A program made the translations under genes and the position numbers. Positions 1 to 38,344 of a DNA stretch of 38,344 nucleotides are shown one piece after another (within the stretch, counting starts at the first letter, position 1; each line of letters begins with the position of its first letter). Under the pieces are notes generated by a model that was given only the letters and a program-made list of their open reading frames with translations, was not told the DNA's origin and ran no database searches. The stretch is from the NCBI GenBank assembly GCA_026645775.1, contig JAPKMS010000046.1, positions 1 through 38,344 on the forward strand, given 5' to 3'. This DNA comes from Anaerolineae bacterium (GTDB lineage Bacteria; Chloroflexota; Anaerolineae; CG2-30-64-16).

Positions 1-58
1 CGTTTTTTTGAAGGCTACCACGCCCGCGCGATCCCGTCCCTCAGTCTCAGCCTTAACC

Positions 59-685
59 TTATCCTGCCGCCGCCGCCACCCGATCCCCCAGCACATCAAA
101 TGCCTCGATCGTGACGCGCGCGACCGGGCTGCCAGGATACTCGTCGGCGAACATCGTCCAGATCATGCTGTCGGCGGGCGCATCCGCTGAGATCGCGCGG
201 CGGCGCAGGTTGGCCTCGTGCACGAAACCGAGCCTGGCGGGCACGGCCGCGCTGCGCACGTTCCGCACATCGCAGTGGATTTCGATCCGCTCCAGCCCCA
301 TGATCTCGAAGCCGATCCGGGTGAGCGCCGCGGCCGTTTCGGTGGCGTATCCCCGGTTGATGGCATCGGCCCGCACCCAGTAGCCGATCTCCCGCGCACG
401 CTTCCCGATCCGCACGTGCATGCCGGCGCCGCCGAGCACGCGGCCATCGGCCCGGTCGAAGATGCCATAGACATAATCCTGATCAGTGTCGAACTGCGCG
501 CGCCAGCCGCGGATCAAGGCCAGGTTGGTGGCGAGATCCGTCGGTTCCTCCAGCGCCCACGGCAGCCAGGGGAGCAGATGTTCCTTGCTGGTGTTCTTGG
601 CCTCCCTGAGCGACGGCGCGTCGGCCGGCTCCCAACAGCGCACGATCAGGCGTGGGGTTCGGATGCAATAGATGGTTTGGGACAT
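59..685 (-). CDS. GNAT family N-acetyltransferase (RimJ/RimL type)
   Basis: This 208-residue protein has the layout of RimJ/RimL-like GNAT acetyltransferases, which move an acetyl group from acetyl-CoA to a protein N-terminus or a small amine. The N-terminus (IRTPRLIVRCW) is the usual 'TpRLilR' opening. The middle has GGAGMHVRIG followed by EIGYWVRADAINRGYATE, the acetyl-CoA pyrophosphate-loop region, and the later NVRSAAVPARLGF segment matches the conserved 'N..S..v..klGF' helix. The start at 685 has a strong AGGAGGAG ribosome site and lies just downstream of a near-consensus promoter. The gene is divergent from nadE. The substrate cannot be told from sequence. Fold assignment is firm; the RimJ/L subfamily label is only a family resemblance. 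Confidence 0.88.
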   Translation of the reverse strand: MSQTIYCIRTPRLIVRCWEPADAPSLREAKNTSKEHLLPWLPWALEEPTDLATNLALIRGWRAQFDTDQDYVYGIFDRADGRVLGGAGMHVRIGKRAREIGYWVRADAINRGYATETAAALTRIGFEIMGLERIEIHCDVRNVRSAAVPARLGFVHEANLRRRAISADAPADSMIWTMFADEYPGSPVARVTIEAFDVLGDRVAAAAG

Positions 686-708
686 GTTTTCTCCTCCTGC
701 GGGGGCTT

Positions 709-737
709 AGCATATCAAGCCCGATTCCCTGTGTCAA
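709..737 (-). promoter_or_regulatory. sigma70-type promoter for the GNAT gene at 59-685
   Basis: Read on the minus strand this is TTGACA, a 17-base spacer, then TATGCT. The -35 is a perfect consensus and the spacing is ideal. The predicted start lies a few bases before the AGGAGGAG site of the acetyltransferase gene, so the leader is short. The -35 box is about 10 bases from that of the divergent nadE promoter. Confidence 0.75.
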
Positions 738-747
738 GCTTCTCGAA

Positions 748-776
748 TTGACCCCAACCCGCGGCTGGTTTAGAAT
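748..776 (+). promoter_or_regulatory. sigma70-type promoter for nadE
   Basis: TTGACC, a 17-base spacer, then TAGAAT, on the plus strand, with the -10 about 57 bases before the nadE ATG. Both boxes match consensus at five of six positions. It is back-to-back with the promoter of the divergent acetyltransferase gene, so a regulator binding in between could affect both. Confidence 0.7.
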
Positions 777-799
777 GCTGCTCAACTAACCAACAAACA

Positions 800-815
800 A
801 ACCAACCAACCAACC
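800..815 (+). repeat. AACC tetranucleotide tandem repeat in the nadE leader
   Basis: Four perfect AACC units, preceded at 784-799 by imperfect relatives (AAC, AACC, AAAC). The tract lies between the predicted transcription start and the GGAG ribosome site at 823-826, so it would form an unstructured, G-free 5' leader. Confidence 0.7.
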
Positions 816-832
816 CATCAACGGAGTCTCCC

Positions 833-2827
833 ATGCACCCGGCATCCAACTTCGCCCCTTCAACCCTCGGCTTCATGCGCGCGGCGGTGATCACGCCCGA
901 GCTGCGGGTGGCCGATGTCGATTTCAACGTGCGGGCCATCGCCGCGGCGCTGCGCCAGGCTGCCGAGCGCGGCTGTCGGCTGGCACTCTGCCCTGAGCTG
1001 AGCCTGACCGGCTATTCGTGCGCGGATTTGTTCTACCAGGCCGCGCTGTTGGACCGGGCGCGGGCCGCGCTGGCCGAGCTGGCCGAGCTGACGGCCGCGC
1101 TGGAGGTGGCCGCGGTGGTGGGGCTGCCGCTGGCGGTCGATGGCCGGTTGTTCAACTGCGCCGCGCTGCTGGCCGGGGGCCGGGTGGCCGGCCTCGTGCC
1201 GAAGACGCATCTGCCCAGCACCAACGAATTCTACGAGGAGCGCTGGTTCACGTCGGGCCGCGCGGTGACGGGGCAGGCGGTGGAGATCGCGGGACAGGTT
1301 GTGCCGTTCGGCGTCGATCTGCTTTTCTCGGCCGATAACCTGCCCGGCTGCACGATCGGCATCGAGATTTGCGAGGACCTGTGGGCGGTGAACCCGCCCA
1401 GCGGCGACATGGCGTTGGCTGGCGCCACGGTGATCTTGAACGGCTCGGCCAGCAACGAATTGCTGGGCAAGGTGGATTACCGCCGCGACCTGGTGCGCCA
1501 ACAGTCAGCGCGCTGCCTGGCGGCCTACCTCTATGCCGGGGCGGGATCCAACGAATCCACCACCGATATCGTGTGGGCCGGGCACTCGCTGATCGCAGAG
1601 AACGGCGTGATCCTGGCCGAGACCGAGCGGTTCCGGTTCGATACCCAACTGGCGGTGGCCGACGTGGATGTGCAACGGTTGGGGCTGGAGCGTCTGAAGA
1701 ACAATGCGTTCGGCGCGACGCCGGTTCCCCGGTTGTTTCGCACGGTGCGCTTTCACCTGCCCGGCGATGAGCCCCCCGCGACCGCGGAGAGCGCATTGAT
1801 CCGCCCGCAGCTTGTGCGTACGCCTTTCGTGCCGGCCGACCTCGAGCGCCGGGCGCTTCACTGTCGCGAAATCTTCAGCATCCAGGCGACCGGTCTGACC
1901 CGGCGGCTGCGCCATACCGGCGCCCGGCAAGTGACCCTGGGCGTGTCCGGCGGCCTGGATTCCACGTTGGCGTTGCTGGTGACCGCCAAGGCGTTCGACC
2001 TGGCCGGACTGCCTCGCGCCGGCATCATCGCCATCACGATGCCCGGCTTCGGCACCACTGAGCGTACACGGAGCAACGCTGAGCGGCTGGCAGAGCTGCT
2101 GGGCGCAACACTGCGCATCATTCCGATCGCGGATGCGGTGCGCGGGCATTTCCACGACATCGGCCATGACGAAAACGTGCACGATGTGACGTACGAGAAC
2201 AGCCAGGCGCGCGAGCGAACCCAGATCTTGATGGACGTTGCCAACCAGGTGGGCGGCTTCAACGTGGGCACGGGCGATCTCTCGGAGCTGGCCTTGGGGT
2301 GGTGCACCTACAACGGCGATCACATGTCGATGTACCATGTGAACGCGGGGGTGCCCAAGACGTTGGTGCGTTACCTGGTAGCCTGGGCCGCGGATGCGGA
2401 GTTCACCGGTGAGGCCGCGGACGTGCTGCGCGACATCTGCGCCACGCCCATCACGCCCGAGTTGCTGCCGTTGGGCCAGGGCGGCGCGCTCGCGCAGAAG
2501 ACCGAGGATACCATTGGCCCTTACGAGCTGCACGACTTCTTCTTGTATTATACCGTACGTTACCAGTTTGCGCCGCGCAAGGTGTTTGTCCTGGCCCGCC
2601 AGGCGTTCGACGGCGCCTACCCACCCGCCGAGATTCTGCGGTGGCTGACCGTGTTCTACCGGCGGTTCTTCAGCCAGCAGTTCAAGCGTTCAGCGATGCC
2701 TGATGGCCCGAAGGTGGGCTCGGTCGCATTATCGCCGCGCGGCGATTGGCGCATGCCGTCGGATGCCGGTGCCGCGCTCTGGCTGGCGGAGCTGGCAGCA
2801 GTTGCTTCACCATATCCCCGGCAATAA
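833..2827 (+). CDS. nadE: glutamine-dependent NAD(+) synthetase
   Basis: Cytoplasmic enzyme for the last step of NAD synthesis: it amidates nicotinic acid adenine dinucleotide using ATP and ammonia released from glutamine. At 664 residues it fits the two-domain type found in actinobacteria and many other bacteria. The N-terminal nitrilase-like glutaminase domain has its triad visible: Glu55 ([10 protein letters not shown]), Lys124 (VPKTHLP) and Cys180 (IEICEDLW). The C-terminal synthetase domain has the ATP pyrophosphatase loop GVSGGLDS from about residue 370, and later [12 protein letters not shown]. The start has GGAG at 823-826, six bases away. The 3' end overlaps the convergent methyltransferase-like gene by 21 bases. 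Abundant NAD supply is consistent with the NADH-linked hydrogenase further along, but the genes are not linked. Confidence 0.97.
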
Positions 2828-3544
2828 CCGATAGCGCGTCCGTTGCGCATACTCGGTGTAGCCGGGCAGCTCGGCTTGCAGCGTGCGATCCTCCAGGCTG
2901 GTGCGCAGCACGGTCAGCCCTGCGGTGATCACACCGGGGATCACCGCCCAGGCCGAGCCCAGCATCAGCGGCATCACCAGGTGGCCCAGCACACCGCTTG
3001 CATAGCCGGGATGGCGCATCCAACGGTAGGGGCCGGTGGATACCACGGTGTGGCCGCGATCGTGTTGGATTCGCACCACGCCCGAGAAAAAGCGGTTGAT
3101 CAGCATCGCCCAGGTGCCGAACGCGCTCGCTAACACCAACAGGAACGCAGCAGTGATCTGAAGCCAGGGCGGCAGTTCCGGCTGCCAGCCGAAGCGCCAG
3201 TTCAGCCCGGCCACCACCAGCATCGCCAGCGGCCCGTAGATCGCGACAAACGGCATGAGCACGCGGTCCCACGGCTTGGCATCTTGTTTCTCAGCATATG
3301 CGGCGCGCTCCGCCACCAGGTCGGGGTTGATGCGGAGCAACAACAGGCGGCTGCCGGCCGTCATGACGAGGGTGATCACCACGTAGACCCACCCCATGGG
3401 CCAGTTCAACGTGCCGGCCGAGATGAAGAGCAAGACCAGCAAGACCGCAACCAGCCCGAATATGCGGGCAACGATATTGCAGTCTAGGACGCGAGGGGAT
3501 GAGGGCCCGGGGCCTGATTGTTCTTTGCTTTGCCTACCAGTCAT
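2807..3544 (-). CDS. isoprenylcysteine carboxyl methyltransferase / phospholipid methyltransferase family membrane protein
   Basis: A 245-residue integral membrane protein with about five hydrophobic segments. Its C-terminal half carries the family signature: [16 protein letters not shown] (the HP-x-Y SAM-binding region), then [20 protein letters not shown] and a final RLLPGIW. Family members methylate isoprenylcysteines, phospholipids or other lipids; the substrate here is unknown. The reading frame continues upstream to 3934, but the stretch before 3544 reads as shadow sequence of the acetyltransferase gene. The ATG at 3544 has a clear GGAGG site. It starts 34 bases after the upstream acetyltransferase stop and is probably co-transcribed with it. 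The 3' end overlaps nadE by 21 bases. Confidence 0.85.
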
Positions 3545-3578
3545 GTGAACACCTCCGATATTTCGGTATGAACGCCCG

Positions 3579-4445
3579 CTATCCGACCTTGTCGAACCAG
3601 GCGATGAAGGTGCGGTACTCGGCCGCCTTCTCGTAGCCGAGCTTGAGCGCGGTCGCGATGGAAGGCGCATTGTTGGCCCAGCAGTGCCAGCCGATGCGCG
3701 TGATTCCCTGTGCCAGTGCGTGCGCCCTAAACGCTGAGCCCATCGCGGTCGCCAGCCCGCGGCGTTGATGCGGCGCCAACACGCCGATGCCCACCTCACA
3801 GCGCTCCCCGGTGTTGTACTCCGATGTACACCAGCCCGCCAACTCATCAGCGCACAGTGCGGCGACGCCGAAGCTTTGGGCCAGGAAATCTGCCACGGAG
3901 GGCCGCTCTGAGCGCAGCTCCTCGCACAACGCATCCAGGTGCGCGATGTGCGTCTGTGCCAGCAGATCGGCGTCGATGAAGGTCAGCCGATAGCTCTCCG
4001 GCAACCGAACTTCTGTCGGCGCGGGCTGGCCCCGCGCGGGCAAGAGTGGTTCGTGGGCGCTGGGCAGCGCCCGGTAAACGTAGTAGTGGCGCCAGGCCGG
4101 CATCAGGTTCTTGTCGCGCAGGATGACGCCGGTGATGACATCCGCCCAGGCCTCAGGGGCGTATTTCAGCTCCAGCATCTCCAGCCCCCAGGCGGGCGCT
4201 TGCGGGTAGATCATGTCAGCAAACAGCCGCCGCAGGTCTTCGTGGAAGCCGGCGGCCTCCGGCGATCCGGCCAGGAAGAAGCGGTGCCCTGTCCACGAGC
4301 ACGCGGCTGTTGGCCGGGCGGTATCATCTACATAGATCCGAGCAGGCGCCGAGCCGGCAAGCATGGCCGCGACCGCCAGTTGGTCGTCCAGCCCGGCAAA
4401 TAAGGGCCTGACGCGATCGTATTGGTTCGGTTCCAGCAACTCCAT
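3579..4445 (-). CDS. GNAT family N-acetyltransferase (GNAT_acetyltran_2-like)
   Basis: A 288-residue acetyltransferase. The catalytic GNAT half is C-terminal: EVGIGVLAPHQRRGLATAMG is the acetyl-CoA binding loop (Q/RxxGxG/A pattern), followed by HCWANNAPSIATALKLGYE, the typical last helix. The N-terminal half is an extra domain of the kind seen in the GNAT_acetyltran_2 (ZmaR-like) family. I chose the ATG at 4445, which has a GGAG site nine bases upstream, over a start 31 codons earlier with no ribosome site. It leads a two-gene unit with the methyltransferase-like gene. The substrate is unknown; toxin or antibiotic acetylation is possible but not shown. Confidence 0.83.
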   Translation of the reverse strand: MELLEPNQYDRVRPLFAGLDDQLAVAAMLAGSAPARIYVDDTARPTAACSWTGHRFFLAGSPEAAGFHEDLRRLFADMIYPQAPAWGLEMLELKYAPEAWADVITGVILRDKNLMPAWRHYYVYRALPSAHEPLLPARGQPAPTEVRLPESYRLTFIDADLLAQTHIAHLDALCEELRSERPSVADFLAQSFGVAALCADELAGWCTSEYNTGERCEVGIGVLAPHQRRGLATAMGSAFRAHALAQGITRIGWHCWANNAPSIATALKLGYEKAAEYRTFIAWFDKVG

Positions 4446-4485
4446 GTCCGTTCTCCTCTGCGCAGCGACTGACTCAACGAACGAT

Positions 4486-4491
4486 AGTATA
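4486..4491 (-). promoter_or_regulatory. candidate -10 box for the GNAT gene at 3579-4445
   Basis: TATACT on the minus strand about 41 bases before the chosen ATG. I see no good -35 at 16-18 bases, so this is a weak call. It supports the start at 4445, since the alternative ATG at 4538 would lie upstream of the promoter. Confidence 0.4.
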
Positions 4492-4654
4492 CGACAAAAG
4501 CCGTTAAAATGCAGTCTATCAGTCGGGTCGGGGTACATTTCGCTGGGAGCAATCTGCTGCGGACAACCTGCGCCGCGTCATTCCGGCCCGTGCGCGCGCG
4601 TGATAGACTACAAGACTGTTGCGTCAAGCAGATTGTTGATCAGGTGATTTTCTT

Positions 4655-6406
4655 ATGGATGCTCTGAAACGACTCATCTACCATTTGCGACCGTACTGGC
4701 GCGGGCTGGCTGTGACGACCGTGTTCATTTTGCTGCAGACCGCGTTGGGCTTGCTGCCGCCCCTGTTCCAGCGTGACATCATCGATGATGTGATCACAGC
4801 GGGGCAGATCGACCGCCTGCTGCCCCTGGTGTTGGGGCTGGTTGGGATTTATGCGCTGACCGGGCTGACCGAGTTTGGCGACCAGTATCTGCGCCACACC
4901 ATCGGCGAGCGCATCCTCTACGATCTGCGGGTGCGCATCTACAACCATCTGCAGCGGCTCTCCCTGGCCTTCTTCGAGCGTACCTCCACCGGCGAGCTGA
5001 TGTCGCGCGTCAGCAACGATGTGAGCGCGCTGGAACAGTTCGTCACCCACGGCACCATCTTGACGGTGGTGGCCGCCGTGCGGCTGGTCGGCGCGGCCAT
5101 CGTGCTGCTGGTGTTGGAGCCGCGGTTGGCCCTGGTGGCCCTGCTGCCGGTGCCGCTGATCGCGCTGGGGTTGCGCTGGTTCAACCGCCGCGCACGGCCC
5201 ATCTACCGCCGCGTGCGCGACCGGCTGGGCGATGTCAATGCGCGGCTCCAGGATGATCTGGCCGGCATCCGCGTCATCCAGGCCTTCGGACAGGAAGATG
5301 CGGAGCTGCGCCGCTTCAGCGAGGTGAGCCAAAACTACCTGAACGAGCGCGTTGCTTCCATCGGCACATGGTCCACTTTCTTCCCGGTGCTGGGGTTCCT
5401 GTCGTCGTTGGGTGGCGTGCTGGTGTTGGGCGCGGGGGCGTGGATGGTGATGCAGGGCCAACTGACCCTCGGCACGATGGTGGCGTTTTTGTCGTATAGC
5501 GTGTCGTTCTATGAGCCGATCCGCCGGCTCACCGACATCGACAATATCCTGCAGCAGGCCGTCGCCGCCGCTGAGCGCATTTTTGAGCTGCTGGACCAGG
5601 AGCCGGACATCCGCGATGCCCCGGACGCGGTCGCGTTGACGCAGGTAGCCGGTGCAGTGGCCTTCGAGGATGTGCATTTCCGCTACGGCGACGGGGAGGA
5701 CGTGCTGCATAATGTGGACTTCAGCGTGGCGCCGGGCGAGGTGGTGGCGTTGGTGGGTCCCAGCGGCGCGGGCAAAACCAGCATCGCCAACCTGCTGAGC
5801 CGGTTCTACGATCCCACTCACGGCTGCGTGCGGGTGGACGGCCAGGATCTGCGCGGCGTGCGGGTGGAATCGTTGCGCCAGCACGTGTCGGTTGTGCTGC
5901 AGGACACGTTCCTCTTCAACGCCACGGTGCGGGAGAACCTGACGTATGGCCGGCCGGGGGCGACCGACGCGGAATTGGAGGCGGCTGCGCGGGCCGCGTA
6001 TGCGCACGAATTTATCACGGCGTTGCCCGGCGGATACGATGCTGTGGTGGGCGAGCGCGGGGTGAAGCTGAGCGGCGGCCAGCGCCAGCGGTTGGCGCTG
6101 GCCCGCGCCATCCTGACCGACCCGCGCATCCTGATCCTGGATGAGGCCACGTCATCGGTGGATGCCGAGGCTGAGTACCTCATCCAACAGGCCTTGGAGC
6201 AGGTGCTGCGCGGACGCACCGCCCTCGTCATTGCGCATCGGCTCAGCACCATCCGCAATGCCGACAAGATCATCGCACTGGAGGGCGGGCGCATCCGTGA
6301 GGTAGGCAACCATCACGAGCTGTTGGCCCGGGGTGGGTTGTATAGCCAGTTGTACCAACGGCAATTGGAACTGGCCGCGGAAGACGGCGATGAGAACGGC
6401 CGCTAA
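4655..6406 (+). CDS. ABC transporter, fused permease and ATPase (MsbA/MDR-like half transporter)
   Basis: A 583-residue half-transporter expected to work as a dimer exporting lipids, drugs or peptides. Residues about 1-320 form the six-helix type I exporter membrane domain, with the coupling-region motif FFERTSTGELMSRVSNDV. The nucleotide-binding domain has Walker A GPSGAGKT at 368-375, signature LSGGQ at 472-476, Walker B ILILDE ending at Asp496-Glu497, and the H-loop in IAHRLST. All catalytic residues are intact. Only one half-transporter is present, so a homodimer is likely. A modest ribosome site (GGTGA) precedes the ATG. The gene is convergent with the NTF2-like gene, three bases apart. 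Substrate cannot be inferred. Confidence 0.95.
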   Translation: MDALKRLIYHLRPYWRGLAVTTVFILLQTALGLLPPLFQRDIIDDVITAGQIDRLLPLVLGLVGIYALTGLTEFGDQYLRHTIGERILYDLRVRIYNHLQRLSLAFFERTSTGELMSRVSNDVSALEQFVTHGTILTVVAAVRLVGAAIVLLVLEPRLALVALLPVPLIALGLRWFNRRARPIYRRVRDRLGDVNARLQDDLAGIRVIQAFGQEDAELRRFSEVSQNYLNERVASIGTWSTFFPVLGFLSSLGGVLVLGAGAWMVMQGQLTLGTMVAFLSYSVSFYEPIRRLTDIDNILQQAVAAAERIFELLDQEPDIRDAPDAVALTQVAGAVAFEDVHFRYGDGEDVLHNVDFSVAPGEVVALVGPSGAGKTSIANLLSRFYDPTHGCVRVDGQDLRGVRVESLRQHVSVVLQDTFLFNATVRENLTYGRPGATDAELEAAARAAYAHEFITALPGGYDAVVGERGVKLSGGQRQRLALARAILTDPRILILDEATSSVDAEAEYLIQQALEQVLRGRTALVIAHRLSTIRNADKIIALEGGRIREVGNHHELLARGGLYSQLYQRQLELAAEDGDENGR

Positions 6407-6409
6407 CGC

Positions 6410-6856
6410 CTACTCGCACAACTCGCATTCCAGCGGGAATGCCAGCGGTCGGGCACTTCCGGGATGTTCGGGACGGCTGGAGTGGCGTTCGGCCAACAGC
6501 CAGTCGCCTTCCTGCTTCACCCAGATATCGGTCAGGTTGAATTGGGCGCTGCGATCGGCGCCGCGCAACGACGCCTTCTGCCGCCACAACATGTCCACGA
6601 CCGCAACATCACCGTAGACGTTGATGTAGATCTGGTCAATCGCGGCCTCTTCGATCGCATAGTCTTCCAGGCTTTCGAACCAGGCGTTACGCGGGACGAT
6701 TTGCAGCGGTGCGCCTTGCACGGCGATGATCAACGCATACCCTTCCGCCAGGTAACGTTGCATCTCGGCGACATCTTTGCGTTGAAACGCGGCGGTCCAC
6801 CGGCGTTCGAGGCCGGCGATATGGGCTTCTACGGGTATTTCTGGCAGTTGGGGCAT
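6410..6856 (-). CDS. NTF2-like / SnoaL-like protein (DUF4440-type)
   Basis: A 148-residue small soluble protein with the cone-like NTF2 fold pattern: an N-terminal helix with RRWTAAFQRKD, a YLAEGYALI strand, then DVAVVDMLWRQKAS and NLTDIWVKQEGDWLLAERHSS, which matches the DUF4440 'd.w.k.dG.WrivhrH.s' ending. Such proteins are enzymes, immunity-like or binding proteins, and no active site can be assigned. The ATG at 6856 has an AGGAG site; the frame extends 20 codons further but without support. Its leader contains a 36-base perfect palindrome. Confidence 0.75.
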   Translation of the reverse strand: MPQLPEIPVEAHIAGLERRWTAAFQRKDVAEMQRYLAEGYALIIAVQGAPLQIVPRNAWFESLEDYAIEEAAIDQIYINVYGDVAVVDMLWRQKASLRGADRSAQFNLTDIWVKQEGDWLLAERHSSRPEHPGSARPLAFPLECELCE

Positions 6857-6914
6857 GATCTTTGCTCCTGCTCTTGAGATTCGAAATCGGTGTGATTGGT
6901 AGTGTCCGGGCGAC

Positions 6915-6950
6915 ACCCTAACGACAACACGGACGTGTTGTCGTTAGGGT
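6915..6950. repeat. perfect 36-base palindrome
   Basis: Arms ACCCTAACGACAACACG and its exact complement (17 bp each) around the two bases GA. A smaller inverted repeat, GTGTC-CGGGC-GACAC, lies at 6902-6916 and touches it. There is no T-run, so it is not a standard terminator. It starts 58 bases upstream of the NTF2-like start, in that gene's leader or promoter. Confidence 0.85.
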
Positions 6951-7068
6951 GATAGTATCCCAAGCGATCCATTCGTGCAACTATTTCGCCCGCGCGATGA
7001 GACTTGGGCCCTGGGGTGCGGAGGGGAAGGCTGAAATCCCTCAGTGCCTCGTCAGGTTAGGTTTTGCA

Positions 7069-7124
7069 TCTACGTGCCTGGCACTTGCCTGGTTGGTGGG
7101 CTCTGCAAGTGCCAGGCACGTAGA
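7069..7124. repeat. inverted repeat, 20-bp perfect arms with GTGCCTGGCAC core
   Basis: Arms at 7069-7088 and 7105-7124 are exact reverse complements with a 16-base loop. Each arm contains its own small palindrome, GTGCCTGGCAC or GTGCCAGGCAC. A further short match, GTCAG at 7051-7055 with CTGAC at 7127-7131, extends the foldback. It lies 20 bases upstream of the nitroreductase -35. There is no terminal T-run. Confidence 0.85.
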
Positions 7125-7143
7125 ATCTGACTTAACGCGGTAC

Positions 7144-7172
7144 TAGCCATCCTGTTTCTGGGGCAGTATAAT
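7144..7172 (+). promoter_or_regulatory. sigma70-type promoter for the nitroreductase gene
   Basis: TAGCCA, a 17-base spacer, then a perfect TATAAT, about 46 bases before the ATG at 7219. The gene also has a consensus AAGGAGA site, so good expression is expected. Confidence 0.65.
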
Positions 7173-7218
7173 GTGTAGCAGAAGACGACAACGATGTTGG
7201 ATCTAAAGGAGATTTCCC

Positions 7219-7788
7219 ATGAAACCACGACCCCAGTTCTCGCACGATGTGCTTGACCTTATCCAGCAGCGCTGGAGCCCGCGCGCATTTTCCAGTGAGC
7301 CAGTGGATGAAGAAACCATTCTGACCCTGCTCGAGGCTGCACGTTGGGCCGCGTCGGCCAACAACGAACAGCCGTGGCGCTTTATCTGTGCCGCCAAGGA
7401 GCAGGAGGCGCGCTATGCCAAGCTGTTCGAGTGCCTGGGCGAGTGGAACCAGGGGTGGGCTGCCTCGGCGCCGGTGCTGATCATGACGTTGGTCAAGCCG
7501 CTTTTTGAAGCATCCCAGCAGCCAAATAAGTGGGCGCTGCACGATCTGGGCCTGGCGATCGGCAACTTGACCACCCAGGCGTCCGCGCTGGGCCTGTATG
7601 TGCACAGCATGGGTGGGTTTTCTTCCAAGCGGGCGCGCGCCCTGTTCGATCTCCCGGCCGATGTCGAGCCTGTCACCATGATTGCCGTAGGTTATCTTGG
7701 CGAACCGGAGCAACTGGCCGAGCCCTATCGGGAGAGCGAGTTACGTCAGCAGCAACGTAAGCCCCTCGAAGATTTGCTGTTGGGCTGA
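7219..7788 (+). CDS. nitroreductase family protein
   Basis: A 189-residue FMN-dependent oxidoreductase of the nitroreductase superfamily, which uses NAD(P)H to reduce nitro groups, quinones or flavins. Visible family features are the N-terminal IQQRWSPRAFSSEPV (the R-S/W-x-R-x-F FMN phosphate motif), AARWAASANNEQPWRF (the conserved 'a.~ApS~~n~Qpw.f' segment), an ALHDLGLAIGNLTTQA helix, and MIAVGYLGEPE near the C-terminus. It is full length and has an AAGGAGA ribosome site. It is followed after 83 bases by the alpha-glucosidase gene, possibly in one transcript. The native substrate is unknown. Confidence 0.93.
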   Translation: MKPRPQFSHDVLDLIQQRWSPRAFSSEPVDEETILTLLEAARWAASANNEQPWRFICAAKEQEARYAKLFECLGEWNQGWAASAPVLIMTLVKPLFEASQQPNKWALHDLGLAIGNLTTQASALGLYVHSMGGFSSKRARALFDLPADVEPVTMIAVGYLGEPEQLAEPYRESELRQQQRKPLEDLLLG

Positions 7789-7871
7789 GCAGGCCGCGGA
7801 GATGCAGCCGCGAAGGCCACGCACCCTGTGTGGACACGTGCTCTACTGATCAACTTTAAGGAGACCTGGGT

Positions 7872-9563
7872 ATGACGAAAACCTGGTGGAAAGACAGCGT
7901 TGTTTATCAAATCTACCCCCGCAGCTTTTGTGACAGCAACGGCGATGGCGTCGGCGATCTGCGCGGCATCATCAGCAAGCTCGACTATCTCAAGGGCCTT
8001 GGCGTGGACGTGGTCTGGCTATCGCCGGTCTACAGGTCGCCCAACGACGATAACGGGTACGACATCAGCGACTATCGGGCGATCATGGATGAGTTCGGCA
8101 CGTTCGCCGATTGGGAGGAGATGCTCGCCGGGATGCACCAGCGCGGCATCAAGCTGGTGATGGATCTGGTGGTGAATCACACCTCCGATGAACACCCGTG
8201 GTTCGTGGAAGCCCGCAAATCCAAAGACAACCCCTACCGCGATTTCTACGTCTGGCGCTCAGGCCGAGATGGCCATGAGCCCAACAACTGGGCGTCCCAC
8301 TTTGGCGGCTCAGCCTGGCAGTATGACCCAGCCACGGACGAATACTACCTGCACCTGTTCTCCAAAAAACAGCCGGATTTGAACTGGGAAAACCCGATGG
8401 TTCGGGCCGAGGTTTTTGAGCTGATGCGCTGGTGGCTGGATCGGGGCATCGACGGCTTCCGCATGGATGTGATCAATATGATCTCCAAGACGCCGGGGCT
8501 GCCCGATGTGCCTGCCGCCAGTGACGACCGCTACCGATACGCCGGCCAGTATTTCACCCACGGGCCGCGGCTCTTGGAATTTCTCCGCGAGATGAAGCAG
8601 CAGGTGTTATCCCGGTACGATATCCTCACCGTCGGCGAGACGCCGCTGACGACCCCTGAGCAGGCGGCCGAGATCACGAATGAGGCGACCGGGATGCTCA
8701 GCATGGTCTTTCAGTTTGAGCACATGAGCCTCGACGCCGACATCAGCCCGGCATCAGCCAGCGGTGTCAGCGCCTGGCGCCTCTCCGACCTGAAGCGGGT
8801 CATGACGCGCTGGCAGAAGGGGTTGGAGGGCCGGGGTTGGAACAGCTTGTACTTGAGCAACCACGACCAGCCGCGGCCGGTCTCGCGTTTCGGCGACGAT
8901 GGCTGCTATCGGGTCGAGTCGGCTAAGATGCTCGGCACGTTCCTGCATATGCAGCAGGGCACCCCCTACATCTACCAGGGCGAAGAGCTGGGCATGACCA
9001 ATGTCGCGTTTGCGTCCATCGCGGACTACCGGGATATCGCGACCCTTAATATGTACCGAGAGGCGGTGGAGGAACGGGGCATCGATCCGCAGCTCGCGCT
9101 GAAGGTGGTCCACGCCCGCAGCCGCGATAATGCACGGACGCCGATGCAGTGGGATGCCAGTGCGGAGGCCGGGTTCACGTTCGGCACCCCCTGGATCAAG
9201 GTCAACCCCAACTACCCGACGATCAACGTGCAGCAGGCGCTCGCCGATCCCAATTCCGTTTACCACTACTACCGCAAGCTGATCCGGCTGCGCAAAGAAA
9301 ACTCGGTGATTGTCCACGGCGCCTACGACCTCATTCTCGACGATCACCCGGAGATTTACGCGTTCACGCGCACGCTGGGTGACGATCGTCTGTTGGTCGT
9401 GCTGAACTTCAGCGGTGCCACGCCTCGCTTCGATCTGCCTGGTTATGTGTCCTTCAGCGGCCACGAGCTGTTGATCGGCAACTACGAGGTCAATCCGGCC
9501 GAGGATATCCACCATCTGACGCTGCGGCCCTACGAGGCGCGCGTCTACCGGCTGATGCAGTAG
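7872..9563 (+). CDS. malL: GH13 alpha-glucosidase, oligo-1,6-glucosidase type
   Basis: A 563-residue cytoplasmic glycosidase of family GH13 that releases glucose from the non-reducing end of short alpha-glucans. It opens with WWKDSVVYQIYPRSFCDSNG and DLRGI, diagnostic for the oligo-1,6-glucosidase subfamily. The catalytic residues are nucleophile Asp199 (DGFRMDV), acid/base Glu256 (TVGETP) and Asp332 (SNHDQPR). The residue after the nucleophile is Val200; in this subfamily Val there is associated with alpha-1,6 (isomaltose) activity and Thr with alpha-1,4. No signal peptide is visible. AAGGAG precedes the ATG. It would feed glucose into the glycolytic genes found at 14717-29536, though not in the same operon. 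Confidence 0.94.
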   Translation: MTKTWWKDSVVYQIYPRSFCDSNGDGVGDLRGIISKLDYLKGLGVDVVWLSPVYRSPNDDNGYDISDYRAIMDEFGTFADWEEMLAGMHQRGIKLVMDLVVNHTSDEHPWFVEARKSKDNPYRDFYVWRSGRDGHEPNNWASHFGGSAWQYDPATDEYYLHLFSKKQPDLNWENPMVRAEVFELMRWWLDRGIDGFRMDVINMISKTPGLPDVPAASDDRYRYAGQYFTHGPRLLEFLREMKQQVLSRYDILTVGETPLTTPEQAAEITNEATGMLSMVFQFEHMSLDADISPASASGVSAWRLSDLKRVMTRWQKGLEGRGWNSLYLSNHDQPRPVSRFGDDGCYRVESAKMLGTFLHMQQGTPYIYQGEELGMTNVAFASIADYRDIATLNMYREAVEERGIDPQLALKVVHARSRDNARTPMQWDASAEAGFTFGTPWIKVNPNYPTINVQQALADPNSVYHYYRKLIRLRKENSVIVHGAYDLILDDHPEIYAFTRTLGDDRLLVVLNFSGATPRFDLPGYVSFSGHELLIGNYEVNPAEDIHHLTLRPYEARVYRLMQ

Positions 9564-9579
9564 CAGAAATATTGCCATC

Positions 9580-9595
9580 ACGTGCCCGGTACTTT
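9580..9595. repeat. single diverged arm of the GTGCC-x-GGCAC element
   Basis: ACGTGCCCGGTACTTT in the gap between the glucosidase and GlcG genes closely matches ACGTGCCTGGCACTTG at 7072-7087 (13 of 16 bases). The second arm is missing. It may be a decayed copy of the same dispersed element. Confidence 0.4.
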
Positions 9596-9615
9596 GCAGT
9601 AAGCAGGGAGAAGCG

Positions 9616-10047
9616 ATGCACCGTCAAGTGAGTTTGGGCCACGCTGAAGCGCAGCAGGCCATTGCAACGATCCAGGCCGAGTTGCTGCGCCGCCAGCGCG
9701 CAGCGGTGATCGCTGTGGCGGACGCGCACGGGGAGCTCATCGCTCTGCTGCGGCTCGATGGCGCACCGCTGGCATCCATCGTCATTGCGGCGAACAAGGC
9801 CTGGACCGCCGCACGCGAGCGCAAACCCACCCGTGAGCTTGGGCAAGCCGCGCGCGAACCGCAGACCGGCTTCGACATGGCTTACTTCGGTGATCCGCGC
9901 TATATCGGTTGGGGCGGCGGCCAGCCGGTCATCAGCGAGGGTGCGGTGGTCGGTGCAGTTGCGGTGAGCGGGCTGCCCGAGCTTGAGGATATGGAACTCG
10001 CGCAGCTCGGCGCTGCGGCTATCGCGGCGCTGAGTTTGCTGAAGTGA
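9616..10047 (+). CDS. GlcG/HbpS family heme-binding-like protein
   Basis: A 143-residue single-domain protein of the GlcG/HbpS (DUF336) family. Recognisable segments are AVIAVADAHGELIALLRLDGAPLAS (the 'vvDaaG.lval.RmdgA' core) and, near the end, GGQPVISEGAVVGAVAVSG (the 'GG.pi...g.viGaiGvSG' loop). Family members bind heme or small molecules, or accompany glycolate and diol metabolism; the role here is unknown. No signal peptide is visible, unlike secreted HbpS. An AGGGAG site precedes the ATG. It follows the glucosidase gene by 52 bases and is probably in the same transcript. Confidence 0.88.
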   Translation: MHRQVSLGHAEAQQAIATIQAELLRRQRAAVIAVADAHGELIALLRLDGAPLASIVIAANKAWTAARERKPTRELGQAAREPQTGFDMAYFGDPRYIGWGGGQPVISEGAVVGAVAVSGLPELEDMELAQLGAAAIAALSLLK

Positions 10048-10088
10048 TTAAGTAGACATAATAAATTAAAAAGGGAGTATTGCAGCGT

Positions 10089-10547
10089 ATGTTTCGTATG
10101 TTTCTTCGTCGTCACTTGAACGCCTGGCTTTGGCTTGGGCTGGGCGCGGTTGTGATCGGAAGCGTGTTGCTGGGGCTGACGGCCCGTCCATCGCAGGCCG
10201 CGCCGGCCGCGTGTACCTGGACGGGCCGTTGGTTGACCGACCGCGGCACAATGGTGCTGCGCCAGGAGGGTGACGTTATCGACGGCACATTTGTCGGCGG
10301 CGCCACTTATCCTGAATTCCCCGGCGGCAGCCTGCAGGGGGTCATTTTCGAGGATCACTTGTTGGGGGCCTGGACGGATACGGCAGGCCAGGTCGGCGGC
10401 TTCGATTTCGTTATGGTTGAGCCGGGCTCGGGCGTCTGTGACTACTTCACCGGCAGTTGGGACATCGACTTCGATGCTGAACAGACCGCGGCCTGGAACG
10501 GCGATCTGGTGAAGGCGGCGCACTTCCTGCCGCTGGTAAGCCGGTGA
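10089..10547 (+). CDS. small secreted protein ending in LPLVSR
   Basis: A 152-residue exported protein of unknown function. Residues 1-40 are a signal peptide: basic start (RMFLRRH), a hydrophobic core (WLGLGAVVIGSVLLGL) and a probable signal peptidase site after SQA. The mature part is rich in Gly, Asp and Trp with paired patterns (TWTGRWLTDRG, DGTFVGG, GSWDIDFD) that suggest a small beta-rich ligand-binding fold. Two mature Cys residues, one in CTWTG and one in VCDYF, may pair. The protein ends HFLPLVSR, a tail reminiscent of exported Chloroflexota proteins (my recollection, not checked). I chose the ATG at 10089, 11 bases after AGGGAG, rather than a TTG nine bases earlier. Confidence 0.72.
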   Translation: MFRMFLRRHLNAWLWLGLGAVVIGSVLLGLTARPSQAAPAACTWTGRWLTDRGTMVLRQEGDVIDGTFVGGATYPEFPGGSLQGVIFEDHLLGAWTDTAGQVGGFDFVMVEPGSGVCDYFTGSWDIDFDAEQTAAWNGDLVKAAHFLPLVSR

Positions 10548-10554
10548 GGACGCG

Positions 10555-11094
10555 CTAAAGCGGTCGGATCATGTGGATGTCGTCCGGTTCCAGCGCATAC
10601 AGCTCAGGGTGGGCGTTTTGCGTGGGCAGAAAGCCGAGGCTGGTGTAAAAGCCCACCGCTGAACGCGACGGCGTTGCAGAGACGTAGAGCCATTCGGCGT
10701 CGCTGACCTGGGCTGCGCGGATCAACGTGTCGGCCAGTTGGCGGGCCACGCCCTGGCGGCGGTAGCTTCTGTCGACCCACAGCGCGGCCAACTGGGCCGT
10801 AATCTGCCCCAGGAAAGCCCCCACCGGCGGCAGACAGTGGCGCAGCACGATCACGCCGATCAGCTTCTCGTCATCGAACGCGCCCCACAGGGTGGCGCCG
10901 ATGGCGAGATCGGCCTTAACCGCCGCGATTCGCTCCCACCAGCCGGTCGGGTCCAGCCGCGGGCGGCGCCACGCCTCGGGCACCGCCTCTACGCGGCCGT
11001 TGATCCAGTAATAGACAATATCGTCATCTTCCGAGAGGTCGATTTCCGCGATGCGGTCGGCTTCCTCAGGCGGCATTTCTCGGATGGTTATCAT
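10555..11094 (-). CDS. GNAT family N-acetyltransferase
   Basis: A 179-residue acetyltransferase. The acetyl-CoA binding region is AALWVDRSYRRQGVARQLADTLIRAA, followed by AEWLYVSATPSRSAVGFYTSLGF, a textbook GNAT C-terminal half. The true start is at 11094: the upstream gene stops with TGA at 11096-11098 and only one base separates it from this ATG (TGA-G-ATG), which points to translational coupling. The frame runs further upstream, but that part is shadow of the neighbouring gene. It is last in a three-gene unit behind the UMF1 transporter and the 104-residue protein. The substrate is unknown. Confidence 0.87.
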   Translation of the reverse strand: MITIREMPPEEADRIAEIDLSEDDDIVYYWINGRVEAVPEAWRRPRLDPTGWWERIAAVKADLAIGATLWGAFDDEKLIGVIVLRHCLPPVGAFLGQITAQLAALWVDRSYRRQGVARQLADTLIRAAQVSDAEWLYVSATPSRSAVGFYTSLGFLPTQNAHPELYALEPDDIHMIRPL

Positions 11095-11095
11095 C

Positions 11096-11410
11096 TCATT
11101 GTCCCGCGGCGAGTTCGTGAGCGGCGTTGACATACCGTCGCGCGGTCTCCGCATCCCCCGCGAGCAGGTAACTGGCAGCCAGCCGGGCGCGGCCGCGCGT
11201 CTCGTCCGACCAGCGCGCATCACTGAGGAAGGCAATCTCGGCGCGCAATTGGTCCTTCTCGACCTGCTGGCGCCGGCGCTCGTCGGCACTGACCACCACG
11301 CCCTCGTCGGTGACGTTATCCGGCAGCCCGCTCAGCTTGTGCCACATGGCGACATCGCTGAGGCGGCGCGCGGGTTCGGCCTCCTCGCTCACGACGCCTC
11401 CATCACGCAT
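11096..11410 (-). CDS. small hypothetical protein between transporter and acetyltransferase
   Basis: A 104-residue protein I do not recognise. It is charged and helix-prone, with ADERRRQQVEKDQLRAEIAF in the middle and a C-terminal SYLLAGDAETARRYVNAA that resembles a single TPR-like helical hairpin. There is no signal peptide or membrane segment. Its ATG at 11410 overlaps the end of the transporter gene by eight bases and its stop is one base from the next start, so it is locked into the operon. An internal GTG at 11392 with a GGAGG site is an alternative start. Position, and the lack of a competing gene on the other strand, are the main evidence that it is real. Confidence 0.65.
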   Translation of the reverse strand: MRDGGVVSEEAEPARRLSDVAMWHKLSGLPDNVTDEGVVVSADERRRQQVEKDQLRAEIAFLSDARWSDETRGRARLAASYLLAGDAETARRYVNAAHELAAGQ

Positions 11411-12938
11411 CTTCCCCGTTATCCGAATGCGTCAACGTCTGGCCTTGCTTCGCTTCCTGCATGGCCTTGGCGACGTTCACCAGCGGCAGAAGCAGCAGGC
11501 CCGCGATGAAGAAGACGATCACCGAGAGGATGCCGAAGCGCAGGCTGTTGAAGAGCTGATTCACGATGCCGAAGGTAAAGGTGCCCAGCCATGACGTCCC
11601 GCGTTCGCTGATCTCGTAAAAGGAATAGAACTCCGCTTCCTGGCCCTGGGGGATCATCTGCGCAAACAGGCTGCGGCTGAGCGCCTGGCTGCCGCCCATA
11701 ACGAGCGCGATCACGAAGCCCAGCACCCAGAATTCAAGCTGGCGCTGCTCCATCCCCAGCACGATCGCCGTGCTTTTCAGCCCCCCGAACGCGTAGATTG
11801 TCACCGCGCTCCACAGAAACAGGCTGGCGACGATGGTGCGCTTGGTGCCGACTCTGCTGGCGACCCAATTGAAGCCCAGCGCGCCGAAGAACGCCACGAA
11901 TTGGATCATCAGGATCACCAGGATCAACTGCGTGGAGCTCATCCCCAGCTCATTGGCGGCAAAAATCGCCGACACGGCGATGACGGTCTGTATGCCGTCA
12001 TTGTAGAGCAGATACGCCGCCAGGTATTTCATCGCCTCAGGCAGCGTACGGGATTTCCGGAGGATAAAGATCACCAGGATCGCGATGGGGCCGGCGCCCG
12101 GCGCCAGCGCGAATTGCACCGGCACACGTAGCAGAACCAGCACGGGAATCAGCAGGGGCGCGAGCATCAGTGCCGTGACGGCTTTCTGTGAGATGCCGAT
12201 CAGATCGGCCAGTTGTCGGAAGCCGATGGAGAGGTAGGTCTGGCCCTGGGGCAGCGGGCGCACGGCGTCTTGCCGGCGGAGGCGGGTGAAGGTGAACATA
12301 GAGAACACCAGCCACCACGCGCCTGCTGAAGCGAGGCTGATGCGGGCGACCTGCGCGCTATCGAGCCCGATCTTGTCGGCAAACAGATACATCACCAGGT
12401 TGAGCAGCAGCAGCAGCCCGCCGCCCAGGTAGCCCATCGCCCAACCAAAGGAGGAGACCGCATCGCGACGATCCTCGCTGGCGATATTGGGCAGGTAGGA
12501 ATTGTAGAAGACGATGCTGGCCCCGAAGGCCACATTCGCCACCAGGAATAAGAGGCCGGCCAGCCAATGGCCGCCCGGTTGGATGAAGTACATGAGGAGG
12601 GTGGCTGACGCGCCCAGCACTGCGAAAAACCGCATCAGTTGCCTGCGCAGATGCGAGTAATCGGCCAGCGCGCCCAGGATGGGCAGGAACGCCACCTGCA
12701 TCAGGACGGAAATGGAAATGAGATAGGTGAAGTATGAGTCATACCGGATGGGGATGCCGAGCAGGTGCAGCAATCCCTCGCTGTCGGCCGCGGCCTTGGC
12801 GATGCTAGTGAGATAGGGGCCAAGGAAAACGGTCACGACGGTGGTGCTGAAGGCCGAGTTAGCCCAATCATACATGGCCCAGCCAAAGATCTCACGTTTG
12901 TCGTTCACCTTCGGATGAGTCGCCTGCGATACTGCCAT
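11403..12938 (-). CDS. UMF1 family MFS transporter (Atg22-like)
   Basis: A 511-residue membrane protein with about twelve hydrophobic segments. The N-terminal EIFGWAMYDWANSAFSTT is diagnostic for the UMF1/Atg22 branch of the major facilitator superfamily. Atg22 exports amino acids from the yeast vacuole; the bacterial substrates are unknown. A second family motif, EFYSFYEISERGTSWLG, is in the last third. The ATG at 12938 has a strong GAGGAGG site; a start 17 codons upstream has none. It heads the three-gene unit with the 104-residue protein and the acetyltransferase, and is divergent from the GEVED protein gene. Confidence 0.93.
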   Translation of the reverse strand: MAVSQATHPKVNDKREIFGWAMYDWANSAFSTTVVTVFLGPYLTSIAKAAADSEGLLHLLGIPIRYDSYFTYLISISVLMQVAFLPILGALADYSHLRRQLMRFFAVLGASATLLMYFIQPGGHWLAGLLFLVANVAFGASIVFYNSYLPNIASEDRRDAVSSFGWAMGYLGGGLLLLLNLVMYLFADKIGLDSAQVARISLASAGAWWLVFSMFTFTRLRRQDAVRPLPQGQTYLSIGFRQLADLIGISQKAVTALMLAPLLIPVLVLLRVPVQFALAPGAGPIAILVIFILRKSRTLPEAMKYLAAYLLYNDGIQTVIAVSAIFAANELGMSSTQLILVILMIQFVAFFGALGFNWVASRVGTKRTIVASLFLWSAVTIYAFGGLKSTAIVLGMEQRQLEFWVLGFVIALVMGGSQALSRSLFAQMIPQGQEAEFYSFYEISERGTSWLGTFTFGIVNQLFNSLRFGILSVIVFFIAGLLLLPLVNVAKAMQEAKQGQTLTHSDNGEDA

Positions 12939-12979
12939 GCTACCTCCTCGAATTGGATGTCTTACGGACATGGTTGGGC

Positions 12980-13009
12980 AGTTTAGCACACGTCACGCAC
13001 CCTGCGCAA
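12980..13009 (-). promoter_or_regulatory. candidate promoter for the UMF1 transporter operon
   Basis: On the minus strand: TTGCGC, an 18-base spacer, TAAACT, ending about 42 bases before the ATG at 12938. It is back-to-back with the promoter at 13043-13071. Confidence 0.5.
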
Positions 13010-13042
13010 TTTCCCATTAACGGGTGGGGATCTGAACGGGAG

Positions 13043-13071
13043 TTGAACTATTTTGCCGGATCGGCTACAAT
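13043..13071 (+). promoter_or_regulatory. sigma70-type promoter for the GEVED protein gene
   Basis: TTGAAC, a 17-base spacer, TACAAT, with the -10 about 44 bases before the chosen ATG at 13116. It supports that start, because the in-frame ATG at 13053 lies between the -35 and -10 boxes. Confidence 0.7.
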
Positions 13072-13115
13072 ATCGTCGCGCCAGCCAAATTTTACTGGCA
13101 AGGAAGGAGGGTGCT

Positions 13116-14618
13116 ATGTTCTCACGGATTTGGGGTGGAAGCCGGCGGCGCGGCAATGCGCGGGCGTTAATGCTGAGTGGCCTGATCCTGCTGATGCTCA
13201 TCGCGACGCCCATCGTCTTGGCCGGGTGGATCACCATCAATACCGATAACGGTTCGGTGGATAGCCAGTGGGGGACGCCGGTCTATACCAGCACGTGCAG
13301 CAACGGCAGCCTCGCGGATGGGTTGGAGATCCGCAACGCCTGGCTGGTTAACGACGGCACGGCGCTCTATTTTCGCATCGAGACGTGCGGCACCGCCGCC
13401 GTGTACAAAAACATTCGCATGGGCGCGGGCATCGACTGCAACGACGACGGCGACGTGGTCGATCCGATGAGCGGTGGGGGGGCCACCGGTGACCGCAAGG
13501 TTGTTTTTTGGATCTTTGCGGACCAGGTATGGCTGGTTGATGGCGCCAATACCCAAGTGATCCAAATGCCAGACAACTCCTATTCCGAACAGATCGGTCC
13601 CAACTTCGAGTGGCGGCTCCCGCTGAAATATCTGTACCCGGCCTGCCGGGGCAGCACCAGCACCGTTGGGCTGGCCCTCGCCACCGTGGAGATCAGCGGC
13701 GGCACGGCCCAGACCAGGGACCAGACCGCGCTTTTGCCCTGGAATATCCCCATGGATTATGGCGACGCCATCAATCCCGACCCGGTGACTCAGACGTGCC
13801 TGAACTACCCCACCCGGCTGACCTGCGACGGCCCCCGCCACGGCCTTGGCTCGGCACTGAGGCTGGGTGCTGCTGTCGACGCGGACGGCGGGGAATCCCA
13901 GAACACCGATGCGACCGCGGACGATCTCGATCGCCCGGCGGATGATGAGGATGGCGTCGAGCCGACCGTGGGCGTTGGCTGGCCGGCGGGCGGCGCCGGC
14001 TCATTGACGATCGCGGTCAGCGGTGGCAGCGGGTACGTAAACTGCTGGATCGACTGGAACAAAAACAGCAGTTTTACCGATGCCGGCGAGCAGGTAGTGA
14101 CTGAGGCCGGCCTGGCCGCAGGCGCCGCCGTGCGGCCAATCAGCATCCCGGCGGGCGTTTCATTTCCGAATACCTTCACCTCGCGCTGCCGGCTGGCGTC
14201 AGGCGCCGGCCAGGCCAACACGCCCATCGGCCCGGCTGAGTTCGGTGAAATCGAGGATACTCAGTGGGCCTTCGGCGCGACCGGCAACCGGCCCGCGCCC
14301 GTCACAGCCGCCATCAGCCACGCGGCCGGCTCGACGGATGTGGTGTTGAGCTGGAACAACCTGGCCGTCGACGAATCCTATCTGGTGCTGAGCAGCCCGC
14401 GGCCCTATTTCCAGCCGGGCGAGGCCGATGTCACAACCCGCACCGATCCCAACAATGCATCTCCCTTCACCGACGCTGGGGTGGCCGGGAATGCCGCCGA
14501 TGCGAACGTCTATTACGCGGTCCAAGGGCAAGTAACGACCAGCACCCCGGATCTGCTCTCCGCGCAGTCAAATCATGTGGGATTGTTCGAGTTCAGCCTG
14601 GTGAAGGGTTCCGGCTGA
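13116..14618 (+). CDS. exported surface protein with GEVED-type domain
   Basis: A 500-residue protein with a signal or anchor segment at about 18-38 (ALMLSGLILLMLIATPIVLA). The N-terminal domain (40-230) contains an Asp-rich loop, DCNDDGDVVDP, suggestive of calcium binding. The middle carries the GEVED hallmark: DYGDAINP, then DGPRHGLGS, LGAAVDADGGES, ATADDLDRPADDEDGV, then YVNCWIDWNKNSSFTDAGEQ. A fibronectin-III-like domain follows (about 405-490). It ends VGLFEFSLVKGSG. GEVED proteins are extracellular, often adhesive or structural; a specific role cannot be given. GGAGG precedes the ATG at 13116. No transmembrane anchor or LPXTG is seen at the C-terminus. Confidence 0.85.
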   Translation: MFSRIWGGSRRRGNARALMLSGLILLMLIATPIVLAGWITINTDNGSVDSQWGTPVYTSTCSNGSLADGLEIRNAWLVNDGTALYFRIETCGTAAVYKNIRMGAGIDCNDDGDVVDPMSGGGATGDRKVVFWIFADQVWLVDGANTQVIQMPDNSYSEQIGPNFEWRLPLKYLYPACRGSTSTVGLALATVEISGGTAQTRDQTALLPWNIPMDYGDAINPDPVTQTCLNYPTRLTCDGPRHGLGSALRLGAAVDADGGESQNTDATADDLDRPADDEDGVEPTVGVGWPAGGAGSLTIAVSGGSGYVNCWIDWNKNSSFTDAGEQVVTEAGLAAGAAVRPISIPAGVSFPNTFTSRCRLASGAGQANTPIGPAEFGEIEDTQWAFGATGNRPAPVTAAISHAAGSTDVVLSWNNLAVDESYLVLSSPRPYFQPGEADVTTRTDPNNASPFTDAGVAGNAADANVYYAVQGQVTTSTPDLLSAQSNHVGLFEFSLVKGSG

Positions 14619-14655
14619 GCCGGGGGATTAGAGTAAGGACTTGACCTCATCGCAC

Positions 14656-14692
14656 ACCGGCGCCGGTCCCCCGCAGGGGAGCCGGCGCCGGT
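14656..14692. terminator. strong hairpin between convergent genes
   Basis: ACCGGCGCCGG pairs with CCGGCGCCGGT, and inside it TCCCC pairs with GGGGA around a CGCA loop, giving 16 pairs with one bulged G. It sits between the end of the GEVED gene (14618) and the end of fbaA (14717), so it could stop transcription from both sides. It lacks a clear T-run, so it is a hairpin-only call. Confidence 0.6.
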
Positions 14693-14716
14693 CCGATTAC
14701 GATCGGTCGGTGGAAT

Positions 14717-15790
14717 TTACCCGCCGAGGTTGTTCAGTTCTTCAAAGGCATGGCGCAGCCGGATCTTGAAGCTTTCCTCGCTGGCGCGCAGCCAGACACG
14801 CGGATCATAGTACTTCTTGTTCGGCTCGTCCGGTCCTTTGGGGTTACCGATCTGCCCTTGCAGATAGCCTTCATTCTTGACGTAGTAGTTCTTGATGCCT
14901 TCCCACGCCGCCCATTGTAGATCGGTGTCGATGTTCATCTTGACGACGCCGTAAGAGACGGCATCCCGGATCTCTTGCAGGGTCGAGCCGGAGCCGCCGT
15001 GGAAGACCAGGTTGAGCGGTTTCTCCGCCGTGCCGTACTTCTCCTGGACGTACACCTGGCAGTTGTGCAGGATGTCGGGGCGCAGCTTCACGTTGCCCGG
15101 CTTGTAGACGCCGTGCACGTTGCCGAACGCGGCCGCGATAGTGAAGCGCGGGCTGACCTTCATCAGTTCCTCGTAGGCGTAGGCGACCTCGGACGGCTGC
15201 GTGTAGAGCCGTGAGCTGCTCACCCCGGTGTTATCCACGCCATCTTCCTCGCCGCCGGTGATGCCCAGCTCGAGTTCAAGGGTCATCTCCATCTTGCTCA
15301 TGCGGTCCAGGTAGCGCTTGCAGGTCTCGACGATCTCCGGCAGTGGCTCTTCCGACAGATCCAACATGTGCGAGCTGAACAGCGGCTTGCCGTGCGTCTT
15401 GTAGTAGACTTCACCCGCGTCCAACAGGCCGTCCACCCAGGGCAGCAGCTTCTTGGCGCAGTGATCGGTGTGCACCATCACCCGTGCGCCGTAGGCCTCG
15501 GCGAGTTGATGGACATGCATGGCGCCCGCAATCGCACCCGCGATGGCCGCCCGCTGCCCGGTGTTGCTGAGGCCTTTGCCCGCGTAGAAAGCCGCGCCGC
15601 CGTTCGAGAACTGGATGATCATCGGCGCGTTCAGTTCGGCCGCGGTCTCCAGACAGCCGTTGACCGTGTTCGTGCCCGTGCAGTTGGCGGCGGGCAGAGC
15701 AAAGTGGTTGGCTTTCGCGTAAGCAAAGACTTTCTGTACATCATCGCCGACGATCACGCCGGCCGGCACCAGTTCATTCAGGGTCGACAT
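14717..15790 (-). CDS. fbaA: class II fructose-bisphosphate aldolase
   Basis: A 357-residue zinc-dependent glycolytic aldolase, interconverting fructose 1,6-bisphosphate with DHAP and glyceraldehyde 3-phosphate. It is of the class IIa type, close in length and motifs to E. coli FbaA: NHFALPAANCTGTNTVN at the N-terminus, the metal and catalytic region VMVHTDHCAKKLLPW, LELGITGGEEDGVDN, FGNVHGVYKPGNVKL and LVFHGGSGST. The ATG at 15790 has an AAGGAGG site; the frame continues upstream without support. It is the last gene of the 15-kb minus-strand cluster, 56 bases after hydA, and ends at a convergent hairpin. I see no separate promoter in the 56-base gap. Confidence 0.96.
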   Translation of the reverse strand: MSTLNELVPAGVIVGDDVQKVFAYAKANHFALPAANCTGTNTVNGCLETAAELNAPMIIQFSNGGAAFYAGKGLSNTGQRAAIAGAIAGAMHVHQLAEAYGARVMVHTDHCAKKLLPWVDGLLDAGEVYYKTHGKPLFSSHMLDLSEEPLPEIVETCKRYLDRMSKMEMTLELELGITGGEEDGVDNTGVSSSRLYTQPSEVAYAYEELMKVSPRFTIAAAFGNVHGVYKPGNVKLRPDILHNCQVYVQEKYGTAEKPLNLVFHGGSGSTLQEIRDAVSYGVVKMNIDTDLQWAAWEGIKNYYVKNEGYLQGQIGNPKGPDEPNKKYYDPRVWLRASEESFKIRLRHAFEELNNLGG

Positions 15791-15846
15791 CGTGTTATTC
15801 CTCCTTGGGTCGTAGTGTCCCACAAGTTCCCAACTCGCGGTACAGT

Positions 15847-17571
15847 CTAATACCAATACTCGGTGTGCAGCAGCTCGTGCGCCTTGTGGCTGCCCGGCTC
15901 ACCCAGGTATTCCTCATAGAGCTTGATGATCGACGGGTTCTCGTGCGACTTGCGGATGGTTTTGTGATCGTCGATCTCGTAGAGCGCCTGCGTGCGCGCC
16001 TGGATCGTCTCCAGCCGCTCGTGGCTGTAGGGTTGGCCGCCGCCGTTGACGCAGCCGCCAGGGCAGGCCATGATCTCGATCACATCGTATTTGGACGTGC
16101 CCTTTTCGATGTTCTCCAGGAGCTTGCGGGCGTTGCCCAGGCCTGACGCTACCGCCACGTTGACGGTCCGGCTGCCGAGGTCGATCGTCGCCTCGCGCAC
16201 GTCTTTCCAGCCGCGTACTGCTTCAAAGTTGACGTCGGCCAGCTCTGCGCCGGTCACTTTCTCATAGACCGTGCGCAGCGCGGCTTCCAACACGCCGCCT
16301 GTTACGCCGAAAATCACACCCGCGCCTGTGGCCTCGCCCAGCGGGTTGTCGAACTCCTCATCGGGCATGTAGCGCAGATCGACCCCCGATTCTTTGAGCA
16401 TCTTGGAGAGCTCGCGAGTTGTGATGACATAGTCCACGTCGCGGGCGCCGCTCGTTTGATGCTCGGGCCGGTTCGCCTCGTACTTCTTGGCCAGGCACGG
16501 CATCACCGATATCATGATCAAGTCCTGCGGCTTCACCCCGATTTTTTCGGCGTAGAAGGTCTTGGCGATCGTGCCGGTCATCTGCTGCGGCGACTTGCAC
16601 GTCGACGGCATGTACTTTAGCTCTGGGAACTGGTATTTCACAAAGTTGATCCAGCCGGGGCAGCATGAGGTCAGGATGGGCAGGTTCTCGTTTGCGGAGA
16701 CCCGCTTGATGATCTCGTTCGCTTCCTCCAGGATCGTGAGATCGGCGCCCCAGCTTGTGTCAAAGACGGCATCGAAGCCCATCCGGCGCAGGCCGGCCAC
16801 CAGCTTGCCTGTGACCGCGGTGCCGATGGGGATGCCGAACTCCTCGCCGATCGCAGCGCGGATGGCCGGCGCGACCTGGACGACCACCTTCTTGGTGGGG
16901 TCGAACAGCGCAGCCCAGGTTTCCTGGATGTAGCCGTGGCCGGTGAGTGCGGCGGTGGGACACACGCTGACGCACTGGCCGCAGTAGGTGCAGTTTGACT
17001 CGGCCAGCGGCTGCATCTCGGCCGGCGCGACCGTCACGGTGAAGCCGCGGCCGTAGGCCGTCAGCGCGTGGACTGTCTGCACTTCGTTGCACATGGTTTC
17101 ACAGCGGCGGCAGCGGATGCACTTGTCGGGATCACGTTTCAGTGCGCCGCTGGTCTTATCAATCGGGAACTCCGACTTCTCGCCCTGATAGCGTTGCGTG
17201 TTGATGCCAAACTCCCAAGCCAGCGTCTGCAGCTCGCAGTCCGTGGACTTGGCGCAGGTGAGGCAGGTGAACGGGTGATCGGAGAGCAACAGCTCCAACA
17301 GCCGCCGCCGCGCAAAGAGCACCCGCTTCGAGTTGGTCGTCACTTTCATGCCCTCGGCAGCGGGTGTGGCGCAGGCCGGCGCCAGGTTACGGCGTCCCTC
17401 CACTTCGACACTGCAGATGCGACATGAGGCGGTCTTGTTCACCATCTTCAGCTCGCCCAGATCAAGATAGCAGAGGGTCGGGATCCGAATGTTGATCTGT
17501 TGGGCGGCTTCCAGGATCGAGGCGCCGTCTGGAACCGTGACGGCCCGGTTATCGATAAACAAATTCACCAT
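15847..17571 (-). CDS. hydA: [FeFe]-hydrogenase catalytic subunit, NADH/ferredoxin-dependent (HndD/HydA type)
   Basis: A 574-residue enzyme making or oxidising H2 in the cytoplasm. From the N-terminus: a [2Fe-2S] domain (Cys34, 50, 53, 67), a His-ligated [4Fe-4S] (His99, Cys103, 106, 112), two ferredoxin clusters (Cys151/154/157/161 and Cys194/197/200/204), then the H-cluster domain. Its ligands are intact: L1 TSCCPGW with Cys303, L2 MPCLAKKYE with Cys359, L3 ACPGGCVNGGGQP with Cys503 and Cys507. A small-subunit-like tail (YEEYLGEPGSHKAHELLH) follows. It is about the length of Desulfovibrio HndD, and shorter than T. maritima HydA, lacking the extra C-terminal [2Fe-2S] domain. AGGAGC precedes the ATG. 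The maturases HydE, HydF and HydG are not in this window. Confidence 0.96.
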   Translation of the reverse strand: MVNLFIDNRAVTVPDGASILEAAQQINIRIPTLCYLDLGELKMVNKTASCRICSVEVEGRRNLAPACATPAAEGMKVTTNSKRVLFARRRLLELLLSDHPFTCLTCAKSTDCELQTLAWEFGINTQRYQGEKSEFPIDKTSGALKRDPDKCIRCRRCETMCNEVQTVHALTAYGRGFTVTVAPAEMQPLAESNCTYCGQCVSVCPTAALTGHGYIQETWAALFDPTKKVVVQVAPAIRAAIGEEFGIPIGTAVTGKLVAGLRRMGFDAVFDTSWGADLTILEEANEIIKRVSANENLPILTSCCPGWINFVKYQFPELKYMPSTCKSPQQMTGTIAKTFYAEKIGVKPQDLIMISVMPCLAKKYEANRPEHQTSGARDVDYVITTRELSKMLKESGVDLRYMPDEEFDNPLGEATGAGVIFGVTGGVLEAALRTVYEKVTGAELADVNFEAVRGWKDVREATIDLGSRTVNVAVASGLGNARKLLENIEKGTSKYDVIEIMACPGGCVNGGGQPYSHERLETIQARTQALYEIDDHKTIRKSHENPSIIKLYEEYLGEPGSHKAHELLHTEYWY

Positions 17572-17581
17572 AGTTGCGCTC

Positions 17582-19477
17582 CTAGTGTCTCAAGATCGCC
17601 TTGAACTTGCACTTCGTCATACACGCGCCGCACTTGATACACCGGCTTTGGTCGATGAAGTGGACTTGTTTCACCGAGCCAGAAATGCAGCTCACGGGAC
17701 ACCCGCGGGCACAGGCGGTGCAGCCGACACACTTGTCAGGGATGACCTCGTAGCACAGCAGCTTCTGGCAGACGCCGGCCGGGCACCGCTTGTCTAAGAC
17801 GTGCGCCTCGTATTCGTCCCAGAAGTATTTCATCGTGCTCAGCACCGGGTTCGGCGCCGTCTGACCCAAGCCGCACAGGGCGGTATCCATGATCACGTTA
17901 GAGAGCTCGCGCAACTCCACCAGGTCGGCCGGCGTGCCCTTGCCTTCGGTAATGTTGGTCAGGATTTCGTGGAGGCGTTTGGTGCCGACGCGGCAGGGCA
18001 GACAGCGGCCGCACGACTCATCCACGGTGAACTCCAGATAGAATTTGGCGATGTTCACCATGCAGTCTTTTTCGCTCATCACGATCAGGCCGCCGGAGCC
18101 CATGATCGAGCCGATCTTCGCCAGTGACTCGTAGTCGATGGGCGTATCCAGGAACTGCTTGGGGATGCAGCCGCCGGAGGGACCGCCCGTCTGCGCGGCC
18201 TTGAACTCCAGACCCCCGCGGATGCCGCCGCCGACGTTGTAGATGATCTCGCGCAGGGTGGTGCCCATCGGCACTTCCACCAGGCCGACGTTGTTGATCT
18301 GGCCGGCCAGCGCAAACACCTTGGTGCCCTTCGAGGTCGCGGTGCCGATGCTGCTGTACCACTCAGCCCCTTGCATCATGATCGCCGGCACGTTGGCCAG
18401 GGTTTCTACGTTGTTGACGATGGTGGGCTTGTCCCACAGGCCGGCCTGGGCCGGAAACGGCGGCTTGGTGCGCGGCTCGCCGCGTTCGCCCTGGATCGAG
18501 TGGATCAGCGCGGTCTCCTCGCCGCAGACGAACGCGCCCGCGCCGAGTTTGATGTCAATATCGAAGTCGAAGCCCGACCCCAGGATATTTTTGCCGATCA
18601 GGCCCAGCTCACGCGCCTGCTTGATGGCGATTTGCAGGCGGCTGACCGCCAGTGGGTATTCGGCCCGGATGTAGACATAACCCTGATGTGCACCAATCGC
18701 GTAGGCGGCAAGCGCCATGCCCTCGATTACACTGTTGGAGTCACCTTCCATGATGGAGCGATCCATGAATGCGCCTGGGTCGCCTTCATCGGCATTGCAG
18801 ATGACGAATTTCTCCGCGCCTTGATACGCGCGGCCGAACTCCCACTTCTTGCCGGTGGGGAAGCCTGCGCCGCCGCGGCCGCGCAGCCCCGAACGTTTCA
18901 TCACGTCAATGACCTGATCCGGCGTCATCTCGGTCAACGCTCGGCCCAACGCCTGGTAACCGCCGGTGGCGATGTATTCTTCGATGTCCTCGGGGTTGAT
19001 CAGCCCGCAGTTACGCAGGGCGATGCGCTGCTGCTTGCGGTAGAAGGACATCGCATGCTGCGTCTCGACCTTTTGCTTGAGGACGGGTTCCTCGTAGAGC
19101 AGCCGGCGCACGCGCTGGTTGTTGACGAGATGGGTATCCACGATCTCAGCGACATCCTCGGGCTTCACCTGTACATAGAAGACATCATCCGGGAAGACCT
19201 TGACGATGGGCCCCTTCTCGCAGAACCCGAAGCACCCCGTGGCAGAGGCCCGCGCGACGCCGCTCAGGCCTTCCTTGGCGATCAGCCGCTGGAACTCGGT
19301 GACGATTTCCTGGCTTTCGGATGCATGGCAGCCTGTGCCGCCGCAAACCAGGATCATCCGGCGGGCGCCCTCGCGCGTGCCCAGGTTCACCCGGCTGTCG
19401 AGCAGCGGTTTGAGGCGCTTATGGACGCCCAGCAGCTCCTGATATGAGGCAAGTGGTTGCTTGAGTTCGTTAGGCAT
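17582..19477 (-). CDS. hydB: hydrogenase flavoprotein subunit, NADH-binding (HydB / HndB-HndC fusion, NuoF-like)
   Basis: A 631-residue subunit that binds FMN and NADH and links them to the hydrogenase. The N-terminal thioredoxin-like [2Fe-2S] domain uses Cys45, Cys50, Cys82 and Cys86; this is a separate HndB protein in Desulfovibrio and is fused here as in T. maritima HydB. Then comes the NuoF core with RGRGGAGFPTGKKWE (FMN/NADH), CNADEGDPGAFMDR, an SLBB segment and the [4Fe-4S] motif CGRCLPC starting at Cys489. The C-terminus adds two ferredoxin clusters (CVGCTACARGC, CIKCGACMTKC). Together these are the marks of electron-bifurcating hydrogenases, so it is not a complex I subunit. It overlaps hydC by eight bases and ends 10 bases before hydA. 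Confidence 0.95.
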   Translation of the reverse strand: MPNELKQPLASYQELLGVHKRLKPLLDSRVNLGTREGARRMILVCGGTGCHASESQEIVTEFQRLIAKEGLSGVARASATGCFGFCEKGPIVKVFPDDVFYVQVKPEDVAEIVDTHLVNNQRVRRLLYEEPVLKQKVETQHAMSFYRKQQRIALRNCGLINPEDIEEYIATGGYQALGRALTEMTPDQVIDVMKRSGLRGRGGAGFPTGKKWEFGRAYQGAEKFVICNADEGDPGAFMDRSIMEGDSNSVIEGMALAAYAIGAHQGYVYIRAEYPLAVSRLQIAIKQARELGLIGKNILGSGFDFDIDIKLGAGAFVCGEETALIHSIQGERGEPRTKPPFPAQAGLWDKPTIVNNVETLANVPAIMMQGAEWYSSIGTATSKGTKVFALAGQINNVGLVEVPMGTTLREIIYNVGGGIRGGLEFKAAQTGGPSGGCIPKQFLDTPIDYESLAKIGSIMGSGGLIVMSEKDCMVNIAKFYLEFTVDESCGRCLPCRVGTKRLHEILTNITEGKGTPADLVELRELSNVIMDTALCGLGQTAPNPVLSTMKYFWDEYEAHVLDKRCPAGVCQKLLCYEVIPDKCVGCTACARGCPVSCISGSVKQVHFIDQSRCIKCGACMTKCKFKAILRH

Positions 19478-20021
19478 AGAGCGGGACCTCCTCTCCGACG
19501 ATCTCGACCAGGTAGTGCTCCAGGATGTCGTGGGCCTTGCCCGGCTGAACCTTGCCGTAGACCTTGTCGTTGATGGTGATCACCGGCGCCAGCCCACAGG
19601 CGCCGACGCAGCGCAGGCTCTCGATGGAGAACTTGCCATCCGCAGTCACCTGACCGGCCTTGATGCCCAAGACGCGTTCAAATTCCTGCAGCACCTTTTC
19701 GGCGCCGTTCACATAGCACGCCGTGCCCAGGCACACGTTGATCCGATACTTGCCCTTCGGGGTCGTCGTGAAGTAGTTGTAAAAACTGATGACCCCGGAG
19801 ACTTCGGCGTGGCTGACCGCAAAGCGGTCGGCGATGTGGAGCTGAAGCTCTTCGGGCAGGAACCCGAAGAGTCCTTGCGCCTTATGAAGGACTTGAATGA
19901 GAGTATCCTTCCGGCGCGCATCATCGGGAGAGATGTGCAACTCCTCGATGAAGGCATCGAGCTGTGCATACAGCTCGGGCGGCAGTACCCGTTCTTCGGG
20001 TTGCGGATTGACTCTAGCCAT
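19470..20021 (-). CDS. hydC: hydrogenase small [2Fe-2S] subunit (HydC/HndA, NuoE-like)
   Basis: A 183-residue NuoE-like subunit carrying one [2Fe-2S] cluster: CLGTAC (Cys97, Cys102) and CVGAC (Cys138, Cys142), the family's C-x4-C...C-x3-C pattern. The helical N-terminal part (KDTLIQVLHKAQGLFGFLPEE) is also typical. It completes a HydABC trimer with the two genes downstream. Its ATG has a GGAGG site that lies inside the end of the upstream ABC ATPase gene, and the two genes overlap by eight bases. Hydrogenase synthesis is therefore tied to translation of the transporter genes. Confidence 0.94.
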   Translation of the reverse strand: MARVNPQPEERVLPPELYAQLDAFIEELHISPDDARRKDTLIQVLHKAQGLFGFLPEELQLHIADRFAVSHAEVSGVISFYNYFTTTPKGKYRINVCLGTACYVNGAEKVLQEFERVLGIKAGQVTADGKFSIESLRCVGACGLAPVITINDKVYGKVQPGKAHDILEHYLVEIVGEEVPLYA

Positions 20022-20748
20022 ACAATACCTCCATGGGATTGGCCTTGAGACGTGCCGAATCGTGCACCGTGTATTCGGCCAGACGACTGGCTGTGAAGAG
20101 CAGCACCGACTCGGTCAGCAAGGGTATTTCGTCGACAGTATGGGTCACGAACAATACGGTGATGCCCGGGTAGCTGTCCAGGATGTGGCGGATGATCGCT
20201 CGTTTCGCGCGCAAATCGATGGATTTGAACGGCTCATCCATCATCACGAAATCGGGTTCCGTCAGGAATCCTCGGATCAGGGCGGTCTTTTGCTTCATGC
20301 CGCCCGACAGTTGGTACGGATAGTGATTCACGTACGGCGTGAGGTCGCATACCTCAAGCCACCGCTGATATTCCGCCCACAGCGCTGGCGTCGTGGGCGC
20401 CCTTGCTGAGCGCTCTTTGGCGCTCCGAATCTTAATCGGCAGCAGGATGTTCTCCTCGACCGTCATGTAGGGAAACAGCCGAGGCTCCTGAAAGATCGTG
20501 CACGGGTTCACCGCCGTCAGCGTGAATTCTCCGCCGTCGGCGTGATCGACGCGGGTCAGGATGTTGATCAGGGTGGTCTTACCCGCCCCGGACGGCCCGA
20601 AGACCGTCACCCGCGCACCTTGCGGGATCGAAAAAGACAAGTCTTCGATCACCGCGGGTGTGGACGCCCCGTAGTGTTTTGTCAGGTGCCTCACTGTGAG
20701 CAGATCGTTCGCCATTGGGGTGTTAGCCTGCCGGATTCTGTCTATCAT
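20014..20748 (-). CDS. ABC importer ATPase, NitT/TauT family
   Basis: A 244-residue ATP-hydrolysing subunit. It shows Walker A FGPSGAGKTT, the Q-loop in TIFQEPRLFPYMTV, signature LSGGMKQK, Walker B FVMMDEPF and the H-loop in VTHTVDE. It is related to the nitrate/taurine/aliphatic sulfonate importer ATPases (SsuB, TauB, ThiZ). The start at 20748 overlaps the permease stop as ATGA; an in-frame ATG at 20715 is a less coupled alternative. The 3' end overlaps hydC. The substrate is unknown. Confidence 0.92.
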   Translation of the reverse strand: MIDRIRQANTPMANDLLTVRHLTKHYGASTPAVIEDLSFSIPQGARVTVFGPSGAGKTTLINILTRVDHADGGEFTLTAVNPCTIFQEPRLFPYMTVEENILLPIKIRSAKERSARAPTTPALWAEYQRWLEVCDLTPYVNHYPYQLSGGMKQKTALIRGFLTEPDFVMMDEPFKSIDLRAKRAIIRHILDSYPGITVLFVTHTVDEIPLLTESVLLFTASRLAEYTVHDSARLKANPMEVLYG

Positions 20749-21506
20749 TCGGGATAAAAGTACTTCTTGAGAAATACAGCAAAGACGAAGTTCTGCGCGA
20801 TCTCGAACAAGGCTGACAACAACAAGATGACCGCCAGATAGAACAGCACTGTCTTCATGTCAAAGTGAATGGATGCCACATTTAGCAGGTACCCGACACC
20901 GTCCTGGGTTCCAATGTACTCGCCCAGGATGACCACTTTGAGCGATAGCCCGAACCCGAGGCTCAGATTGCTCTGAAACGTCGGGATCAGCGCCGGCACA
21001 AACAGGTGTCTGATCAAGTCCCTGCGCGTCGCTCTGACCGAGAGCAGGTAGTGCTCCAGATCCACATTGCGCTTGGCCAAGGCGTTCGCCGTGTTAATCG
21101 TTACGGTCGGCAGCGTAAGCAACGTCACCAACGCGATGGGCACCCAATTCCCGATGCCGAGCACCAACAGCAAGATAACGCCCATGATAGCGCCGGGGAT
21201 CACCTGCAGCGCGACCATGAAACTGTTCAGGTGCTCGGTGACGTGCAGCGTGAAGGCCAGGATGCCCAACACGGAGCCGGCCCCGAACGCCAACACAAAG
21301 CCCATCACCACGCGATACAGCGTGATGCCCAGGTGCGGCAGCAGGGTCGCGTTGAGCAGGGACGGCGCGGCTGCCAGCACCACCACCGGTGAGGGCAAGA
21401 TGTAGCTTGGAAAGAACAGCGCCAGGACAAACCAGATGCTGACCAGCAGGGCCAGCCCGACGATGTTATTGCGGACTGCGGTAGAAAAACGCGTCGAACG
21501 TGTCAT
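20745..21506 (-). CDS. ABC importer permease, NitT/TauT family
   Basis: A 253-residue membrane protein with about six hydrophobic segments and the binding-protein-dependent permease domain. The cytoplasmic coupling (EAA-like) region is PALIPTFQSNLSLGFGLSLK followed by VVILGEYIG, matching the NitT/TauT permease pattern of 'P..lp.i..glr...g.aw...v.aE'. The only ATG that leaves the first helix intact is at 21506, which makes it overlap the binding-protein gene by 41 bases, unusually long for this operon. No clear ribosome site is visible there, so reinitiation from the upstream gene is likely. Confidence 0.9.
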   Translation of the reverse strand: MTRSTRFSTAVRNNIVGLALLVSIWFVLALFFPSYILPSPVVVLAAAPSLLNATLLPHLGITLYRVVMGFVLAFGAGSVLGILAFTLHVTEHLNSFMVALQVIPGAIMGVILLLVLGIGNWVPIALVTLLTLPTVTINTANALAKRNVDLEHYLLSVRATRRDLIRHLFVPALIPTFQSNLSLGFGLSLKVVILGEYIGTQDGVGYLLNVASIHFDMKTVLFYLAVILLLSALFEIAQNFVFAVFLKKYFYPE

Positions 21507-22527
21507 CGAGCGGCTTGCCTATGGTCTGGTAATAGCCCCGGATAGCCTCTGCCAGCGCATCCGAGCTGATGAAAGCGAAATCCGTTCTACCCAAGGAAGA
21601 AAGCAGCACTTTGTCAGGCAGGCCGAGCTGGGCTTGGGTTTGCTGTATCGCCGCCGTCGGATCCTGTTGAATGGTTTGCAAAGCGGCTGCAATTTCATCA
21701 TTGAAGCGGGCAATCACGTCGGGATGCGCAGCCGCCCAATCGCGCATGACGAAGGGCGTCACCTGCGGATACCCGGTGCGCGTCCCGGTTGCCGCATCCC
21801 ATTTCGCCCGATAGTTCAGCGAGACGTAGACATCGGGCTGGCTCTCGACCAGCGTCACGGACGGTTCGGGCAGGGCCACCGCGCCGGCTTTCCCCTGTTT
21901 CAACAACTCGACCGACGAGGCGAAAGGTGAGTAGATCGGCTTGATGTCGGTCTTCCACACCAGGCCCTCCTGCTCAACCAGGAACTGGGTCATCTCTTCG
22001 ATGGGCGAGCCTTCAAAGGGGATGTAAATTTCCTGCCCCTTCAAGTCGGCGAAGCGCTCTACTTTCTTGCCGTGCGTCACCAGGTAGGTCATGCCGGCCA
22101 CGTAGGAATCGATCACCTGAACGGGCGCGCCATTCTTGAACAGATCCACGCCCACCGAGAGGCCGGTCACCAGGATGTCTGCGTCACCGCGCAGGAACAA
22201 CGAGTTGGCCTGGGCATGATTGGTGAAGATCGTGACTTCAACATCGTCCATGTGTTGGGCCGCGATGAGCACCGGGATGGACGATGGAGTCGCCGGTGCA
22301 TAAACCACCAGCTTTGTGTGCGGGGCCGGAGCAACGGTCTGGGTTGCCGCGGGGAAAGCCGGCGCAGGCGAGGCAGCCGTATCTGAAGCGGTTTCCCGAG
22401 CGGGCGGCAGGGCCACGCAGCCGGACACCAGGATCAAGATCATTGCGGCCAAGGCCACCGTCCGGAGCTGACTCGCGAGGCCGGTCCGCTCCCTGCGACG
22501 GAACTGAGCGATATCGGATAGGTGCAC
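21466..22527 (-). CDS. ABC importer substrate-binding lipoprotein, NitT/TauT (NMT1-like)
   Basis: A 353-residue exported binding protein. The N-terminus has a hydrophobic stretch ending in the lipobox LVSGC, so Cys37 is the likely lipidated residue. It is followed by a Pro/Ala/Thr-rich linker to about residue 65. The binding domains include SIPVLIAAQHM, FTNHAQANSLFLRGDADI, a TYLVTHGKKVERFADLKGQEI hinge (typical 'dLkGk.ia' motif) and AVALPEPSVTLVE. These are shared with taurine, sulfonate, thiamine-precursor and related binding proteins; the ligand is not predictable. It starts with GTG at 22527 behind AAGGAG, nine bases after mgsA. Confidence 0.88.
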   Translation of the reverse strand: MHLSDIAQFRRRERTGLASQLRTVALAAMILILVSGCVALPPARETASDTAASPAPAFPAATQTVAPAPHTKLVVYAPATPSSIPVLIAAQHMDDVEVTIFTNHAQANSLFLRGDADILVTGLSVGVDLFKNGAPVQVIDSYVAGMTYLVTHGKKVERFADLKGQEIYIPFEGSPIEEMTQFLVEQEGLVWKTDIKPIYSPFASSVELLKQGKAGAVALPEPSVTLVESQPDVYVSLNYRAKWDAATGTRTGYPQVTPFVMRDWAAAHPDVIARFNDEIAAALQTIQQDPTAAIQQTQAQLGLPDKVLLSSLGRTDFAFISSDALAEAIRGYYQTIGKPLDDTFDAFFYRSPQ

Positions 22528-22536
22528 GAAGTCTCC

Positions 22537-23139
22537 TTAACCTGCCGCTTGCACCATGGCTTGCAGCGCATCTTCGGTCGGCAGTGTGAATTCGGGCGTT
22601 GCATCGGCCTCTGGTGCAGGCTCTGACGTCGGGACGGCCTCCGGTGCAGCTTCCGACGGCTTTTCGGCTGCCTGGACCATACTTTCGACCTGCCGCTCCC
22701 GATGCGACGTGTAATCGACCACGATCCGCTCGTATTCACCTTTCATCAATGTGGAAGAGACCATGAAATCAGCCGAGGCCCGATCGCAGGCCACCGGGAT
22801 ATTCCACACCAGTGCGATGCGCAGCAGCGCTTTCACGTCCGGGTCATGGGGCATCTGGGTGAGCGGGTCCCAGAAGAAGATCATGAAGTCGATGTTGCCT
22901 TCGGCGATTTTGGCGCCGATCTGTTGATCGCCTCCCAGCGGCCCGCTTTGCAGCTTCGTGACCTGAGTCTGCAACACTTCTTCGAGCAGTTTGCCGGTGG
23001 TTCCGGTGGCAAAAAGCTCATGCTCAACCAGAAGCTCCCGGTTCCATTTGGCCCAGTCCAGCAGCCCGGGCTTCATCGCATCGTGCGCCACCAGGGCGAT
23101 CCTCTTTTTCTGACCCATGCGAATAATCGTGTGTTCCAT
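22537..23139 (-). CDS. mgsA: methylglyoxal synthase with Pro/Glu-rich C-terminal tail
   Basis: Converts DHAP to methylglyoxal and phosphate, a glycolytic bypass used when phosphate is short or sugar phosphates pile up. Family motifs are all present: [36 protein letters not shown] with the catalytic Asp, and [20 protein letters not shown] with the active-site His and Asp, then [13 protein letters not shown]. The catalytic part ends at about residue 150, where E. coli MgsA (152 aa) also ends. Here about 50 further residues form a low-complexity tail rich in Pro, Glu and Ala ([19 protein letters not shown]). Its start (ATG at 23139) has a GGAAGG site and lies behind its own promoter. It leads the transporter-hydrogenase genes. 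Confidence 0.95.
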
Positions 23140-23226
23140 GCCTGTCCCTTCCTGCGATCGACGTGGAGATGCGTTTAATCATTCCGTGAGTGAGTCGGTT
23201 TGTGCAATACGGTACAGACGGACGCA

Positions 23227-23255
23227 ATTATACATCTTTTCGGCCGGATCGCCAA
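23227..23255 (-). promoter_or_regulatory. sigma70-type promoter for the mgsA-ABC-hydCBA genes
   Basis: On the minus strand: TTGGCG, a 17-base spacer, a perfect TATAAT. It lies in the 138-base gap between the AOR gene and mgsA, with an 88-base leader before the ATG. It would allow the methylglyoxal/transporter/hydrogenase genes to be expressed apart from pfk-pyk-AOR. Confidence 0.72.
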
Positions 23256-23277
23256 GTCACTGAGGGTGCGACCTGCC

Positions 23278-25032
23278 CTAGACCTGTTGCGCGTAGGTCT
23301 CGATGGCGCGGCGGATAAACCCCTCATCGATCATGCCGGTCGGCGTCGGCGTTTCCAGGATCCGTTTCGGGATGCGCAGGGCGCTGGGATCGAAGCCCTC
23401 GCGCAGCTTAAATGCTTGTTTGCGATGCAACGTGTCTGCGGCGAACCGCGTCAGATCGTCGGCGGTCCAATCGAAGCCGACCGTGGCCAGTGCCTTCAGG
23501 ACGATATCGGGCGTGTAGACGCCGCGCGCGAACAGGCAGATGACCAGGCTGGTCAACACCTGGCGCCAGCGTTCCTCTTCCAGCAGATCATTCGCCACGC
23601 CGTCAGGGGTGAGCGTCTCACCTTTGGCGGCTGCCCGCTGATCCAGGCTGTAACCGGCGCTGTCAAGGTGGCTATGGCGCGCGCCGGTCAGGTAGCCCAG
23701 GTGGCACCCTGGGCCCGTGTGGTATCCCGGCATTTCGTTTTTACCGAAGGTGAGCGCATAGTCGGCGCCGCCATAGACCGAGGCGGCGTAGTCGGCCCCG
23801 CGCGCCAGCGCCCGGTAAAAGTCGTTGGGTTGGCTCACAATGCGTTGGGTGGCGGCGATATAGGCGGGGTAGTTGCCCCAGGCCAGCTCCAACCCATCGG
23901 TCTCGCGCACGGAAATGAGACCGCGCTGCAGCGCCTCGGTGGCCCAGGCCAGGGTCACGCCCGCGCTCATCACGTCGAGCCCTTGCACCTCCGCCTCATC
24001 CAAGAGCTGGAACATGCTGCTGACGTCGCTGCCGCCCAGCAGGCTGCCCATCGCGAAGATCGGCTCATGATCGTACCCGACCATCGAGGTTTTGTAGAAG
24101 TACGGCTCCTTTGGGTACGCCAGCCGCAAGGTGCCCAGGTGGACGCACGCGACCGGGCAGTGGGCACAGGCCACGCGGCGGCCCAGGTATTCCGAGGCCA
24201 GCCGTTCGCCCGAGATGGCCTCGGCTTCCTCGAAGTGTCCGCTCTGCAAATTGCGGGTCGGCAGCGCGCCCATCGCGTTCAGCGGCAGCACGTTGACCGC
24301 GGTGCCCAGCTCATGATATTTCTTCATCACCGGCGATTCGGTGGCCGATTTGTAAAGCGCATCGTAAAGCGTCCGGTAGGCTCGGCGGTCGGCGACGGGC
24401 AGCGAGCGCTGGCCGGAGATCGTCACTCCCTTCAGCAGCTTGCTGCCGAAAACTGCGCCCAGGCCCAGGCGGCCGAAGTGCCGGTAAGTCTCAGTGATCA
24501 CCGAAGCATAGGACACGCCGCGTTCGCCCGCGCGGCCGATGCGCATGATCGAGCGTACACCCGCGCCGCTTTCGCGCTGCCGCATGATGGTGCCGGCGGT
24601 GTACGCGCTGTGCAGCCCCCACAGTGCGCTGGCATCCCGGAAGTAGACGTGACCTCCCTCGATCGCCACGTAGACCGGTGATGTGCTGACGCCGCGGATG
24701 ACGATGGCGCCGTAGCCCGCCATGCGGATCGCGACCGCGCTGCGGCCGCCCGCGTGGCTCTCGCCCAGGTTACCGGTGTGGGGCGACTTGAACATCGCGA
24801 CCGTCTTCGAGGCGATAGGGTAGAGGCCGACAAGGGGACCGACGGCCAAGACGATCGGGTTGCCGGGCCCCAACGGGTCGGTTCCCGGCTTGCACTCCTC
24901 TTCCAGGAGGCGGATTGCCACTCCCGCGCCGCCCAAGGCCGTCTCAAAAAGCTCAGGACGCTCATCTACCGAGAAGCGGCGGCGGGTGAGGTCAATGGTG
25001 AGCACCCGAGACAAAGGATCATTTTTCAGCAT
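23278..25032 (-). CDS. tungsten/molybdenum aldehyde:ferredoxin oxidoreductase family enzyme
   Basis: A 584-residue AOR-family enzyme that oxidises an aldehyde to its acid at a bis-pterin W or Mo centre and passes electrons via a [4Fe-4S] cluster. Cluster ligands are Cys289, Cys292, Cys296 (CAHCPVACVH) and Cys499 (VICLFARG), nearly the spacing of Pyrococcus AOR. The pterin-binding start ALGGAGVAIRLL and HAGGRSAVAIRMAGYGAIVI are recognisable. The usual 'PEYET' segment reads GYDHEPIFAMGS, so it belongs to a divergent subgroup. I chose the ATG at 25032, ten bases after AAGGA; the ATG at 25041 is only about one base from it. The gene overlaps the polyferredoxin. In a glycolytic operon it could be a glyceraldehyde-3-phosphate enzyme (GAPOR-like) or act on methylglyoxal; both are inference. 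Confidence 0.92.
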   Translation of the reverse strand: MLKNDPLSRVLTIDLTRRRFSVDERPELFETALGGAGVAIRLLEEECKPGTDPLGPGNPIVLAVGPLVGLYPIASKTVAMFKSPHTGNLGESHAGGRSAVAIRMAGYGAIVIRGVSTSPVYVAIEGGHVYFRDASALWGLHSAYTAGTIMRQRESGAGVRSIMRIGRAGERGVSYASVITETYRHFGRLGLGAVFGSKLLKGVTISGQRSLPVADRRAYRTLYDALYKSATESPVMKKYHELGTAVNVLPLNAMGALPTRNLQSGHFEEAEAISGERLASEYLGRRVACAHCPVACVHLGTLRLAYPKEPYFYKTSMVGYDHEPIFAMGSLLGGSDVSSMFQLLDEAEVQGLDVMSAGVTLAWATEALQRGLISVRETDGLELAWGNYPAYIAATQRIVSQPNDFYRALARGADYAASVYGGADYALTFGKNEMPGYHTGPGCHLGYLTGARHSHLDSAGYSLDQRAAAKGETLTPDGVANDLLEEERWRQVLTSLVICLFARGVYTPDIVLKALATVGFDWTADDLTRFAADTLHRKQAFKLREGFDPSALRIPKRILETPTPTGMIDEGFIRRAIETYAQQV

Positions 25033-25492
25033 GGGGCACATTTCCTTCGGGGCTCGGAGTTGGCGTCGTGAAGCCCGTCGCCAAGGGGTCGTCTATCTCC
25101 TCCAACGCCAGCACATCGTAGGGGCAGTAGGAGGCGCAGTAGCCACAGTAGACACAGATTTCGGGCTTATTTTGTTCGTGATCCCACATCACGGCCCCGA
25201 AGGGGCACGCCTCCGCACAGTTGTGGCAGCCGATGCACAGATCGGGTTTCAAACGCACGCCGCCGCCGGGCCGCATGGGCAGCGCGTCCGTCGGACACAC
25301 GCGGGAACAGGGCGGATCAGGGCATGCCCGACAGACCACCACGACATACCCCTTGCGGATGCCACCGGCCGACCTGACCCAGATGCTCGATGCGGACAAC
25401 CCGCCGACGCCGGGCCGGCGGGCACAAGCGAACATGCAGGATTGGCAACCCACACACCGATCCGCGTCCAAGATCGCGAGCCGTTTCGCCAT
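25019..25492 (-). CDS. four-cluster [4Fe-4S] polyferredoxin, AOR electron partner
   Basis: A 157-residue protein with sixteen clustered cysteines: CVGCQSCMFAC, CRACPDPPCSRVC, CIGCHNCAEAC and CVYCGYCASYC, which together bind four [4Fe-4S] clusters. This is the layout of DmsB/HycB-like electron transfer subunits and of the ferredoxin partners encoded beside some AOR genes. It has no Tat signal, so it is cytoplasmic. The short tail after residue 140 is not recognised. A GGAGC site precedes the ATG. It follows pyk by 27 bases and overlaps the AOR gene, so the pair is co-translated and very probably a complex. Confidence 0.92.
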   Translation of the reverse strand: MAKRLAILDADRCVGCQSCMFACARRPGVGGLSASSIWVRSAGGIRKGYVVVVCRACPDPPCSRVCPTDALPMRPGGGVRLKPDLCIGCHNCAEACPFGAVMWDHEQNKPEICVYCGYCASYCPYDVLALEEIDDPLATGFTTPTPSPEGNVPHAEK

Positions 25493-25519
25493 GACTTTGC
25501 TCCGGATAACCGAGGTGGT

Positions 25520-27292
25520 TCAGTCCTCTACATGCGCCAAAGCGCTGGGTCGCTCAAACACCAACCCGCGCTTAGCATCCAACACGATCTCTGCACCGTC
25601 AGGCAGGGCCGCAACCCCCTCGCGGATGCCGATCACAGCCGGCAGGCCCAGCTCCAACGCCAGAAGCCGGCAGTGGGATTCGGGTGCGCTGTCGGACGTG
25701 ATCAAGCCGGCGGCGCGGCGCAGGAGGGGGACAAACGAACGATCGGTGCGCGGCGTTACCACGATCTCGTCGGGGGTGACGGGGCGCAGGTCCTTCGGGA
25801 AGGGCGGATCCAGGCGGCGCACCCGACCGATGATGCGGCGCTCGCCCAAACCGGTGCCGTGTGCCAGCACGCGCTCGATCAGGTGGACCTTCATCAGGTT
25901 AGTGGTGCCCACGCCGAAGCCCACCGAGCCTCCGGTGACGATGGCGACATCCCCCTCGGCCAGGTAGCCGCGGCGTTGGGCCGCTTCAATCGCACTGTCG
26001 ATCACCTGATCGGTGTTATCGGAGCGGTGGGCCAGGAGTGGATAGACCCCCCATACCAACATGAGCTGACGCTGGGTGATCGGGCTGGGCGTCACGGCCA
26101 CGATGGGGCAGTGGGGGCGGAACCGGGCGATCGTACGCGCCGTATCGCCGGAGACCGTCGGCGCGACGATGGCGGCGGCGCTGAGATCCGTGGCGGTTTC
26201 GACCGAAGCATGGGCCACCGCCTCGGCAAAGGTGCGACCGGGCCGGGCCGCTACCTGTCGTACGGGCAGTGCCGCCTGTGCGGTCTCCGTCTCGCAGGCA
26301 ATGCGCGCCATCGTCTCTACGGCCAGCACCGGGTATTTGCCCGCGGCTGTCTCACCCGAGAGCATGATCGCATCCGTGCCATCCAGGATCGCGTTGGCGA
26401 CGTCGCTGGCCTCGGCGCGCGTGGGCCGCGGGTTGCGGATCATCGAATCCAGCATCTGGGTGGCGGTGATCACCGGCTTGCCGGCGAGGTTGCACTTATG
26501 AATGATCTGTTTTTGGATCATCGGCACGGCTTCGGTGGACATCTCGATGCCCAGGTCGCCGCGCGCGACCATGATGCCATCGGCGGCGGCGATGATGGCG
26601 TCGATGTTGTCCACCGCCTCGGGTTTTTCGATTTTGGCAACCACCGGGGTGGGGCGGCCTAGCGTCGTGAGCTGGCGGATCATGTCCTTGAGGCTCAATA
26701 CCTCTTCGGCGGTGCGCACAAAGGAGATGGCAATCCAATCTACTTGCTCATCGAGCGCAAACTTCAGGTTTTCCCGGTCTTTCTCCGTGATGGCGGGGAT
26801 GGAGAGCGCGGCGCGGGGCAGATTGAGGCCCTTGTTGGAGGTAAGCAGGCCATCCATCACCACTTGCGTCGTGATTTCCTTGCCTTCAACATTCACGACC
26901 TTCAACTCCAGTAAGCCGTCATCGATCAAGATGCGGTCGCCGGCCCGGACGGCCTCAGGCAAGTGTTCGTACTGCACGGGCACCCGGCCGGGCCCGCCGG
27001 TGATCTGCTCGGTCGTCAAGATCAGCGTCTCACCCGCCTTCAGCGGGATGCCCTCCGGCGGCATAATGCCGACCCGCAGCTTCGGCCCTTGCAGATCGGC
27101 CAGCAGCGCCACAGGTTTGTTCAGCCGTTCCGAAATCTGCCGGATGCGCTGGATGTTTTCGCGATGGAAGGCCAGGTCGCCGTGAGACATATTGAGGCGT
27201 GCAACATCCATCCCCGCATGAATCAAGGCTTCCAGTGTGATTGGGTCACGGCTGGCTGGCCCGACCGTACAAACGATTTTTGTGCGTAGCAT
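25520..27292 (-). CDS. pyk: pyruvate kinase with C-terminal PEP-utiliser-like domain
   Basis: A 590-residue glycolytic kinase turning phosphoenolpyruvate and ADP into pyruvate and ATP. It has TKIVCTVGPAS at the N-terminus, the ARLNMSHG loop, LADLQGPKLR, the active-site region VVAKIEKPEAVDNID and MVARGDLGIE, and ATQMLDSMI. It is longer than E. coli PykF (470 aa) because of an added C-terminal domain with LITSDSAPESHCRLLALELGLPAVIG, related to the mobile domain of PEP synthase. That extra domain is known from Geobacillus/Bacillus pyruvate kinases of about 587 residues. A GAGGAG site precedes the ATG; it follows pfk by 21 bases. Confidence 0.96.
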   Translation of the reverse strand: MLRTKIVCTVGPASRDPITLEALIHAGMDVARLNMSHGDLAFHRENIQRIRQISERLNKPVALLADLQGPKLRVGIMPPEGIPLKAGETLILTTEQITGGPGRVPVQYEHLPEAVRAGDRILIDDGLLELKVVNVEGKEITTQVVMDGLLTSNKGLNLPRAALSIPAITEKDRENLKFALDEQVDWIAISFVRTAEEVLSLKDMIRQLTTLGRPTPVVAKIEKPEAVDNIDAIIAAADGIMVARGDLGIEMSTEAVPMIQKQIIHKCNLAGKPVITATQMLDSMIRNPRPTRAEASDVANAILDGTDAIMLSGETAAGKYPVLAVETMARIACETETAQAALPVRQVAARPGRTFAEAVAHASVETATDLSAAAIVAPTVSGDTARTIARFRPHCPIVAVTPSPITQRQLMLVWGVYPLLAHRSDNTDQVIDSAIEAAQRRGYLAEGDVAIVTGGSVGFGVGTTNLMKVHLIERVLAHGTGLGERRIIGRVRRLDPPFPKDLRPVTPDEIVVTPRTDRSFVPLLRRAAGLITSDSAPESHCRLLALELGLPAVIGIREGVAALPDGAEIVLDAKRGLVFERPSALAHVED

Positions 27293-27313
27293 AAAGCCCT
27301 CTCCTCAAGATCT

Positions 27314-29536
27314 TCAGGAAGGTTGATATTTGCTCATCAGTCGTGCGGTGGATCGCAGCTCCAGCCACCATTGCTCAAGAGGACGCAGGTGTTCCATATC
27401 GCACAGCACTGCGATGTCATCCAGGCTGTGAATTTGGACATGGCCGTTTTGCATGCCGATGACCGCCCCGTTCGCCTGGCCGGCCCCTTCCACCAGGAAG
27501 GTCAGGCAGCGCGCAGCCAGCCGGGTGGCCTGGATGCGGTCGAACGGCGAGGGATCGCCGCCCTGCTGCAGGTGGCCCAAGATGGCTTCCCGCACGTCGA
27601 AGAGATCTTCCCCCTCTTGTTCGAACAGCGTGGAAATGAATTTCGCCGTATACAGGGGGTTGGCCTTTTCATTGAGGATCATCAGGCTCTTGCGCTTACC
27701 TTGCCGGAAGCTTTCCTTCATCTCTGCCAGGTCGGTCTCCAGGTCGTGCAGGGTGATGCCTTCTTCGGGCAGATAGGCGCGTTCTGCACCGGTCGCGAGG
27801 CTGCTCATCAGGGTCAGATAGCCACACTGCCGCCCCATCACCTCGATCACGAAGCAGCGGCCCGTGGCCACCGCCGATTGCTTGATTTTGTCCACGACTT
27901 CCACAATGTTGTTGAGCGCCGTATCCGCGCCGATGCTGATCTCGGAGCCAGGCAGGTTGTTGTCGATCGCGGCGGGCATGCAGATGATCGGGATGTTGAA
28001 CGCCTCGTACTCGTCGCGGGCGGAGGTCAGCCGGTGGGCCGCCTCGTAGGCCGACCACCCGCCGATGACCAACAGGCCGTCGATGCGCTGGCGCCGCAGG
28101 GTGCGGGCGACGGCCTCGATCTCGGCGCCGGTTGGGATCGTGCGGCTGGTGCCCAGTTCTGAGCCGCCCATCGAGCCCCAGCCGTGGATGCTCATCCAGT
28201 CGAATTCTTCCATCCGGTCATCGATCAGGCCTTGGAAGCCATCGTGAACGCCCAGGACGATGTGCCCCTGGTCGATGGCCAGCCGTGCCGCCGCGTGGAC
28301 GGCGGTGTTCATGCCCGGGGCCGATGCGCCCGCGGTGAGGATCGCCAGCCGTAAGCGCCGCTGATTGGGCTGCGGCGGATGCGGCAATGCCCGGCTCAGG
28401 GTGCGGAACGTCTGATACGCTTCATTGAAGCTGCTCCCTCGCAGCGCCATGGCGCGCTCGTAGTCCTGGGCAGCGATGGCTTTGGGAACCTCGCGCGTCT
28501 GCTCGACGCACTCCATCAGCGGGTGGCGGCGGATCCGGTTGTAGCGCATACCGATCATCTGTGGCTCGCTCTCCGGGCCGGCAGCCAGCAGCTCATCCAC
28601 GGCCGCGGCGCCGACCAGGGTGCTCATCCAGCGGTCGAAGGCGCTCGGTGCGCCGCCGCGCTGGACGTGACCCAGGATCGTTGACCGCACGTCCTCGCCA
28701 AGTCGCTCCGCCAATATTTTGCGCACGTATTCGGCCGAAATGGCGTTGCCGTGCTTGTCCCGCGCGCCCTCCGCGACGACCACCGTGAGGTCGCGGCGGC
28801 CTGCGGCGCGGCCGGCCTTAAGCAGATCGCACATCTGAGTTTCCCAGTCATCTACGCTGGGTGGGCGTTCCGGGAAGAAGGCGTAGTCTGCGCCGCCGGC
28901 GAGCGCGCTCATCAAGGCCAGGTAGCCGCAGTTGCGACCCATCACCTCGACGACGAAGCTGCGCCGATGGCTGACCGCGGTGCTGCTGATCTGGTCGAGC
29001 GCGGTCGTGATGCGGTGGAGCGCAGTGTCGGCGCCGATGGTCATGTCGGTGCCGTAAAAGTCGTTGTCGATCGAGCCGACCAGGCCGGCGATGCTGAGGA
29101 AGGGGTGGGCCGCAGCCAACTCGGCCGGCACCTGTTGGGTTTCCACCAACTCGGCGAGCAGCGAGGCCCATTCGTGGCGGAAGAGGTCGGCGCCGGTCAG
29201 GCTGCCATCGCCGCCGATGACCACCAGGCGGTCGATCTCGCATTCCAGCAGATTTTTGGCTGCTTTCAGGCGGCCCTCATGGGTGCGAAATTCGGCGCAG
29301 CGCGCGGTGCCAATCACTGTGCCGCCGCGCTGTAAGATTCCGCTTACGTCATCCCAGCCCATGTTGCGGATGCGGTCGCCGCCTTCCACCATCCCCTGGT
29401 ACCCTTCGTAGATGGCGTAGACCGCGACCCCGCGGTTGAGCGCGGTGCGCACCACGGCGCGCAGTGCTGCGTTCATGCCCGGTGCGTCGCCGCCGCTGGT
29501 GAGAACGCCGATTGCTTTTACTGCGGTGTCTGGCAT
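27314..29536 (-). CDS. pfkA: fused two-domain 6-phosphofructokinase, eukaryotic PFK-1-like
   Basis: A 740-residue protein made of two PFK domains (about 8-370 and 395-735), against about 320 residues for normal bacterial PFK. The N-half is catalytic: SGGDAPGMN at 14-22, GGDGSLTGAD from 108, and GSIDND with the base Asp157. The C-half has lost catalysis: GGDGS has become GGWSA at 492-496, SGGD has become AGAS at 402-405, and IDND has become IDNN at 524-527. This division, and segments such as LGHVQRGGAPSAFDR and IKQSAVATGR, closely follow animal and fungal PFK-1, whose C-half is an allosteric site. The ATG at 29536 has a GAGGAGG site; 37 upstream codons are unsupported. It heads the glycolysis/hydrogenase cluster. 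Confidence 0.95.
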   Translation of the reverse strand: MPDTAVKAIGVLTSGGDAPGMNAALRAVVRTALNRGVAVYAIYEGYQGMVEGGDRIRNMGWDDVSGILQRGGTVIGTARCAEFRTHEGRLKAAKNLLECEIDRLVVIGGDGSLTGADLFRHEWASLLAELVETQQVPAELAAAHPFLSIAGLVGSIDNDFYGTDMTIGADTALHRITTALDQISSTAVSHRRSFVVEVMGRNCGYLALMSALAGGADYAFFPERPPSVDDWETQMCDLLKAGRAAGRRDLTVVVAEGARDKHGNAISAEYVRKILAERLGEDVRSTILGHVQRGGAPSAFDRWMSTLVGAAAVDELLAAGPESEPQMIGMRYNRIRRHPLMECVEQTREVPKAIAAQDYERAMALRGSSFNEAYQTFRTLSRALPHPPQPNQRRLRLAILTAGASAPGMNTAVHAAARLAIDQGHIVLGVHDGFQGLIDDRMEEFDWMSIHGWGSMGGSELGTSRTIPTGAEIEAVARTLRRQRIDGLLVIGGWSAYEAAHRLTSARDEYEAFNIPIICMPAAIDNNLPGSEISIGADTALNNIVEVVDKIKQSAVATGRCFVIEVMGRQCGYLTLMSSLATGAERAYLPEEGITLHDLETDLAEMKESFRQGKRKSLMILNEKANPLYTAKFISTLFEQEGEDLFDVREAILGHLQQGGDPSPFDRIQATRLAARCLTFLVEGAGQANGAVIGMQNGHVQIHSLDDIAVLCDMEHLRPLEQWWLELRSTARLMSKYQPS

Positions 29537-29672
29537 TCTGTTCCTCCTCGAAAAGAAGCTTATCCTGACACTCTGGCACCTTGGCCAGTGCATGGTCGAC
29601 CGATGTAGACGCGTTGGAGGTGGGACTGAAGACTTACCTGCGATCACGCTGACGCCGAAGCAGAATGGCGTA

Positions 29673-29686
29673 TGAAAGTGTTTTCA
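29673..29686. promoter_or_regulatory. LacI/CcpA-type operator at the pfk promoter
   Basis: TGAAAGTGTTTTCA, an inverted repeat inside TATGAAA-GTGT-TTTCATA. It fits the cre/LacI-family consensus TGWAANCGNTTNCA at all fixed positions but one (centre CG is TG). It begins seven bases downstream of the -10 box, so it covers the predicted transcription start, a repressing position. Confidence 0.5.
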
Positions 29687-29692
29687 TATGCG

Positions 29693-29722
29693 AGTATACG
29701 TTGCGCCGGGCGGTTTTGTCAA
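29693..29722 (-). promoter_or_regulatory. near-consensus sigma70 promoter for the pfk-pyk-fd-AOR operon
   Basis: On the minus strand: a perfect TTGACA, an 18-base spacer, then TATACT (five of six). The TGA inside TTGACA is the stop codon of the upstream M28 peptidase gene. The leader before the pfk ATG is about 150 bases. Confidence 0.78.
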
Positions 29723-30906
29723 ACGAATCGGTTGACGATTTTGATCACGGTATCGCACGCGCGCCCCAGCAAATCGGGATCGACAACCTCCGGCACGTCC
29801 CGCTCCGTATGCGTGAGATCCGTGACTTTTTCGAATAGATCCGATGATGTGACCGCGATTGCCGGCGTCCCGTTGAAGGCAAACATCGCATGGTCGCCCG
29901 CGTACCACGCCGCGCCGAGCTCGGCCTGCTCCGATTCTGCGACAATCTCAGTCACCTGGCTGCGCTGTTCGTCCGGAAAGTTATACAGCGAGAACGCGTT
30001 TTTCGAGCCGACGGACCCGGGAGCATCCAGGTTGATGACCAGGCGCACGGTGGCGCCGTCCTCGCGCAGCGACTCAAGATATTTGAGCTGGCCCGGCACG
30101 GCGTAATTCTCTTCCCCGTTGAAGGGGACCAGATCGAGGGTGCAGCCCGCTTGCAGCTCGGCGCTCCGGCGGGCAAGCTCCAACAACACCGCGACGCCGG
30201 CCGTGTTGTCGATGGCGCCCGGCGTGCGGTAGGCCGTGTCCATGTGTGCGCAGACGATGATCCGCTCTTGGCCCGCGCCCGCCCTCCTGCCGACCAGCTG
30301 CCGGCTGGGGCGCGTCTCCACGGCCGAGGTGATCGTGATGCTCCCGGTGCTGCCTTCTTGACAGGCCGCCAGGATCTCGTGCTCACCGCTGCACGCCGAG
30401 GGGATGCTGAAGTTACCGTCTTGGAACAGGGGAAACGGATTCACGCCCGATACCGGGTCCTTGCCCGTGATCGCGAGGATCGCCTGGGGCGCGTGCGCCT
30501 CGAGACAGTCGATCACGCGCCGGTGCTCGTCAGGATAGTAGAAGGGGAACTCCTTCGGCATCAACGGCTCTGCCGCGATCTCATCGTGAAGCAAAAGGAT
30601 CTTGCCTTCGGTCTCGCTCGCGATCAGCTCGTCGACCGTGCGTATTTTGAGGATCGGGCCTGTCCCGGAGCAGGGCGGGGAAAACGGCCCGGCGAAGAGG
30701 GGAAATGTCCGGCCGTTCACCCGGAGCGACGAGGGACCGGCGCTCCAAAAACGGCAATCAAACGGCAGTGCGATGACGTCCAGCCTGCTATCCGCGAACG
30801 CGTTCTGAATGTAGGCCAGCAGCCCGGCGTTGGATGCGCTGCCCAGCGGCCGCCCTGGGAACGTGCGCACGATTTCTTCGAAGAGAGTGCCACTTGCTAT
30901 CTCCAC
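29719..30906 (-). CDS. M28 family zinc peptidase
   Basis: A 395-residue metallopeptidase of family M28, typically aminopeptidases using two zinc ions. The metal ligands are in order: His in VCAHMDTAYR, bridging Asp in GAIDNTAGVAVLLELAR, catalytic Glu pair in PFNGEEN, Asp in INLDAPGS, and a late His in THTERD. The N-terminal 180 residues would hold an inserted PA-like or cap domain (KILLLHDEIAAEP). I see no signal peptide, so it should act in the cytoplasm, unlike many M28 members. It starts with GTG at 30906 behind AAAGGA. A strong promoter lies 146 bases upstream, with a repeat element in the leader. Confidence 0.9.
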   Translation of the reverse strand: MEIASGTLFEEIVRTFPGRPLGSASNAGLLAYIQNAFADSRLDVIALPFDCRFWSAGPSSLRVNGRTFPLFAGPFSPPCSGTGPILKIRTVDELIASETEGKILLLHDEIAAEPLMPKEFPFYYPDEHRRVIDCLEAHAPQAILAITGKDPVSGVNPFPLFQDGNFSIPSACSGEHEILAACQEGSTGSITITSAVETRPSRQLVGRRAGAGQERIIVCAHMDTAYRTPGAIDNTAGVAVLLELARRSAELQAGCTLDLVPFNGEENYAVPGQLKYLESLREDGATVRLVINLDAPGSVGSKNAFSLYNFPDEQRSQVTEIVAESEQAELGAAWYAGDHAMFAFNGTPAIAVTSSDLFEKVTDLTHTERDVPEVVDPDLLGRACDTVIKIVNRFV

Positions 30907-30988
30907 GATAGATTCCTTTCAATCACACCTGGTCTGACCGTTGTTCGCGAGGGTTCTTTTCTGACAGGATTTACGCCATGTGCGCTGC

Positions 30989-31041
30989 GGAGCACCCTGA
31001 GCGGAGCCGAGGTGAAGCTTTCGGCGCAGTCGAAGGATGCG
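30989..31041. repeat. REP-like dispersed element in the M28 leader
   Basis: A stretch containing CACCCTGAGCGGAGCCGA and GCAGTCGAAGGATGC. The ends GCACCCT (30992-30998) and AGGATGC (31034-31040) are inverted with one mismatch. The wording 'CCCTGAGCGnAGnCGAAGG' is a pattern I recall as a common interspersed repeat in many bacterial genomes; no second copy is in this window. Confidence 0.5.
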
Positions 31042-31051
31042 TGTGCGGGGG

Positions 31052-31081
31052 ATTATAATTGGCTTTTGCCGCGAGTGCCAA
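31052..31081 (-). promoter_or_regulatory. sigma70-type promoter for the M28 peptidase gene
   Basis: On the minus strand: TTGGCA, an 18-base spacer, perfect TATAAT. Transcription would begin near 31045, right at the edge of the REP-like element, and run through it to the GTG start. Confidence 0.72.
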
Positions 31082-31093
31082 TCTGAAAAATGC

Positions 31094-31127
31094 GGCGTGC
31101 CGGGCACAGCGCTGTGCCCGGCACGCC
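31094..31127. repeat. perfect 34-base palindrome with GTGCCGGGCAC core
   Basis: GGCGTGCCGGGCACAGC followed directly by its exact complement, with no spacer. It starts 23 bases past the stop of the alpha-2-macroglobulin gene and just upstream of the M28 promoter. Without a T-run it is at best a weak terminator. Its core resembles the element at 7069-7124. Confidence 0.85.
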
Positions 31128-31149
31128 CGATGCGGAGATCGCTGCGCCG

Positions 31150-34100
31150 TTACTCCGTTACGGTGAACACGCTCCCGGCGCCGCGGCCCCACACCTCGGG
31201 GAAGTACATCTGGTACGCGGTGGCCGGCAGCGTCAGGAAGACGCCGGGCAGGCTGGCCCGGATCTGATAGGTAAACTGATAGGTGCCGGGCGTCAGCTCG
31301 GAGGCAAACATCACGGTCTTCTCATCTCGCAGTTCGACATGCGTGGGCGTCCACGCCCAATCGTACCACGGGCTGGGCTGATCCTGCTTCATTTCCGGCC
31401 CTTGCGCCGTGCTGCTGGTGGTGCGCAGACCGGTGTCGATCGCCTCGGCGCCGGCCGGCAGCGGGTCTTCCAGGATCACATAGTGCAGATTGCTCGGCAC
31501 GACCACGGTCAGCTTGACCCGGATCACATCGCCGACCTTGGCCTGTGTGATGGCGGGGCAAGCGGTCTCGTCAAAGCGCGTCTTGCCGGCCTGGTTCGCC
31601 GCCTGCTGCAGGGCAGTCACGCAGTCGGCCAGCCGATACTCGCGGTTCACGGAGACGCCCCGGCTTAGCGAGCCGACCTCTTCCACGGGCAGATACGACT
31701 TCAGATGCGCCGTGTAGTAGAGCTGGCCCTTGCCGGTTTGGTCGCCCGCGGCGGTGCGGCTGATCACCAGACCGTTGGTCTGGTCCAGCAGGAGCTGGCC
31801 GATGTCGGCGCGGAGCGTGGCCGCGTCCTTGACGGTGGCTGGCGTCACGCTGCCGGCGCCCAGGCTCTCGCCATTGAGCGTCACGGTCCAGGTGTAGTTG
31901 CCCGCCAGCTCGCCGGTGGCCGCCATCCAGTCGGTCAGCGCCATAATGGCCCACGCGTTCTCCTGGGTGGTTTCCCAGCGGTCGGCCGTGCGGGCACTCA
32001 TCAGCCAGCGCACGGTGTTGGGGCCTAGGCTGTTTTGCGGATCCAGCCGGGCCAGGGCCGCCAGCGCGATGGAGGTGGTGCGGGTGTCGGTGTTCATGTT
32101 CCAGAAATCGGTCCACCCCTCCTCCCAGTGTGCCGCGGTGGCGCTCACCACAGCCTTGCCGGTGATGTCGGCCAGCAGTGTCTTGATGCGGGCGGCTGCG
32201 GCCTCGTCGTCGATCAGCTCGAAGGTCAGCGCCAGGTAGCCCTGGGCGTAGGTGCTCAGCCGCTCGCGAACCTCGAACAGCGCGCCCGCCCGATTCGGCT
32301 CCATCTGGCCCGCTTCGGCCAGTGCGTAGAGCACAAACGCCTGGCTGTTGAGCTGCCAATCCTTGAGGTCTCCCGGCGCCCGGAGGTTGCGAGTCAGGAA
32401 TTGCGCGCCGCGGTCGAGCACGGTCTGATCGACCGCGAACCCGGCCTGCTTGGCCTTCGCCAGACCGAACACGATGTATGCGCTGACCGCGATGTTGCTG
32501 TCGTCGTTCTGCCACCAGCCCCAGCCGCCGTCGATGTGCTGTTTGGCGTAGATGCGCTGCAGGCCCACGCCTACCTGCTGCGGCAGCCTGGTTTCCAGGT
32601 CGGGATTGGCGCCCCCCAGCTTCTTCAGCGCCGCGTACGAGACCACGTTGGGCAGGAACCGGCTCATCGTCTGCTCGACGCATTCGTAGGGGTAGTGCTC
32701 CAGGTAGGTGAGCCCGCCGAGCATGCCGGCCGCCAGGCTCGGTTCCAGCGTCACAGCCAGCTCGCCCCGGCTCGGGTCAGCGTTAGCCGGCAGCCGCACC
32801 AGCTCCAGCCGATCCTCGTTCAGATCAACCTGGCCGCTTGTGCCGGTGACTTCGGGGGTGGTGTAGCGGTGCACGGGCAGCGTGATCTCGACCGCATCAG
32901 ATAGCTTGGCTGCGACCGCGATCGCCTGCATCTGCACCTTCACCTGGTCGACCGCGGCCTGCACGGTGACGGGCCAGGCGATCTTGGCGGTGCTTTCCGC
33001 CGGCACAGTGATCTGGCTGGCGAGCGGCGCTGTCGTTTCCAGACCGGTTGGCGCCAGTGTCACAGCCACCGAGAGCTCCTGCGGGGTGGTGTTTTGGATC
33101 ACCGCAGCGATTTCAGCTCGGTCACCGGCCACGAAGAAGCGCGGGAGCACCGGGCGCACCAGCAGCGCCTGGGTGGCGATGATATCGGTGCGGCTCTGGC
33201 CCACCCGCGTATCCTCGGTGGCCGCCCGCGCGTCCATGGTCCAGGTGGTCAGGTTGTCGGGCAGGGTCACCTGCACCTGCGCCTTGCCGTCGGCGCCGGT
33301 TTTGAGCGAGGCGGTCCAGTACGCGATATCGGGGAAGTCGCGGCGCACCGTGGGCGCCAACCCTTCGCCACCGCCGCCACCGCCGCCTTTGCCGCCTTTG
33401 CCGCCCTCGGCTAACTGTGCGACCAGCCGGTCGATGTTGTACACCAGCGTGATGCCGGTCTGCACGCCCAGCCCGCGCTGGCTGTAGAAGCGATCCATGA
33501 GGGCGCCGGCGTTGTCAGTGGCCAGGGAGAGCACCGCCTTGTCGACCAGCGCCAGCGAAACGTCGGCCTGCACCGGTTTCCCCGCGGCATCCAGCGTCTG
33601 CACGTCCCAGGTGACGGTATCGCGCGGCGCGACCTTCACCGGCCCGGCGCCTGCTGCGCCGCGCGGCGTCACGATCACCTGCAACTGCTTGTCGGCCACT
33701 GAGACCTTGAGCTGGACCAGCCCGACCTTGAACGAGGGCGCGGGGCTGGTCGCGTCGATGCCTTTCATGATCACCACCGACACGAACGCATTGGGGGCGT
33801 ATTCCGGCTTAATCGGCAGTTTCAGCACTTCGCTGTTGCCCGCCAGCTCGATGACCTGGTGGCTGAGCACAGTTCCGCGCTCGATCGTCACCAGCGCCTT
33901 CACCTTGCCCTGGTAGGGACTGGGGATCAGTATCTCGGCGGTGTCGCCGGCTGCGTACTCGGTCTTATCGGCCACCAGCTCGATGCGGTCGTTGTTTTCC
34001 TGCCGCCACGGCACATACGCGCTGCCGCTGACCCACACGTAGGCCGCGCTGCGCAGCGCGTGGCCCCGGCTGTCGCGCGCGCTCGCATCGATTTTGTATT

Positions 34101-37100
34101 CGCCGGGGGCGTCAGGCGTCCATTCCAACAGGGCGGCGCCCGTGGCGTCGGTGGTCAGGGTTTCGGTGAGGACCGCGGTCTTCTTGGCCTGGGTGGTCCA
34201 GTAGTAATTGCCATCCGCGGCCCGCTCGCGCACACTGCGCCACTCGACCCGATTGACCACCAGCGTCACCGGGACATCCGGCACAGGCTGGCTCTGCGGG
34301 TCGACGGTGATGACGTCGATCTGACTCGGCTTGTCCACGGTCGCCACGTAGGCGCGCGGTTTCAGGCCGATGTAGAAGTCGCCCTTGTGCACCACGGCGG
34401 ATGCCTGGGTCGACACGGCCTGGTTGTTGACATCCTGCACGGTGATGTCGAAGTTGAAGCGCTGGCTGCGTTTGAACTGGGTGATATCAGCCGGGACGAC
34501 AAAGGTGAGGCGGCCCTCGGCGTCGGTGACCCCTTCGCCCTGGCTGATCTGGCCGCCGAACGGGCCGACCCGCTGGGTTTCGTACCAATCGAAGTCTTCG
34601 AAGCTGTAGTACCCTTTGCCCTGGTAGGTGAAGTAGCTGTCAGTGCTCAACAGTACCCACTTCACCTTGCCGTTTTTCACCGGCCCGCCAAAGAAGTAGT
34701 TGGCCTGCAGGGTGACGCTGATCTGCTCGCCCTGGCTGTATTCGGGTTTGTCGGTTTGCGCGCTCAACTCGTATTCGGGCTTGCGGTATTCAGCCACCTG
34801 GAATCCGACGCCGAAGCCGATCTCCTCGGATAGGCGCACGGAAATGTAGTAGTAGCCGAGCCCGGCGTCCGGTCCCAGCGCCAATTCACCATCGACCGCA
34901 CCGATCGCGTTAAGTGCGGTGCGGCGCTGGACGAGTACGTTGCCCTGATCGTCGTTGATCGTCACGGTGACGGGCTGGCCGGGCGCGGGCAGGGTGTACT
35001 GCGCATCGTTATCGCGCCGGATGAGCGCCTTCCAGTAGAGGGTCTGGCCGGGGCGGTAAATGGGTCGGTCGGTGTAGACATAACCGGTATACGGGATCGC
35101 GTCATTGCCGCCGGTCAGGCCGAAGTCCCACGCGTTGATGCCCTGCTGCCAGGTGGCTGAGGCGACGCCAAAGCTCCCGGCCTCGGTGCTGGCGAGGGCC
35201 AGCAGCGGCTCCCACGATTTGTGCTCCGCGGGCAGGTCGACGCGGGCCACGCCGTCCGCGCCGGTGGTCGCCAGCGCCTCGATTTTGCCGTTGTCGGTGA
35301 AGCGAACTTTGGCGTTGGGCACCGGCTGCCCAGTCTTGAGGTCGGTGACCCAAGCCAGCGCCGCTCGGTTTGAGGCCTTCAACGTCACATTCACATCGGT
35401 GAGGACGATGATCTGACGCGGGTTGCTCTGAGACGCTTGCGACTGCGTTGGGGCGTTAGCCAGGCGCAGAAAGTACATGCCGGCCGGGAGCGGCTGCTCA
35501 TCGGCATCTAGCAGATCGGTGCGCACGACGCCGCTCTGATTTCTGGGCGCTGAGGTGGCCACCGTCCAGGCCCGTACGAGGGCGTCCTGTTGGGGGCTGA
35601 ATCGGTCCCAAGCCTGCCACGACTCGCGGCCATTCAGTGCGACGAAGTCCGCGCTGCTCAACCGGTAGAGCTCGAACTTCAGCTCAGGCGCGTTGCGGTA
35701 AAAGACCACGGCCTGGGTGCGGGTGTACGCGCTGTAGGTGCCGATCTGGCCGGCGCCGTTGAGCATGGCAGATGTCTCCAGATCGCCCGTCCGGAAGCGC
35801 AGTGAGAAATCCTGGCCCAGGGTGTTGCCGTAGGGATCGGCCAGCTTGCCGGAGAGGGTGACGGTGTAGGCGGTGGCCGGCAGCTTGGCGAAGTCCAGCA
35901 TCAACATCGCCTCGTTGTCGCTGTAATAGGTGTAGACCTCCGTCGGCTTGGGCAGGATGGTGATGGTGCCGCTGATGAAGGTGGCCGGGTCCATCGGACT
36001 GGCGAAGTTAATCTGCACGCCTTTGTAGGGGGCGACGTTGCCGGCATTCTGCCGCGGGCTGGTGGCGGTGATCTTGGGCAGCGCGACCGTGCGGAACGGG
36101 AAGCGGAGGTTCGCCTCGCGCAACGTGCCAGCGCTCGTCGGGCCGGCTGCATGGGCAGTCACTGCCAGCGAGGCGGTGTACGCGGTATTGAACTTCAGCA
36201 CGCGGGTCGGCTTAAAGCCCAACTCGGTGGCATTCCGGTTCCAGTTGAAGGCGCCGGCGACCGGCGCGCCCGCCTCGTCCAACAAGGCGAACGCGGATTC
36301 CGTGCTGGGCCGATCCATCGGCATGGAGAACGTCACCGAAATCGGCCGTTCAATCTTGACGTTGATCCCGCCTTCTGGCAGCCAACGCAGCACGGTGGGA
36401 TCGGCGGTGCGGAATCCGAAGGTGTAGGGCTGGGGCAGCAAGCCGCCGGTGGTGTCCTCCAGCCCGGCTTTCACCGTGACGCTGTAGGCTGTGGACGCGG
36501 CCAGGCCCAGGTTGGGCGTGAAGCGGTAAATGCTGGTGTTGATCCATTCGCCCTTGCCGGCCAGGGTCGGCGTGATGACCAGGGGCTGGGGCAGCGTTGC
36601 CTGATCAGCGACGCCGGTGAGCGGCACGACGGGCCGGTTGAAACTGACGATGATGGCATTGTCAACCGCCACCTCGCCCGCATTGTCAGCCGGTTGGGTC
36701 GTCGTCACTTCCAGGAAGCCCGCCGTGGCAAACTTGAATGACACGGGCCGCTGGAGCTTCAGGCCGGCAGTGCTGGTCGCGCTGTCGGCGACAATCACCC
36801 GATACTCGGCGCCGCGTTTCAGCCGCTCGGTGGGCGAGAAGGTCAGCAGGTTGCCCTGCACCTTCACTTCACCGGCCACCTTGGGCTCGATGCTGAACGC
36901 CGAACTGGTGCTGGCCGGATCCATTTGCTGATCGAAGGTGACGAGCACGGGTGCGGCCAGTACTTGCTCCTCGCCGCGATCCGGCTTGATGCTGACCACA
37001 GTGGGCGGCAGCGGCGGTCGCGTGGGCGTGGGGGCCGGCTGGCTGCTGGGCTGTGCCGTCGGGCTCGCCGGCGCCTGGGTCGGCGTGCTGGTTGGCGTCT

Positions 37101-37170
37101 GCGCGGTGCAGGCACTCAAGAAGGCCAAGACGAAGATCGCGATGAGATTGAGAAGGCGGTTTGTACGCAT
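31150..37170 (-). CDS. bacterial alpha-2-macroglobulin lipoprotein
   Basis: A 2006-residue cell-surface protease trap. A signal sequence ends in the lipobox LSAC (lipid Cys21), then a Thr/Pro-rich linker (to about 60). Several SbsA/Ig-like domains follow (about 60-500), then macroglobulin domains with YTDRPIYRPGQTLYWKA near 697. Near 1255-1270 is a Gly-Lys/Gly-rich run (GGKGGKGGGGGGGEG), next to the A2M domain. The thioester motif CVEQ is intact at Cys1497-Gln1500 (YPYECVEQTMSRF), followed by the alpha-helical toroid with GGWGWW and a C-terminal receptor-like domain. Proteases that cut the bait would be covalently trapped. The ATG at 37170 has a GGGAGG site; upstream codons in frame are unsupported. 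It follows a penicillin-binding protein gene, as E. coli yfhM and pbpC are paired. Confidence 0.95.
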   Translation of the reverse strand: MRTNRLLNLIAIFVLAFLSACTAQTPTSTPTQAPASPTAQPSSQPAPTPTRPPLPPTVVSIKPDRGEEQVLAAPVLVTFDQQMDPASTSSAFSIEPKVAGEVKVQGNLLTFSPTERLKRGAEYRVIVADSATSTAGLKLQRPVSFKFATAGFLEVTTTQPADNAGEVAVDNAIIVSFNRPVVPLTGVADQATLPQPLVITPTLAGKGEWINTSIYRFTPNLGLAASTAYSVTVKAGLEDTTGGLLPQPYTFGFRTADPTVLRWLPEGGINVKIERPISVTFSMPMDRPSTESAFALLDEAGAPVAGAFNWNRNATELGFKPTRVLKFNTAYTASLAVTAHAAGPTSAGTLREANLRFPFRTVALPKITATSPRQNAGNVAPYKGVQINFASPMDPATFISGTITILPKPTEVYTYYSDNEAMLMLDFAKLPATAYTVTLSGKLADPYGNTLGQDFSLRFRTGDLETSAMLNGAGQIGTYSAYTRTQAVVFYRNAPELKFELYRLSSADFVALNGRESWQAWDRFSPQQDALVRAWTVATSAPRNQSGVVRTDLLDADEQPLPAGMYFLRLANAPTQSQASQSNPRQIIVLTDVNVTLKASNRAALAWVTDLKTGQPVPNAKVRFTDNGKIEALATTGADGVARVDLPAEHKSWEPLLALASTEAGSFGVASATWQQGINAWDFGLTGGNDAIPYTGYVYTDRPIYRPGQTLYWKALIRRDNDAQYTLPAPGQPVTVTINDDQGNVLVQRRTALNAIGAVDGELALGPDAGLGYYYISVRLSEEIGFGVGFQVAEYRKPEYELSAQTDKPEYSQGEQISVTLQANYFFGGPVKNGKVKWVLLSTDSYFTYQGKGYYSFEDFDWYETQRVGPFGGQISQGEGVTDAEGRLTFVVPADITQFKRSQRFNFDITVQDVNNQAVSTQASAVVHKGDFYIGLKPRAYVATVDKPSQIDVITVDPQSQPVPDVPVTLVVNRVEWRSVRERAADGNYYWTTQAKKTAVLTETLTTDATGAALLEWTPDAPGEYKIDASARDSRGHALRSAAYVWVSGSAYVPWRQENNDRIELVADKTEYAAGDTAEILIPSPYQGKVKALVTIERGTVLSHQVIELAGNSEVLKLPIKPEYAPNAFVSVVIMKGIDATSPAPSFKVGLVQLKVSVADKQLQVIVTPRGAAGAGPVKVAPRDTVTWDVQTLDAAGKPVQADVSLALVDKAVLSLATDNAGALMDRFYSQRGLGVQTGITLVYNIDRLVAQLAEGGKGGKGGGGGGGEGLAPTVRRDFPDIAYWTASLKTGADGKAQVQVTLPDNLTTWTMDARAATEDTRVGQSRTDIIATQALLVRPVLPRFFVAGDRAEIAAVIQNTTPQELSVAVTLAPTGLETTAPLASQITVPAESTAKIAWPVTVQAAVDQVKVQMQAIAVAAKLSDAVEITLPVHRYTTPEVTGTSGQVDLNEDRLELVRLPANADPSRGELAVTLEPSLAAGMLGGLTYLEHYPYECVEQTMSRFLPNVVSYAALKKLGGANPDLETRLPQQVGVGLQRIYAKQHIDGGWGWWQNDDSNIAVSAYIVFGLAKAKQAGFAVDQTVLDRGAQFLTRNLRAPGDLKDWQLNSQAFVLYALAEAGQMEPNRAGALFEVRERLSTYAQGYLALTFELIDDEAAAARIKTLLADITGKAVVSATAAHWEEGWTDFWNMNTDTRTTSIALAALARLDPQNSLGPNTVRWLMSARTADRWETTQENAWAIMALTDWMAATGELAGNYTWTVTLNGESLGAGSVTPATVKDAATLRADIGQLLLDQTNGLVISRTAAGDQTGKGQLYYTAHLKSYLPVEEVGSLSRGVSVNREYRLADCVTALQQAANQAGKTRFDETACPAITQAKVGDVIRVKLTVVVPSNLHYVILEDPLPAGAEAIDTGLRTTSSTAQGPEMKQDQPSPWYDWAWTPTHVELRDEKTVMFASELTPGTYQFTYQIRASLPGVFLTLPATAYQMYFPEVWGRGAGSVFTVTE

Positions 37171-37304
37171 GATGTTACCTCCCCCGGAAGGGACACACAA
37201 GAGATCAGGGAACTGCAAGTTTTGACGGCAGTGCTGGGAGAAAAGTTCCCCAATCCGAGAACAGAACGCAGATGACGAATCCAGATGCGGCAGATCTCTG
37301 AGCC

Positions 37305-38344
37305 TCACTCCACGGTCACAACAATCTTTGCACTGACGACCTCGCTGCCATCCGCACCCCTGGCGGTGGCCTGGAAGGTGTGTTGTCCCCGGGTTAACTG
37401 CCACCAGGCAGTGTAGTCGGGGGCCGCAGCCTGGGCGAAGGGCGCGCCGTCCACCGTCAGCGTGATCGATGCGCCCGCCGCTGCCAACGTCGAACCGGGC
37501 AGCACGCTCACCGGCACCTCCTGCGCGCTGGCCGGCAGCAGCGGGTCCAGCCGGTAGACCCGGTTGGGGTCCGGGCTGATGAGCCGCAGCGCATCGGCGG
37601 CCAGCGGTACGCCAGCGGTTGGCGCTGCCGATTGCGGCGTGCCGTAGGCCGCCGGTGCGAGTTGGGTGATCTGGTTCTCCCGCGCCCACGCCTGATACTC
37701 CTGTGGCAGTTGCCAGATCACCTCCGGCCGGATGAACTCGGACGGCGTGTTGGCATCGGCCGGGCGGCCGGTGCGCACGTCGGTGGCGATCTCCAGGTGC
37801 GACCGGTCAATCTCCAGCGGCTCAGTGCCGGCAATGAACCATTCCAGGCGGCGATGCGGACACGGTATGATTGAAGATTGAAGATCAAAAGCTGACGATC
37901 CGCTGTAGTCCACGTTCCGGGATGCGAGATCGCCTGGCAGCAACCCGGAATCCGCGCACACCTCGATCTGTGCCAGCCCATCCGGCCGTGTGAACACCTG
38001 AGCCGGCGTCTCGCGCAGCACCGTCACCATGAAATCGTGCCAGATCGGCCCGGCGCCGGTGATGCCGCTGACGTCCTTCATCGGCGTGTTGTCGGCGTTG
38101 CCCACCCAGACGCCCGCGACCAAGCCGGGCGTGTAGCCCACGGTCCAGTTGTCGCGCCAGTCGGTGGTCGTGCCGGTCTTCGCCGCCGCAGGTCGGCCGA
38201 TCTCCAGCATATTGCCCGCCCCAAACGCCGGGATCCGGGCGTTGTTGTCGCTGAGGATGTCGGTGATCAGGTAGGCGACGCGGGGATCCAGGGATTGCAG
38301 ACTGAGGGCGGGCGCTTGATTCCAAATCGCTTCCCCATCCAAAG
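37305..38344 (-). CDS. penicillin-binding protein (PBP1C-like), C-terminal part, cut by window end
   Basis: The last 345 residues of a peptidoglycan synthase; the start lies beyond the window. The visible part covers the end of the transpeptidase domain with the KTGT box (AAAKTGTTTDWRDN, bases about 38172-38180 for KTG), then GYTPGLVAGVWVGN, and a C-terminal extension with Cys residues and RRLEWFIAGTEP, like the BiPBP_C region of PBP1C. A beta-sandwich-like tail (LDPLLPASAQEVPV...ADGSEVVSAKIVVTVE) ends the protein. The N-terminal glycosyltransferase cannot be checked. It is 134 bases upstream of the alpha-2-macroglobulin gene on the same strand. A short AT-rich heptamer repeat interrupts the region just before the CPHRR motif. 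Confidence 0.88.
   Translation of the reverse strand, partial: LDGEAIWNQAPALSLQSLDPRVAYLITDILSDNNARIPAFGAGNMLEIGRPAAAKTGTTTDWRDNWTVGYTPGLVAGVWVGNADNTPMKDVSGITGAGPIWHDFMVTVLRETPAQVFTRPDGLAQIEVCADSGLLPGDLASRNVDYSGSSAFDLQSSIIPCPHRRLEWFIAGTEPLEIDRSHLEIATDVRTGRPADANTPSEFIRPEVIWQLPQEYQAWARENQITQLAPAAYGTPQSAAPTAGVPLAADALRLISPDPNRVYRLDPLLPASAQEVPVSVLPGSTLAAAGASITLTVDGAPFAQAAAPDYTAWWQLTRGQHTFQATARGADGSEVVSAKIVVTVE
37870..37883. repeat. ATTGAAG heptamer repeat inside the PBP gene
   Basis: Two tandem ATTGAAG units followed by ATCAAAAG, in a short AT-rich patch inside a GC-rich coding region. The frame is kept; it encodes part of FDLQSSII just before the conserved CP. Such 7-base repeats are usually intergenic. 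Confidence 0.55.

Follow-up and report, generated by a model that had tools for sequence, protein, structure and literature searches.

We propose that worS and worL, an AOR-family gene pair in the window (the whole stretch of DNA that was analyzed, 38,344 nucleotides), add a new member to the bacterial GOR clade, one whose glycolytic setting is unusually explicit. Specifically, we consider it probable, at roughly three chances in four, that WorSL is a bacterial GOR (Class II WOR) that converts glyceraldehyde-3-phosphate (GAP) to 3-phosphoglycerate beside GAPDH and PGK, with the HydABC hydrogenase as a possible outlet for the electrons. An earlier sequence-only reading of this DNA had favored a GAPOR-like enzyme, and this is supported, as far as sequence reaches, by membership in the GOR clade, by signature residues, and by two different glycolytic gene arrangements; the type, however, is that of the bacterial GOR.

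The same reading had described an AOR-family enzyme and a four-cluster ferredoxin directly 3' of pfk and pyk with mgsA next to them, which the domains, the 16 cysteines of WorS, and the coordinates confirm (Table 1). On the minus strand, the order is pfk, pyk, worS, worL, mgsA, a three-gene ABC transporter, hydC, hydB, hydA, and a class II aldolase gene, with successive gaps, from pfk to the aldolase gene, of 21, 27, -23, 138, 9, -41, -4, -8, -8, 10, and -10 bp. The hydrogenase and aldolase genes, which lie 3' of mgsA and the ABC transporter on the same strand, had not been mentioned before. If both promoter-like sites are real, pfk, pyk, worS, and worL would form one unit and the genes from mgsA to the aldolase another, making a second transcription unit from mgsA onward possible; no terminator-like site was found in the 138-bp gap between worL and mgsA. 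The ABC transporter genes, which sit between mgsA and the hydrogenase genes and overlap hydC, encode a binding protein for which no Pfam match was found.

Table 1. Features of the window, in order of decreasing position
Feature	Position	Strand	Details
Open frame	31150-37689	-	2179 aa; same strand as WorSL
Promoter-like site ahead of pfk	29693-29722	-	TTGACA-18-TATACT, 11/12; consensus match only
pfk, tandem-fused 6-phosphofructokinase	27314-29536	-	TIGR02478 996 bits (cut-off 708); likely start ATG at 29536, preceded by GAGGAGG
pyk, pyruvate kinase with C-terminal PEP-utilizer domain	25520-27292	-	NCBIfam PRK06354 709 bits (cut-off 462)
WorS / GorS, small subunit, four [4Fe-4S] clusters	25019-25492	-	157 aa; 16 Cys
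WorL / GorL, AOR-family large subunit	23278-25041	-	587 aa; AFOR_N and AFOR_C
Promoter-like site between WorL and mgsA	23227-23255	-	TTGGCG-17-TATAAT, 10/12; consensus match only
mgsA, methylglyoxal synthase	22537-23139	-	NCBIfam PRK05234 213 bits (cut-off 84)
ABC transporter	20014-22527	-	binding protein 21466-22527; permease 20745-21506 (BPD_transp_1); ATPase 20014-20748
HydC, NuoE-like	19470-20021	-	2Fe-2S_thioredx
HydB, NuoF-like, C-terminal ferredoxin domain	17582-19477	-	Complex1_51K, NADH_4Fe-4S, Fer4
HydA, [FeFe]-hydrogenase	15847-17571	-	all three H-cluster motifs intact
Class II fructose-bisphosphate aldolase	14717-15856	-	TIGR01520 565 bits (cut-off 348)

Both Pfam domains of WorL score well past their cut-offs (AFOR_N 213 bits, AFOR_C 220 bits), and the protein is predicted to bind a W- or Mo-bis-pyranopterin and one [4Fe-4S] cluster. 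The four cluster ligands, C292, C295, C299, and C502, are all intact, as had been claimed, and are invariant throughout the clade with the single exception of one C299S. By alignment, T247, E326, Y440, and H458 correspond to Thr243, Glu313, Tyr427, and His448 of Pyrococcus furiosus AOR (PfAOR), the four second-shell residues that the bacterial GOR clade retains (PMC12096430). The suggestion that GYDHEPIF takes the place of the usual PEYET holds in part: the segment is real and its flanks are unlike PEYE, but it surrounds E326, which pairs with the catalytic Glu313, so that the catalytic residue is kept and the motif is not lost. The 16 cysteines of WorS form four clusters, making it the counterpart of the small subunits in 9mqx and 8c0z. 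With this four-cluster subunit adjacent to WorL, and with no WorN or WorABC genes, the pair has the makeup of a Class II WOR; no WorX or ThiF adjoins it in the window. The catalytic site of WorL is predicted to hold tungsten. A TupA-like protein encoded in the same genome (37% identity) renders tungsten uptake plausible, while for the metal in WorSL itself it is only a hint.

Relatives of WorL were sought in 249 genomes from the class to which the window belongs and 398 genomes of the Anaerocolumna phylum. The former contained 17 further orthologs at 61% to 81% identity and four more at 43% to 48%, all other AOR matches reaching at most 38% over the full length (one partial match, 42%). In the Anaerocolumna phylum, clade members match at 43% to 64% over most of the length, after which identity drops to 37% or less. 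Apart from that one partial match, a gap therefore separates clade members (at least 43%; 22 of the 249 and 39 of the 398 genomes) from other AORs (at most 38%). In a careful 41-row tree, in which PfAOR, AaAOR, 9g7j, and 9mqx served as outgroups and which covers a subset of the published WOR clades (92 in all), a 25-row clade with support of 100/100 unites the window WorL with the GOR of Caldicellulosiruptor, and all four references fall outside it. This clade splits into sub-clade A, with the window protein, and sub-clade B, with the Caldicellulosiruptor bescii GOR (CbGOR), each supported at 100/99. A quick 80-row tree that included FOR recovered the same grouping (SH-aLRT 100). Phylogenetic placement, the check proposed at the outset, thus puts WorL with the Caldicellulosiruptor enzyme and apart from PfAOR, FOR, AaAOR, and WOR1.

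About 35 residues show conservation of at least 94% across both sub-clades and are rare in other AORs. Those near the catalytic residues include Y323, H441-T442-G443, H456-S457, D460, G463, and Q468, and others are R100, R163, R167, H188, H243, H301, and R493. The motifs YDxE, YHTG, and RHSH, odd as they may look, belong to this shared signature. The arginines and histidines among these residues might serve to hold the phosphate group of GAP.

The Caldicellulosiruptor reference was recognized through gene content. Seven single-contig genomes of the Anaerocolumna phylum (2.4 to 2.9 Mb) each contain one 589-aa WorL match of 47% to 49% identity, and exactly one AFOR_N gene each. We took them as Caldicellulosiruptor because the cellobiose 2-epimerase of C. 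saccharolyticus, a query sequence verified against PDB 4z4j, is 88% to 95% identical in six of the seven (in one as two pieces). In genome G431, worS and worL are followed by ThiS-like and ThiF genes, genes for a TupA-like protein, a permease, and an ATPase, and two MoeA-like genes. In C. bescii, Athe_0820 opens a unit of two genes, for ferredoxin and "XOR," and a three-gene tungstate transporter begins with Athe_0824 (PMC6391272). Since the G431 order fits that from Athe_0820 onward, its AOR gene matches C. bescii gorSL, and we infer that G431 is C. bescii. The gorSL genes encode a ferredoxin-dependent GAP oxidoreductase found in all known Caldicellulosiruptor (PMC8579813); the enzyme works beside GAPDH (PMC8269263), and CbGOR, made up of a large and a small subunit, is a Class II WOR (PMC13328260).

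WorSL resembles C. bescii GOR (gorSL, formerly XOR) at 48% identity, with worS directly upstream in both, and the two share the 16 cluster cysteines, the four catalytic residues, the signature motifs, and a genomic GAPDH. They differ in sub-clade and in surroundings, the C. bescii genes adjoining ThiS/ThiF, tungstate transport, and MoeA genes, whereas the window pair follows pfk and pyk. They also differ in that a search of the window for a Rex box found none; the C. bescii locus (L152) has a Rex-like site at 8602-8619, but it belongs to a set of 8 matches against about 5 expected by chance, and we do not use it as proof. Given the different sub-clades and an identity of about 48%, the substrate could have drifted. 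To our knowledge, CbGOR is the only member of the whole clade to have been assayed, and one more assayed member would tell whether GAP is the substrate clade-wide.

Gene context allows the GOR reading to be weighed against a broad-range, aldehyde-detoxifying WOR, acting on acetaldehyde, lactaldehyde, or similar compounds, that happens to lie beside pfk and pyk. WorS adjoins WorL in 56 of 58 clade loci, and one of the two exceptions lacks room before the contig end. Other neighbors differ over most of the clade, as accidental placement would have it: they include SHMT/GcvT, GyrB, VanW, an aldo-keto reductase, and an RNA methylase. One locus (L067) has GH3 and GH67 genes downstream of WorSL. In 57 other clade loci, we found none of PFK, PYK, FBA, MGS, TIM, PGK, or GAPDH near WorSL. 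Glycolytic neighbors thus occur in only two related genomes, the window's and G003, and are not a clade-wide trait. Most WORs with a known role, moreover, act on several aldehydes (PMC13328260).

Nevertheless, in G003, the closest relative (about 82% identity, same family), WorSL lies inside a glycolysis supercluster (contig C223; L061, L182, L183), in the middle of about 27 kb of one strand that carries nearly complete glycolysis and PTS genes. Its order is PTS EIIC, FBPase, PGI, a LacD-type aldolase, enolase, TIM, PGK, PTS EI-HPr-EIIA, PTS EIIBC, a glycosyltransferase, WorS, WorL, GlgE, a GlgC-like gene, GAPDH, LDH, a transporter, PGM, and MGS. As this has only WorSL and MGS in common with the window, glycolysis genes have gathered around the pair in two different ways, which speaks against an accident. 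Together with the CbGOR signature residues and the separation of WorL from PfAOR, AaAOR, 9mqx, and 9g7j, this leaves the detoxifying enzyme an unlikely explanation.

The presence of mgsA in both arrangements, 138 bp past WorL in the window and as the last gene of the G003 supercluster, is what speaks for another proposal of the sequence-only reading, namely that sub-clade A WorSL is a methylglyoxal:ferredoxin oxidoreductase in a path from DHAP through methylglyoxal to pyruvate. We found no independent support for this: apart from the nearness of mgsA in the window and one relative, the linkage does not recur (0 of 57 other clade loci), a promoter-like site separates WorL from mgsA, and the clade contains a GAP-oxidizing enzyme. 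We know of no glycolytic bypass via methylglyoxal with ferredoxin reduction, and an overflow valve for triose phosphate is another explanation of mgsA in a glycolysis cluster. We therefore rejected the bypass as the main reading and regard it as quite improbable. The least probable proposal is that WorSL docks on NAD-linked HydABC in the Class IV manner and hands the electrons of GAP on to H2 or NAD with no free ferredoxin involved; although the HydCBA genes lie in the same closely packed run, HydB/HydC genes (L178 and L179) or HydA (L159) occur near WorSL elsewhere, and Class IV WORs consist of WorSL and a WorABC that resembles HydABC (PMC12096430), the three H-cluster motifs are all present in the window HydA, which is thus a hydrogenase rather than WorA, WorL lies in a different clade from 9mqx (Class IV), mgsA and the ABC transporter intervene, and HydABC is missing from the vicinity of most clade members.

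Comparison with other characterized enzymes narrows the assignment to bacterial GOR further. Archaeal GAPOR (Pyrococcus, Methanococcus) shares the predicted reaction with WorSL, but it is monomeric and belongs to an unrelated clade without Tyr427 and His448 (PMC12096430), both of which the window WorL keeps; it was ruled out because the curated GAPOR_Arch model, which has a cut-off of 1300, gave only 22.7 bits. YdhV (Class V) was likewise ruled out (PRK09849, 136 bits against 868). P. furiosus AOR (1aor) and the enzymes close to it have the fold, cysteine ligands, and catalytic Thr/Glu/Tyr/His of WorL, but they form a separate clade with a broad aldehyde range and without the GOR signature residues. 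The Aromatoleum AOR (8c0z, Class III) and bifurcating WOR1 (9mqx, Class IV) combine a large with a four-cluster small subunit, as WorSL does, but their large subunits belong to other clades, and the window lacks a WorN gene and a WorABC module. Assignment to the bifurcating Class IV was rejected, since HydA carries the H-cluster.

For the bacterial GOR, the following mechanism may be envisaged. Using a tungsten site with bis-pyranopterin, WorL would turn GAP directly into 3-phosphoglycerate, and the two electrons would pass from its [4Fe-4S] cluster through the four WorS clusters to ferredoxin, as the cysteine pattern and CbGOR suggest. The reduced ferredoxin could in turn supply the HydABC hydrogenase, whose genes lie downstream, as has been suggested for C. 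bescii; the best PDB matches of HydA are the bifurcating HydA proteins 8a6t and 7q4v, and its NCBIfam name is that of the NADH-dependent group A6. Since the genome also has two GAPDH genes and a PGK gene adjacent to TIM, the GOR route would run in parallel rather than alone, as in C. bescii, giving up one ATP for low-potential electrons. Coexpression with pfk and pyk, judged from the gene packing, would couple this ferredoxin branch to glycolytic flux.

If this is true, the nonphosphorylating, ferredoxin-reducing GAP oxidation of Caldicellulosiruptor extends to a different bacterial class and is tied to glycolysis by gene order in at least two genomes. It also suggests that the uncultured host may route electrons released in sugar breakdown directly to ferredoxin, and estimates of ATP and H2 yield for such fermenters would change. 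Only 5 of the 92 WOR clades have a member of defined role (PMC13328260).

The distribution of the two sub-clades is of some interest in itself. Three second-tier WorL sequences of the window's class (L078, L079, and L080; 43% to 48% identity) were placed in the sub-clade of CbGOR, so that both GOR sub-clades are present in this class. Conversely, sub-clade A GOR extends to a few members of the Anaerocolumna phylum (L144, L145, L148, and L181; 60% to 64%), which suggests transfer between phyla. As to the neighboring pfk, it is of the tandem-fused eukaryote type, and its second half, with GGWSA and AIDNN instead of GGDGS and SIDND, looks as if it were regulatory. Of 199 genomes of the class, 63 have a long match to it, and a second, diverged copy lies on contig C74 of the same genome.
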